Assembly: GCA_030765065.1 (NCBI GenBank)
Contig: CM060990.1
Span: 412,061,198 to 412,125,197 of the forward strand
DNA: 64,000 nucleotides
Direction of reading: 5' to 3'
Origin: Deroplatys truncata
Taxonomy: Eukaryota; Arthropoda; Insecta; Mantodea; Mantidae
Part shown: one piece after another, positions 1-64,000 of the stretch
Layout of the letters: each line of letters begins with the position of its first letter
How positions within the stretch are numbered: the stretch's first letter is position 1
Program-made: the position numbers and the translations under genes
Notes under the pieces: model-generated
Seen by the model: only the letters and a program-made list of their open reading frames with translations
Told to the model about the DNA's origin: nothing
The model's database searches: none

Positions 1-59
1 GCATTGAACACTTAAAATTTACTGCCTATTTTACTCCTCTTTGTACAGATTTCTACTGT

Positions 60-1260
60 TTGAAGATGTTTTCAAAATAAATTTTATCAATTTGTGACAT
101 GCACTTATACATTGAATATCAACTACTTTGTCTTTTGAAAGTTTGGTTTTGTTTAGTTTCCTGCATATATAGAAATCTAGTTCATTCAGAATCAGTTCTC
201 GTTTTCACCACACAAGCTAAGTTGGCCATATGAAATTCAGATTCTACCTTGTTCTACAATCAATTGATTAACTTTCCTAAAAAGATCATTTACATACAAA
301 ATTACATTGGTACTAATGGCTTTTTTGTAAACCCTAAAGTGTGGGTCTAACAATTTCAATAACTGCATAAGGTTTTTTGCAGTTAACGTTCTTAAGCATT
401 TTCAAAAACCCTAATGGAGCCCACATTTCAGAATGTCTTAGTATCTTTTCTATACTAGAGTATATGTTATCTACTTCTTGGATAGAAGAGTGCTGGAGTT
501 GAATATTTCATATGAAAAATTTAACTATGTCATGTCTTTGTAAAAAATGAGCCACTGCTAGTGAAATAATGGAATTGCAATTTTGAGGAACACAGCTACT
601 GCTGCATCTCAATCAGGATGATCTTCAAGAATTTTTTCTAATACCTTCACAACAATACAGCAATGTCTTTCCCCAAAGGCCAACTAAAGTTTGTCTATAT
701 TGCAAAACCACCTTTCCTAGAATCTGATGTATTTAGTCATGTTTCTTCTTATAAAATGAGACAATAACATTGGATTGTTGAATATTAATAACATTCTGTA
801 AATCAAAACAAACAACAGTGGTAACTGAATATCTATTTCTGTCCTGTTATTCAATAAGCACTAGGATTTTTTTTCAATGATATGGTTTTCATATTTGATT
901 TCCACCTCACGTGAGATTCTATGCTTATTTTTTTGAAACTTGAAATTCTTCACGAATATCACACCTGTCTTGCTTAGGCGTAAGAAAGAAAACAATTCTG
1001 TACAAAGAAATGCCTGTACATGGATATCTTAACTTGTTCCACCTCCTTAGCATTACCTTCAACGTTCAGTTCATATATTTTTCGCTGATTCAGACTTTGA
1101 TCTAAGTACAGTTTTTTTACTATTTGCTCGACAATAATGTGATTCACATGATGGGAAACACTGAATATATTTCCTTACCACATCATTTGTTTCTTTGGAA
1201 ATTCTGCCAGTTCTGCCTCTTTGATCTGCTTTTGGTGTACATAATGGTACATTTAATTTT
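60..1260 (-). pseudogene. degraded coding fossil of a multicopy arthropod protein family (transposase-like?)
   Basis: Reading the minus strand from about 1260 to 60 gives long protein-like stretches in shifting frames, with several stops. An N-terminal piece near 1150 contains ESHYC. A piece near 600 reads CVPQNCNSIISLAVAHFLQR. A piece near 450 reads EVDNIYSSIEKILRHSEMWA. From memory, this order (ESHY, then a C-x2-QN block, then an E-x-D-x2-HS-x-IE-like block) matches an uncharacterised protein family that is abundant in insect and other invertebrate genomes and behaves like a transposable element. I cannot name it firmly; a DDE-like or DUF7869-like protein is possible. Boundaries are approximate, and I saw no terminal inverted repeats. 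Confidence 0.4.
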
Positions 1261-2689
1261 GAAATGCTTTAATATTGTTGATCATTAACTCGCAATATCA
1301 TCTTTTATGAATGTAAACCAATTATGTTATTGGAAACTGATTCCATCCATTGCCACGGAATGCTATTTAAAATCGTATATATTGGTCATGTTGTTTTACA
1401 TGAGAGAAACAATCAGATTCATGTAGAAACTTATTTTCTGTGGCAGCTAGATAATATGCAATTAGAACTTTATTACATTTGTTTTATCATGAGTAATAAG
1501 TGAGGTATCAACATATTCTTTATGATAGACAACACTGAACTCAATGCAGTAAAAATCTCGATTTTGATATATATAAAGTAAGTTGAGTCAATTCCTGAAT
1601 TTTACAAACCAGATATTGGATGCTTTAAAATCAAGTCCCATCTCTTTTACTAGGTGTGCCAACTGAGCTCAAACCACAGTACTATGTTATGGTGCACTTG
1701 AAACCCATTCTTGTGTAAACCATTTCTGTAGAAATTCTTCTAATACTTTAAACATTTTCTTTTAGCATTTTTTTCCTTTTTCAAAAGCAGTTTGAATCAA
1801 TTTGCATTTAATGAGAATAGAATAGTGTTTAAGGTAGACGGAGGAATTTTTACTTCATTATACTCGCATGTTTCATATTTGGATTACAATCTACATCCTA
1901 AAGGCTCTTCAGTTTTACAATGAATGTTATTAGCTGCAACCTTTTTTTCTCCATTGCAAAGATATAATAATGCCAAATAAAAATACACTGTACACATAGT
2001 AAGACTAGAAACTACCATCACTGAATGGGATACCACCTACCAATACCATGCTCATGCTGCTCAGTTCCAATGATCCCATTACAATACCAAGCTAAGGCAT
2101 TCTCAGTCTCACTCACACAATTCCACTATTAAACATGCATGGGCTTACATCCAACTGGACTGAAAAATGCACAAGGATTGGCCTAAACATTGAATAAAGC
2201 AATTTGAACATAATATGGGTAAACATGTTAAAGCAACATTCTTATAGTATTTAGCATATTTGATGTCATAAATGGGAAAGCGTATTACTGAGGAACATAA
2301 TGACAGGATTCTATTGTATTAACATTTTTATTTACCCAGAAAAAACCTGAGGCTGGAAGTAGTACACAATGCATCTATATAAAGTGTCAAAATTATTAGG
2401 ATGCATATTTTAAAATATAATGGTGAAACAGAATTGTACATACAAAGAAGCCAAATCAGAAAAAGATCATTCAACTCATGCTTGCCAATATAAAATAGCA
2501 AGAGTTTTGAGAGAGTTCACAGGAGGCAGGAGAAAGAAACTTCCACAAATGTCTGATATCTCAATAACTTCTGGAATTTATGTCAGGGGAGAGTGCTTCT
2601 CCCTCACCTCTCTCCAAATAGCCAGTAGTTTCTGCCGCAGTCTGCCATCCACCTTCACAGGAGGGGCTGCCTTCATCAGATAGCTGCCT
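1261..2689. other. AT-rich DNA without a recognisable gene
   Basis: No convincing coding frame. The last part (about 2570-2689) contains a leader-like stretch resembling 41.86-41.90 kb, where a Gypsy gag fossil lies, so it may be LTR-derived sequence bordering the next feature. Confidence 0.4.
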
Positions 2690-5600
2690 CTTCAGAGCTG
2701 GTCGTCCCGAGTAGCTCCACGATATGGAGCAAGCCAATCAAGATGGACCACCATCAGCTTCCCTTGGGGTTGATACCAAATATGCTATACCGCATCACTG
2801 ATACAGGTAACCTAATATGGGCTGTTCCAGGAATGTTACAACTTTGGCAACTTTCCTTTAGTCCTTGTGTGGCAATAGAGCCTCATGAGGTCAACCTCCT
2901 GGAGTCCAGCACTGTTTGTCAAATCTCCTGGAATCCAGCACTGTTTGTCAGACGGTCATGGTATGCCTTCATCTGGTCACTTGTAAGCTTTAGGTTCTCC
3001 CTGGTGAGATGGTGAACCTCTTCCAGCCTGTCCATTAGTACCCCAACATAATCCATTGATGGCTGGTCAGCATAAGGCATGCCAAACAACAGATCACATG
3101 GTAGCCACAGCTCCTGTCCAAAAACCATGTTAGCCAGCATCATGCCAGTGGACTCGTGTACCGATGCTCAGTAGGCCAGGAGGAATAAGGCACGTGCACA
3201 TTCCAATTTTGCTGATGAATGGATACCACTTACAGGTGGTGTTCCTTGACCATCTTGATACAGCTCATCACCATCCCTCCCGACTATGAATGATGGGGAG
3301 TGATATGGATCTTATGTATCCTGAGGCGCTGGAGCAGCTCTTGCATAAAGTTGGATTCGAAATGTATCCCCTGGTTATTGTGGAGCTCCAAATCAGCAGA
3401 AGAAGCTGTTCACTGGTGCATTAGCCACAGCTGAGGTTTCTTGATTGGAAATTGCGTAAAATTCGGGCACTTAGTGAAATAGTCCATAGTCAGTAACAGG
3501 TAGCCCCATTTCCCATGTCTCTTTGGGAAAGGGAAGACATGTTGATAGCAATTCTTTCAAATAGTGTTCCTGCATTACTGTTGTATTCAGCCCCAATTGC
3601 ATGTCTAAGGCCCCACAACTTTCCATGCAGATATGACAATGCTAGCACCACCTCACCATGTCACCTCGAAGATGCAACAATAAAATACGCGAGGTAGCTT
3701 CTCCAAGGTCTCATTTATGCCCACATGCCCTCTGATAGTACAGTATGATTTTTTCGACCTGAAACTGCAGAAATACAAATGAGGTGAAGGAAGGGGAGGG
3801 GAGAAAAGACTGGTAGCATTTCCCTAGCACGGTGCAACAGGAATGTCTCCCGTATCAGCTACAACTAACCTAAAACCCCTCCTGGGAGATAATGGGCTCA
3901 TCAAGCTGAGTACGACCAGGAGGAAAAAATTGTACTATACTGGCTTGCATCTCCTCGAGTTCTTCCTTTACCCTATTCCTTGGGAGCACTAGCCATTTCA
4001 ACTTGGTTTTCCCATTTGTGCACTCCCACTCTGTCTTTAACTCAGCATTTCTAAACACCACGGAGTCCCACTTCAGCCAATAGCTATAGGTGGGGTAACT
4101 AAGAGCGACATCCAACCAAGCAGGTTATTTGCCAGATTCTTTATCCGTCAGCATCGGCCCTATGTATCCATTCTCCATCTGTTCCAACTGGCTGTAGGTT
4201 GCACCGTGACTGGGGCATAAGGCTGCAACACTCTCCTTTGCCTCGACTTCCCACAGTGATTGCTGTTTTCCTGGCACGGTTTTCAGGAAAGACCATCTGC
4301 GTGAGTATGACATCTTCCTGATCGTGCACTGTGGTAAAAACTGTACTGCTGCAGCCATTGGACCCAGCAGGCCACCTGTTCTACCAAGTTGTGAAAGCCC
4401 AAGCACAGTTAGGGCGGAATAGTCCATTGAGGTAAAACTCCTCTACGTAAAGGTACTTCCCATGTGGAACTGCTTCAACAGCCAGGAACTCACATCTTTT
4501 CACGCAGTAATTTCATACGGCCTTAGACAGGGTTCCACTACGTAAGTCAGTACCGTTTCTTCTCTGTCAAGCCCTTGCGACAGGATACCTCATGCCAACC
4601 TCACTGTGATCCCTGAATCCGATGAATTTAATGGGATCATGCACAAGACATTCTTTAGGGTCTGGAAAGCTGCCACAGCTTGGTCAGACCACTGGAAGGC
4701 TTGTCGTTCCTCTGTTAGCTATGTCAACATTTTGGCAATGTTTGCGTACTCCTCCACGAAATTCCGATAGTGTGTGTGCAGAATCAGGAACCGGCGTAGC
4801 TCCTGTTTATTCCTTGGCCCGGACCACTCCTTGACAGTCTGCAGTTTCTGGGATTTCGCAGCTACTCCATCAGGGATTACGATGTGTCCCATGTAGTAGC
4901 ACACTTCATTTCTAAACAGCTGACATTTCTTGGAGTTTAGCTTGAGATTGGCTTGTCAAAGCCTTTCGAAAACCTTCCTCAGTTGATTCTCGAATGATTT
5001 GCCTGTAACAATGACGTCGCGATGGAGGCAAGCGTCGTAGGTGAGGCCGCTCATCAGACTCCGTAAGTTTCTGGAAAGTTGCGAGGGCGTTTCAGAGTCT
5101 GAAAGGATTACCGTGGACTGCCACAGTTCATCTCCAATAGAGATGTTCTCATCATTGGGGGAAGTGCCGCTTGCCATAATCCCGACTTCAGGACTAAGGT
5201 GGAAAACCAATGGGCCTCGCTAAGGTGTCTAGGGTATTGTCAATCTGTGGCAAAGGAAAGCCGCCTTTCTTGGTGATGTCGCTCAGTTTCCGGTAATGCA
5301 AGGCTAATGGTTTCTTTTACTGACACTCTGGTCTTTATGTCCGCTATCCAGTTGTCTTTTTCTTTCTGCTTTGTTACTGGGGCACGGCGAGACGACTGTC
5401 TAATAGGTTATCACCAGTGTCGATGCGATGCATCACTATAACGGTACTGCTATCACCCTTTTGGTAGGCGAAGATGTCCTGGAATTCTGCTAGTGGGTTA
5501 AGAATCTGCTTCTTCTCGCCTCGCGATAGGTTCTCAGCCGCCCCCTGGACGAGGTTACTCGGATGACCATCCATTTTCTTGGTTTTCTGTGTCTCTGGCC

Positions 5601-6440
5601 GCAAACATTGTACAGGCGATGGGCTCATAATTTAAGGCAGCCCCGCTAAGCAGCTTCTGGCCTCGGTTCGTGGCATTAAGGACACTCACCAGGACGGTTC
5701 TCGAGCCGGAAGTAGCCCCCTTGCGACGTAAAGCCCATCGCGGTGGAGTCCTCCGTTTAGAATCGCGTTCTTCGTTGGAGGTTTCACTGCCTCCGCCGTC
5801 ACTACCCTCTCGGTTCATGCCGAAACCACCTTTTCACGCCCTCTTTGGTACTCCCTGCACCGCACTGGGTCTGGCGACAGTTATAAGCCTTCGTGTATAC
5901 CAGTACCCCACAGGGACGGTGTCGAAGCCATCCCATCTATGCGCTATCATAACATTCTCTTGTTCCCAGCAACGAAGTTCAACGAGAACTTACGCCGGCT
6001 CTTAGTTGTTTTCCTGATCCAGAATCCAGCCTGTAGTATGCTCTTAGGTGTTTGGGCTCTCCTCTCTCACCAACACGTAGGTCAGTCGCCCCCCACTTCT
6101 ACGGCGGTTTAGCTGTTGCGGTTGACGCAACTCGAGGCCGTCAGAGTTCTGGCCGGCGCCAGGGTCGCTCCACCAGCCATCATCTTCGCCGTTTCAATGG
6201 GGAGGGCACCGCTGACATTGAGGTTTTCCACTAGGAGAAGCTGCTGTTTCACCTCCCGGTCTATTAATCCGCTGATGGATGCCTGGGCTGCCTCTCCGGA
6301 AATAAGTCTGCAGCTACACTGTCTCTCAAATGTATCTGGGGGCCATAACACGCACATTGTTCCATGTACTTTGTTCACCCTATCGACGGAAGTGTGGGAG
6401 AGGGAAAATGGGGGTGCCAGAGACATCAAATGCAAAAATA
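2690..6440 (-). mobile_element. Gypsy/Ty3 LTR-retrotransposon fossil, internal region
   Basis: Minus-strand protein fragments lie in the order expected of a Gypsy/Ty3 element. Near 5.4-6.4 kb is a gag-protease/linker region, at 4.7-5.6 kb reverse transcriptase (for example a segment containing NKQELRRFL near 4.8 kb), at about 3.9-4.5 kb RNase H/connection, and at 2.9-3.7 kb integrase, with a C-terminal piece at 2919-3143. It is clearly broken, with many interruptions, so I treat it as an old copy. No complete LTR pair was found. A possible LTR-like stretch lies just outside at about 2.57-2.69 kb. Confidence 0.75.
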
Positions 6441-7167
6441 TGCAGTTCTAGTACCCTCTGTTTTGCTGTAAAGGAGGGCATTATGCCTTGGTATTGCCAA
6501 CGTCGTATGTTCACGTCCGGGAGTAGAATTTGTATTTTTTTCCGGCTAAATTATCTGTCTTCGTGCCCTTTTAGAACTATATAGTTGCTCATTTAACATG
6601 ATTTTGTTATATAAGTAATATTATTATTATTGTTGTATACAAAAGCCAAATTAATATTCTATTTAGTGTATGTTCTGTTGATAACGTTATAACAATAATG
6701 CCCTTTTTATATGAAAAACACAACCTGACTCCCATTGTTATTTGACTGATGGTGGGCATGAGAGGCATAATACCGAACTTCTTTGTAAAATTCCGCATAT
6801 GTTTCAAGTGGAATACTGATTCCATTTACAGTATAGCAGTTGCTGCTGTCAGAGGTTCAATTGTCGTTTTCAACTATTTATATACACACCTATATAATAA
6901 TTAGTTGTAATGTTTGTATTTATTTTACTTCGATTTTTCACTCTTATCATTTCGTTTTACTTTTGCTACTTTCACTTTACCTTTTTATCACAACTGATTA
7001 GAATATTTTCTGGTTTACAATGTATGTTATACACAGTCTGTTTATTAAGCTGTAATAATACAAACATCTAATTTGTCAGCATAATCTGTAATGGATTGAA
7101 CTTTATACCTATCATGCTAGGTTAAAGAACACAAACAATTTAGTTTAACTCCTGATGTGAATGGGAG
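6441..7167. other. AT-rich spacer, nothing recognised
   Basis: No supported gene. A short minus-strand frame at 6607-6825 was considered and set aside (see rejected items). Confidence 0.4.
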
Positions 7168-7925
7168 AAGATGAAAAGCTAACAGTTTGATATGCATAAC
7201 TATAGTATATAGTACAATGGAACCTCAGTATAGTAAATAATACAACAAATTAAATTAATATTGATTAATATACACACGACCAACCTAACCTAGAAACACA
7301 AGGTCCACTACTGCTTCACTGTACTTGCTATAGTGTTGGCCTGTTTACCTCCCATGCATAATAACTAACGATTAAGCATATAGAATATTTTCGAATGAAA
7401 GTGCACAATAATAAGTTAAAGTATTTGTCTACGGAAGAAAACTGAAAAGGTTAATGTGTTATATGCATAACCGTAATGTTATAAATGCAGCACAGTACAA
7501 TTGCATTGACACTGATCACACACCCTAAACTAACCTACAGTACTAGCCTCACTGTGCTTGCTATAGCCTATAGTGTGTTGGCCAGTGCTTACCACCCACA
7601 AATTGTAAGGTTAAATAATCATTTCCACTAAACACATAACATATTTTCAAATGAAAGTGCACTATGATAAATTAAAATGGGTGTCTAAGATGGGAAAATT
7701 GAAAAGGTAAACATTTTATATGTGTAACTGTAGCCTTATAAATTCAATACAGTACATTTAAATTAACATTGACCACATGCCTAACCTACAGCAAAGCTTC
7801 ACTGTGCTTCCTACAACCTATACTGTGTTGCCACCCATATATTATAAAGTTAAATAATAATTTGTGGTTAACGTATAGAATATTTTTAGATGAAAGTGTA
7901 CAATGATGAATTAAAGCAGTAACAT
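7168..7925. repeat. diverged tandem repeat, about 3 units of roughly 260 bp
   Basis: Landmarks recur in the same order. A block of the form GAAAA-CTGAAAAGGTTAA followed by ATATGCATAAC and CAGTACA appears at about 7168, 7437 and 7693. Each block is followed by CCTAACCTA, then CACTGTGCTTGC/CC, GTGTTGGCC, and GAATATTTTC-GATGAAAGTGCAC. Spacing is about 270 and 256 bp. Units differ by many substitutions and small indels, so the array is old. It resembles a short satellite or the tandem core of an unknown transposon. Confidence 0.7.
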
Positions 7926-8307
7926 ATAACCCCTGTGTTTAACAAATGATATGACAAATGAAACAGTTCACATTAAGTGTATAAGTAGCAAGCAGGATCG
8001 ATATTTGAGCATTATATTGTTAATAAGATAAATGTGATATGGATATAAATGTTTTAAACATATGTTTGTTATCCCTAAAATAAATCTGTTGCCCTGAGCA
8101 AGTTGGTTTGCTTCTGGAAGTACCTTTCATATCCTAAGTAGATTGATATGCTAATGACCAACAGGTATTAAAGAATGTCATTAAATTGCACAAATAACCA
8201 AACCATTTACAGATTATATCATGTGCACTGTTAAACTTTCTTAAACTGCCTCAATTATTTGCACTCATATATACTACTATGAGCTGCAAATATGATTCTT
8301 GTTGTTA

Positions 8308-8308
<1 letters not shown>

Positions 8309-8349
<41 letters not shown>

Positions 8350-8364
8350 TATTATTATTAATAA
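8309..8364. repeat. (ATT)n microsatellite
   Basis: Almost perfect ATT repeat with one interruption (ACT). Confidence 0.9.
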
Positions 8365-8493
8365 TGTAGAGCAAGATGATATGTGGCATTTTGTTCTGGT
8401 GTGCAGTGGATTTTCAAGTGTAATTAATTTGGTTATTACTTATATGACATTAAAGATTTTCATTAATAAACTATATTCTCTTAACTTGTTACA

Positions 8494-8850
8494 GGTACAA
8501 TTCCTTCTCTTTTGACTGGATGTCGTTGCTATTTGTCAAAACCCTCTACCTCAAGAGAGTATCCTGAAGACATTTGGAAAATGATTTCATAAACATTGCA
8601 ACTGCAGAACGCTTGAGTGCTGAAGAAGAGCATATTAAGAAAACCAGATTTTGTACTGTAGAGGAACTACTTGAGAAGAGTGCTTGCTGTGAAATAAATG
8701 AGTGGGTTATTAGAAAAAAGGCAGTAGCATATATTTTATTTTAGTGAGGTAGTCCAGTACCAAAAGTTGCATAACAAGTACTTGTTTTTTCAGCTTTAGT
8801 AAATGAAGTTGAATTGGGAATGGAAAACATGAAGCTACCAACAGCAATGA
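8494..8850 (+). pseudogene. exon-like segment of unknown gene, possibly a fossil
   Basis: A plausible 3' splice-site context (pyrimidine-containing tract ending in ACAG at about 8493) is followed by protein-like sequence in two frames. The first begins GTIPSLLTGC and contains SREYPEDIWKM. The second contains ATAERLSAEEEHIKKTRF and ends at a stop near 8744. A third short piece, ELGMENMKLPTAMSN, precedes the Gypsy LTR start at 8857. I do not recognise the family. It may be a dead exon or part of an element body. Confidence 0.25.
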
Positions 8851-8856
8851 GTAACA

Positions 8857-9010
8857 TGTAAGGGGACATATACCCAATAGAATAGAATATTGAAAGTAAC
8901 AGGAATAACTAATAATGTAAAATAAAATCAACAAATAGCTTTACTGTAAAATAACTTGTACCACAGAATGTAATTAACGAGAAAGCAAGTATGTAAGGAA
9001 CAGTGTAATG
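8857..9010 (+). repeat. left LTR piece of the Gypsy fossil
   Basis: Begins TGTAAGGGGACATATACCCA and aligns with the first 150-160 bp of the right LTR at 19105. No matching 5-bp target duplication was found outside the two LTRs. Confidence 0.8.
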
Positions 9011-9222
9011 TTCTATGGAAAAACAAAGAAATTTTTTCCCTCCTAAACCCGGAAAATGTACAGCATATACACACTTATTTAAGGTGAAACCCATAACTCC
9101 ATATACTCATAAATGCAGAAACTTACCATTCACAATTAGAGAGCAGGCAGATGAAATAATAGAAGAAATACTTCAAAACGACATTATTGAACTCTCAAAT
9201 TCTGTATATATTAATCGTTGTT

Positions 9223-9234
9223 GCTGGGTGAGGA
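9223..9234. repeat. target-site duplication of LINE copy A (partner 15297-15308)
   Basis: GCTGGGTGAGGA occurs directly outside the tail of copy A and again directly outside its 5' end. The match is perfect over 12 bp. It defines the exact ends of the copy and shows that it inserted into the Gypsy pol fossil. Confidence 0.95.
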
Positions 9235-9657
9235 GTGGTGGTGGTGGTGATATGCGGCTTAAGGGCGCTAAACTGCTGGGGTCATCAGCGCCCTTACAAG
9301 GTATAAAATATAAAGTCAAAAAATAAAAGACAGGTAAAAAACCGCATAATTAAAAAACGGGACACAAACCCGCGATGTCAAAAAGCTAAAACTAACAATA
9401 TAACAATAACAAATATAACAATAACAATAATAACAATAACAACAATAACAATAAAAACAATAATAACAATAACAACAATAATAAGAACAAGACAAAGATC
9501 TGAAAAACAACACACTAAAAGCATAGGCAGTAAAGGATTAAAACGTGTCAGGAACTGTAGAATGCGAGGGACATGAGCGTCATATGTCCACTGGGGATAA
9601 GAGTTCCCATAAAAAACCGACAGGACAAAAGTACGAAGCTAACAGACGCTCAACGCA
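9235..9657 (-). other. 3' UTR of LINE copy A with terminal two-stem fold and simple tail
   Basis: Inner stem AAGGGCGCT (9261-9269) pairs with AGCGCCCTT (9287-9295) across a 17-nt loop. An outer stem pairs ATGCGGCT (9252-9259) with AACCGCAT (9340-9347), one pair being a wobble or mismatch in this copy and perfect in copy B. The stems lie next to the trinucleotide tail. Further in, an AAC/AAT-type simple repeat covers about 9394-9490. The same arrangement recurs in every 3' end of the family here. LINE replicases commonly recognise a 3' structure, so this is the likely RT recognition element (inference). Confidence 0.75.
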
Positions 9658-12600
9658 TTAAATGCGCAGATTAAAATCACTGTCATGAATAAAACGTAAA
9701 ACACATTCCACAGCATGCGTGTCGTCTGCCAAAATGTTGGCTAGGCCAACAGGCAGACCCACACGAGCACGCAATGCAGCTAAAACCTGACACTCTGTTA
9801 AAATGTGACGCACCGTTAAGGGCACGTCACACTGCCCACAGAGTGGCGCGGGGTCACCACTCAGCAAATACTTATGACTAAAAATGCAATGTCCGATACG
9901 AAGGCGTGTTAAAATTACCTCTTCCCGACGAGAAGCACGGGAAGAGGTAGCCCAGACTAACGGGAGAGGCTTAACCTCCCGCAACTTGTTCCCCCGGAGG
10001 GCCGTCCACTCATCGCTCCAAAGCGAGAGGATGCGGCGACGTAAAACAATAAACAAATCTGACGAGGGAACAACAGAGGTAAAACGTCTGGGCGATAAAA
10101 TCGCCGACTTGGCAGCGACATCGGCAGACTCATTACCTGAGATGCCCACATGACCTGGAATCCACAAGAAGGAGACGCTGATGCCAGTGACATCAAGCGA
10201 GTGGAGCAGGTCATGAATGCGCTGTACGAGCGGGTGGTAACTGTACAGCGAGCTAATACTTTGAAGAGCACTCAGGGAGTCGGAACAAATAAAACAATGC
10301 CGTAAGTCGTGCCGCTGAATATATAAAAGAGACTGATAAATGCTAAAAAGTTCGGCGGTAAAAATCGAACATTGCTCTGGTAAACGAAAGGTAAAACTAT
10401 TTCCACCACAAAAAAAGGCACATCCTACTCCAGCATCAGTCTTAGATCCATCAGTGAAGATAAAAGGCAAGTCCCCGAATTGCGACTGAAGTTCTAAAAA
10501 CGCTGATCTAAAGACTGAAGAAGGGGTCTCATTCTTCGGCATTGACGATAACCCAAGGTGACAGAGGGCCTCAACGCGCGACCATGGAGGAAAACGCGTT
10601 TCCCCCCTTGGAAGGGCCGGCGCTGGCGTAACGTCCAAATGCCGAAGTAGCAGTCGAAATCGAACCCCTGGAGGGAGCAATGCAGAGGAGCTAACTAAAT
10701 ATTGCCGGTCAAGTGAATCCTCGAAAAATGCCGCGAAAGACGGGTGGTCAGGCAAGCTTGAGAGTCGACAGGCATAGCTGCACAAGAGCATCTCACGCCT
10801 AGAGGACAGCGGAGGCTCTGCAGCTTCAGCATAAAGACTGGGCACGGGGCTAGTTGGAAAGGCCCCTGTAGCGACTCTTATGCCACGATGGTGAATGGCA
10901 TTCAATCGAAGTAACACAGATGGACGTGCCGACGAATAAACAATACACCCGTAATCAAGTTTGGATCGGACCAAAGAGCGATATAGACGCAGAAGGGTGG
11001 TCCGATCAGCTCCCCAGGATGTGCCACTTAAAACACGTAAAAGATTCAGAGAACGGTCACACTTTGCTTTTAAAAAAGAAATGTGCGAGGTCCAACACAA
11101 CTTTCTATCAAAGATCAACCCCAAGAATTTCGCCTCGTCTGCAAACGGAAGCATCCCTGGCCCTAGATGGAGAGAGGGCGGAGGGAAATACTTCCGGCGC
11201 CAGAAGTTGATGCAGACGGATTTCTCGGCGGAGAAATTAAAGCCGTTGGCGTTACTCCAGGCGTAGAGACGGTCGATACAGCTCTGGAGACGGCGTTCGA
11301 GTAGACAGGTCCGCCGTGAACTGCAATAAATAGCGAAATCGTCAACAAAAAGGGACGATGAAATGCCAGGAGGAATACAATCAACAATGGGGTTGATAGC
11401 AATTGCAAAAAGTGTGACACTGAGTACAGAGCCCTGCGGTACTCCGTTCTCTTGAATAAAACGACGAGATAAAACCGAGCCCACACGTACACGAAAGACG
11501 CGGTCCGTCATGAACTCCCGGAGAAATATGGGAAGACGACCGCAGATATTCCATGCGTGAAGTGTACGTAAAATGCCGCCCCTCCAACAAGTGTCATAAG
11601 CTTTCTCCAGGTCAAAAAATACAGCCACGGTTTGACACTTTCTCAGAAATCCATTCATAATATGCGTCGACAAGGACACCAGATGGTCGACGGTAGAGCG
11701 ATAGCGACGAAACCCGCACTGAGCGTTCGCTAGAAGTTTCTGAGACTCAAGCCACCATGTCAACCGCCCGTTGATCATGCGCTCCATCACCTTGCAAATG
11801 CAACTGGTGAGGGAGATAGGGCGGTAGCTGGAAGGTAGTTGGCGATCCTTCCCAGGCTTAAGTATAGGGACAATGGTGGCTTCGCGCCAAACGGAAGGAA
11901 AAATGCCGTCTTGCCAAATACGGTTATAGACCTGTAAGAGAAAGAGTTTACTGTCGGCTGAAAGGTTCTTTAACATCAGGACATGAATGCCGTCCGGCCC
12001 AGGAGCGGAGTGCCGAGAGCAATGAAGAGCGTGCTCCAGCTCCCTCATTGTGAATAGTTCGTTATAGCATTCATCATTAACAGACCGAAAAGTATATGAT
12101 GCGGAATCCTGCCGGTCTTTAATAGAGCGAAAGCCGGCGGAATAATGGTCTGAACTGGAAACCGCCTCAAAGGCAGAACCCAGAGTGTTTGCGATGGCAG
12201 CCGGATCCACTATGGTCGCATTAGAAACCTGAAGGCCAGAAACAGTACAATGTGACACTTTACCTGAGAAGCGACGAAGTTTATCCCAAACAACGGATGA
12301 AGGCGTAAAACGATTAAAAGACTCGACAAAACGAGCCCAAGATGCCTTCTTGCTATCCTGAATAATGCGACGAGCCCTGGCGCGCGATTGTTTAAAAGTC
12401 ACCAAATTATCAAGTGTAGGGTGGCGCCGAAACACCCTAAGTGCAGTCCTACGGGCACGAACGGCGTCCCGACAATCCTCGGTCCACCACGGAACAGGTG
12501 GCCGCCGAGGTTGGGAGGATGAACGGGGTATTGCGCGTTCGGCGGCAGAGAAAATAACAGACGTAAGGTGCTGCACTAGTTGGTGAATGTCGGAGAAGGG

Positions 12601-13347
12601 CTGGTCGTCAAAATGCACGAGGCTGGAATACAAGCTCCAGTCGGCTTTTGCGAATATCCAGGTAGGTACTCTGGAATGCTGTACGTGGTGCGACAGAAGA
12701 GAAACGATGCAGGGGTAATGGTCGCTGGAGTAGGTGTCAGCGACGACGTTCCACTGAAGACGACGTGCAAGCTGGAGTGAGCAAATTGCAAGGTCCAGGT
12801 GAGAAAATGTACCAGAAGAATCAGAAATAAAAGTAGGTGCACCTGTATTGAGGATGGAAAGATTGAACTGATAAAAAATGTCGGAAAGAAGAGTTCCCCT
12901 CGCACAAGCCCTTGGCGAACCCCATAGTGCGTGATGGGCATTAAAATCTCCCAACAGAAGAAATGGTGTTGGGAGAGCGGACAGGAGAGATCGAATGTCC
13001 GCGGGAGCGAGGGGAGACGATGGAGGTGTATACACAGAGCAAACAGAAAACAAAAAGCCGGGTAAGTGAAGGCGAACGGCAACAGCTTGCAAGTCAGATG
13101 TAAGTGTGACAGGTGTAAAATGAACGTCATTACGCACCAAAATCATGACACCACCATGAGCAGGAGTACCCTCCTCCGGTTCAAGGTCGTAGCGAACCGG
13201 AGTATATCCTCGGAGATCAAAAGGATCGTGAGGGCGAAGCTTAGTCTCCTGCAAACATACGACCATAGGTGAATGGGAACGCAATAAAAGCTGCAGTTCC
13301 GCCCTATGCGATCGTACACCACGTACATTCCAGGTCAGGATAGCCAT
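9658..13347 (-). CDS. LINE ORF2: endonuclease / reverse transcriptase / RNase H
   Basis: Replicase that nicks target DNA and copies its own RNA onto the nick. The ATG at 13347 opens an uninterrupted 1229-residue frame. Residues 1-215 are an APE-type endonuclease: TWNVRG at 5, CLQETKL at 31, GDFNAHH at 133, SDH at 208. RT covers about 440-760: APGPDG at 448, FFDLEKAYD at 577, GVPQGSVLS at 635 and the catalytic FVDD at 667-670, a variant of the usual YADD. RNase H covers about 960-1085 with TDGS (D966), E999, D1023 and GNESAD (D1076). A CX2CX7HX4C knuckle lies at 1170-1186. It starts 22 bp after the ORF1 stop, so reinitiation or similar coupling is likely. No break was seen. Confidence 0.95.
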   Translation of the reverse strand: MAILTWNVRGVRSHRAELQLLLRSHSPMVVCLQETKLRPHDPFDLRGYTPVRYDLEPEEGTPAHGGVMILVRNDVHFTPVTLTSDLQAVAVRLHLPGFLFSVCSVYTPPSSPLAPADIRSLLSALPTPFLLLGDFNAHHALWGSPRACARGTLLSDIFYQFNLSILNTGAPTFISDSSGTFSHLDLAICSLQLARRLQWNVVADTYSSDHYPCIVSLLSHHVQHSRVPTWIFAKADWSLYSSLVHFDDQPFSDIHQLVQHLTSVIFSAAERAIPRSSSQPRRPPVPWWTEDCRDAVRARRTALRVFRRHPTLDNLVTFKQSRARARRIIQDSKKASWARFVESFNRFTPSSVVWDKLRRFSGKVSHCTVSGLQVSNATIVDPAAIANTLGSAFEAVSSSDHYSAGFRSIKDRQDSASYTFRSVNDECYNELFTMRELEHALHCSRHSAPGPDGIHVLMLKNLSADSKLFLLQVYNRIWQDGIFPSVWREATIVPILKPGKDRQLPSSYRPISLTSCICKVMERMINGRLTWWLESQKLLANAQCGFRRYRSTVDHLVSLSTHIMNGFLRKCQTVAVFFDLEKAYDTCWRGGILRTLHAWNICGRLPIFLREFMTDRVFRVRVGSVLSRRFIQENGVPQGSVLSVTLFAIAINPIVDCIPPGISSSLFVDDFAIYCSSRRTCLLERRLQSCIDRLYAWSNANGFNFSAEKSVCINFWRRKYFPPPSLHLGPGMLPFADEAKFLGLIFDRKLCWTSHISFLKAKCDRSLNLLRVLSGTSWGADRTTLLRLYRSLVRSKLDYGCIVYSSARPSVLLRLNAIHHRGIRVATGAFPTSPVPSLYAEAAEPPLSSRREMLLCSYACRLSSLPDHPSFAAFFEDSLDRQYLVSSSALLPPGVRFRLLLRHLDVTPAPALPRGETRFPPWSRVEALCHLGLSSMPKNETPSSVFRSAFLELQSQFGDLPFIFTDGSKTDAGVGCAFFCGGNSFTFRLPEQCSIFTAELFSIYQSLLYIQRHDLRHCFICSDSLSALQSISSLYSYHPLVQRIHDLLHSLDVTGISVSFLWIPGHVGISGNESADVAAKSAILSPRRFTSVVPSSDLFIVLRRRILSLWSDEWTALRGNKLREVKPLPLVWATSSRASRREEVILTRLRIGHCIFSHKYLLSGDPAPLCGQCDVPLTVRHILTECQVLAALRARVGLPVGLANILADDTHAVECVLRFIHDSDFNLRI

Positions 13348-13369
13348 TAAAAATAAGGGGATAAACTGT

Positions 13370-14659
13370 CTATTTAGAAGGGCGGCTTAAAATTACCTTT
13401 TGTTTAACCTTTGGGCTCGGGCTTTTTGTATGGAGTTGGTCAGACTCCATAGCTTCCTCGGAGGGAGGGCCCACGCGCTCAGTGCCAGAAACCGATTCAA
13501 GCGCCGTGAATCGGTTCTGGGTGGCGATGGGTGAAGGGTGCCGCTGAGCGCGGCTTGTCCCAGGACCTTCCTGGGACAGCGACCTCCGAGGAGGAGAAGG
13601 TGAACTTTTCTTACCGCGCGCACGCGGAGGGTCTTTCAAAAAATCTTCCCTACGTAGTTTCTGCTTGGGCTTCTTTTCAACGGCTTGCGACTTCATTGAC
13701 TTGGGACCAGGTTTATACGGCTTGGTAACTGTAGCCTTAATAGACGGCCGGATGGTAGTGGCGGTTAATCCAGTCAAGGTCCAGGTCTGAGTTTCGGCAT
13801 CTACGCGTGGTACTGGCGAGGCAACAACAGAACTAAATGTGCCAGATCGCAGGAGTGAAGGTTGGCGCGCATGGTAACGCCTCCGGGCTTCAGCGAAGGA
13901 GAGTTTTTCCTTTACCCGGATCTCCTGGATCGCCTTCTCGTCCAAGTACCGCGGACAGTCGGCAAACGAAGCAGAATGAGACCCTTTACAATTAACGCAG
14001 ACGGGGGCTGTTGAACAGGTACCTTCGTGTGAGGGCTGGCTACAGGTTGCACAGATGTTAACGGCACTCTTACATGAGACTTGCGTATGCCCAAAACGTT
14101 GGCATTTAAAACAACGCAGAGGTCTAGGAATATAAGGCCTCACAGAAATCCGTTCGTACCCTGCGGAAATGCTCGTGGGCAGATCGACGCCATCAAATGT
14201 AATAAACAGGGTACGAGTGGGTACCAACACGCCGTCGCGTTTGGCCTGCACTCGATGAACCGCTGTCACTCTCTGGTCTGCAAGATATTCCACCAGGTCT
14301 TCGTCAGAGATACCATCGAGGCTATGCGTGGTGACAACGCCTCTACAAGAATTCAAGGTGCGGTGCTTCTCAACACGGATAGGATAACCGTGGAGAAGCG
14401 TGGCGCTCAACAAGGACTTACTTTGTGCCTCGGATTTGCTTTGAACTAGCAACGAACCATTACGAAGACGAGTGCAGGAAAGAACCGGACCAGCAATTGA
14501 GTCAATGCCCTTCTGGATAATAAAAGGGTTCACCTTCTCGAATGATTGTCCCTCCTCTGTACGGGTAATCACTAAGTAACAACCAGCTGTTGGCGGTGCT
14601 ACTTCTGTTACAAAAACTTTGCGGCGCTTGTTGTTAACAATGGAGAAAGGGTGCTCCAT
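13370..14659 (-). CDS. LINE ORF1: gag-like nucleic-acid-binding protein
   Basis: 429 residues from the ATG at 14659 (MEHPFSI). The frame stays open nine codons further upstream but offers only a TTG there, so I chose the ATG. The N-terminal half (SFEKVNPFIIQKGI, then YPIRVEKHRTLNSCRG) resembles the RRM-like region of I-superfamily ORF1 proteins. Three zinc knuckles follow around residues 183-235: CX2CX4HX4C (CFKCQRFGHTQVSC), CX2CX4HX3C and CX2CX3HX6C. Next come VKEKLSFAEARR and a basic, Ser/Pro-rich C-terminus. It is expected to coat the element RNA and act as a chaperone in the ribonucleoprotein with ORF2. Confidence 0.93.
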   Translation of the reverse strand: MEHPFSIVNNKRRKVFVTEVAPPTAGCYLVITRTEEGQSFEKVNPFIIQKGIDSIAGPVLSCTRLRNGSLLVQSKSEAQSKSLLSATLLHGYPIRVEKHRTLNSCRGVVTTHSLDGISDEDLVEYLADQRVTAVHRVQAKRDGVLVPTRTLFITFDGVDLPTSISAGYERISVRPYIPRPLRCFKCQRFGHTQVSCKSAVNICATCSQPSHEGTCSTAPVCVNCKGSHSASFADCPRYLDEKAIQEIRVKEKLSFAEARRRYHARQPSLLRSGTFSSVVASPVPRVDAETQTWTLTGLTATTIRPSIKATVTKPYKPGPKSMKSQAVEKKPKQKLRREDFLKDPPRARGKKSSPSPPRRSLSQEGPGTSRAQRHPSPIATQNRFTALESVSGTERVGPPSEEAMESDQLHTKSPSPKVKQKVILSRPSK

Positions 14660-15296
14660 AGCGAAAAAAATCCTCCACCATTGCAACCGTCTCCGACCTC
14701 GGGCTCTGACTTCCCGGGCGTTACCCCGGCTTGGGTGAGTGGCCTATCTATACCTAGCTCACCCCAGGGTCACACCTCCCAGAACATAGACAGAGGGACC
14801 CAATCGCCGTCGGAAGCCAGCAGCTCATGCAATGGCCCCCCCGCGGGACTGCAGTTGAACAGCGGATACGAACAACAACCCTACATGACGACCCCGGGTG
14901 GTGGGGATGACGCCATTACCCACTCACCCAGCTGCGCACGCGGTGCGCGGGTATCCGTCAGGCTGTGTCCACGGAGGATTTAAATAAAAAGATAAAAGAA
15001 ACTAAAACTGTGTGGGCGTTTCGCACGCAAGGTAGGCCGGCGGGGAAGAAAAAGAGAGATATGCGAATGTCGTGGTGCGAAATGGCCGGAAAGTGACAAG
15101 AGAAGAAAGAAACGATGGTGAGGTGCGGTATGAATGGAATGTAACGAACGCACGAGAGCCTACCTTGTGTCCACCGGTCACTTGAAGAACCCACCTCGAC
15201 CGGATGGGGGTGAGGGGATGAATATGGCGATGATTGGCTCGGGAACCCCCGGGTGCGCCAAAAACCCGTACTCACATAAGGTGAGCCCCTGAGGGG
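14660..15296 (-). promoter_or_regulatory. 5' leader of LINE copy A (presumed internal promoter region)
   Basis: 637 bp, G/C-richer than its flanks. It begins (element strand) CCCCTCAGGGGCTCACC, a short self-complementary terminus shared by copies B, C and D. Internal promoters are normal for this superfamily, but I could not identify core promoter motifs. A frame on the element strand stays open from the 5' end to a TGA at 14958-14960 but has no ATG. Confidence 0.5.
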
Positions 15297-16292
15297 GCTG
15301 GGTGAGGAAACCTAAAGGGAAATTATGTATGATGTTAGGATGCTCGTAAGCTCAATTCATTTACTCTCCCAGATCATTTTCGAACAGAGGGAATAGAACA
15401 ACTGTTAGCCAGAGTAAAAAGAGGCAAATGTTTTTCTGGAATTGATTTGGTACAGGCATTTTGGCAAATAACCTTAGTGGAGAAATTAAAGCAACTGACC
15501 AGCTTCTTCTACAAAGGTAAAATTTATTCCTTCAAAAGGCTTCCCTTTGGACTTTGCACTATTATGCGGTCCAAATCTCTTGACGTTTAAGGCGTGTCCA
15601 CTAAAACGGCAGTAGCTAATAGCAGCAGTGCAGCGTTGCCTCATATGTGCAGTGCACCTCACTGCTGGTAAAACTCTAATTGAAATATCATGTGCGCGCA
15701 TGCGCATTTCATATTTCATAAAATCAACAAGTAGTTAGGATAAAAGGCGACATTTTCCTGTACAAGTACAAAAAAGAATCATATTTTTTTTTTTTTATAC
15801 CCAATGGTTCGCCATTAATTTACACTTATCTTTCGTGATGTTTAAACGGAGACTTTTAGTTACAGTTATGCTTGTAATAGTAATAAATCCATCGCTGTCG
15901 TAGTTACTTTATATAGTGTTATGTCATAGACATAACTATCACTTAATAATGTGCAATTCGCCATGTGCTAAATACATTTAGAAATAGGTATTCCACGAGG
16001 TTTTCTAATACAGCTACAAACTCATCATGAAAATCCTTTCAAAGCCCCCTGACGCAACTCTACAAAACCATACATGACTTCTTTTTTTAAAATAAATAAC
16101 GTCATGCATGGTTTTGTTTCACAGAATAGCATTGGCAAATCAATAATTAAGTGCATTTTAATGGTTATTATGCTTATTTCTGCATGATGCAGAGTCCTAG
16201 AATCAACCACGTAACCATTACGTGAGAAGAGAATATTGTAATTTTTAGAACATTTAACACCTCCTTACTTGGAATGCACTACCCCCCAAAAT

Positions 16293-16294
16293 AA

Positions 16295-16374
<80 letters not shown>
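16293..16374. repeat. (AAT)n microsatellite
   Basis: Near-perfect AAT/TAA repeat inside the TIR element, directly upstream of a TATA box. Confidence 0.9.
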
Positions 16375-16376
16375 GC

Positions 16377-16479
16377 TATATAAAGCATAAGCCAACAGCA
16401 CTTTGAGCAAAGAATCAGCAACTGCTATCACACTCTCGAGGAAGCATCAACAATGAAATTCATTGCACCATTGACGTGA
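16377..16479 (+). promoter_or_regulatory. TATA box, leader and short signal-peptide-like start (possible captured first exon)
   Basis: TATATAA at 16377-16383 is followed by a leader with an insect initiator-like TCAGCA at 16415, then ATG at 16453 encoding MKFIAPLT before an in-frame TGA. A GT suitable as a splice donor lies at the end of this stretch (ACGTGATA). Small secreted insect proteins such as cuticle proteins often have a tiny first exon coding MKF plus a few residues. The resemblance is by eye only and no second exon was found. Confidence 0.3.
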
Positions 16480-18460
16480 TAGCTCAAGGTTAAAACAAAC
16501 ACTGATAAAGCAAAAACACTGCCGGTGTACTTTTACAGCATGCTTGTGACGCAGCTGTGAATTCAACTGCGGGGTACTCAGTTCTTGCATTGATAGGTTT
16601 GTCCTAGCGTTTATAAAGTTAACTCTTTCATAAAAATGTGGCTTAGTAAGCCCTATAGCACCACTGGATATAGCAGTAAGGTTAGGGTTGCTGTCTTCAG
16701 TGTGTATAACTTCTTTAAAAAGTATGCCAATGAAGAAAACTGCAAAAATCTTAACTTCATGAAATGTCAATAACTTACGGCTGAGGCGTGCGCATTAAGT
16801 ACATCATCTGTTTCACGTGTGTGTAAGGAAGCAAATTATTTACATCACCGAGAAAGCATATACGCTTACCTAAGAGAATGACAAACCTGGATGATCGAAA
16901 AAGATGTATGGTGCAGTGTTTTTTAATTTTATGATAAACGTGATATCAAGGACGATGAGGGTATCCCATTAGCTGTGCCAATTGAATAACAAAGAACGCA
17001 TAGAAAGGTATGTTTTTTATTTCTCTATTTGTGTATTACATTTCCATTATCGTGTCTCTTCGTTTTTTCTTGTAGTGTTTAAGTAAACATTGCGATAGCA
17101 TTTATAACAAATGCATAACATTCTGACGAAGCGAAGTGAAGTTTGGCAACCACGCGGCCACTCCGTATTGGTTGTCACGAAACGTCAAGAGATTTGGACT
17201 GCAGAGTAGTAGCATGCTTTATTGAGAGCAGTTCATGCCATGTTTGGTGAAATCACTGCAAATATTGTCGTTCAATACGTCATTGATTTTTTTAATCTAT
17301 GACACCAACATTGAAACACATATGACACTTAGACTATGTTTTATCCACCTTAAAACACTGCGGTATGTCAATCAATATAGAAAAATGAAATTTCTTCATA
17401 AAAGAAATTAAGTTTCTGGGATATATTGTGTCTAAAGAGGGCATTAGGCCAACCCCGGAATGAATTCAAAGTATCAGGCAAATACCAGAGCCTAAAAACC
17501 TAAAGCAGTTAAGGAGATTTTTTTGAATAATCCAGTATGAAAGCAAATTCCTAATAAATTTTGCCAAGGAAGCAGCCCCATTATGTAAATTACTACAAAA
17601 TAACACCAGATGGGTATGGAGTGAAGACAAAAAGGGCAGCATTCCATAAGACTAAAGAACTCTTTGCACAGGCAGTATTGTTAGAATGCCCAATAGACAA
17701 TGTACCTTTTCATATATATTGTGATGCCGCATGGGGGATATGGAAGTATATTGTGCCAGGTAGATAGAAAAATAAAAGCACATCATAGCCATTGCTTCTA
17801 GGGGATTGTCCACAAAGGAGAGCCACTCATGCCTCAGCGAATTGGAAATCGGAGCAATATATTTTGCACTCCAGAAATTCAAACCGTTCATATACAACTG
17901 CAAAATCATAATCCATACAGACCACATAACTTGAAATTCATCAAGCAATGCAAACTAATAAGTGGCAAAATATCTCATTACATTCAAGGGATTCTGGCAT
18001 ATGATGTAGACATTGTATACATAACCAGGGCCATTAACACTTTCAGTGATATTCTGTCATGCCTTCCGAGGTGCAACTCACTGCCTGAGAATAACAGCAG
18101 ACTGTTTCATGGAATCAAAGTAATGAGCTTAGAATCAGATGGAAAACAAAGCTTAACTAAGTATGTGCAACATAAAAACATGGCAAATAAATAGTGAAGA
18201 AACCGGTGCACTGTTAGAGACTACGCCAGAAATAACTGCAAACCCCACAGATACCATAGGACAACACCAAGGTGTACTGTATAAATTACATCAGAAGTGG
18301 AAGACATACATTCCAAAATGCTTGGAAGACTTGTTAATTACTACATTCCACCACAACCCCATGCATGCAGGATCAGAGCACACAGCATTAAATATTGCTG
18401 AGCACTTCTATATATTATTAACAGTGAGTAATGATTGCCACAAATTTTTTTGAAGAATGC

Positions 18461-19104
18461 CACTACTTGATAAAGGCACCTAATTTTGAGAATTTAATTT
18501 TCATTGTTGTAATTTGTTTATTGAAGACACATAATGTTTGGGGAGTTAACACACCGTCATAGTTTTTATTGAGAATTGTTATTAGACTGAAGTGGGGATT
18601 ACCAAAAACTCTCATCGCAGGGTAGATAATGAGTTCTTTGCTCACAACTTAGTTAAAATGTTAATTCAAGGAGAGAATATTTTGTTTCAATATTAAATTA
18701 TGTGGTATTTTATATGGTGCATGTTTAACAATCCAGAGAGAGCAGGTAACTACTGAAGAACATTGCAAAATCAATTATTTCCTTGTAATTAGATTTAAGC
18801 AGTGATCCAAAACATGAGTGAAGAGAGTCTCTCTCCCTCTCCCTCTCTCTCTCATCAGTGCAAAGCCAAGCTAGTTCTGATATAAAAACCCACAGACAGC
18901 ATTAAATGCAAACAAACCAAGCACAATAATTATGAATATCATGTACATCTCATGTAAATATTACTTAAATGCTTTAACCCTAGTTTATTGTTCATTCTAT
19001 TTCAGTGTGCTTTAATAATTTTGCACTCACGTTTTGTGTGGACTGTCAAATATGTCTTGAAAATTATTAAGATCATAATTTTAAGCACGTAGCTGAGGGG
19101 CATT
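18461..19104. other. 3' part of the Gypsy fossil, no coding signal; CT-rich tract
   Basis: Between the last integrase-like sequence and the right LTR. A CT-rich simple repeat lies at about 18823-18855. Nothing else was recognised. Confidence 0.5.
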
Positions 19105-20029
19105 TGTAAGGGGACATATACCCAATAGAAAAGAGTATTGAAAACAACAGGAATAACTAATAATGTAAAATAATATTGAGAAATAGCTTTACTGTAAAAT
19201 AACTTGTACCACAGAATTCAGAATTTAATTATCGAGAAAGCAAGCATATAAGGAACAATGTAATAAACAACCAGGCAAGCTAACAACAAGGTGAAAGTCC
19301 ATTGGCATACACACGCTAATGTACATACGAGCTAGGCAAAGTCATAAAATAGAGAGAGAGGTCCGAGGTTAGGAGACAGAGATAGAGTCCAATTCCTGGA
19401 GGTCAAGGGAGTTAGAAAAATAGGGAAACAAGAGTTGTAAAGTGTGACGGAGATAGTGGATTTTACCAGAGAAGTTAAAGAGAAGTGTGACTTCTAAAAT
19501 TTGGAACATTTTATTTTCATAGCACGCTAAGTAGATAACCAATGAGAATAGTTGTTACATATAAAGGTGCAAATTCTAGCATCATAATAGGAAATATAAA
19601 AGGGGAAAGATGCCCCAAGTTCCTCATTCTGATTCTGATTTTGCTCTCACTCGCACTCTCTACATAAGTCTTTGGTGGTGGTCAGTGGTATAATACATGT
19701 GATGCAGTTAGATAGATCCACATTATAATTCACAGTAGCAGGAAGAATAAATGTACAGCTTTTATATCATTTTAGTGTTGAGCAGGGGAAAGTTGCTAGC
19801 CGCTCCAATGGGCATTATACTTGAAAAACTTATTGCTGTTTAAGGGAAAGTCAGTTTATTATTTGCCTTCACCTATATAATCCTGAAAAATATCAAGTTA
19901 GCTAGCTAGAATAGGAATTTTTCTTCAGCTCTGCAACAAGCAGCCAGCAGAGAGCTTCAAGGGAACTTCAGAGATCCAAAACAGCATCTATGTGAGATAG
20001 CACATGGTACACACGTGCAAGCCCTTACA
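19105..20029 (+). repeat. right LTR of the Gypsy fossil
   Basis: 925 bp starting TGTAAGGG and ending CCCTTACA, an 8-bp terminal inverted repeat with the canonical TG...CA. Its first 150 bp align with the left LTR piece at 8857. Confidence 0.8.
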
Positions 20030-20064
20030 TCCCCTCTACAAACACCAATCAAGTAGCTCAGTTC

Positions 20065-20603
20065 ATGATTTTTGTTGAAATTTCAGCAAATGGGGTCAAA
20101 ATCAACCCATTGACAATAGCATGCACTAATGGAGGATGCTTTAACAAATTTGTTAAGTTAGCAGAGAAAAAAGAAGCAATTCCATTTATGAAAGAGCAGG
20201 TTTCTTTGCTTAATTATCCAAAGTCAGGGGTAAGGTATTCGTGGGAAGCCATAGTTTTCTGGTTTCTGTACATTCCATCTCACGTCATTGTTCCAAGCCT
20301 TTAAGGAGTAGTGCTTTGTTAACAATGCCATGTCCAGCTACTTTGCCTTGAGTATGCAATAACCTTTCCACAACATCCTAATCCGGCAGGACTTTGCCAA
20401 TTTTCTGAGGTATTTGGCTAAAAAGGCTGAATTATTAAGCAAAGAGGATAGAACTGTTTTCCCCTTAATGGATGAGATTCACCTGAAACCCTTTTTAGAT
20501 TATAAGGGTGGAAACATTGTTGGCCAGGCATACAATGGAATTGAGTGTCCATCTCCTGCATGTGTGTTTATGGCACACAGTTTAGACATGCAGTACATTG
20601 ATA
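20065..20603 (+). pseudogene. P-superfamily (THAP9-like) transposase fossil
   Basis: The plus strand encodes a segment around 20200-20300 containing RYSWEAIVFWFLYIPS, then after an interruption a segment at 20414-20603 containing RTVFPLMDEIHLKPFLDYKG and VFMAHSLD. The MDEIH...DYKGG block is characteristic of the catalytic region of P-element/THAP9-type transposases. At least one frameshift and several stops occur, and neither the THAP domain nor the C-terminal region was found. It stops where a mariner element begins. I infer a dead fragment, truncated on the left near the Gypsy LTR. Confidence 0.6.
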
Positions 20604-21332
20604 TACGAGGGTAATCCAGAAAGTCCCAGATGTTTTGAAATAAACAATTAACAAAATGCAAATATCAACCTTTATTATCTACATTTGAAAGGTACATTCT
20701 TAATCTATTTTTCTACATAATCACCATTCAAATTGAGGCATTTATCATACCGTGGCACAAGTTTTTCAATACCCTCTCTGTAGAAATCTGCCACCTGCAA
20801 CTTCAACCACTGGTTTACACCGGCATGCAGTTCAGCGTCAGTATCAAAGCATTAATTTGATGCACCAAACTGTGAAATTTGGGGAAAATGTTTCAAAAGT
20901 TCTGTAATTGTGAAACAATGATTTTCACGAATTTTGTCATTGATTTGCATTGACAGTTCATCAGTCATAAGGCTAGGCCTACCACTGCAATCCTCATCTT
21001 GAACATTGGCACGGCCATTTTTAAAATCAATGCACCATTGCCTGACTCTGCTTTCACTCATCATTCCCTGCCTGTAAACTTCACAAAGTTGATGATAAAT
21101 TTCAACTGGTTTGTTCTTTTTAAGCAACCGCATTTCACAAGTGGCGGGATTTTCTATTGCAGCGCACACTTTAACAACTCACAGAGAGGACATTAAGGAA
21201 GGCACAGTCCTCACGCTACCACAGCTGGATGCTTACTGAATGTAGGAACGTTCCAACACCAAGATGGCGGCTTTAGCCCTACTCTCGCCATGATAGGCCA
21301 AAACGACAGGGACTTTCCGGACTGCCCTCGTG
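20604..21332 (-). mobile_element. internally deleted mariner (Tc1/mariner)
   Basis: The left end CGAGGGTAATCCAGAAAGTC (from 20606) and a right end terminating GGACTGCCCTCG at 21330 form inverted repeats with about three mismatches over 22 bp, next to TA-rich flanks (TA target). At 729 bp it is well short of the usual 1.3 kb. The minus strand keeps the N-terminal helix-turn-helix part of the transposase (21169-20852, including ESRVRQWCIDFKNGRANVQD) and, after an internal deletion, the C-terminal part (YREGIEKLVPRYDKCLNLNG). The catalytic DDD middle is missing, so it is non-autonomous. Confidence 0.9.
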
Positions 21333-22219
21333 TATATATAGATATATTGCCTTTGAAAACATACAAACTGAAATTCTATTTGAATTTCTGATAGGCATTA
21401 CTGTAATTGGAAAGCTTAAGATAGGAAGTAAGTGGTGTGACACCAGACAATATCTTAATTAAGAAAAAATCAGTTTCAGATTTTATATGAAAAACGAAGC
21501 ATTTCCACGATACTACTTTATTAAGAAAATGATATTTTCATGTCTTCTATGAGTCTGAAAATTAGGAATAGTTATTATGACACATCCTGTAGAGGAATTC
21601 AAATATGCTTTAAACTGATGTTAAAATGTTTCCTTATACAATTAACTAAAATTGTTCTTTTTGTTTCTAATTGGACTGCATGCTATTATCACGAATATTT
21701 TGTCCATTCACAATACATTAAACAAAACTGTTATACCTTTAAATGCATATGTCTGTTAATTTATTCATATATTTGTATAAGTTACAAACATATTGAATTA
21801 TGCAGTGAAATAGTCCCTATCAAACATGAGATAAAAAAAAACACACACATGTGTATATTACATTAAATTTTCATTTTTAAGAAATCTAATATATTACAAA
21901 CTTTTGGAGATGGTTAGCTTAGCAAAGATTGCATACGTATAGGGGTTTCAAAATTGTTTGTAATTAACTCAGAATATTCATTTTAAATGTCAGAACAGCC
22001 AAAAACAAATGATTTACTGAACCCTGCTCTCTACAATCAAAGTAGGAATAATTTTTAATTTTAATTCTGTGTTTTTGTTCAGGTATGGATATATGCCCTG
22101 ATGTGATTCTAAGAATAGTAACTGTTACCTTTCTAGAAAGATCAACATGATAGAACCAGGGAATATTCAGTATAATTGTTCTGAATATTGTGGTACTTAA
22201 GAGGTTTTGCAGCATTTAG
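21333..22219. other. AT-rich spacer, nothing recognised
   Basis: No supported gene. The frame at 21540-21866 is low-complexity AT-rich translation. P-transposase sequence might continue at the left edge but could not be confirmed. Confidence 0.4.
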
Positions 22220-22773
22220 CTGATCCCATTTTTAGTGCCATTTATCAGCTATTAGCTTTTTTTTAATGTCTTAAAATATAAGTACATGGCAAACTGTAGT
22301 CAAATAATTCTTTTTCTCTGCCTAATTTTGCTAATTTATCTACCGTTTCATTGTCTGTAATGTTCTTGTGTCCAGGAATACAAAAGAATTTGACAAATAT
22401 GTTATATTTATTACTGAATATTAAGTGCTTTAAACAAGTGTTAGTTAACAATTGGAATAATAATAAACTGATTTTAGTGATTCTAAAACTGAAAGACAAC
22501 CTGTTAAGGTTATTAAATTCTTTAGAAAATTCTGAGCTTCATAAAGAATAGTCTGTGTAATAGCAAATATTTCAGCATTAAATACAGATGTACAAAATGG
22601 TAGTATGAAGGTTTTTGAAATGAGATTTTCAATATAGAAGGCAGCACTTATTGAATTATCTTCCAAGCATTCTGAACCATCGGTATATATTATTGTGGTC
22701 GAACCGTACATCATGTTAAATAATTTCTGATATATATCAATGTTACATTGTAGTGGATCAGTCAAGTATCCTC
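22220..22773 (-). pseudogene. RNase H remnant of an older, different LINE
   Basis: Two minus-strand segments carry RNase H signatures: TTIIYTDGSECLEDNSISAA with FNAEIFAITQTILYE (22765-22445), then IPGHKNITDNETVDKLAKLG (22499-22263). The sequence is AT-rich and clearly diverged from the abundant family, with at least one frameshift between the parts. It is the C-terminal end of an I-like LINE ORF2. Copy B inserted directly upstream of it. Confidence 0.7.
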
Positions 22774-22785
22774 ATCTACTTCATG
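22774..22785. repeat. target-site duplication of LINE copy B (partner 28836-28847)
   Basis: ATCTACTTCATG is present on both sides of copy B, a perfect 12-bp match. The terminal ATG runs into the ATG-repeat tail, so the boundary could slip by three bases. Confidence 0.9.
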
Positions 22786-23199
22786 ATGATGATGATGATG
22801 ATGATATGCGGTTTAAGGGCGCTAAACTGCTGAGGTCATCAGCGCCCTTACAATGTATAAAATATAAGGTCAAAATATAAATGACAGTTAAAAGAACCGC
22901 ATAATTAAAAAACGGGACACAAACCCGCGATGTCAAGAAGTTAAAAATAACAATGATAGAACAATAACAATAACGATAACAATAATAACAATAACAAAAA
23001 ATAACAATAATAACAATAACAACAATTATAACAATACAAATAACTGATAAAACCAACACACTAAAAACATAGCCAATAAAAGATTAAAACGTGTCAAGAA
23101 CTGTAGAATGTCAGGGACACGAGCGCCAATGTCCATTGGGGAGGAGATGCCCCATTAAAAAACAAGAGAAAAGTACATAGTCAAAAGACGCTCAGCGCA

Positions 23200-26100
23200 T
23201 CAAATGCGTCTGGTAAATCCAATGTCATTGATAAAACGTAAAAGACACTCTACAGCACGCGCGTCGTCTGCCAGAACGTTGGCTAGGCCAACAGGCAGAC
23301 CAACACGGACGCGCAAAGGAGTTAAAACTTGACACTCTGCTAAAATGTGACGCACCGTTAAGGGCGCACCACACTGCCCACAGAGTGGTGCGGGGTCACC
23401 ACTTAGCAAATACTTATGACTAAAAATGCAATGTCCGATACGAAGGCGTGTTAAAATTACCTCTTCCCGACGAGAAGCACGGGAAGAGGTAGCCCAGACT
23501 AACGGGAGAGGCTTAACCTCCCGCAACTTGTTCCCCCGGAGGGCCGTCCACTCATCGCTCCAAAGCGAGAGGATGCGGCGACGTAAAATAAACAAATCTG
23601 ACGAGGGAACAACAGAGGTAAAAAATCTGGGCAATAAAATCGCCGATTTCGCAGCGGCGTCGGCAGACTCATTACCTGAGATGCCCACATGACCTGGAAT
23701 CCACATGAAGGACACGCTGATGCCAGTGACACCAAGCGAGTGGAGCAGGTCATGTATGCGCTGTACAAGCGGGTGGTAATGGTACAGCGCAGTAATAGTC
23801 TGAAGGGCACTCAGAGAGTCCGTACAAATAAAACAGTGCCGTAAGTCGTGCCGCTGAATATATAAGAGAGACTGATAAATGCTAAAAAGTTCGGCGGTAA
23901 AAATCGAACATTGCTCTGGTAAACGAAAGGTAAAACTATTTCCACCACAAAAAAAGGCACATCCTACTCCAGCATCAGTCTTAGATCCATTATTGAAGAT
24001 AAAAGGCAAGTCCCCGAATTGCGACTGAAGTTCTAAAAACGCTGATCTAAAGACTGAAGAAGGGGTCTCATTCTTCGGCATTGACGATAACCCAAGGTGA
24101 CAGAGGGCCTCAGCGCGCGACCATGGAGGAAAACGCGTTTCCCCCCTTGGAAGGGCCGGCGCTGGCGTAACGTCCAAATGCCGAAGTAGCAGTCGAAATC
24201 GAACCCCTGGAGGGAGCAATGCAGAGGAGCTAACTAAATATTGCCGGTCAAGTGAATCCTCGAAAAATGCCGCGAAAGACGGGTGGTCAGGCAAGCTTGA
24301 GAGTCGACAGGCATAGCTGCACAAGAGCATCTCACGCCTGGAGGACAGCGGAGGCTCTGCAGCTTCAGCATAAAGACTGGGCACGGGGCTAGTTGGAAAG
24401 GCCCCTGTAGCGACTCTAAGACCACGATGATGAATGGGATTCAAACGACGTAACACAGATGGACGTGCCGACGAATAAACAAAACACCCGTAATCAAGTT
24501 TGGATCGGACCAAAGAGCGATAAAGGCGAAGAAGGACGGTCCGATCAGCTCCCCAGGATGTGCCACTTAAAACACGTAAAAGATTAAGAGAACGGTCACA
24601 CTTTGCTTTTAAAAAGGAAACGTGCGAGGTCCAACACAACTTCCTATCAAAAATCAACCCCAAAAATTTCGCCTCGTCTGCAAACGGAAGTATCCCTGGC
24701 CCAAGATGGAGAGAGGGCGGAGGGAAATACTTCCGGCGCCAGAAGTTGATGCAGACGGATTTCTCGGCGGAGAAATTAAAGCCGTTGGCATTACTCCAGG
24801 CGTAGAGACGGTCGATACAGCTCTGGAGACGGCGTTCGAGTAGACAGGTCCGCCGTGAACTGCAATAAATAGCGAAATCGTCAACAAAAAGGGACGATGA
24901 AATGCCAGGTGGAATACAATCAACAATGGGGTTGATAGCAATCGCAAAAAGTGTGACACTGAGTACAGAGCCCTGCGGTACTCCGTTCTCTTGAATAAAA
25001 CGACGAGATAAAACCGAGCCCACACGTACACGAAAGACGCGGTCCGTCATAAACTCCCGAAGAAATATGGGAAGACGACGGCGGATATTCCAATCGTGAA
25101 GTGTACGTAAAACGCCGCCCCTCCAACAAGTGTCATAAGCTTTCTCCAGGTCAAAAAATACAGCCACGGTTTGACACTTTCTCAGAAATCCATTCATAAT
25201 ATGCGTCGACAAGGACACCAGATGGTCGACGGTAGAGCGATAGCGACGAAACGCGCACTGAGCGTTCGCTAGAAGTTTCTGAGACTCAAGCCACCATGTC
25301 AACCGCCCGTTGATCATGCGCTCCATCACCTTACAAATGCAACTGGTGAGGGAGATAGGGCGGTAGCTGGAAGGTAGTTGGCGATCCTTCCCAGGCTTAA
25401 GTATAGGGACAATGGTGGCTTCGCGCCAAACAGGAGGAAAAATGCCGTCTTGCCAAATACGGTTATAGACCTGTAAGAGAAATAGTTTACTGTCGGCTGA
25501 AAGGTTCTTTAACATCAGGACATGAATGCCGTCCGGCCCGGGAGCGGAGTGCCGAGAGCAATGAAGAGTGTGCTCCAGCTCCCTCATTGTGAATAGTTCG
25601 TTATAGCATTCATCATTAGCAGACCGAAAAGTATATGATGCGGAATCCTGCCGGTCTTTAATAGAGCGAAAGCCAGCGGAATAATGGTCTGAACTGGAAA
25701 CCGCCTCAAAGGCAGAACCCAGAGTGTTAGCGATGGCAGCCGGATCCACTATGGTGGCATTAGAAACCTGAAGGCCAGAAACAGTACAATGTGACACTTT
25801 ACCTGAGAAGCGACGAAGTTTATCCAAAACAACGAATGAAGGCGTAAAACGATTAAAAGACTCGACAAAACGAGCCCAAGATGCCTTCTTGCTATCCTGA
25901 ATAATGCGACGAGCCCTGGCGCGCGATTGTTTAAAAGTCACCAAATTATCAAGTGTAGGGTGGCGCCGAAACACCCTAAGTGCAGTCCTACGGGCACGAA
26001 CGGCGTCCCGAATATCCTCGTTCCACCACGGAACAGGTGGCCGCCGAGGTTGGGAGGATGAACGGGGTATTGCACGTTCGGCGGCTGAGTAAATAATAGA

Positions 26101-26886
26101 CGTAAGGTGCTGCACTAGTTGATTAATGTCGGAGAAGGGCTGGTCGTCAAAATGCACGAGGCTGGAATACAAGCTCCAGTCGGCTTTTGCGAATATCCAG
26201 GTAGGTACTCTGGAATGCTGTACGTGGTGCGACAGAAGAGAAACGATGCAGGGGTAATGGTCGCTGGAGTAGGTGTCAGCGACGACGTTCCACTGAAGAC
26301 GACGTGCAAGCTGGAGTGAGCAGATGGCAAGGTCCAGGTGAGAAAATGTACCAGAAGAATCAGAAATAAAAGTAGGTGCACCTGTATTGAGGATGGAAAG
26401 ATTGAACTGATAAAAAGTGTCGGAAAGAAGAGTTCCCCTCGCACAAGCCCTTGGCGAACCCCATAGTGGGTGATTGGCATTAAAATCTCCCAACAGAAGA
26501 AATGGTGTTGGGAGAGCGGACAGGAGAGATCGAATGTCCGCGGGAGCGAGGGGAGACGATGGAGGTATATACACAGAACAAACAGAAAAGAAAAAACCGG
26601 GTAACTGCAGTCTAATGGCAACAGCTTGCAAGTCGGATGTAAGTGTGACAGGTGTAAAATGAACGTCGTTACGCACTAAGAACATGACCCCTCCATGAGC
26701 AGGAGTACCCTCCTCCGGTTCAAGGTCGTAGCGAACCGGAGTATATCCTCGGAGATCAAAAGGATCGTGAGGGCGAAGCTTAGTCTCCTGCAAACATACG
26801 ACCATAGGCGAATGGGAACGCAATAAAAGTTGCAGTTCCGCCCTATGCGATCGTACACCACGTACATTCCAGGTCAGGATAGCCAT
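23200..26886 (-). CDS. LINE ORF2 of copy B, RNase H active site altered
   Basis: 1228-residue open frame with the same domain order as copy A: endonuclease, RT with FVDD, RNase H, zinc knuckle. The RNase H motif reads FIFNNGS where copies A, C and E4 have TDGS, replacing the first catalytic aspartate with asparagine and predicting loss of RNase H activity. The endonuclease motif reads GDFNANH instead of GDFNAHH, and the RT block QCGFRRYRS reads QCAFRRYRS. One residue is missing near the C-terminal part of the RNase H region. No stop or frameshift was seen. Starts 22 bp after ORF1. Confidence 0.92.
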   Translation of the reverse strand: MAILTWNVRGVRSHRAELQLLLRSHSPMVVCLQETKLRPHDPFDLRGYTPVRYDLEPEEGTPAHGGVMFLVRNDVHFTPVTLTSDLQAVAIRLQLPGFFFSVCSVYIPPSSPLAPADIRSLLSALPTPFLLLGDFNANHPLWGSPRACARGTLLSDTFYQFNLSILNTGAPTFISDSSGTFSHLDLAICSLQLARRLQWNVVADTYSSDHYPCIVSLLSHHVQHSRVPTWIFAKADWSLYSSLVHFDDQPFSDINQLVQHLTSIIYSAAERAIPRSSSQPRRPPVPWWNEDIRDAVRARRTALRVFRRHPTLDNLVTFKQSRARARRIIQDSKKASWARFVESFNRFTPSFVVLDKLRRFSGKVSHCTVSGLQVSNATIVDPAAIANTLGSAFEAVSSSDHYSAGFRSIKDRQDSASYTFRSANDECYNELFTMRELEHTLHCSRHSAPGPDGIHVLMLKNLSADSKLFLLQVYNRIWQDGIFPPVWREATIVPILKPGKDRQLPSSYRPISLTSCICKVMERMINGRLTWWLESQKLLANAQCAFRRYRSTVDHLVSLSTHIMNGFLRKCQTVAVFFDLEKAYDTCWRGGVLRTLHDWNIRRRLPIFLREFMTDRVFRVRVGSVLSRRFIQENGVPQGSVLSVTLFAIAINPIVDCIPPGISSSLFVDDFAIYCSSRRTCLLERRLQSCIDRLYAWSNANGFNFSAEKSVCINFWRRKYFPPPSLHLGPGILPFADEAKFLGLIFDRKLCWTSHVSFLKAKCDRSLNLLRVLSGTSWGADRTVLLRLYRSLVRSKLDYGCFVYSSARPSVLRRLNPIHHRGLRVATGAFPTSPVPSLYAEAAEPPLSSRREMLLCSYACRLSSLPDHPSFAAFFEDSLDRQYLVSSSALLPPGVRFRLLLRHLDVTPAPALPRGETRFPPWSRAEALCHLGLSSMPKNETPSSVFRSAFLELQSQFGDLPFIFNNGSKTDAGVGCAFFCGGNSFTFRLPEQCSIFTAELFSIYQSLLYIQRHDLRHCFICTDSLSALQTITALYHYHPLVQRIHDLLHSLGVTGISVSFMWIPGHVGISGNESADAAAKSAILLPRFFTSVVPSSDLFILRRRILSLWSDEWTALRGNKLREVKPLPLVWATSSRASRREEVILTRLRIGHCIFSHKYLLSGDPAPLCGQCGAPLTVRHILAECQVLTPLRVRVGLPVGLANVLADDARAVECLLRFINDIGFTRRI

Positions 26887-26908
26887 TAAGAATAAGGGGA
26901 TAAACTTT

Positions 26909-28198
26909 CTATTTAGAAGGGCGGCTTAAAATTACCTTTTGTTTAACCTTTGGGCTCGGGCTTTTGGTATGGAGTTGGTCAGACTCCATAGCTTCCTCGG
27001 AGGGAGGGCCCACGCGCTCAGTGCCAGAAACCGATTCAAGCGCCGTGAATCGGTTCTGGGTGGCGATGGGTGAAGGGTGCCGCTGAGCGCGGCTTGTCCC
27101 AGGACCATCCTGGGACAGCGACCTCCGAGGAGGAGAAGGTGAACTTTTGTTACCGCGCGCACGCGGAGGGTCTTTCAAACAATCTTCCCTACGAAGTTTC
27201 TGCTTGGGCTTCTTTTCAACGGCTTGCGACTTCATTGACTTGGGACCAGGTTTATACGGCTTGGTAACTGTAGCCTTAATAGACGGCCGGATGGTAGTGG
27301 CGGTTAATCCAGTCAAGGTCCAGGTCTGAGTTTCGGCATCTACTCGTGGTACTGGCGAGGCAACAACAGAACTAAATGTGCCAGACCGCAGGAGTGAAGG
27401 TTGGCGCGCATGGAAACGCCTCCGGGCTTCAGCGAAGGAGAGTTTTTCCTTTACCCGGATCTCCTGGATCGCCTTCTCGTCCAAATACCGCGGACAGTCG
27501 GCAAACGAAGCAGAATGTGACCCTTTACAATTAACGCAGACGGGGGCTGTTGAACAGGTACCTTCGTGTGAGGGCTGGCTACATGTTGCACAGATGTTAA
27601 CGGCACTCTTACAGGAGACTTGCGTATGCCCAAAACGTTGGCATTTAAAACAACGCAGAGGTCTAGGAATATAAGGCCTCACAGAAATCCGTTCGTACCC
27701 TGCGGAAATGCTCGTGGGCAGATCGACGCCATCAAATGTAATAAACAGGGTACGAGTGGGTACCAACACGCCGTCGCGTTTGGCCTGCACTCGATGAACC
27801 GCTGTCACCCTCTGGTCTGCAAGATATTCCACCAGGTCTTCGTCAGAGATACCATCAAGGCTATTCGTGGTGACAACGCCTCTACAAGAATTCAAGGTGC
27901 GGTGCTTCTCAACACGGATAGGATAACCGTGGAGAAGCGTGGCGCTCAACAAGGACTTACTTTGTGCCTCGGATTTGCTTTGAACTAGCAACGAACCATT
28001 ACGAAGCCGAGTGCAGGAAAGAACCGGACCAGCAATTGAGTCAATGCCCTTCTGGATAATAAAAGGGTTCACCTTCTCGAATGATTGTCCCTCCTCTGTA
28101 CGGGTAATCACTAAGTAACAACCAGCTGTTGGCGGTGCTACTTCTGTTACTAAAACTTTGCGGCGCTTGTTGTTAACAATGGAGAAAGGGTGCTCCAT
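26909..28198 (-). CDS. LINE ORF1 of copy B, intact
   Basis: 429 residues from the ATG at 28198, nearly identical to copy A. It retains the three CCHC knuckles (CFKCQRFGHTQVSC and the two following) and the basic Ser/Pro-rich tail. No break was seen. It could supply RNA-binding function to other copies. Confidence 0.92.
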   Translation of the reverse strand: MEHPFSIVNNKRRKVLVTEVAPPTAGCYLVITRTEEGQSFEKVNPFIIQKGIDSIAGPVLSCTRLRNGSLLVQSKSEAQSKSLLSATLLHGYPIRVEKHRTLNSCRGVVTTNSLDGISDEDLVEYLADQRVTAVHRVQAKRDGVLVPTRTLFITFDGVDLPTSISAGYERISVRPYIPRPLRCFKCQRFGHTQVSCKSAVNICATCSQPSHEGTCSTAPVCVNCKGSHSASFADCPRYLDEKAIQEIRVKEKLSFAEARRRFHARQPSLLRSGTFSSVVASPVPRVDAETQTWTLTGLTATTIRPSIKATVTKPYKPGPKSMKSQAVEKKPKQKLRREDCLKDPPRARGNKSSPSPPRRSLSQDGPGTSRAQRHPSPIATQNRFTALESVSGTERVGPPSEEAMESDQLHTKSPSPKVKQKVILSRPSK

Positions 28199-28835
28199 AG
28201 CGAAAAAAATCCTCCACCATTGCAACCGTCTCCGACCTCGGGCTCTGACTTCCCGGGCGTTACCCCGGCTTGGGTGAGTGGCCTATCTATACCTAGCTCA
28301 CCCCAGGGTCACACCTCCCAGAACATAGACAGAGGGACCCAATCGCCGTCGGAAGCCAGCAGCTCATGCAATGGCCCCCCCGCGGGACTGCAGTTGAACA
28401 GCGGATACGAACAACAACCCTACATGACGACCCCGGGTGGTGGGGATGACGCCATTACCCACTCACCCAGCTGCGCACGCGGTGCGCGGGTATCCGTCAG
28501 GCTGTGTCCACGGAGGATTTAAATAAAAAGATAAAAGAAACTAAAACTGTGTGGGCGTTTCGCACGCAAGGTAGGCCGGCGGGGAAGAAAAAGAGAGATA
28601 TGCGAATGTCGTGGTGCGAAATGGCCGGAAAGTGACAAGAGAAGAAAGAAACGATGGTGAGGTGCGGTATGAATGGAATGTAACGAACGCACGAGAGCCT
28701 ACCTTGTGTCCACCGGTCACGAGAAGAACCCACCTCGACCGGATGGGGGTGAGGGGATGAATGTGGCGATGACTGGCTCGGGAACCCCCGGGTGCGCCAA
28801 AAACCCGTACTCACATAAGGTGAGCCCCTGAGGGG
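28199..28835 (-). promoter_or_regulatory. 5' leader of LINE copy B
   Basis: Same length and sequence type as in copy A, ending at the CCCCTCAGGGG terminus. The ATG-less open frame of the leader continues into host flank and gains an upstream ATG there at about 28886. Confidence 0.5.
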
Positions 28836-28847
28836 ATCTACTTCATG

Positions 28848-29177
28848 TACGAGTGTCTCATAAGCAGACCTGACATCACTGCGCACTTTCTCCAGTTACT
28901 TGCACTTGAAGCGTGATGTATGCCAAACATTGGTTTGGAGGAATGGAGAAGTAATGCCTCATTCATTTCATTGTATAGGTACAGTGTGGTGAAGGGCATA
29001 GTTTATTTGCATGACAGTCAGCATTTTTGCAATATAATTTCAGTGTCCCACATTCTGATACAAAACATTAATGAATATATTCATTGAACACAAACGATAA
29101 AACAGTTTCCTTTTTTGACCCATTTATTTGTGTTTACACAGTCCATTACAGTAGTAAACAAGAACATATTTTGTAAA
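28848..29177. other. short spacer between copies B and C
   Basis: 330 bp of AT-rich sequence with no recognised gene. It is presumably the continuation of the pre-insertion locus of copies B and C. Confidence 0.5.
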
Positions 29178-29187
29178 GTGTCAAAAG
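29178..29187. repeat. target-site duplication of LINE copy C (partner 35225-35234)
   Basis: GTGTCAAAAG flanks copy C on both sides, perfect over 10 bp. Confidence 0.88.
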
Positions 29188-29692
29188 ATGATGATGATGA
29201 TGATGATGATATGCGGTTTAAGGGCGCTAAACTGCTATGGTCATCAGCGCCCTTACAATGTATAAAAGATAGGGTCAAAATATAAAACAGGTAAAAGAAC
29301 CGCATAGTTAAAAACGGGACACAAACCCGCGATGTTCAAAAAGCTAAAACTAACAATAATATAACAATAACAATAATAACAATAACAACAATAACAATAA
29401 CAACAAGAACAACAAGAATAACAATAACAACAATAAGAACAATACAAAGTTCTGAAAAACCAACACACTAAAAGCATAGGCAATAAAAGATTAAAACGTG
29501 TCAGGAACTGTAGAATACGAGGGACATGAACGCCATATGTCCACTGGGGATAAGAGTTCCCATAAAAACAGACAGAATAAAAGTACTAAACTAACAGACG
29601 CCCAACGCATTAAATGCGCAGATTAAAATCACTGTCATGAATAAAACGTAAAACACATTCTACAGCACGCGTGTCGTCTGCCAAAACGTTGG

Positions 29693-32600
29693 CTAGGCCA
29701 ACAGGCAGACCCACACGAGCACCTGAAACTCTGTTAAAATGTGACGCACCGTTAAGGGCACGTCACACCGCCCACAGAGTGGTGCGGGGTCACCACTGAG
29801 CAAATACCTATGACTAAAAACACAATGTCCAATCCGTAAACGAGCTAAAATTACCTCTTCCCGACGACAAGAACGAGAAGAGGTACCCCAGATTAACGGG
29901 AGAGGCTTAACCTCCCGCAACTTGTTCCCCCGGAGGGCCGTCCACTCATCGCGCCAGCGCGAGAGGATGCGGCGACGTAAAATAGCACACGAATCTGACG
30001 AGGGAACAACAGAGGTATAAAATGTGGGTAATAAAATCGCCGATTTCGCAGCGGCGTCGGCAGACTTATTCCCTGAGATGCCCACATGACCTGGAATCCA
30101 CATGAAGGACACGCTGATGCCAGAGACACCAAGCGAGTGGAGCAGGTCATGTATGCGCTGTACAAGCGGGTGGTAATGGTACAGCGCAGTAATAGTCTGA
30201 AGGGCACTCAGAGAGTCCGTACAAATAAAACAGTGCTGTAAGGCGTGCCGCTGAATGTATAAAATAGATTGATAAATGCTAAAAAGTTCGGCGGTAAAAA
30301 TTGAACATTGTCCAGGTAAACGAAACTTAAAACTACAGTGACCAGAAACAAAGGCACATCCAACTCCAGCTTCAGTCTTAGATCCATCGGTAAAGATAAA
30401 ATGTAAGTCCCCGAATTGAGCCCGTACTTCTAAAAAGGCCGATCTAAAGACTGAAGCAGGGGTCTCAGTCCTCGGCATTGACGTTAGCCCAAGGTGACAG
30501 TGGGCCTCAGCGCGGGACCATGGAGGAAAACGCGTTTCCCCCCGTGGAAGGGCCGGCGATGGCGTAACGTCCAAATGCCGAAGTAGCAGTCGAAATCGAA
30601 CCCCTGGAGGGAGCAATGCAGAGGAGCTAACTAAATATTGCCGGTCAAGCGAATCCTCGTAAAATACATTGAAGGACGGGTGGTTAGGCAAGCTTGAGAG
30701 TCGACAAGCATAGCTGCACAAAAGCATCTCACGCCGGAAGGACAGCGGAGGCTCTGCAGCTTCTGCGTACAGACTGGGTACAGGGCTAGTTGTAAAGGCC
30801 CCTATAGCGACTCTTATGCCACGATGGTGAACGGCATTCAATCGACGTAACACAGATGGACGTGCCGACGAATAAACAGTACACCCGTAATCAAGCTTGG
30901 ATCGGACCAAAGAGCGATAAAGCCGAAGGACGGTCCGATCAGCTCCCCAGGATGTGCCACTTAAAACACGTAAAATATTAAGAAAACGGTCACACTTTGC
31001 TTTTAAAAAGGAAACGTGCGAGGTCCAACACAACTTCCTGTCAAAAATCAACCCCAAAAATTTCGCCTCGTCTGCAAACGGAAGTATCCCTGGCCCAAGA
31101 TGGAGAGAGGGCGGAGGGAAATACTTCCGGCGCCAAAAGTTGATGCAGACGGATTTCTCGGCGGAGAAATTAAAGCCGTTGGCGTTACTCCAGGCGTAGA
31201 GACGGTCGATACAGCTCTGGAGACGGCGTTCGAGTAGACAGGTCCGCCGTGAACTACAATAAGTAGCGAAATCGTCAACAAAAAGGGACGATGAAATGCC
31301 AGGTGGAATACAATCAACAATGGGGTTGATAGCAATCGCAAAAAGTGTGACACTGAGTACAGAGCCCTGCGGTACTCCGTTCTCTTGAATAAAACGACGA
31401 GATAAAACCGAGCCCACACGTACACGAAAGACGCGGTCCGTCATGAACTCCCGAAGAAATATGGGAAGACGACCGCGGATATTCCAATCGTGAAGTGTAC
31501 GTAAAATGCCGCCCCTCCAACAAGTGTCATAAGCTTTCTCCAGGTCAAAAAATACAGCCACGGTTTGACACTTTCTCAGAAATCCATTCATAATATGCGT
31601 CGACAAGGACACCAGATGGTCGACGGTAGAGCGATAGCGACGAAACCCGCACTCAGCGTTCGCTAGAAGTTTCTGAGACTCAAGCCACCATGTCAAGCGC
31701 CCGTTGATCATGCGCTCCATCACCTTGCAAATGCAACTGGTGAAGGAGATAGGGCGGTAGCTAGAAGGTAGTTGGCGATCCTTCCCAGGCTTAAGTATAG
31801 GGACAATGGTGGCTTCGCGCCAAACGGAAGGAAAAATGCCGTCTTGCCAAATACGGTTATAGACCTGTAAGAGAAAGAGTTTACTGTCGGCTGAAAGGTT
31901 CTTTAACATCAGGACATGAATGCCGTCCGGCCCAGGAGCGGAGTGCCGAGAGCAATGAAGAGCGTGCTCCAGCTCCCTCATTGTGAATAGTTCGTTATAG
32001 CATTCATCATTAGCAGACCGAAAAGTATATGATGCGGAATCCAGCCGGTCTTTAATAGAGCGAAAGCCGGCGGAATAATGGTCTGAACTGGAAACCGCCT
32101 CAAAGGCAGCACCCAGAATGTTAGCGATGGCAGCCGGATCCACTATGGTGGCATTAGAAACCTGAAGGCCAGAAACAGTACAATGTGACACTTTACCTGA
32201 GAAGCGACGAAGTTTATCCCAAACAACGGATGAAGGCGTAAAACGATTAAAAGACTCGACAAAACGAGCCCAAGATGCCTTCTTGCTATCCTGAATAATG
32301 CGACGAGCCCTGGCGCGCGATTGTTTAAAAGTCACCAAATGATCAAGTGTAGGGTGGCGCCGAAACACCCTAAGTGCAGTCCTACGGGCACGAACGGCGT
32401 CCCGACAATCCTCGTTCCACCACGGAACAGGTGGCCGCCGAGGTTGGGAGGATGAACGGGGTATTGCACGTTCGGCGGCTGAGAAAATAATAGACGTAAG
32501 GTGTTGCACCAGTTGATTAATGTCGGAGAAGGGCTGGTCGTCAAAATGCACGAGGCTGGAATACAAGCTCCAGTCGGCTTTTGCGAAAATCCAGGTAGGT

Positions 32601-33280
32601 ACTCTGGAATGCTGTACGTGGTGCGACAGAAGAGAAACGATGCAGGGGAAATGGTCGCTGGAGTAGGTGTCAGCGACGACGTTCCACTGAAGACGACGTG
32701 CAATTTGGATTGAGCAAATGGCAAGGTCCAGGTGAGAAAATGTACCGGAAGAATCAGAAATAAAAGTAGGTGCACCTGTATTGAGGATGGAAAGATTGAA
32801 CTGATAAAAAGTGTCGGAAAGAAGAGTTCCCCTCGCACAAGCCCTTGGCGAACCCCATAGTGGGTGATGGGCATTAAAATCTCCCAACAGAAGAAATGGT
32901 GTTGGGAGAGCGGACAGGAGAGATCGAATGTCCGCGGGAGCGAGGGGAGACGATGGAGGTGTATACACAGAACAAACAGAAAAGAAAAAACCGGGTAACT
33001 GCAGTCTAATGGCAACAGCTTGCAAGTCGGATGTAAGTGTGACAGGTGTAAAATGAACGTCGTTACGCACTAAGAACATGACCCCTCCATGAGCAGGAGT
33101 ACCCTCCTCCGGTTCAAGGTCGTAGCGAACCGGAGTATATCCTCGGAGATCAAAAGGATCGTGAGGGCGAAGCTTAGTCTCCTGCAAACATACGACCATA
33201 GGCGAATGCGAACGCAATAAAAGTTGCAGGTCCGCCCTATGCGATCGTACACCACGTACATTCCAGGTCAGGATAGCCAT
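29693..33280 (-). CDS. LINE ORF2 of copy C, C-terminus truncated
   Basis: 1195-residue frame from the ATG at 33280, with endonuclease, RT (FVDD) and RNase H (FTDGSKTEAG) intact by motif. A small deletion around 29722 shifts the frame, so the protein ends about 34 residues early (QVLVWVCLLA). The last cysteine of the C-terminal knuckle is also replaced (HILTEF instead of HILTEC). One leucine is missing in the RT-distal GADRTVLRLY segment, and GNESAD reads GNKSAD. Probably weakened or inactive. Confidence 0.9.
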   Translation of the reverse strand: MAILTWNVRGVRSHRADLQLLLRSHSPMVVCLQETKLRPHDPFDLRGYTPVRYDLEPEEGTPAHGGVMFLVRNDVHFTPVTLTSDLQAVAIRLQLPGFFFSVCSVYTPPSSPLAPADIRSLLSALPTPFLLLGDFNAHHPLWGSPRACARGTLLSDTFYQFNLSILNTGAPTFISDSSGTFSHLDLAICSIQIARRLQWNVVADTYSSDHFPCIVSLLSHHVQHSRVPTWIFAKADWSLYSSLVHFDDQPFSDINQLVQHLTSIIFSAAERAIPRSSSQPRRPPVPWWNEDCRDAVRARRTALRVFRRHPTLDHLVTFKQSRARARRIIQDSKKASWARFVESFNRFTPSSVVWDKLRRFSGKVSHCTVSGLQVSNATIVDPAAIANILGAAFEAVSSSDHYSAGFRSIKDRLDSASYTFRSANDECYNELFTMRELEHALHCSRHSAPGPDGIHVLMLKNLSADSKLFLLQVYNRIWQDGIFPSVWREATIVPILKPGKDRQLPSSYRPISFTSCICKVMERMINGRLTWWLESQKLLANAECGFRRYRSTVDHLVSLSTHIMNGFLRKCQTVAVFFDLEKAYDTCWRGGILRTLHDWNIRGRLPIFLREFMTDRVFRVRVGSVLSRRFIQENGVPQGSVLSVTLFAIAINPIVDCIPPGISSSLFVDDFATYCSSRRTCLLERRLQSCIDRLYAWSNANGFNFSAEKSVCINFWRRKYFPPPSLHLGPGILPFADEAKFLGLIFDRKLCWTSHVSFLKAKCDRFLNILRVLSGTSWGADRTVLRLYRSLVRSKLDYGCTVYSSARPSVLRRLNAVHHRGIRVAIGAFTTSPVPSLYAEAAEPPLSFRREMLLCSYACRLSSLPNHPSFNVFYEDSLDRQYLVSSSALLPPGVRFRLLLRHLDVTPSPALPRGETRFPPWSRAEAHCHLGLTSMPRTETPASVFRSAFLEVRAQFGDLHFIFTDGSKTEAGVGCAFVSGHCSFKFRLPGQCSIFTAELFSIYQSILYIQRHALQHCFICTDSLSALQTITALYHYHPLVQRIHDLLHSLGVSGISVSFMWIPGHVGISGNKSADAAAKSAILLPTFYTSVVPSSDSCAILRRRILSRWRDEWTALRGNKLREVKPLPLIWGTSSRSCRREEVILARLRIGHCVFSHRYLLSGDPAPLCGRCDVPLTVRHILTEFQVLVWVCLLA

Positions 33281-33302
33281 TAAGAATAAGGGGATAAACT
33301 TT

Positions 33303-34589
33303 CTATTTAGAAGGGCGGCTTAAAATTACCTTTTGTTTAACCTTTGGGCTCGGGCTTTTGGTATGGAGTTGGTCAGACTCCATAGCTTTCTCGGAGGGAG
33401 GGCCCACGCGCTCAGTGCCAGAAACCGATTCAAGCGCCGTGAATCGGTTCTGGGTGGCGATGGGTGAAGGGTGCCGCTGAGCGCGGCTTGTCCCAGGACC
33501 ATCCTGGGACAGCGACCTCCGAGGAGAAGGTGAACTTTTGTTACCGCGCGCACGCGGAGGGTCTTTCAAAAAATCTTCCCTACGAAGTTTCTGCTTGGGC
33601 TTCTTTTCAACGGCTTGCGACTTCATTGACTTGGGACCAGGTTTATACGGCTTGGTAACTGTAGCCTTAATAGACGGCCGGATGGTAGTGGCGGTTAATC
33701 CAGTCAAGGTCCAGGTCTGAGTTTCGGCATCTACTCGTGGTACTGGCGAGGCAACAACAGAACTAAATGTGCCAGATCGCAGGAGTGAAGGTTGGCGCGC
33801 ATGGAAACGCCTCCGGGCTTCAGCGAAGGAGAGTTTTTCCTTTACCCGGATCTCCTGGATCGCCTTCTCGTCCAAATACCGCGGACAGTCGGCAAACGAA
33901 GCAGAATGTGACCCTTTACAATTAACGCAGACGGGGGCTGTTGAACAGGTACCTTCGTGTGAGGGCTGGCTACATGTTGCACAGATGTTAACGGCACTCT
34001 TACAGGAGACTTGCGTATGCCCAAAACGTTGGCATTTAAAACAACGCAGAGGTCTAGGAATATAAGGCCTCACAGAAATCCGTTCGTACCCTGCGGAAAT
34101 GCTCGTGGGCAGATCGACGCCATCAAATGTAATAAACAGGGTACGAGTGGGTACCAATACGCCGTCGCGTTTGGCCTGCACTCGATGAACCGCTGTCACC
34201 CTCTGGTCTGCAAGATATTCCACCAGGTCTTCGTCAGAGATACCATCAAGGCTATGCGTCGTGACAACGCCTCTACAAGAATTCAAGGTGCGGTGCTTCT
34301 CAACACGGATAGGATAACCGTGGAGAAGCGTGGCGCTCAACAAGGACTTACTTTGTGCCTCGGATTTGCTTTGAACTAGCAACGAACCATTACGAAGCCA
34401 AGTGCAGGAAAGAACCGGACCAGCAATTGAGTCAATGCCCTTCTGGATAATAAAAGGGTTCACCTTCTCGAATGATTGTCCCTCCTCTGTACGGGTAATC
34501 ACTAAGTAACAACCAGCTGTTGGCGGTGCTACTTCTGTTACTAAAGTTTTACGGCGCTTGTTGTGTATAATGGAGAAAGGGTGCTCCAG
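33303..34589 (-). pseudogene. LINE ORF1 of copy C, start codon lost
   Basis: The frame is open and encodes 428 residues equivalent to copy A ORF1, with all three zinc knuckles. The initiating ATG seen in copies A, B, D and E4 is CTG here (ALEHPFSI in place of AMEHPFSI), and no other in-frame ATG lies near the N-terminus. Initiation at CTG, or at the upstream TTG, is conceivable but would be inefficient. One proline is missing in the C-terminal Ser/Pro-rich tract. Confidence 0.85.
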
Positions 34590-35224
34590 AGCGAAAAAAA
34601 TCCTCCACCATTGCAACCGTCTCCGACCTCGGGCTCTGACTTCCCGGGCGTTACCCCGGCTTGGGTGAGTGGCCTATCTATACCTAGCTCACCCCAGGGT
34701 CACACCTCCCAGAACATAGACAGAGGGACCCAATCGCCGTCGGAAGCCAGCAGCTTATGCAATGGCCTCCCCGCGGGACTGCAGTTGAACAGCGGATACG
34801 AACACCCCTACATGACGACCCCGGGTGGTGGGGATGACGCCATTACCCACTCACCCAGCTGCGCACGCGGTGCGCGGGTATCCGTCAGGCTGTGTCCACG
34901 GAGGATTTAAATAAAAAGATAAAAGAAACTAAAACTGTGTGGGCGTTTCGCACGCAAGGTAGGCCGGCGGGGAAGAAAAAGAGAGATATGCGAATGTCGT
35001 GGTGCGAAATGGCCGGAAAGTGATAAGGGAAGAAAGAAACGATGGTGAGGTGCGGTATGGATGGAATGCAAAGAACGCACGAGAGCCTACCTTGGGTCCA
35101 CCGGTCACGAGAAGAACCCACGTCGACCGGATGGGGGTGAGGGGATGAATGTGGCGATGATTGGCTCGGGAACCCCCGGGTGCGCCAAAAACCCGTACTC
35201 ACATAAGGTGAGCCCCTGAGGGGG
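34590..35224 (-). promoter_or_regulatory. 5' leader of LINE copy C
   Basis: Complete leader with the self-complementary terminus; five Gs follow CTGA on the plus strand here against four in copies A and B. Confidence 0.45.
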
Positions 35225-35234
35225 GTGTCAAAAG

Positions 35235-35960
35235 GTAAACTACTCCACTTATCACTAAGAAATCCTTTGTATTCAGAAAACATTACAACTGTTAAACCTC
35301 TTAGGACTCTGTACTCTCTAAAAGTGAATGACAGATTGCTGTACACATTGACAATGAGTGTCTGCACCGTTACTGCTGGACTGGAGAGATGGCCGTGATG
35401 TCATACGCGGTGTGTAATCCATGCACAGACATGTATCGCATCTCGAGGCAATGGAGTCCGAGGTCTACCCATAAGAATAAGAGACGTAGGTAGTTGTTGA
35501 AGTTTTTCAAATAAATAAAATGTCATCACTGTAATTGAAATATGCCTAATTTTAAAACTTCACCTTTAATAACAATTCCCTTCTTCTCATCCTTTTTATT
35601 ACCTTAATACTGGGGAATTCATCTCTGGCTGCCTATACAGGCCTAAGATGATGATGATGATGGCATGTAATAAAACTATAACAAAAGCATATCTGGTTAA
35701 TTTTTGATAAATAACTGATTTTACACAAAGCAAAAATTGCACTCTTAAGATGTTTGCCTGTATCAGTTGCTATGAAACTAGATACATAAGCATACTTTTT
35801 CTCCCCCTGAAAGCCATGTGGCACTTTAGCAATTTCCCCAAACTGAGGTTGTAAAGGAGCACATTCAAAAAACCTAAATAACACTTATTTTAAAATAATT
35901 TGCATAAAAAAATTCTAACTCTGTCGTATATTGATATTTAAAACTTTAGATAGGATACTT
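35235..35960. other. spacer between copies C and D
   Basis: 726 bp without a recognised gene. A short TGATGATGATGATGG tract near 35647 is not followed by LINE sequence. Confidence 0.5.
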
Positions 35961-36369
35961 GATGATGATGATGATGATATGCGGCTTAAGGGCGCTAAAC
36001 TGCTGAGGTCATCAGCGCCCTTACAAGGTTTAAAATATAAAGTCAAAAAATAAAAGACAGGTAAAAAACCGCATAATTAAAAAACGGGACACAAACCCGC
36101 GATGTCAAAAAGCTAAAACTAACAATATAACAATAACAAATATAACAATAACAACAATAACAATAAAAACAATAATAACAATAACAACAATAATAAGAAC
36201 AAGACAAAGATCTGAAAAACAACACACTAAAAGCATAGGCAGTAAAGGATTAAAACGTGTCAGGAACTGTAGAATGCGAGGGACATGAGCGTCATATGTC
36301 CACTGGGGATAAGAGTTCCCATAAAAAACCGACAGGATAAAAGTACGAAGCTAACAGACGCTCAACGCA

Positions 36370-37577
36370 TTAAATGCGCAGATCAAAATCACTGGCATGA
36401 ATAAAACGTAAAACACATTCCACAGCATGCGTGTCGTCTGCCAAAACGTTGGCTAGGCCAACAGACAGACCCACACGAGCACGCAATGCAGCTAAAACCT
36501 GACACTCTGTTAAAATGTGACGCACCGTTAAGGGCACGTCACACTGCCCACAGAGTGGCGCGGGGTCACCACTCAGCAAATACTTATGACTAAAAATGCA
36601 ATGTCCGATACGAAGGCGTGTTAAAATTACCTCTTCCCGACGAGAAGCACGGGAAGAGGTAGCCCAGACTAACGGGAGAGGCTTAACCTCCCGCAACTTG
36701 TTCCCCCGGAGGGCCGTCCACTCATCGCTCCAAAGCGAGAGGATGCGGCGACGTAAAACAATAAACAAATCTGACGAGGGAACAACAGAGGTAAAACGTC
36801 TGGGTGATAAAATCGCCGACTTGGCAGCGACATCGGCAGACTCATTACCTGAGATGCCCACATGACCTGGAATCCACAAGAAGGAGACGCTGATGCCAGA
36901 GACATCAAGCGAGTGGAGCAGGTCATGAATGAAACGATGCAGGGGAAATGGTCGCTGGAGTAGGTGTCAGCGACGACGTTCCACTGAAGACGACGTGCAA
37001 GCTGGATTGAGCATATGGCAAGGTCCAGGTGAGAGAATGTACCGGAAGAATCAGAAATAAAAGTAGGTGCACCTGTATTGAGGATGGAAAGATTGAACTG
37101 ATAAAAAATGTCGGAAAGAAGATTTCCCCTCGCACAAGCCCTTGGCGAACCCCATAGTGGGTGATGGGCATTAAAATCTCCCAACAGAAGAAATGGTGTT
37201 GGGAGGGCGGACAGGAGAGCTCGAATGTCCGCGGGAGCGAGGGGAGACGATGGAGGTGAATATACAGAGCAAACAGAAAACAAAAAGCCGGGTAAGTGAA
37301 GGCGTACGGCAACAGCTTGCAAGTCGGATGTAAGTGTGACAGGTGTAAAATGAACGTCGTTACGCACTAAGAACATGACACCTCCATGAGCAGGAGTACC
37401 CTCCTCCGGTTCAAGGTCGTAGCGAACCGGAGTATATCCTCGGAGATCAAAAGGATCGTGAGGGCGAAGCTTAGTCTCCTGCAAACATACGACCATAGGC
37501 GAATGGGAACGCAATAAAAGTTGCAGTTCCGCCCTATGCGATCGTACACCACGTACATTCCAGGTCAGGATAGCCAT
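36370..37577 (-). pseudogene. ORF2 remnant of copy D: endonuclease joined to RNase H tail
   Basis: From the ATG at 37577 the endonuclease domain is intact (TWNVRG, CLQETKL, GDFNAHH, SDH). It then meets the deletion junction at 36931 and changes frame, running to a stop at 36669. The RNase H end survives in another frame (MWIPGHVGISGNESAD, 36879-36370) with the zinc knuckle and NLRI terminus. Encodes endonuclease but no reverse transcriptase. Confidence 0.88.
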
Positions 37578-37622
37578 TAAGAATAAGGGGATAAACTTTC
37601 TATTTAGAAGGGCGGCTTAAAA

Positions 37623-38828
37623 TTACCTTTTGTTTAAGCTTTGGGCTTGGGCTTTTGGTATGGAGTTGGTCAGACTCCATAGCTTCCTCGGAGGGAGGGC
37701 CCACGCGCTCAGTGCCAGAAACCGATTCAAGCGCCGTGAATCGGTTCTGGGTGGCGATGGGTGAAGGGTGCCGCTGAGCGCGGCTTGTCCCAGGACCATC
37801 CTGGGACAGCGACCTCCGAGGAGGAGTTTCTGCTTGGGCTTCTTTTCAACGGCTTGCGACTTCATTGACTTGGGACCAGGTTTATACGGCTTGGTAACTG
37901 TAGCCTTAATAGACGGCCGGATGGTAGTGGCGGTTAATCCAGTCAAGGTCCAGGTCTGAGTTTCGGCATCTACTCGTGGTACTGGCGAGGCAACAACAGA
38001 ACTAAATGTGCCAGATCGCAGGAGTGAAGGTTGGCGCGCATGGAAACGCCTCCGGGCTTCAGCGAAGGAGAGTTTTTCCTTTACCCGGATCTCCTGGATC
38101 GCCTTCTCGTCCAAATACCGCGGACAGTCGGCAAACGAAGCAGAATGTGACCCTTTACAATTAACGCAGACGGGGGCTGTTGAACAGGTACCTTCGTGTG
38201 AGGGCTGGCTACATGTTGCACAGATGTTAACGGCACTCTTACAGGAGACTTGCGTATGCCCAAAACGTTGGCATTTAAAACAACGCAGAGGTCTAGGAAT
38301 ATAAGGCCTCACAGAAATCCGTTCGTACCCTGCGGAAATGCTCGTGGGCAGATCGACGCCATCAAATGTAATAAACAGGGTACGAGTGGGTACCAATACG
38401 CCGTCGCGTTTGGCCTGCACTCGATGGACCGCTGTCACCTTCTGGTCTGCAAGATATTCTACCAGGTCCTCGTCCGATATACCATCGAGGCTATGGGTGG
38501 TAAGAACGCCTCGACAGGAATTCAATGTGCGGTGCTTCTCCACACGGATGGGATAGCCGTGGAGAAGCGTAGCGCGCAACAAGGTCTTACTTTGCTGATC
38601 GGATTTCGTTTGGGCTAATAAGGAACCATTCCGTAGACGAGTGCAGGACTGAACCGCACCAGCAATTGCATCAATTCCCTTTTGTATGATGAAAGGGTTC
38701 ACCTTCTCAAAACTTTGTCCTTCTTCGGTTCGTGAAATTACCAAGTAACAACCAGTTGTCGGTGGTGTCACTTCTGTTACATAAGCTTTTCGGCGCTTGT
38801 TAGTAGTAATGGAGGAAGGGTGCTCCAT
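37623..38828 (-). CDS. LINE ORF1 of copy D, alternate C-terminus
   Basis: 401 residues from the ATG at 38828. The N-terminal half carries many substitutions relative to copies A-C (for example TNKRRKAYVTEVTPPTTG), while the zinc-knuckle region is nearly identical. A deletion around 37827 removes part of the basic tail and shifts translation into a second open frame (LLGGRCPRMVLGQAALSGTL), so the C-terminus is unlike that of A-C. The three CCHC knuckles are intact. Confidence 0.85.
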   Translation of the reverse strand: MEHPSSITTNKRRKAYVTEVTPPTTGCYLVISRTEEGQSFEKVNPFIIQKGIDAIAGAVQSCTRLRNGSLLAQTKSDQQSKTLLRATLLHGYPIRVEKHRTLNSCRGVLTTHSLDGISDEDLVEYLADQKVTAVHRVQAKRDGVLVPTRTLFITFDGVDLPTSISAGYERISVRPYIPRPLRCFKCQRFGHTQVSCKSAVNICATCSQPSHEGTCSTAPVCVNCKGSHSASFADCPRYLDEKAIQEIRVKEKLSFAEARRRFHARQPSLLRSGTFSSVVASPVPRVDAETQTWTLTGLTATTIRPSIKATVTKPYKPGPKSMKSQAVEKKPKQKLLLGGRCPRMVLGQAALSGTLHPSPPRTDSRRLNRFLALSAWALPPRKLWSLTNSIPKAQAQSLNKR

Positions 38829-39464
38829 AGCGAAATAAATCCTCCACCATTGCAACCGTCTCCGACCTCGGCCTCTGACTTCTCGGGCGTTACCCCGGCT
38901 TGGGTGAGTGGCCTATCTATACCAGACTCACCCCAGGGTCACACCTCCCAGAACATAGACAGAGGGACCCAATCGCCGTCAGAAGTCAGCAGCTCATGCA
39001 ATGGCCCCCCCGCGGGACTGCAGTTGAACAGCGGATACGAACACATACCCTACATGACGACCCCGGGTGGTGGGGATGACGCCATTACCCACTCACCCAG
39101 CTGCGCACCAGTGCGCGGGTATCCGTCAGGCTGTGTCCACGGAGGATTTAAATAAAAAGATAAAAGAAACTAAAACTGTGTGGGCGTTTCGCACGCAAGG
39201 TAGGCCGGCGGGGAAGAAAAAGAGAGATATGCGAATGTCGTGGTGCGAAATGGCCGGAAAGTGATAAGGGAAGAAAGAAACGATGGTGAGGTGCGGTATG
39301 AATGGAATGTAAAGAACGCACGAGTGCCTACCTTGGGTCCACCGGTCACGAGAAGAACCCACCTCGACCGGATGGGGGTGAGAGGATGAATGTGGCGATG
39401 ATTGGCTCGGGAACCCCCGGGTGCGCCAAAAACCCGTACTCACATAAGGTGAGCCCCTGAGGGG
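38829..39464 (-). promoter_or_regulatory. 5' leader of LINE copy D
   Basis: Complete to the CCCCTCAGGGG terminus; its ORF1-proximal part carries the same extra divergence as the start of ORF1. Confidence 0.45.
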
Positions 39465-39796
39465 GAAGAATTAAAGGCAAGTATAAATCATTTCTGGTTG
39501 AATGAAAGAGTAAAGCATATTGTTTCCTTAATTTGACTGAGAATAAGCACTATAAAGCATAATTTAGTTATATTGCTTCTAAACTCTTGCTGCACAAGAA
39601 GTAAAGTATATAGAAATTTGAGAATATCCCAAATATTCAATTCATGGATCCCCAGCCTTCCTTGTAGATGGATTTAGTTCTAGAAAGGAGACACTTGGAT
39701 GTTTCTAGCACTCCTTATGAATTTCATCACCTGAGATAGCCTAAAGGCAAGTCTCCCATGCACAATGTATTAATGTGAAAGTCCAGAGATCGACAC
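39465..39796. other. AT-rich spacer
   Basis: Nothing recognised; contains the right flank of copy D. Confidence 0.4.
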
Positions 39797-39875
39797 CACA
39801 GTAGCTCTTTGGTAAAGTGCCGGCTTTTAAAACTGAAGTATGGCAGTTCAAATACCTACAGATGTTCCATTTCTT
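39797..39875 (+). repeat. tRNA-derived SINE-like segment or tRNA pseudogene
   Basis: The stretch looks like a tRNA head: an A-box-like TAGCTCTTTGGTA (39802) and a B-box-like CAGTTCAAATACC (39844), about 42 bp apart start to start, with AAAGTGCCGGCTTTTAAAACTG between them as in many tRNA-Lys/Thr-like arthropod SINE heads. Both boxes deviate from consensus, and a T-rich stretch follows. I cannot define the 3' end. Confidence 0.45.
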
Positions 39876-40539
39876 TTTTATTTTTGGATTCTACCTAAAT
39901 GAACAAGCTTGTTTTAGATCTTTAGTGTTTTACAATATTTGAAAATCATATGATAAAATTGTTTGCTCTCTCATTTTGCAGGCATAAACCAAATATTCGT
40001 TTGTAGCTGAATAGTTGATTATATCCAAATGTAAGCAAAATACTGCTTTTAGTATGTCGTATACATCATATTGTTTCCACTGATGCAAGCTTAGAAGGTA
40101 AAAAATGCTGTTATTAACCTGTTAGGGTGCTATTAAATGCTGGAGTAGTGTTTCTAAACTACTTTCATTACTATTACCATCACTATCATAAGTATGTTGA
40201 TAACATTTGTTTGTCTAGAGCAAAAATTCAATGTGTAATTTAATTTTATACATATTTAAACACAAATTAGTTGTAACAATTGCTAAAAGAAAGCATCCTG
40301 GCAACAATTATTATACTTAATTAAATTAGCAAATGTATCATCTGACATTTCAATTGCATAAATGCCCTATGCTAAAAGTGCACAGTTCTCTCTTCCTTGA
40401 TCCCCCTTCAAATTATAAAAATAAGTAAGTGATTATTTATAGAAAAACATTCTTTCTTAAATTAAGTTTCTATTAGTGTACACTACTATCCTATAGAGTA
40501 ATGGCATTAAAATAGCAATGCAGAATATAGAAGTCAAAA
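39876..40539. other. AT-rich spacer
   Basis: No supported feature. Confidence 0.4.
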
Positions 40540-42600
40540 CCCGGTCAGTTGCATGCTATTTGGTGATAAGCACCCTGACACCACACAAGCCTGTGGCTCT
40601 GGCCTCCACAGGCTAGGGATGAACAAACCAATGCACATGAGACTCATTCTTTGGAATCATGGCCCTAGATTCTTTTATGAGGGATTGTAAAACTGTCGGA
40701 GACCGGTGTTTCAGCCGCTATACCTCCATGGAGAATTCTTGTAAGGTCTCATCTGGTTGTTGTATTCCTGCCTTCAACTGGGCCCGGTAAGCAGCAGGTA
40801 GGCGAAGTTCTCCATAGCGCCTTTCCAACAGTTTAATTAGGTCGTCAGCTGAACCTCAAGTGGGGAAAATGCAAAGAGTTTCAGCCGCTTGCCCCTGCAA
40901 GGCAGCCAACAGCTGGCTCACCTTCTCTGGGGCATCCATCCATTGTGGGTAGCAATAGCCTCTAACTCCGATTCAAATACTACCCACGATGAAGTGCAGC
41001 CAACTTTTGTAGGCTTCACCATTTTTGCTTTAGCTGGTTCCACATCCTCTTGCTAGTCCAGACACATCACCTCCGGTCCAGATGCTCTTCCATTGCAGCC
41101 TTTATTATCTTTCTGCTTCCGTTGGTCTACTGGTCCAGGCATTCTTTCACTGCATTCTCTATCATCTTGTTTTTCTTCGTTTGCTGGTCTAACATTTTTT
41201 TTTGTTTGTTTTTGTTTACACACTCTTACATTAGTTTTTCCTTCCATGTAAGATTCAATTTCACCTAACTCCTTTACAAAGTCACCTTTCACTGCTGCCT
41301 TTATTTAAGATTTTATGGAGTCCATGTCAAAACAGAGTTCAGATTTCATATTCTCCATTTTGTTTTTAATTTCTTCCTTAACACTCCTCATTTCTGTTCC
41401 CCTCTCCGCCATTCCAGACTTCATTTCTGTCTCCATGTTTTCCATTCCAGATTCCATGGTCTTCATTTCACTTAACTGTAGTATTTCCTCCATCATGGCA
41501 TTTGAATCCCACTCCTGACACCAGTGTGACTTTGTTGTTTTCACTGTCAATTTACTTTTCCTTTGTTTGTCCATGGCAGTGTAATGAATCATGTGCAAAG
41601 CAGCCTCTTCTTCCATTCAGTTGCTTGCTAAATGTTGAACATGGGACTCCTCTTCTCACTCTAGATGCATTATTACTCCCTCGTAGAACACACTCAGTAA
41701 CCCACACATTACATCGCATCAACAACTCACTTAACTGTCGTAACCACGCTCACTGATACATAGCTGCAGGAGTTTCAAGACAGTTCACAAAGGCACAAAG
41801 GGGTAAGGAACATCCAGAAATATGAGGTTTTATCTCAAAACCGTTTCTGTGCTTTATGTTGGGGGAGAGTTCTCCTCCCTCTCCTTCTCTATAGCCAAAC
41901 AAGCATCTACAGCACAGCTTGTGATTCACTTTAGCAGAAAGGTGGTCATCACAATAATTTACATTATAATACTAATAATACTGCATGTGCACAAAATGTA
42001 TTTAACTTAATAATATAAAAGTATAGTTAAATAAGTACAAGTAAGTAAGAGATTATGCTCATATGTACATCAATATATACTAGAGTGTACGGTTTTCACT
42101 ATCACTCACAAAATTCTCTCTGTCACTTCACTAATGGATCTAGGTCAATTTTCCCTGTCACTTCACTTTTCCATGCAATGTAATGAAATATGCGTGAAGC
42201 AGCCTCTTCTTCCACTTCACTCACTGGGGAGTCAAACACAATACTTCTCTAAGCTCTCACAGTAGTAGCACTCACTGTACGTCACAACTATCGTCACAAA
42301 CTCACTTGGAGAATACATTGAATTACAAGCACTTTATGTCGCACTAGAAATGCACTCACTAAATGGTTCACACTTGCAAACATGCTGGCTTATATAGCCA
42401 CTGGATTTTCCACAGAGCTATAGAATGTTCTGAAGGCAGAGTGAAAAACAATGCCAGAACAATCCCATTATTGCTTGAAAACAGTTCTGTGTTTATACAC
42501 TGGGTGAGAGAGCGCTATCCCGTTGTGTTCTATCCTCTCTGGCCGGTCGGCCGGCACCATGTATGTATAACAGATGGTCATAACTGAATCAAAATACAAA
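40540..42600 (-). mobile_element. Gypsy-type gag fossil with leader/LTR-like sequence
   Basis: Minus-strand fragments at 41616-40560 resemble Gypsy-type Gag of arthropods: a coiled-coil N-terminal part rich in Met/Glu/Lys (MKTMESGMENMETEMKSG), then a basic region, then a capsid-like part with KVSQLLAALQGQAAETLC and ERRYGELRLPAAYRAQLKAG. Upstream (41.62-42.60 kb) is leader or LTR-like DNA with a partial internal duplication (41530-41600 resembles 42130-42215). It is broken, and no pol was found next to it. A leader segment near 41.87 kb resembles 2.58-2.61 kb beside the other minus-strand Gypsy fossil, so the two may be the same family. Confidence 0.6.
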
Positions 42601-42675
42601 ATACACTCTATAGTTTATACATAGGGATGTTTATTAAATTTTGTCTTCGTCTAGTATACAAGCAGTGTTCCTACA

Positions 42676-42694
42676 AAAAAAAAAAAAAAAAAAG
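42676..42694. repeat. poly(A) run
   Basis: About 19-20 consecutive A at the low-coordinate edge of the CR1-type LINE fossil; on the fossil strand it is a T run, so it is not that element's tail. Confidence 0.7.
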
Positions 42695-43247
42695 TATCTT
42701 GGATTTAAATGCACTACACTTTTGTATATGTTGAATAGAATTAGGAAAGGGACTATATACTTTTATACTGGAATGTAAGATTCGAGTTTTGCATACCACA
42801 GTTGTAGTGGAGGTTATGTCAATATTGTGATTATTTCTAGTAAAAAGTATGTGAACATTTTCATTGTTTTCAACATTATATCTATTTTTCTTAATAAATA
42901 AAGCTATTTCTATAATTGTTTACTGAAACATTTATATACAGGCTGCCACTATGGACAAAGCATACTTGACAGTAACAGTTTAATAACAAACATGTGCCAA
43001 TGTACGTATACCTAGATTTTTTTTTTTTAAACGGTGGTTTAGAAGAAACATATTTTCTTTTTGCAACTTATAAGGACAATGAGTTGCTTTTGTATAATAA
43101 ATACTTCCTTACATTCCGGAGAACCACACCAAAATATTATTCCATATTTCATTATGGATTGTATATGTGCATAGATGCAATTAAAACTATTTGAAACCTG
43201 ATATTTTGTCTCAAAATCCTTAAGGCATATATTATGTTCTTGCTTAA

Positions 43248-45385
43248 CACTAGAGCTGTGGAAATCTGATAACCTAAAACAGCGGGGGGGAGGGGTCATT
43301 TTGATGCAATAATATACATACACAAATGGTTTACAATTAAACTAAATGACTTTAATCTAATTTAAAACATTATTTGCAACAATAAATGTGACATTTAACA
43401 TTTTGCTTTAAAGAGTGATCTTTTTAGTTGATGGTAGTCTTGCTTCCTGCTCTTGTTTCTGCCCTTCTAGTTCCTTTTCCTTGCTTAGTTCAGTTACAAG
43501 CTGAAGGATGAACTTATTTCTTTTCACCTTTGTATCCCTTACTTGACTGTAAATGACCCCATGCATTGAGAGTAGCAATATCCAATATATTATAGAAAAC
43601 GTGCATTGGCCATCTTGTATATGATACTTTGGTTGCATATTTGTGTGAACTGGTCTATTACATCTACCCTATACCTAGTAGCATTGTAGGTCACAGTGCC
43701 TGGTTTCTCCTTTCTTTCTTCCTACCTTTCTTTGCTCACTGCTGCTTCAGCATGTAACATGCTAAGAAGAATGACATTCTTATTTTTCTTCACTTGATAA
43801 ACTGTCAGGGTGCCATCTCGGTTGCCAGTCTTTTACAAGATGGTGCTGGAGTATTATTTAGCACTGTTTTTTTTTAGCTCATCAGAGATTTCACAACGAA
43901 TTTTGTTTACTGTTCCTACCAATGGCGTTTGCTTTCCTTGGAGCTTTTTGGCAAGTTGAAGAGAGGTGAAGAAATTGTCTATTGTCACATTTCCTCCTTG
44001 GTTTATAAATGAATGGTTCCATCAGGCATAGTACAATGTATTCTCCCAGAGTGTATTTCAGGTCAGCTGTCATTCTTATCCAGGTAAGGGCAGACATACC
44101 TTGATGCTGTATCAGCAGCAATCTAGAATCGGTCCATATGTAATGTTTATTATGCATAAATTGCATAAACCTGCACCGTGTTTTATTGCAAGTTAATGTT
44201 CATCAATAGTTATATTCTCACTATGACGGTAACAAGGATGACAATTTCCCACAAGCTTGTTCTGAATTTCTTACACAAGGGCAAACTTGTCAGTTGGCAG
44301 ACATTCACCCTGTGGTGATTTCTCGTCAAACCGGAGAAATCTGAGAAGTTTCTGATATCTATCTAGAGATTGTGTACTTGAAGATAGAGGGGCCAGCAAG
44401 AGCACGACCAAAGACAATCCACAGACATACCTTTTGTACATAGCGTACCTCACGCATACATGATGGGTATAATTTTTCCCAGCTTCTCAAGAAACACAAT
44501 CCAGTCATTTTTGAGTTCTCTCTTAGCATTTAATTCTGTGTACTTCTTCATAAGATGAAGCATGGATTCATTCAGCAGCAAATGAAAAGCACTTATTACA
44601 GAGTTGTTCACTTGGTGATATGTATACATAGTGGGTACTCCATCTTTAAGATGTTTACAGCAGCCCTTCTTCCAGCTGAAGTTGATACCTCCCACTCAGT
44701 TCCATCTCTGGCAATCATTTTTACTGTGTCTGTACTTGACTGTGCCTTTACTTGAGTCTCAGTCTGGCAAGATATTTGAAGCAAGAGATTGGGGACGTCA
44801 GTATTCCCATCTTTCATAACCAATGAATTATCATTATCATTACAAACATCCTCATCTGCGATGGACAAAGTAATTTCTGATTCAACATCGGAATTCTCTA
44901 GAAAATGTGCAACATCTCACTATCCAAACAGTCATGCTTAGGGTGTAGGGTACAAAGTGACTGTCTCAACAAACAACACTGCCTAAATAAGTTTACACTA
45001 TGTGAATATAGACAATTCTCGACACAAGCTGATAAAATGCATGTGTAAGGACCCAATAATGTGCCACTGTTTGACTTGAGATATTGTTGATTTATTTATC
45101 TGTATTGCTGTGTCATTTAAAGCCTGCAAATTGTTCCTACTGGACTTTAAATGAATGGGGGTCAAAATGACCCTGCTTGCTTTCTAGGTACAGAACTTAA
45201 TAAATCTTAAACATAAACAATGCAGTGATTGCCAAAGATAATCTTTGAATGGAAATTAGTAAAAGTAGTTAAATTTGAGGAACAAATTTAAACACCCGAA
45301 AATAATATACAGGATTACATTTTAATATGCTATACAGGGTTACATTTTAATAGGGGTCATTTTGACCCCTTCCGCCATTCCAGTG
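43248..45385 (-). mobile_element. piggyBac-family DNA transposon flanked by TTAA
   Basis: 2138 bp between TTAA at 43244-43247 and TTAA at 45386-45389. The ends are inverted repeats: left CACTAGAGCTGTGGAA, right (reverse complement) CACTGGAATGGCGGAA, 11 of 16 identical. A GGGGTCATTTTGA block lies just inside each end. TTAA duplication is the hallmark of piggyBac. The minus strand contains transposase remnants. The element interrupts the old CR1-type LINE fossil and is decayed. Confidence 0.82.
43400..44940 (-). pseudogene. piggyBac transposase remnant
   Basis: Minus-strand pieces in order: an acidic N-terminus with TLSIADEDVCNDNDNS (44868 onward), DGTEWEVSTSAGRRAA near 44700, LRFLRFDEKSPQGECLPTDK near 44330, a NFFTSLQLAKKLQGKQTPLV region near 43940, and a C-terminal part with VTYNATRYRVDVIDQF near 43670. 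These match the catalytic core layout of piggyBac/PGBD transposases. Several frameshifts and stops interrupt it, so it is not functional. No C-terminal cysteine-rich finger could be confirmed. Confidence 0.75.
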
Positions 45386-46570
45386 TTAATTTACTGGAGA
45401 GATATTTAATATGTGTTTTTCATTTTAGATTATCCTGTATCCATAAGCCTATAAAGTTTGTTTCTGCTTTGTATGAATTTATTTCATCACCTAATTTTAC
45501 TTTGGAGATTTAATCCCTTATGCTTTCTGAAATATCAAATTTAAGATAAACTTGTTTAATCCATGTTTAATAAAAAGCTATTACTTTTTAGCCATGACAG
45601 CAATCTTTACTAGCATAATTTAGTAATTTGTGTAACATTGTGCGTCTTCTGTTATTAATAAATAAATCAGTTAGTATCAACCACAGACAATACAATATTA
45701 TGGACTAAATGTTGTCATTTGTATACAAGATTAACAGAAATGAGCCTAAAACAGATTCTTGTAGTGCAGTACTCTATATTTTATATCAAGTACATCTGAG
45801 TGAACTGTCAAATAAGTACTTGTATTAAGATTTGTGTATGTTAATTCTGTTATTTGTTTTGAATTTGTGAGGTACCTAAGATTCAAACCAACTACAAGCT
45901 ATACCTATGATGCCAAAGTTAAATAATTTCTTTAATACGTTGATAGTCTACTGAATCAAATGCTTTACTTAAATCTACTAATATGCCAATGAATTATCTT
46001 TATATCTAGGTCAGTCAGAACACTATTTAAGAATGAGTATATGGCAGTCTCCATTGATTTTTTATTTCTAAGGTCATGCTGAGAGTTAGTAATAATATTA
46101 TTTCTTTCATTATTTCCTGTGCATTACTTTTTCCAGCATCTTTGAAAATATTGGATGGTGTGGACATTGGAGAGTAATTAAAGAAATACTTTTCCCCCCC
46201 CTTTTTTATGCACAGGTATAACCTTAAAAGTTTTTAATATTTCTGGGAAGGTTGCAGTAACAATGGATGCATTACTCAGGTGTACTGGAGGTCTAATTAT
46301 AAACTTAAGAGCATGTTTTATTAATTATATCTTATACATCATTAATATGTGCAAAAATGTATTATTAATTCCATTTATTACACTAATTATTTCCTCATAA
46401 GTAACTTATTTACATGCATTGAATTTATACTAATAGTGGTAAAATTTATTGAGGAAGTGGCATGCCCATTACTTTTTTAATCAGTTCTGTAGAGTAGGTA
46501 TTGAAGGATGTAGCTAATTGAGTTGCATCAGTAATCTCTTAATTGTTATATACGTCTAGTTCTGTATTGA

Positions 46571-46760
46571 TTGCCCTGTGAATGAAATGTTTTATTAATC
46601 ATTTTATTTAGTACCATAATTACTCATGTACCGCACACACCTTTTTATAATAATTTTTTTTTTAAACTGGGGTGTGCATTTTATTTGGATTTGTTATGTT
46701 GGAAGCTTTGCTTTTGACTCACATAGTCCTATACATGTATTTCCGTATGTGAGCACACTA
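46571..46760. other. short AT-rich spacer, left flank of copy E1
   Basis: Ends with GTGAGCACACTA, the expected left member of the E1 target-site duplication. Its partner should lie beyond the window. Confidence 0.4.
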
Positions 46761-48373
46761 ATGATGATGATGATGATGATATGCGGTTTAAGGGCGCTAA
46801 ACTGCTGAGGTCATCAGCGCCCTTACAAGGTATAAAATATAGTCAAACTATAAAAGACAGGTAAAAGAACCGCATAATTAAAAAACGGGACACAAACCCG
46901 CAATGTCCAGAAAGCTAAAAATAACAATAATACAATAACAATAATAACAATAACAACAATAACAACAATAATAACAATACAAATATCCGAAAAACCAACA
47001 CACTAAAAGCATAGGCAATAAAAGATTAAAACGTGTCAAGGACTGTAGAATGCGAAGGACATGGGCGCCTTTTGTCCACTGGGTATTGGAGTCCCCATAA
47101 AAAATAGAAAGAATAAAATTACTACGCTAAAAGACGCTCATCGCATTAAATGCGCAGATTAAAATCACTGTCATGAATTAAACGTAAAACACATTCTACA
47201 GCACGCGTGTCGTCTGCCAAAACGTTGGCTAGGCCAACAGGCAGACCCACACGAACACCCAATGCAGCTAAAACCTGACACTCAGTTAAAATGTGACGCA
47301 CCGTTAAGGGCAGGTCACACTGCTGACACAGTGGAGCGGGATCACCACTGAGCAGGTAACTATGACTAAAACGGCAATGTCCAATTCGTAAACGGGCTAA
47401 AAGTACCTCTTCCCGACGTGAAGAACGAGAAGAGGTACCCCAGATTAACGGGAGAGGCTTAACCTCCCGCAACTTGTTCCCCCGGAGGGCCGTCCACTCA
47501 TCGCGCCAGCGCGAGGATGCGGCGACGTAAACTAACACACGAATCTGACGAGGGAACAGAGGTAAAAAATCTGGGTAATAAAATCGCCGATTTCGCAGCG
47601 GCGTCGGCAGACTCATTACCTGAGATGCCCACATGACCTGGAATCCACATGAAGGAGACGCTGATGCCAGAGACACCAAGCGAGTGGAGCAGGTCATGTA
47701 TGCGCTGTACGAGTGGGTGGTAATGGTACAGCGCAGTAATACTCTGGAGGGCACTCAGAGTCCGTACAAATAAAACAGTGCCGTAAGTCGTGCCGCTGAA
47801 TGTATAAAACGGATTGATAAATGCTAAAAAGTTCGGCGGTAAAAATTGAACATTCTCGAGGTAAACGAAAAGTAAAACTCTGTACACTAAAAACAAAGGC
47901 ACATCCTACTACAACATCAGTCTTAGACCCATCAGTATATATAAAATGACAGTCCCCGAACTGCGCCTGTAGTTCTAAAAGGCGGATCTAAGAACAGAAG
48001 CAGGGGTCGCATTTTTCGGCATCGACGTTAGCCCAAGGTGGATGTGGGCCTCAGCGCGCGACCATGGAGGAAAACGCGTTTCCCCTCGGGTAAGGGTCGG
48101 CGCTGGCGTAACATCCAAATACCGAAGTAGCAGTCGAAATCGAACCCCTGGAGGGAGCAATGCAGAGGAGCTAACTAAATATTGCCGATCAAGCGAATCC
48201 TCGTAAAATGTCCGGAAGGACGGGTGGTCAGGCAAGCTGGAGAGTCGACAGGCATAGCTGCACAAAAGCATCTCACGCCTGAAGGACAGCGGAGGCTCTG
48301 CAGCTTCAGCATAAAGGCTAAGAACAGGGCTGGTTGGAAAGGCCCCTGTAGCGACTCTTATGCCACGATGGTG
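46761..48373 (-). mobile_element. LINE copy E1, 3' part, interrupted by E2
   Basis: (CAT)n tail, conserved 3' fold, 3' UTR and the ORF2 C-terminal third (RNase H and zinc knuckle, here LCQQCDLPLTVRHILTEC), with small frameshifts. Sequence stops at the ORF2 position equivalent to HHRG (GCCACGATGGTG on the plus strand), where the tail of E2 begins. Bases 47024-47312 are almost identical to 48651-48940 of E2 (about two differences), then the copies diverge. E1 is the outermost layer of the nest visible here. Confidence 0.88.
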
Positions 48374-50530
48374 TGATAATGATGATATGCGGTTTAAGGG
48401 CGCTAAACTGCTGCGGTCATCAGCGCCCTTACAATGTGTAAAATATAAGGTCAAAATATAAAAGACAGGTAAAAAACCGCATAATTAAAAACGGGACACA
48501 AACCCGCGATGTCAAAAAAGTTAAAAATAACAATAGAATAACAATATCAATAATAACAATAACAATAAAAACAATAACAATAATAACAATAACAACAATA
48601 ATAACAATAAATATATCTGAAAAACCAACACACTAAAAGCATAGGCAATAAAAGATTAAAACGTGTCAAGGACTGTAGAATGCGAAGGACATGGGCGCCT
48701 TTTGTCCACTGGGTATTGGAGTCCCCATAAAAAATAGAGAGAATAAAATTACTACGCTAAAAGACGCTCATCGCATTAAATGCGCAGATTAAAATCACTG
48801 TCATGAATTAAACGTAAAACACATTCTACAGCACGCGTGTCGTCTGCCAAAACGTTGGCTAGGCCAACAGGCAGACCCACACGAACACCCAATGCAGCTA
48901 AAACCTGACACTCAGTTAAAATGTGACGCACCGTTAAGGGCACGTCACACTGCCCACAGAGTGGTGCGGGGTCCCCACTGAGCAAATACCTATGACTAAA
49001 AACACAATGTCCAATCCGTAGACGAGCTAAAATTACCTCTTCCCGACGACAAGAACGAGAAGAGGTACCCCAGAGCAACGGGAAAGGCTTAACCTCCCGC
49101 AACTTGTTCCCCCGGAGGGCCGTCCACTCATCGCGCCAGCGCGAGAGGATGCGGCGACGTAAAATAACACACGAATCTGACGAGGGAACAACAGAAGTAA
49201 AAAATCTGGGTAATTAAATCGCCGATTTCGCAGCGGCGTCGGCAGACTCATTACCTGAGATGCCCACATGACCTGGAATCCACATGAAGGACACGCTGAT
49301 GCCAGAGACACCAAGCGAGTGGAGCAGGTCATGTATGCGCTGTACGAGTGGGTGGTAATGGTACAGCGCATGAATAGCCTGAAGGGCACTCAGAGAGTCC
49401 GTACAAATAAAACAGTGCCGTAAGTCGTGCCGCTGGATGTGTGAAACAGATTGATAAATGCTAAAAAGTTCGGCGGTAAAAATTGAACATTGTCCAGGTA
49501 AACGAAAGTAAAACTCTGTACACCAAAAACAAAGGCACATCCTACTCCAACATCAGTCTTAGACCCATCAGTATATATAAAATGACAGTCCCCGAACTGC
49601 GCCTGTAGTTCTAAAAAGGCGGATCTAAGAACAGAAGCAGGCGTCGCATTTTTCGGCATCGACGTTAGCCCAAGGTGGATGTGGGCCTCAGCGAGCGACC
49701 ATGGAGGAAAGCGCGTTTCCCCCCGGGTAAGGGCCGGCGCTGGCGTAACGTCCAAATGCCGAAGTAGCAGTCGAAATCGAACCCCTGGAGGGAGCAATGC
49801 AGAGGAGCTAACGAAATATTGGCGATCAAGCGAATCCTCGTAAAATACATCGAAGGACGGGTGGTTAGGCAAGCTTGAGAGTCGACAAGCATAGCTGCAC
49901 AAAAGCATCTCACGCCGGAAGGACAGCGAAGGCTCTGCAGCTTCTGCGTACAGACTGGGTACAGGGCTATTTGGAAAGGCCCCTGTAGCGACTCTTATGC
50001 CACGATGGTGAGTGGCATTCAATCGACGTAACACAGATGGACGTGCCGACGAATAAACAATACACCCGTAATCAAGCTTGGATCGGACCAAAGAGCGATA
50101 AAGGCGAAGAAGGACGGTCCGATCAGCTCCCCAGGATGTGCCACTTAAAACACGTAAAATATTAAGAGAACGGTCACACTATGCTTTTAAAAAGGAAACG
50201 TGCGAGGTCCAACACAACTTTCTATCAAAATCAACCCCAAAAATTTCGCCTCGTCTGCAAACGGAAGTATCCCTGGCCCAAGATGGAGAGAGGGCGGAGG
50301 GAAATACTTCCGGCGCCAAAAGTTGATGCAGACGGATTTCTCGGCGGAGAAATTAAAGCCGTTGGCGTTACTCCAGGCGTAGAGACGGTCGATACAGCTC
50401 TGGAGACGGCGTTCGAGTAGACAGGTCCGCCGTGAAGTGCAATAAATAGCGAAATCGTCAACAAAAAGGGACGATGAAATGCCAGGTGGAATACAATCAA
50501 CAATGGGGTTGATAGCAATCGCAAAAAGTG
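48374..50530 (-). mobile_element. LINE copy E2, 3' part, inserted in E1 and interrupted by E3/F
   Basis: Starts with an imperfect tail (TGATAATGATGAT), then the 3' UTR and ORF2 from the C-terminus back into the RT. Frame pieces lie at 48776-49102, 49214-49540 and 49390-50091. RNase H shows YTDGSKTDVGVGCAFVFG, the E/G-type variant. It stops at GCAAAAAGTGTGA, where the E3/F tail begins. Contains several frameshifts. Confidence 0.87.
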
Positions 50531-51080
50531 TGATGATGATGATGATGATGATGATATGCGGCTTAAGGCCGCTAAACTGCTGAGGTCATCAGCGCCCTTA
50601 CAATGTATAAAATATAAAGTCAAAATATAAAAACAGGTAAAAGAACCGCATAATTAAAAAACGGGACGTAAACCCGGGATGTCCAAAAGGCTAAAAATAA
50701 CAATAAGATAACAATAACAATAATAATCACAATAACAACAATAATAACAATAACAACAATAAAAGAAATAACAACAATAATAACAATACAAATATCTGAA
50801 AAAACCAACACACTAAAAGCATAGGCAATAAACGATTAAAACGTGTCAAGAACTATAGAATGCGAGGGACATGAGCGCCATATGTCCACTGGGGATTAGA
50901 GTCCCCATAAAAACTGACAGAATAAAAGTATTAAGTTAAAAGACGCTCAACGCATTAAAGGCGCAGAGTAAAATCACTATCATGAATAAAACGTAAAACA
51001 CATTCTACAGCACGCGTGTCGTCTGCCAAAACGTTGGCTAGGCCAATAGGCAGACCCACACGGGCACGCAATGCACCTAA
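50531..51080 (-). mobile_element. LINE copy E3/F, 3' end piece
   Basis: (CAT)n tail, 3' UTR and the last codons of ORF2. The inner 3' stem has one mismatch here (AAGGCCGCT). It ends at GCAATGCACCTAA (51068-51080), which reappears with two changes at 56902-56914. The copy therefore continues as F after the E4 insertion. Confidence 0.85.
51068..51080. repeat. target-site duplication of LINE copy E4 (partner 56902-56914)
   Basis: GCAATGCACCTAA against GCAATTCAGCTAA, 11 of 13 identical. The target is the ORF2 C-terminal coding region of another copy of the same LINE. Confidence 0.8.
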
Positions 51081-51460
51081 ATGATGATGATGATGATGAG
51101 ATGCGGTTTAAGGGCGCTAAACTACTAAGGTCATCAGCGCCCTTACAATGTATAAAATATAAAGTCAAAAGGATAAAATAACCGCATAATTAAAAAACGG
51201 GACAGAAACCCGCGATGTCCAAAAAAGGCTAAAAATAACAATAATATAACAATAACAATAATAATAACAATAACATAAATAACAACAATAATAACAATAC
51301 AAATATCTGAAAAACCAACACACTAAAATCATGGTCACTAAAAGAATAAAACGTGTCAAGAACTGTAGAATGCAAGGAACATGAGCGCCTTATGTCTGGG
51401 GAGAAGAGCCCCATTAAAACTAACAATATAAAATCAAACAGCTAAAAGGCGCTCAGCGCA

Positions 51461-54400
51461 TCAAATGCGACGGCTAAAACCAATGTCAGTGATAAAACGT
51501 AAAAGACATTCTACAGCATGCGCGTCGTCTGCCAACAAGTTGGCTAGGCCAACAGGCAGACCCACGCGAACGCGCAGTGGAGCTAAAACTTGACACTCGG
51601 TTAAAATGTGACGGACCGTTAAGGGCACGTCACACTGACCACACAGAGGTGCGGGATCACCACTTAACAGGTATCTATGACTAAAAAGGCAATGTCCGAT
51701 ACGAAGGCGTGTTAAAAGTACCTCTTCCCGACGAGAAGCACGGGAAGAGGTAGCCCAGACTAGCGGAAGAGGTTTAACCTCCCGCAACTTGTTCCACTCA
51801 TCGCACCAGCGCGAGAGGATGCGGCGACGTAAAATAACACACGAATCTGACGAGGGAACAACAGAAGAAAAAAATCTGGGTAATAAAATCGCCGATTTCG
51901 CAGCGGCGTCGGCCGACTCATTCCCTGAGATACCCACATGACCTGGAATCCACATAAAAGAGACGCTGATGCCAGAGGCACCAAGCGAATGGAGCAGGTC
52001 ATGAATGCTCTGTACGAGGGGGTGGTAAGTGTACAGCGCGCTAATACTCTGAAGGGCACTCAGAGAGTCCGAACAAACACCACAACGCCGTAAGAATTGC
52101 CGCTGAATGTATAAAACACATTGATAGATACTAAAAAGTTCGGCGGTATAAATCGAACATTGCCCGGGTAAACGAAAAGTAAAACTATGCGCACCTAAAA
52201 CAAAGGCACATCCTACTCCAACATCAGTCTTAGACCCATCAGTATAAATAAAATGACAGTATCCGAATGTTGCCTGAAGTGCTAAAAATGCGGATCTAAG
52301 GACTGAAGCAGGGGTCTCATTCTTCGGCATCGACGTTAGCCCAAGGTGGATGTGGGCCTCAGCGCGCGACCATGGAGGAAAGCGCGTTTCCCCTCGGGTA
52401 AGGGCCAGCGCTGGCGTAACGTCCAAATGCCGAAGTAGCAGTCGAAATCGAACCCCTGGAGGGAGCAATTCAGAGGAACTAACGAAATATTGGCGATCAA
52501 GCGAATCCTCGTAAAATACATCGAAGGACGGGTGGTTAGGCAAGCTTGAGAGTCGACAAGCATAGCTGCACAAAAGCATCTCACGCCGGAAGGACAGCGG
52601 AGGCTCTGCAGCGTCTGCGTACAGACTGGGTACAGGGCTAGTTGGAAAGGCCCCTGTAGCGACTTTTATGCCACGATGGTGAATGGCACTCAATCGACGT
52701 AACACAGATGGACGTGCCGACGAATAAACAATACACCCGTAATCATGCTTGGATCGGACCAAAGAGCGATAAAGGCGAAGAAGGACGGTCCGATCAGCTC
52801 CCCAGGATGTGCCACTTAAAACACGTAAAATATTAAGAGAACGGTCACACTTTGCTTTTAAAAAGGAAACGTGCGAGGTCCAACACAACTTCCTGTCAAA
52901 AATCAACCCCAAAAATTTCGCCTCGTCTGCAAACGGAAGTATCCCTGGCCCAAGATGGAGAGAGGGCGGAGGGAAATACTTCCGGCGCCAAAAGTTGATG
53001 CAGACGGATTTCTCGGCGGAGAAATTAAAGCCGTTGGCGTTACTCCAGGCGTAGAGACGGTCGATACAGCTCTGGAGACGGCGTTCGAGTAGACAGGTCC
53101 GCCGTGAAGTGCAATAAATAGCGAAATCGTCAACAAAAAGGGACGATGAAATGCCAGGTGGAATACAATCAACAATGGGGTTGATAGCAATCGCAAAAAG
53201 TGTGACACCGAGTACAGAGCCCTGCGGTACTCCGTTCTCTGGAATAAAACGAAGAGATAAAACCGAGCCCACACGTACACGAAAGACGCGGTCCGTCATA
53301 AACTCCCGAAGAAATATGGGAAGACGACCGCGGATATTCCAATCGTGAAGTGTACGTAAAATGCCGCCCCTCCAACAAGTGTCATAAGCTTTCTCCAGGT
53401 CAAAAAATACAGCCACGGTTTGACACTTTCTCAGAAATCCATTCATAATATGCGTCGACAAGGACACCAGATGGTCGACGGTACAGCGATAGCGACGAAA
53501 CCGTGCGGGGTTCGCTAGAAGTTTCTGAGACTCAAGCCACCATGTCCACCGCCCGTTGATCATGCGCTCCATCACCTTGCAAATGCAACTGGTGAGGGAG
53601 ATAGGGCGGTAGCTGGAAGGTAGTTGGCGATCCTTCCCAGGCTTAAGTATAGGGACAATGGTGGCTTCGCGCCAAACGGAAGGAAAAATGCCGTCTTGCC
53701 AAATGTGGTTATGGACCTGTAAGAGAAAGAGTTTACTGTCGGCTGAAAGGTTCTTTAACATCAGGACATGAATGCCGTCCGGCCCAGGAGCGGAGTGCCG
53801 AGAGCAATGAAGAGCGTGCTCCAGCTCCCTCATTGTGGATTGTTCGTTATAGCATTCATCATTACCAGACCGAAAAGTATATGATGCGGAATCCAGCCGG
53901 TCTTTAATAGAGCGAAAGCCGGCGGAATAGTGGTCTGAACTGGAAACCACCTCAAAGGCAGCACCCAGAGTGTTAGCGATGGCAGCCGGATCCACTATGG
54001 TGGCATTAGAAACCTGAAGGCCAGAAACAGTACAATGTGACACTTTACCTGAGAAGCGACGAAGTTTATCCCAAACAACGGATGAAGGCGTAAAACGATT
54101 AAAAGACTCGACAAAACGAGCCCAAGATGCCTTCTTGCTATCCTGAATAATGCGACGAGCCCTGGCGCGCGATTGTTTAAAAGTCACCAAATTATCAAGT
54201 GTAGGGTGTCGCCGAAACACCCTATGTGCAGTCCTACGGGCACGAACGGCGTCCCGACAATCATCATTCCACCACGGAACAGGTGGCCGCCGAGGTTGGG
54301 AGGATGAACGGGGTATTGCGCGTTCGGCGGCAGAGAAAATAATAGACGTAAGGTGCTGCACAAGTTGGTTAATGTCGGAGAAGGGCTGGTCGTCAAAATC

Positions 54401-55131
54401 CACGAGGCTGGAATACAAGCTCCAGTCGGCTTTGGCGAATATCCAGGTAGGTACTCTGGAATGCTGTACGTGGTGCGACAGAAGAGAAACGATGCAGGGG
54501 TAATGGTCGCTGGAGTAGGTGTCAGCGACGACGTTCCACTGAAGACGTTGAGCAAGCTGGAGTGAGCAAATGGCTAGGTCCAGGAGAGAGAACGTACCAG
54601 AGGAATCAGAAAGAAAAGTAGGTGCACCTGTATTGAGGATGGAAAGATTAAACTGATAAAAATGTCGGAAAGAAGAGTTCCCCTCGCACAAGCCCTTGGC
54701 GAACCCCACAGTGGGTGATGGGCATTAAAATCTCCCAACAGAAGAAATGGTGTTGGGAGAGCGGACAGGAGAGCTCGAATGTCCGCGGGAGCGAGGGGAG
54801 ACAATGGAGGTGAATACACAGAGCAAACAGAAAACAAAAAGCCGGGTAATTGAAGGCGAACGGCAACAGCTTGCAAGTCAGATGTAAGTGTGACAGGTTT
54901 AAAATGAACGTCGTTACGCACTAACAACATGACACCTCCATGAGCAGGAGCACCCTCCTCCGGTTCAAGATCGTAGCGAACCGGAGTATATCCGCGGAGA
55001 TCAAAAGGATCGTGAGGGCGAAGCTTAGTCTCCTGCAAACATACGACCATAGGCGAATGGGAACGCAATAAAAGTTGCAGTTCCGCCCTATGCGATCGTA
55101 CACCACGTACATTCCAGGTCAGGATAACCAT
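51461..55131 (-). pseudogene. LINE ORF2 of copy E4, one frameshift in the endonuclease
   Basis: The ATG at 55131 opens the endonuclease (TWNVRG, CLQETKL, GDFNAHH). A one-base loss in an A-run at about 54660 (five A where copy A has six) shifts the frame after about residue 155. The rest, from 54709 to 51461, is a single long frame with the endonuclease SDH, RT (FFDLEKAYD, GVPQGSVLG, FVDD), RNase H (YTDGSKTDVG) and zinc knuckle. An in-frame 15-bp loss removes five residues after DEW near the C-terminus, and QCGFRRYRS is altered to a PARFRRYRC form. Confidence 0.88.
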
Positions 55132-55177
55132 TAAGAAAAAAGGGAATAAACTGTCTATTTAGAAGGGCGGCTTAAAA

Positions 55178-56436
55178 TTACCTTTTGTTTAACCTTTGGG
55201 CTCGGGTTTTTTGTATGGAGTTGGTCAGACTCCATAGCTTCCTCGGAGGAAGGGCCCACGCGCTCAGTGCCAGAAACCGATTCAAGCGCCGTGAATCGGT
55301 TCTGGGTGGCGATGGGTGCCGCTGAGCGCGGCTTGTCCCAGGACCTTCCTGGGACAGCGACCTCCGAGGAGGAGAAGGTGAACTTTTGTTACCGCGCGCA
55401 CGCGGAGGGTCTTTCAAAAAATCTTCCCTACGTAGTTTCTGCTTGGGTTTCTTTTCAGCGGCTTGCGACTTCATTGACTTTGGACCAGGTTTATAGGGCT
55501 TGGTAACAGTAGCTTTAATAGACGGCCGGATGGTAGTGGCGGTTAATCCAGTCAAGCTCCAGGTCTGAGTTTCGGCATCTACTCGTGATACTGGCGAGGC
55601 AACAACAGAACTAAATGTGCCAGATCGCAGGAGTGAAGGTTGGCGCGCATGGAAACGCCTCCGGGCTTCGGCGAAGGAGAGTTTCTCCTTTACCCGGATC
55701 TCCTGGATCGCCTTCTCGTCCAGATACCGTGGACAGTTGGCAAACGAAGCAGAATGTGACCCTTTACAATTAACGCAGACGGGGGCTGTTGAACAGGCAC
55801 CTTCGTGTGAGGGCTGGCTACATGTTGCACAGATGTTAACGGCACTCTTACATGAGACTTCCGTATGCCGAAAACGTTGGCACTTAAAACAACGCAGAGG
55901 TCTAGGAATATAAGGCCTCACAGAAATACGTTCGTACCCTGCAGAGATGCTCGTAGGCAGATCGACGCCATCAAATGTTAGAAACAGGGTACGAGTGGGT
56001 ATCAATACGCCGTCGCGTTTGGCCTGCACTCGATGAACCGCTGTCACCTTCTGGTCTGCAAGATATTCGACGAGGTCCTCGTCCGAGATTCCATCGAGGC
56101 TATGCGTGGTGACAACGCCTCTACAAGAATTTAAGGTGCGGTGCTTCTCAACACGGATAGGATAACCGTGGAGAAGCGTGGCGCTCAACAAGGACTTACT
56201 TTGGTCTCGGATTTGCTTTGAACTACCAACGAACCATTACGAAGCCGAGTGCAGGAAAGAACCGGACCAGCAATTGAGTCAATGCCCTTCTGGATAATAA
56301 AAGGGTTCACCTTCTCGAATGATTGTCCCTCCTCTGTACGGGTAATCACTAAGTAACAACCAGCTGTTGGCGGTGCTACTTCTGTTAGTAAAGTTTTTCG
56401 GCGCTTGTTGTTTACAATGGAGAAAGGGTGCTCCAT
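55178..56436 (-). pseudogene. LINE ORF1 of copy E4, frameshifted
   Basis: Starts at the ATG at 56436 (MEHPFSI). A two-base loss near 56200 shifts the frame, and the remainder (56191-55178) encodes the rest of the RRM-like part and the three zinc knuckles, the first altered from FGHTQVSC to FRHTEVSC. A 7-bp deletion near 55315 then moves translation into the same alternate C-terminal frame seen in copy D. Confidence 0.85.
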
Positions 56437-56914
56437 AGCGAAAAAAAATCCTCCACCATTGCAACCGTCTCCGACCTCGGGCTCTGACTTCCCGGGCGTT
56501 ACCCCGGCTTGGGTGAGTGGCCTATGTATACCTAGCTCACCCCAGGGTCACACCTCCCAGAACATAGACAGAGGGACCCAATCGCCTTCTGAAGCCAGCA
56601 ACTCATGCAATGGCCCCCCCGCGGGACTGCAGTTGAACAGCGGATACGAACAACAACCCTACATGACGACCCCGGGTGGTGGGGATGACGCCATTACTCA
56701 CTCACCCAGCTGCGCACGCGGTGCGCGGGTATCCGTCAGGCTGTGTCCACGGAGGATTTAAATAAAAAGATAAAAGAAACTAAAACTGTGTGGGCATTTC
56801 GCACGCAAGGTAGGCCGGCGGGGAAGAAAAAGAGAGATATGCGAATGTCGTGGCGCGAAATGGCCGGAAAGTGATAAAGGAAGAAAGAAACGACGGTAAG
56901 GGCAATTCAGCTAA

Positions 56915-59900
56915 AACCTGACACTCTGTTAAAATATGTCGCACCGTTAAGGGCACGTCCCACTGCCCACAGAGTGGTGCGGGGTCACCACTGAGCAAAT
57001 ACCTATGACTAAAAACACAATGTCCAAACCGTAAACGAGCTAAAATTACTTCTTCCCTACGACACGAACGAGAAGAGGTACCCCAGATCAACGGGAAAGG
57101 CTTAACCTCCCGCAACTTGTTCCCCCGGAGGGCCGTCCACTCATCGCGCCAGCGCGAGAGGATGCGGCGACGTAAAATAACACACGAATCTGACGAGGGA
57201 ACAACAGAAGTAAAAAATCTGGGTAATAAAATCGCCGATTTCGCAGCGGCGTCGGCAGACTCATTACCTGAGATGCCCACATGACCTGGAATCCACACGA
57301 AGGACACGCTGATGCCAGAGACACCAAGCGAGTGGAGCAGGTCATGTATGCGCTGTACGAGTGGGTTGTAATGGTACAGCGCATGAATAGCCTGAAGGGC
57401 ACTCAGAGAGTCCGTACAAATAAAACAGTGCCGTAAGTCGTGCCGCTGGATGTGTGAAACAGATTGATAAATGCTAAAAAGTTCGGCGGTAAAAATTGAA
57501 CATTGTCCAGGTAAACGAAAAGTAAAACTCTGCACACCAAAAACAAAGGCACATCCTACTCCAACATCAGTCTTAGACCCATCAGTATATATAAAATGAC
57601 AGTCCCCGAACTGCGCCTGTAGTTCTAAAAAGGCGGATCTAAGAACAGAAGAAGGGGTCGCATTTTTCGGCATCGATGTTAGCCCAAGGTGGATGTGGCA
57701 TCACCGCGCGACCATGGAGGAAAACGCGTTTCCCCTCGTGTAAGGGCCGGCGCTGGCGGAACGTCCAAATGCCGAAGTAGCAGTCGAAATCGAACCCCTG
57801 GAGGGAGCAAAGCAGAGGAGCTAACTAAATATTGCCGGTCAAGTGAATCCTCGTAAAATGCCGCGAAGGACGGGTGGTCAGGCAAGCTGGAGAGTCGACA
57901 GGCATAGCTACATAAGAGCATCTCACGCCTGAAAGACAGCGGAGGTTCTGCAGCCTCTGCGTAAAGACTGGGCACGGGGCTAGTTGGAAAAGCCCCTGTA
58001 GCGACTCTAATACCACGATGATGAATGGGATTCAAACGACGTAACACAGATGGACGTGCCGACGAATAAACAATACACCCGTAATCAAGTTTGGATCGGA
58101 CCAAAGAGCGATAAAGCGAAGAAGGACGGTCCGATCAGCTCCCCAGGATGTGCCACTTAAAACACGTAAAAGATTAAGAGAACGGGCACACTTTGCTTTT
58201 AAAAAGGAAACGTGCGAGGCCCAACACAACTTCCTATCAAAAATCAACCCCAAAAATTTCGCCTCGTCTGCAAACGGAAGTATCCCTGGCCCAAGATGGA
58301 GAGAGGGCGGAGGGAAATACTTCCGGCGCCAGACGTTGATGCAGACGGATTTCTCGGCGGAGAAATAAAATCCGTTGGCGTTACTCCAGGCGTAGAGACG
58401 GTCGATACAGCTCTGGAGACGGCGTTCGAGTAGACAGGTCCGCCGTGAAGTGCAATAAATAGCGAAATCGTCAACAAAAAGGGACGATGAAATGCCAGGT
58501 GGAATACAATCAAAAATGGGGTTGATAGCAATCGCAAAAAGTGTGACACTGAGTACAGAGCACTGCGGTACTCCGTTCTCTTGAATAAAACGACGAGATA
58601 AAACCGAGCCCACACGTACACGAAAGACGCGGTCCGTCATAAACTCCCGAAGAAATATGGGAAGACGACCGCGGATATTCCAATCGTGAAGTGTACGTAA
58701 AATGCCGCCCCTCCAACAAGTGTCATAAGCTTTCTCCAGGTCAAACAATACAGCCACGGTTTGACACTTTCTCAGAAATCCATTCATAATATGCGTCGAC
58801 AAGGACACCAGATGGTCGACGGTAGAGCGATAGCGACGAAACCCGCACTGAGCGTTCGCTAGAAGTTTCTGAGACTCAAGCCACAATGTCAACCGCCCGT
58901 TGATCATGCGCTCCATCACCTTGCAAATCCAACTGGTGAGGGAGATAGGGCGGTAGCTGGAAGGTAGTTGGCGATCCTTCCCAGGCTTAAGTATAGGGAC
59001 AATGGTGGCTTCGCGCCAAACGGAAGGAAAAATGCCGTCTTGCCAAATACGGTTATAGACCTGTAAGAGAAATAATTTACCGTCGGCTGAAAGGCTCTTT
59101 AACATCAGGACATGAATGCCGACCGGCCCAGGAGCGGAGTGCCGAGAGCAATGAAGAGCGTGCTCCAGCTCCCTCATTGAGAATAGTACGTTATAGCATT
59201 CAGCATTAGCACACCGAAAAGTATATGATGCGGAATCCAGCCGGTCTTTAATAGAGCGAAACCCGGCGGAATAATGGTCTGAATTGGAAACCGCCTCAAA
59301 GGCAGCACCCAGAGTGTTAGCGATGGCAGCCGGATCCACTATGGTGGCATTAGAAACCTGAAGGCCAGAAACAGTACAATGTGACACTTTACCTGAGAAG
59401 CGACGAAGTTTATCCCAAACAACGGATGAAGGCGTAAAACGATTAAAAGACTCGACAAAACGAGCCCAAGATGCCTTCTTGCTATCCTGAATAATGCGAC
59501 GAGCCCTGGCGCGCGATTGTTTAAAAGTCACCAAATTATCAAGTGTAGGGTGTCGCCGAAACACCCTAAGTGCAGTCCTACGGGCACGAACGGCGTCCCG
59601 ACAATCCTCGTTCCACCACGGAACAGGTGGGCGCCGAGGTTGGGAGGATGAACGGGGTATTGCGCGCTCGGCGGCGGAGAAAAGAATAGACGTAAGGTGC
59701 TGCACGACTTGGTTAATGTCGGAGAAGGGCTGGTCGTCAAAATGCACGAGGCTGAAATACAAGCTCCAGTCGGCTTTTGCGAATATCCAGGTAGGTACTC
59801 TGGAATGCTGTACGTGGTGCGACAGAAGAGAAACGATGCAGGGGTAATGGTCGCTGGAGTAGGTGTCAGCGACGACGTTCCACTGAAGACGATGAGCAAG

Positions 59901-59990
59901 CTGGAGTGAGCAAATGGCAAGGTCCAGGTGAGAGAATGTACCAGAATAATCAGAAAGAAAAGTAGGTGCACCTGTATTAAGAATGGAAAG
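56915..59990 (-). mobile_element. LINE copy E3/F, main body, cut at G
   Basis: Continuation of the copy whose 3' end is at 50531-51080. It holds ORF2 from the zinc-knuckle region (LCGQWDVPLTVRHILTEC, second Cys changed to Trp) through RNase H (57673-56780 frame), a middle segment (58104-57679) and RT (59762-58032, with GVPQCSVLS in motif B and FVDD) into the endonuclease. It ends inside the endonuclease region at GAATGGAAAG, where the tail of G begins. Several frameshifts. Confidence 0.86.
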
Positions 59991-60409
59991 ATGATGATGA
60001 TGATGATGATATGCGGTTTAAGGGCGCTAAACTGCTATGGTCATCAGCGCCCTTACAATGTATAAAAGATAGGGTCAAAATATAAAACAGGTAAAAGAAC
60101 CGCATATTTAAAAACGGGACACAAACCCGCGATGTTCAAAAAGCTAAAACTAACAATAATATAACAATAACAAATATAACAATAACAAATATAACAATAA
60201 CAACAATAATAACAATAACAACAATAATAACAATAAGAACAAGACAAATATCAGAAAAACTAACACACTAAAAGCATAGGCAGTAAAGGATTAAAACGTG
60301 TCAGGAACTGTAGAATGCAAGGGACATGAGCGCCATATGTCCACTGGGGATAAGAGTTCCCATAAAAACAGACAGAATAAAAGTACTAAGCTAACAGACG
60401 CCCAACGCA

Positions 60410-62962
60410 TTAAATGCGCAGATTAAAATCACTGTCATGAATAAAACATAAAACACATTCTACAGCACGCGTGTCGTCTGCCAAAACGGTGGCTAGGCCA
60501 ACAGGCAGACCCACACGAGCACGCAATGCAGCTAAAACCTGACACTCTGTTAAAATGTGACGCACCGTTAAGGGCACGCCACAGTGCCCACAGAGTGGTG
60601 CGGGGTCACCACTGAGCAAATACCTATGACTAAAAACACAATGTCCAATCCGTAGACGAGCTAAAATTACCTCTTCCCGACGACAAGAACGAGAAGAGGT
60701 ACCCCAGAGCAACGGGAAAGGCTTAACCTCCCGCAACTTGTTCCCCCGGAGGGCCGTCCACTCATCGCGCCAGCGCGAGAGGATGCGGCGACGTAAAATA
60801 ACACACGAATCTGACGAGGGAACAACAGAAGTAAAAAATCTGGGTAATAAAATCGCCGATTTCGCAGCGGCGTCGGCAGACTCATTACCTGAGATGCCCA
60901 CATGACCTGGAATCCACATGAAGGACACGCTGATGCCAGAGACACCAAGCGAGTGGAGCAGGTCATGTATGCGCTGTACGAGTGGGTGGTAATGGTACAG
61001 CGCATGAATAGTCTGAAGGCCACTCAGAGAGTCCGTACAAATAAAACAGTGCCGTAAGTCGTGCCGCTGAATGTATAAAACAGATTGATAAATGCTAAAA
61101 AGTTCGGCGGTAAAAATTGAACATTGTCGAGGTAAACGAAAAGTAAAACTCTGTACACCAAAAACAAAGGCACATCCTACTCCAACATCAGTCTTAGACC
61201 CATCAGTATATATAAAATGACAGTCCCCGAACTGCGCCTGTAGTTCTAAAAAGGCGGATCTAAGAACAGAAGCAGGGGTCACATTTTTCGGCATCGACGT
61301 TAGCCCAAGGTGGATGTGGGCCTCAGCGCGCGACCATGGAGGAAAGCGCGTTTCCCCTCGGGTAAGGGCCGGCGCTGGCGTAACGTCCAAATGCCGAAGT
61401 AGCAGTCGAAATCGAACCCCTGGAGGGAGCAATGCAGAGGAGCTAACGAAATATTGGCGATCAAGCGAATCGTCGTAAAATACATCGAAGGTCGGGTGGT
61501 TAGGCAAGCTTGAGAGTCGACAAGCATAGCTGCACAAAAGCATCTCACGCCGGAAGGACAGCGGAGGCTCTGCAGCTTCTGCGTACAGACTGGGTACAGG
61601 GTTAGTTGGAAAGGCCCCTGTAGCGACTCTTATGCCACGATGGTGAATGGCATTCAATCGACGTAACACAGATGGACGTGCCGACGAATAAACAATACAC
61701 CCGTAATCAAGCTTGGATCGGACCAAAGAGCGATAAAGGCGAAGAAGGACGGTCCGATCAGCTCCCCAGGATGTGCCACTTAAAACACGTAAAAGATTAA
61801 GAGAACGGTCACACTTTGCTTTTAAAAAGGAAACGTGCGAGGTCCAACACAACTTCCTATCAAAAATCAACCCCAAAAATTTCGCCTCGTCTGCAAACGG
61901 AAGTATCCCTGGCCCAAGATGGAGAGAGGGCGGAGGGAAATACTTCCGGCGCCAAACGTTGATGCAAACGGATTTCTCGGCGGAGAAATTAAAGCCGTTG
62001 GCGTTACTCCAGGCGTAGAGACGGTCGATACAGCTCTGGATACGGCGTTCGAGTAGACAGGTCCGCCGTGAACTGCAATAAATAGCGAAATCGTCAACAA
62101 AAAGGGACGATGAAATGCCAGGTGGAATACAATCAACAATGGGGTTGATAGCAACCGCAAAAAGTGTGACACTGAGTACAGAGCCCTGCGGTACTCCGTT
62201 CTCTTGAATAAAACGACGAGATAAAACCGAGCCCACACGCACACGAAAGACGCGGTCCGTCATGAACTCCCGAAGAAATATGGGAAGACGACCGCGAATA
62301 TTCCATGCGTGAAGTGTACGTAAAATGCCGCCCCTCCAACAAGTGTCATAAGCTTTCTCCAGGTCAAAAAATACAGCCACGGTTTGACACTTTCTCAGAA
62401 ATCCATTCATAATATGCGTCGACAAGGACACCAGATGGTCGACGGTAGAGCGATAGCGACGAAACCCGCACTGAGCGTTCGCTAGAAGTTTCTGAGACTC
62501 AAGCCACCATGTCAACCGCCCGTTGATCATGCGCTCCATCACCTTGCAAATGCAACTGGTGAGGGAGATAGGACGGTAGCTGGAAGGTAGTTGGCGATCC
62601 TTCCCAGGCTTAAGTATAGGGACAATAGTGGCTTCGCGCCAAACGGAAGGAAAAATGCCGTCTTGCCAAATACGTTTATAGACCTGTAAGAGAAATAGTT
62701 TACTGTCGGCTGAAAGGTTCTTTAACATCAGGACATGAATGCCGTCCGGCCCAGGAGCGGAGTGCCGAGAGCAATGAAGAGCGTGCTCCAGCTCCCTCAT
62801 TGTGAATAGTTCGTTATAGCATTCATCATTAGCAGACCGAAAAGTATATGATGCGGAATCCAGCCGTTCTTTAATAGAGCGAAAGCCGGTGGAATAATGG
62901 TCTGAACTGGATACCGCCTCAAAGGCAGCACCCAGAGTGTTAGCGATGGCAGCCGGATCCAC
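60410..62962 (-). pseudogene. ORF2 of copy G, RT-RNase H-knuckle frame
   Basis: 850-residue open frame holding RT (APGPDG, FFDLEKAYD, GVPQGSVLS, FVDD), RNase H (YTDGSKTDVG, GNESAD) and the CX2CX7HX4C knuckle, ending NLRI. It is separated from the upstream part (63385-62981) by a stop at about 62980 (Q to stop in the SDLQVSN segment), and the endonuclease is mostly absent because the copy is cut at 63613. Not functional as a complete replicase. Confidence 0.85.
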
Positions 62963-62980
62963 TATGGTGGCATTAGAAAC

Positions 62981-63594
62981 CTAAAGATCAGAAACAGTAC
63001 AATGTGACACTTTACCTGAGAAGCGACGAAGTTTATCCCAAACAACGGATGAAGGCGTAAAACGATTAAAAGACTCGACAAAACGAGCCCAAGATGCCTT
63101 CTTGCTATCCTGAATAATGCGACGAGCCCTGGCGCGCGATTGTTTAAAAGTCACCAAATTATCAAGTGCAGGGTGTCGCCGAAACACCCTAAGTGCAGTC
63201 CTACGGGCACGAACGGCGTCCCGACAATCCTCGTTCCACCACGGAACAGGTGGGCGCCGAGGTTGGGAGGATGAACGGGGTATTGCGCGCTCGGCGGCGG
63301 AGAAAAGAATAGACGTAAGGTGCTGCACGACTTGGTTAATGTCGGAGAAGGGCTGGTCGTCAAAATGCACGAGGCTGAAATACAAGCTCCAGTCGGCTTT
63401 TGCGAATATCCAGGTAGGTACTCTGGAATGCTGTACGTGGTGCGACAGAAGAGAAACGATGCAGGGGTAATGGTCGCTGGAGTAGGTGTCAGCGACGACG
63501 TTCCACTGAAGACGATGAGCAAGCTGGAGTGAGCAAATGGCAAGGTCCAGGTGAGAGAATGTACCAGAATAATCAGAAAGAAAAGTAGGTGCAC
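62981..63594 (-). pseudogene. ORF2 of copy G, linker and endonuclease remainder
   Basis: The frame 63385-62981 encodes the linker between endonuclease and RT (PRRPPVPWWNEDCRDAVRAR). The remaining endonuclease sequence reaches 63613 and is nearly identical to that of F, including the unusual MYFSLVHFDD start of the open frame. Confidence 0.8.
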
Positions 63595-63613
63595 CTGTAT
63601 TAAGAATGGAAAG

Positions 63614-64000
63614 ATGATGATGATGATGATGATGATGATATGCGGTTTAAGGGCGCTAAACTGCTATGGTCATCAGCGCCCTTACAATGTATAAAAGATA
63701 GGGTCAAAATATAAAACAGGTAAAAGAACCGCATATTTAAAAACGGGACACAAACCCGCGATGTTCAAAAAGCTAAAACTAACAATAATATAACAATAAC
63801 AACAATAATAACAATAAGAACAAGACAAATATCAGAAAAACTAACACACTAAAAGCATAGGCAGTAAAGGATTAAAACGTGTCAGGAACTGTAGAATGCA
63901 AGGGACATGAGCGCCATATGTCCACTGGGGATAAGAGTTCCCATAAAAACAGACAGAATAAAAGTACTAAGCTAACAGACGCCCAACGCATTAAATGCGC
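63614..64000 (-). mobile_element. LINE copy H, 3' end, continues beyond the window
   Basis: Tail, 3' fold and 3' UTR nearly identical to G. The AAC/AAT simple repeat is about 48 bp shorter. The position relative to the preceding LINE body is the same as for G, so H is the original partner or a duplicate of G. Confidence 0.85.

What the first reader, a model, noticed from the sequence alone, without database searches (positions are those of the whole stretch)
46761..64000. Same-family, same-orientation nested LINE insertions (at least four layers)
Junctions at 48374, 50531, 51081 and 59991 each join the body of one copy directly to the ATG-repeat tail of another. The E3/F copy can be followed across E4 because the 13-bp site at 51068-51080 recurs at 56902-56914 and the ORF2 sequence resumes there. 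The simplest reading is E1 containing E2 containing E3/F, which contains both E4 and G. This predicts that the remainders of H, E3/F, E2 and E1 follow in that order beyond 64000. Repeated same-orientation self-insertion may mean the family prefers its own sequence, or that the locus tolerates insertions.
Basis: partly seen in the sequence, partly recalled or inferred. Interest (0 to 1): 0.8.

Follow-up and report, generated by a model that had tools for sequence, protein, structure and literature searches.

The report
Same-direction LINE pile-up, remade by recombination
A stretch of a large eukaryotic chromosome is packed with copies of one jumping gene that all point the same way; some really did jump into one another, others are products of recombination, and the shared direction recurs elsewhere in the genome and calls for an explanation.

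Summary
The junctions are real. The element is an endonuclease-RT-RNase H LINE on the minus strand, and E4 is a true same-orientation insertion in E3/F. I read 120 kb past the window: H runs on as a full-length copy to about 69627, then comes unrelated DNA. No E3/F, E2 or E1 remainder appears. G is not an insertion: at 159 of 159 diagnostic sites it is a one-switch chimera of H and F, as unequal crossing-over gives. A further exchange or deletion probably removed the outer remainders. Clean same-orientation nests lie nearby. The larger result is orientation. In 224 kb, 53 of 54 LINE segments, and all 16 insertions with target-duplication evidence, point one way. Across the genome sample, neighbouring copies under 100 kb apart share strand in 33 of 35 cases, fading to about half beyond 1 Mb. 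Of 40 similarity-picked copies, 16 sit in family or related sequence, 14 of them same-orientation, against 1 of 40 arbitrarily placed stretches. Nesting, recombination and a region-wide strand bias at insertion explain the locus. What sets the strand is open; a directional process such as replication or transcription is my leading guess.

The parts
46749..46760 (.). host target sequence left of E1's tail
   Evidence: occurs once in the 224 kb read; no partner next to the family's 5' end in the assembly at exact match
46761..48373 (-). E1: 3' part of a LINE copy (copy-B ref 4-1650), oldest-looking layer
   Evidence: best non-self relative in the genome 94%
48374..50530 (-). E2: 3' part (ref 3-2174), read as inserted in E1; its own far side is missing
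   Evidence: best non-self relative 98%
50531..51080 (-). E3: 3' end of the E3/F copy (ref 1-534)
51068..51080 (.). target-site duplication of E4, left copy
   Evidence: 11 of 13 bases match the right copy
51081..56901 (-). E4: nearly full-length LINE (ref 4-5880), same-orientation insertion inside E3/F
   Evidence: host resumes at ref 538
56902..56914 (.). target-site duplication of E4, right copy
56902..59990 (-). F: continuation of E3/F up to ref about 3620, where H inserted
59991..63613 (-). G: tandem duplicate made by unequal crossing-over; its 3' part is H, its 5' part is F; not an insertion
   Evidence: 140 of 140 diagnostic sites match H, then 19 of 19 match F, one switch; windowed identities
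62988..63199 (.). interval holding the crossover that made G
   Evidence: last H-type and first F-type diagnostic sites
63614..64000 (-). H: start of a full-length copy that runs to about 69627 outside the window; no target duplication, so its two ends come from different events
35960..39464 (-). D: internally deleted copy without target duplication, another likely recombinant
9236..15296 (-). A: full-length copy, 12-bp target duplication, independent insertion
22783..28835 (-). B: full-length copy used as reference, 11-12-bp target duplication
29188..35223 (-). C: full-length copy, 10-bp target duplication

Best explanation
The locus is a long cluster of one APE-type LINE family built by ordinary target-primed insertion, always in one direction, into both foreign DNA and older copies of itself, and then remodelled by homologous exchange. 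E2 went into E1, E3/F into E2, and E4 and H into E3/F. An unequal crossover between F and H duplicated 3.6 kb and made G. An exchange or deletion between H and another same-direction copy removed the far sides of E3/F, E2 and E1 (the partner is inferred, not shown). The shared direction is not special to this locus: in the genome sample, copies within about 300 kb of each other mostly share strand. I think the strand is chosen at insertion by something directional in the region, most likely passing replication forks or one-way transcription exposing one strand to the nick. Shown: nesting, the chimera, missing remainders, one-way orientation here and local strand agreement in the sample. Inferred: order of events, the deletion partner, the cause of the strand bias. 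My probability for the anatomy and history is about 0.85; for a directional regional process as cause of the bias, about 0.4.
For: H ends full-length and is followed by non-LINE DNA, with no resumed host copy. G is a one-switch chimera. In the 224 kb plus L026, 13 insertions have 9-14-bp exact target duplications (W and L026 were read by eye, and W scores only 7 in the trimmed windows) and 3 have weaker ones (X1 7 exact, U 13 of 14, E4 11 of 13); all 16 are minus. Mispaired flanks reached at most 7 bp, in 3 of 342 pairings. Host resumes after K, M, N, P1 and in L026. Same-strand neighbours in the genome sample: 33 of 35 under 100 kb, 59 of 67 under 300 kb; outside C16:411-414 Mb 27 of 29 and 53 of 61; shuffled strands were as high as the observed 67 of 85 (under 1 Mb, own region excluded) in 0 of 5000 trials. 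Of 16 sampled copies lying in family or related sequence, 14 are same-orientation. Sampled copies not so nested also agree with the nearest neighbour: 4 of 4 under 300 kb, 6 of 6 under 1 Mb. A related family (66% DNA identity over about 900 bp) agrees with the nearest family-1 copy within 300 kb in 9 of 10 cases.
Against: Two other LINE-like sequences gave no clear support for a region-wide cue: 1 of 4 and 3 of 3 within 300 kb, 6 of 10 and 5 of 8 within 1 Mb, their own query places included. Other transposon-like ORFs in the 224 kb, named by eye only, lie on both strands. By the exact-match rule X1, U and E4 do not exceed the mispaired control. Hits are the 40 best per query, not a random sample of several thousand copies. 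No replication, transcription or small-RNA data were available. The partner copy that removed the remainders was not found. The range read to the right is 120 kb plus one 10-kb stretch at +200 kb.
Confidence: 0.7

Rival explanations
1. Pure nesting as first proposed: E1 contains E2, which contains E3/F, which contains E4 and G, with all remainders further right.
For: All body|tail junctions are real, and outer layers look older by best non-self relative: E1 94%, E2 98%, G/H 99%; E4 is 97%.
Against: No remainders in 120 kb to the right. H is full-length and lacks a target duplication. G is a chimera. 0 exact matches for the family's 5' end plus E1's target site.
Confidence: 0.05
2. Self-guided insertion: the element's particle is drawn to existing copies (by shared RNA, chromatin or protein marks) and cuts them on a fixed strand, so clusters grow from a founder and inherit its direction.
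For: 16 of 40 sampled copies lie in family or related-family DNA, against 1 of 40 arbitrarily placed stretches. Two nested sites recur exactly (E4 and L059; N and L031), P about 0.002, noticed after the fact.
Against: In the 224 kb many insertions are in foreign DNA with the same strand. A 66%-identical family shares the orientation. The second sample is nested in only 3 of 27. Upstream target sequence does not predict the strand (1.06 to 1).
Confidence: 0.2
3. One-strand piRNA clusters: these regions are long one-way piRNA precursors, and selection or insertion bias keeps copies antisense to the transcript, as Gypsy elements are in Drosophila flamenco-like loci.
For: Domain sizes of 0.1-1 Mb and a family-specific strand bias resemble passages read in PMC10643416: clusters of 227-1,085 kb, and among LTR elements a bias driven by Gypsy only.
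Against: Dozens of insertions in one cluster are hard to explain by selection, since one copy would suffice (inference). No small-RNA data.
Confidence: 0.2
4. Loss of inverted pairs: insertion is unbiased, but opposite-facing neighbours are deleted, as proposed for human Alu pairs up to 350 kb apart.
For: Known precedent; abstract and sections 6 and 8 of PMC3215922 read. Copies without target duplication, likely recombinants, occur here (D, H, R).
Against: The bias is seen in copies about 99% identical to the query copy (14 of 16 nested), which leaves little time for purging (inference). The long-range Alu imbalance is described as a small difference seen with over 800,000 elements.
Confidence: 0.12
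5. Telomere-type array: each copy was added onto an eroded end of the previous one, as HeT-A and TART do.
For: Truncated copies joined head to tail in one direction look alike (PMC5537684, passages).
Against: The locus is at 412 Mb of a 707-Mb contig. Copies have two-sided target duplications and hosts resume after inserts.
Confidence: 0.02
6. Segmental duplication or assembly error produced the repeated same-direction copies.
For: G is a local duplicate, and one 899-bp 99% duplicate lies to the left.
Against: Non-LINE flanks in the 224 kb show only short, mostly diverged repeats, the longest 1,330 bp and inverted. The 40 sampled flanks elsewhere match each other only where both lie in family or related-family sequence. 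G shows one clean switch, as a real crossover would.
Confidence: 0.05

Closest known systems
APE-type non-LTR retrotransposons with RNase H (I-like LINEs; clade recalled, not tested)
   Same: APE endonuclease, reverse transcriptase and RNase H domains, simple-repeat tail, 9-14-bp target duplications, 5' truncation
   Different: strong same-strand clustering over hundreds of kb, measured here, is not something I know as a feature of the group (recall)
Drosophila telomeric HeT-A/TART/TAHRE arrays (PMC5537684, passages)
   Same: head-to-tail, one direction, truncated copies
   Different: chromosome-internal here, with target duplications and true nesting
Unistrand piRNA clusters such as flamenco (PMC10643416, passages)
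   Same: long region, one transposon group biased to one strand
   Different: no small-RNA evidence here; a LINE family rather than Gypsy; many clusters
Alu direct/inverted pair imbalance (PMC3215922, abstract and sections 6 and 8)
   Same: direct pairs outnumber inverted pairs out to about 350 kb; at spacers of 24 bp or less the inverted:direct ratio is 0.076, which the authors say may reflect an orientational insertion preference
   Different: the long-range Alu imbalance is described as small; here 33 of 35 neighbours 10-100 kb apart agree
Fork-directed bacterial transposons such as Tn7/TnsE and IS200/IS605 (PMC5371812, passages)
   Same: insertion strand follows a directional host process (replication)
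   Different: different machinery; no replication data here

Membership tests
APE-type LINE with RNase H | AP-like endonuclease plus reverse transcriptase in one ORF | tested here: met
   PF03372, PF14529 and PF00078 in window:9658-13347
APE-type LINE with RNase H | RNase H domain | tested here: met
   PF00075, E 2.7e-8
APE-type LINE with RNase H | ORF1 with CCHC knuckles | tested here: inconclusive
   CCHC-like motifs visible by eye in the 438-aa ORF, but no Pfam match at 0.001
APE-type LINE with RNase H | target-site duplications | tested here: met
   9-14 bp exact in 13 insertions, two of them read by eye
APE-type LINE with RNase H | placement in a named clade by RT phylogeny | not tested
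   no reference set was used
Pure nested insertion stack E1[E2[E3/F[E4][G]]] | remainders follow in reverse order with target duplications | tested here: not met
   120 kb read to the right; exact pattern 0 matches
Telomeric retrotransposon array | located at a chromosome end | tested here: not met
   412 Mb of a 707-Mb contig
Telomeric retrotransposon array | copies added end to end without target duplication | tested here: not met
   two-sided duplications
Unistrand piRNA cluster | one-strand transposon content | tested here: inconclusive
   met for this family; other transposon-like ORFs, named by eye, lie on both strands
Unistrand piRNA cluster | one-strand piRNAs from the region | not testable with these tools
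   no small-RNA data

The most novel reading that the evidence does not exclude
A LINE family whose insertion strand is set region by region: domains of roughly 0.1-1 Mb with sharp switches (among sampled copies C16:369.28-370.34 Mb all plus, 370.51-370.98 all minus, 371.43-372.77 all plus), in which new copies land in one direction whether in foreign DNA or in older copies. The LINE pattern would then be a genomic record of a directional process such as germline replication-fork direction, or of self-guided insertion.
Probability: 0.45. Interest if true: 0.82.

Novelty: new variant of a known kind. Interest (0 to 1): 0.6.

Why it matters
LINE insertion strand is usually treated as close to random locally (recall). 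A family whose neighbours agree in strand over hundreds of kilobases makes it possible to ask what chooses the strand at insertion. It could give a sequence-only readout of germline replication or transcription direction in very large genomes. The G chimera also shows how same-direction clusters are remodelled by recombination, which can mimic extra nesting layers when sequence is read by eye.

Tried and rejected
Strand bias from target sequence: a weight matrix from 35 non-nested sites, using 14 bases upstream of the tail, scored same and opposite strands of the element almost equally (1.06 to 1). It lacks the downstream half of the target, and in at least 3 of the 11 local sites the extracted bases are tail or tail-like repeat, which weakens it.

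Second tandem duplication at 140-162 kb: two junctions at ref 3284 looked like another G, but one search found no near-identical segments there (98.5% over 300 bases or more). P1 has its own target duplication. Recurrent insertion or an old duplication remains possible.

Query-strand artefact in the search tool: repeating the first query on the other strand returned the same places with strands swapped, so that is not the cause of the strand pattern.

E1's lost right end: exact pattern search gave 0 matches; a decayed or 5'-truncated end would be missed.

Other LINE-like sequences as controls: too few neighbours to decide. Their identity as LINEs was judged by eye; a Pfam call that included them failed, and one search covered only the two window ORFs of one of them, one with a sub-cut-off RNase H match.

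Literature: listings showed no report of region-wide LINE strand domains. Only open-licence full text is held.

Rows dropped: 18 fragment rows listed beyond the first 40 rows in the seven family-1 searches; hits less than 10 kb apart on the same strand were merged (279 to 250). In the flank sample one opposite-strand hit (L053) was dropped as a simple repeat, and likewise L104 among the control stretches; with low-complexity filtering on, L053 disappears but L104 still appears. Of 32 junctions mapped, 28 were used for the recurrence count; Q1, S3, L032 and L042 were left out.
Full report
What was given.

What is there. The window lies at C16:412061198-412125197 of a 4.29-Gb assembly whose contig C16 is 707 Mb. 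The copies are on the minus strand, so their 3' tails lie at the left as ATG repeats. ORF2 carries endonuclease, reverse transcriptase and RNase H domains. Against copy B the segments are E1 ref 4-1650, E2 3-2174, E3 1-534, E4 4-5880, F 538-3620, G 3-3620 and H from 1 to the 5' end.

The continuation. I read 120 kb to the right and 40 kb to the left. H runs to about 69627 and ends at the family's usual 5' end; unrelated DNA follows. H has no target duplication: the bases before its tail and after its 5' end do not match. E1's left target occurs nowhere else in the 224 kb, and an exact pattern of the family's 5' end plus that target has 0 matches in the assembly. The predicted E3/F, E2 and E1 remainders are therefore absent from the range read. 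Since H's two ends belong to different insertions, an exchange or deletion between H and another same-direction copy is the simplest cause. That partner is inferred.

G is a recombination product. F and G break at the same element position and share private variants there. At sites where F and H differ, G matches H at 140 of 140 (ref 30-2993) and then F at 19 of 19 (ref 3204-3610), with one switch. Unequal crossing-over between the 3' part of F and H gives exactly this. In 200-base windows G and H are 99.5-100% identical up to the switch and G and F 99.5-100% after it; G and H differ in length in the simple repeat near the 3' end. The event looks recent.

True nests. E4 interrupts E3/F; its 13-bp duplication now matches at 11 of 13 bases. 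K and M both sit in one host copy at 108-126 kb, with 14- and 12-bp duplications and resumed host. N and P1 sit in another (after P1 the host runs only about 60 bp, read by eye). L026, 200 kb to the right of the window, holds a full copy inside another, with an 11-bp duplication. All are same-orientation. L025, which starts at 411925198 on the left, has no family hit. Mispaired flanks as a control never shared more than 7 bases, and 7 in only 3 of 342 pairings. By that exact-match rule X1 (7), U (6) and E4 (5) do not stand out; U and E4 rest on 13 of 14 and 11 of 13 bases with mismatches. W scores 7 in the trimmed windows and 14 when the flanks printed are read.

One direction nearby. Family or related sequence covers 135,680 of 224,000 bases. 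Of 54 segments longer than 60 bases found with copy B, 53 are on the minus strand; the other is a 65-bp match in the simple-repeat part of the element. Eighteen LINE tails with four or more ATG units are on the same strand and none on the other. Sixteen insertions, counting L026, have target-duplication evidence, thirteen of them strong; all are minus. Several are in foreign DNA, for example copy I inside what looks by eye like a mariner transposase gene. Non-LINE flanks show only short repeats, so these are independent insertions. Other transposon-like ORFs in the region, named by eye and not searched, lie on both strands.

Genome sample. Seven queries from seven copies (first 40 rows each) gave 279 distinct places, 250 after merging. 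Strands overall were 135 minus and 115 plus. Consecutive copies under 100 kb apart agree in 33 of 35 cases and under 300 kb in 59 of 67; outside C16:411-414 Mb the counts are 27 of 29 and 53 of 61. For all pairs the agreement is 51 of 53 at 10-100 kb, 50 of 57 at 100-300 kb, 75 of 123 at 0.3-1 Mb, 96 of 197 at 1-3 Mb, and between 48% and 57% in the wider bins. With the own region left out, 67 of 85 neighbours under 1 Mb agree; shuffling strands within contigs reached that in 0 of 5000 trials. The sample is the best-matching copies per query, not all copies.

Other families. A relative with 66% DNA identity agrees with the nearest family-1 copy in 3 of 4 cases within 100 kb, 9 of 10 within 300 kb and 13 of 15 within 1 Mb; one of these is the place that supplied the query. 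Two other LINE-like sequences without detected DNA likeness to family 1 gave 1 of 4 and 3 of 3 within 300 kb, and 6 of 10 and 5 of 8 within 1 Mb, including their own query places in this region. This hints that the cue is shared by related elements but does not settle it.

Self-insertion. For 40 copies picked by similarity (39, one; flanks), the 3' flank lies in family or related-family DNA, at or within about 45 bases of the tail, in 16; 14 of these are same-orientation, 2 opposite. Two of the 14 are in related sequence of about 70% identity. A second set of 27 (20, and L002-L008, of which L006 is copy J of this region) gave 3, all same-orientation, plus L002, where a short related fragment lies about 130 bp away. 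Of 40 arbitrarily placed 600-bp stretches, 20 of them on C16, 1 held family sequence. Two pairs of nested sites use the same base of the element (E4 and L059; N and L031) and one pair lies 3 bp apart; with 28 sites, chance gives two exact pairs in about 0.2% and three pairs within 3 bp in about 1.1% of trials. This was noticed after the fact. Within the 224 kb the density of the family is high enough that nesting need not mean attraction.

Mechanism. Insertion by target-primed reverse transcription, nesting, and homologous exchange account for the locus. What fixes the strand is open. Purging of opposite pairs is unlikely to be the main cause because very similar, probably young, copies show the bias. 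A founder effect by self-guidance does not by itself explain same-strand insertions into foreign DNA. I favour a directional regional process at insertion (replication or transcription), at about 0.4, with one-strand piRNA loci and self-guidance at about 0.2 each.

Literature. I saw the abstract and sections 6 and 8 of PMC3215922, passages of PMC10643416, PMC5371812, PMC5537684 and PMC12051294 (not relevant), and search listings otherwise. PMC3215922 reports, besides the weak long-range imbalance, a strong one (inverted:direct 0.076) for Alu pairs 24 bp or less apart and suggests a possible orientational insertion preference, which is the nearest precedent for the nested part. The searches named under Tried and rejected showed no report of region-wide LINE strand domains; that covers only the open-licence library.

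Noticed in passing
L021:3087-3984 and L021:6163-7060 (window coordinates -6913 to -6016 and -3837 to -2940): An 899-bp direct duplication, 99.0% identical, in non-LINE DNA left of the window.
   Followed up: no
window coordinates 71289-71744 and 77801-78091 (L009, L010): What looks by eye like a mariner transposase gene is interrupted by LINE copy I and resumes on the far side, with a 12-bp duplication.
   Followed up: partly
contig C16 (707 Mb of 4290 Mb): It holds 107 of 279 family-1 hits and 30 of 40 hits of the older LINE-like sequence at window 21900-22780, well above its 16% of the assembly; possibly a sex chromosome (inference).
   Followed up: no
window coordinates 149148-155568 (L017, L018): Two insertions, P1 and Q1, use the same element position (ref 3284) in neighbouring hosts.
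   Followed up: partly
G000 C16:369.28-372.77 Mb: Sampled family-1 copies switch strand in blocks: plus, then minus, then plus.
   Followed up: partly
window 35648-35662: An (ATG)5 repeat that is not followed by the LINE's 3' end, so not a LINE tail.
   Followed up: no
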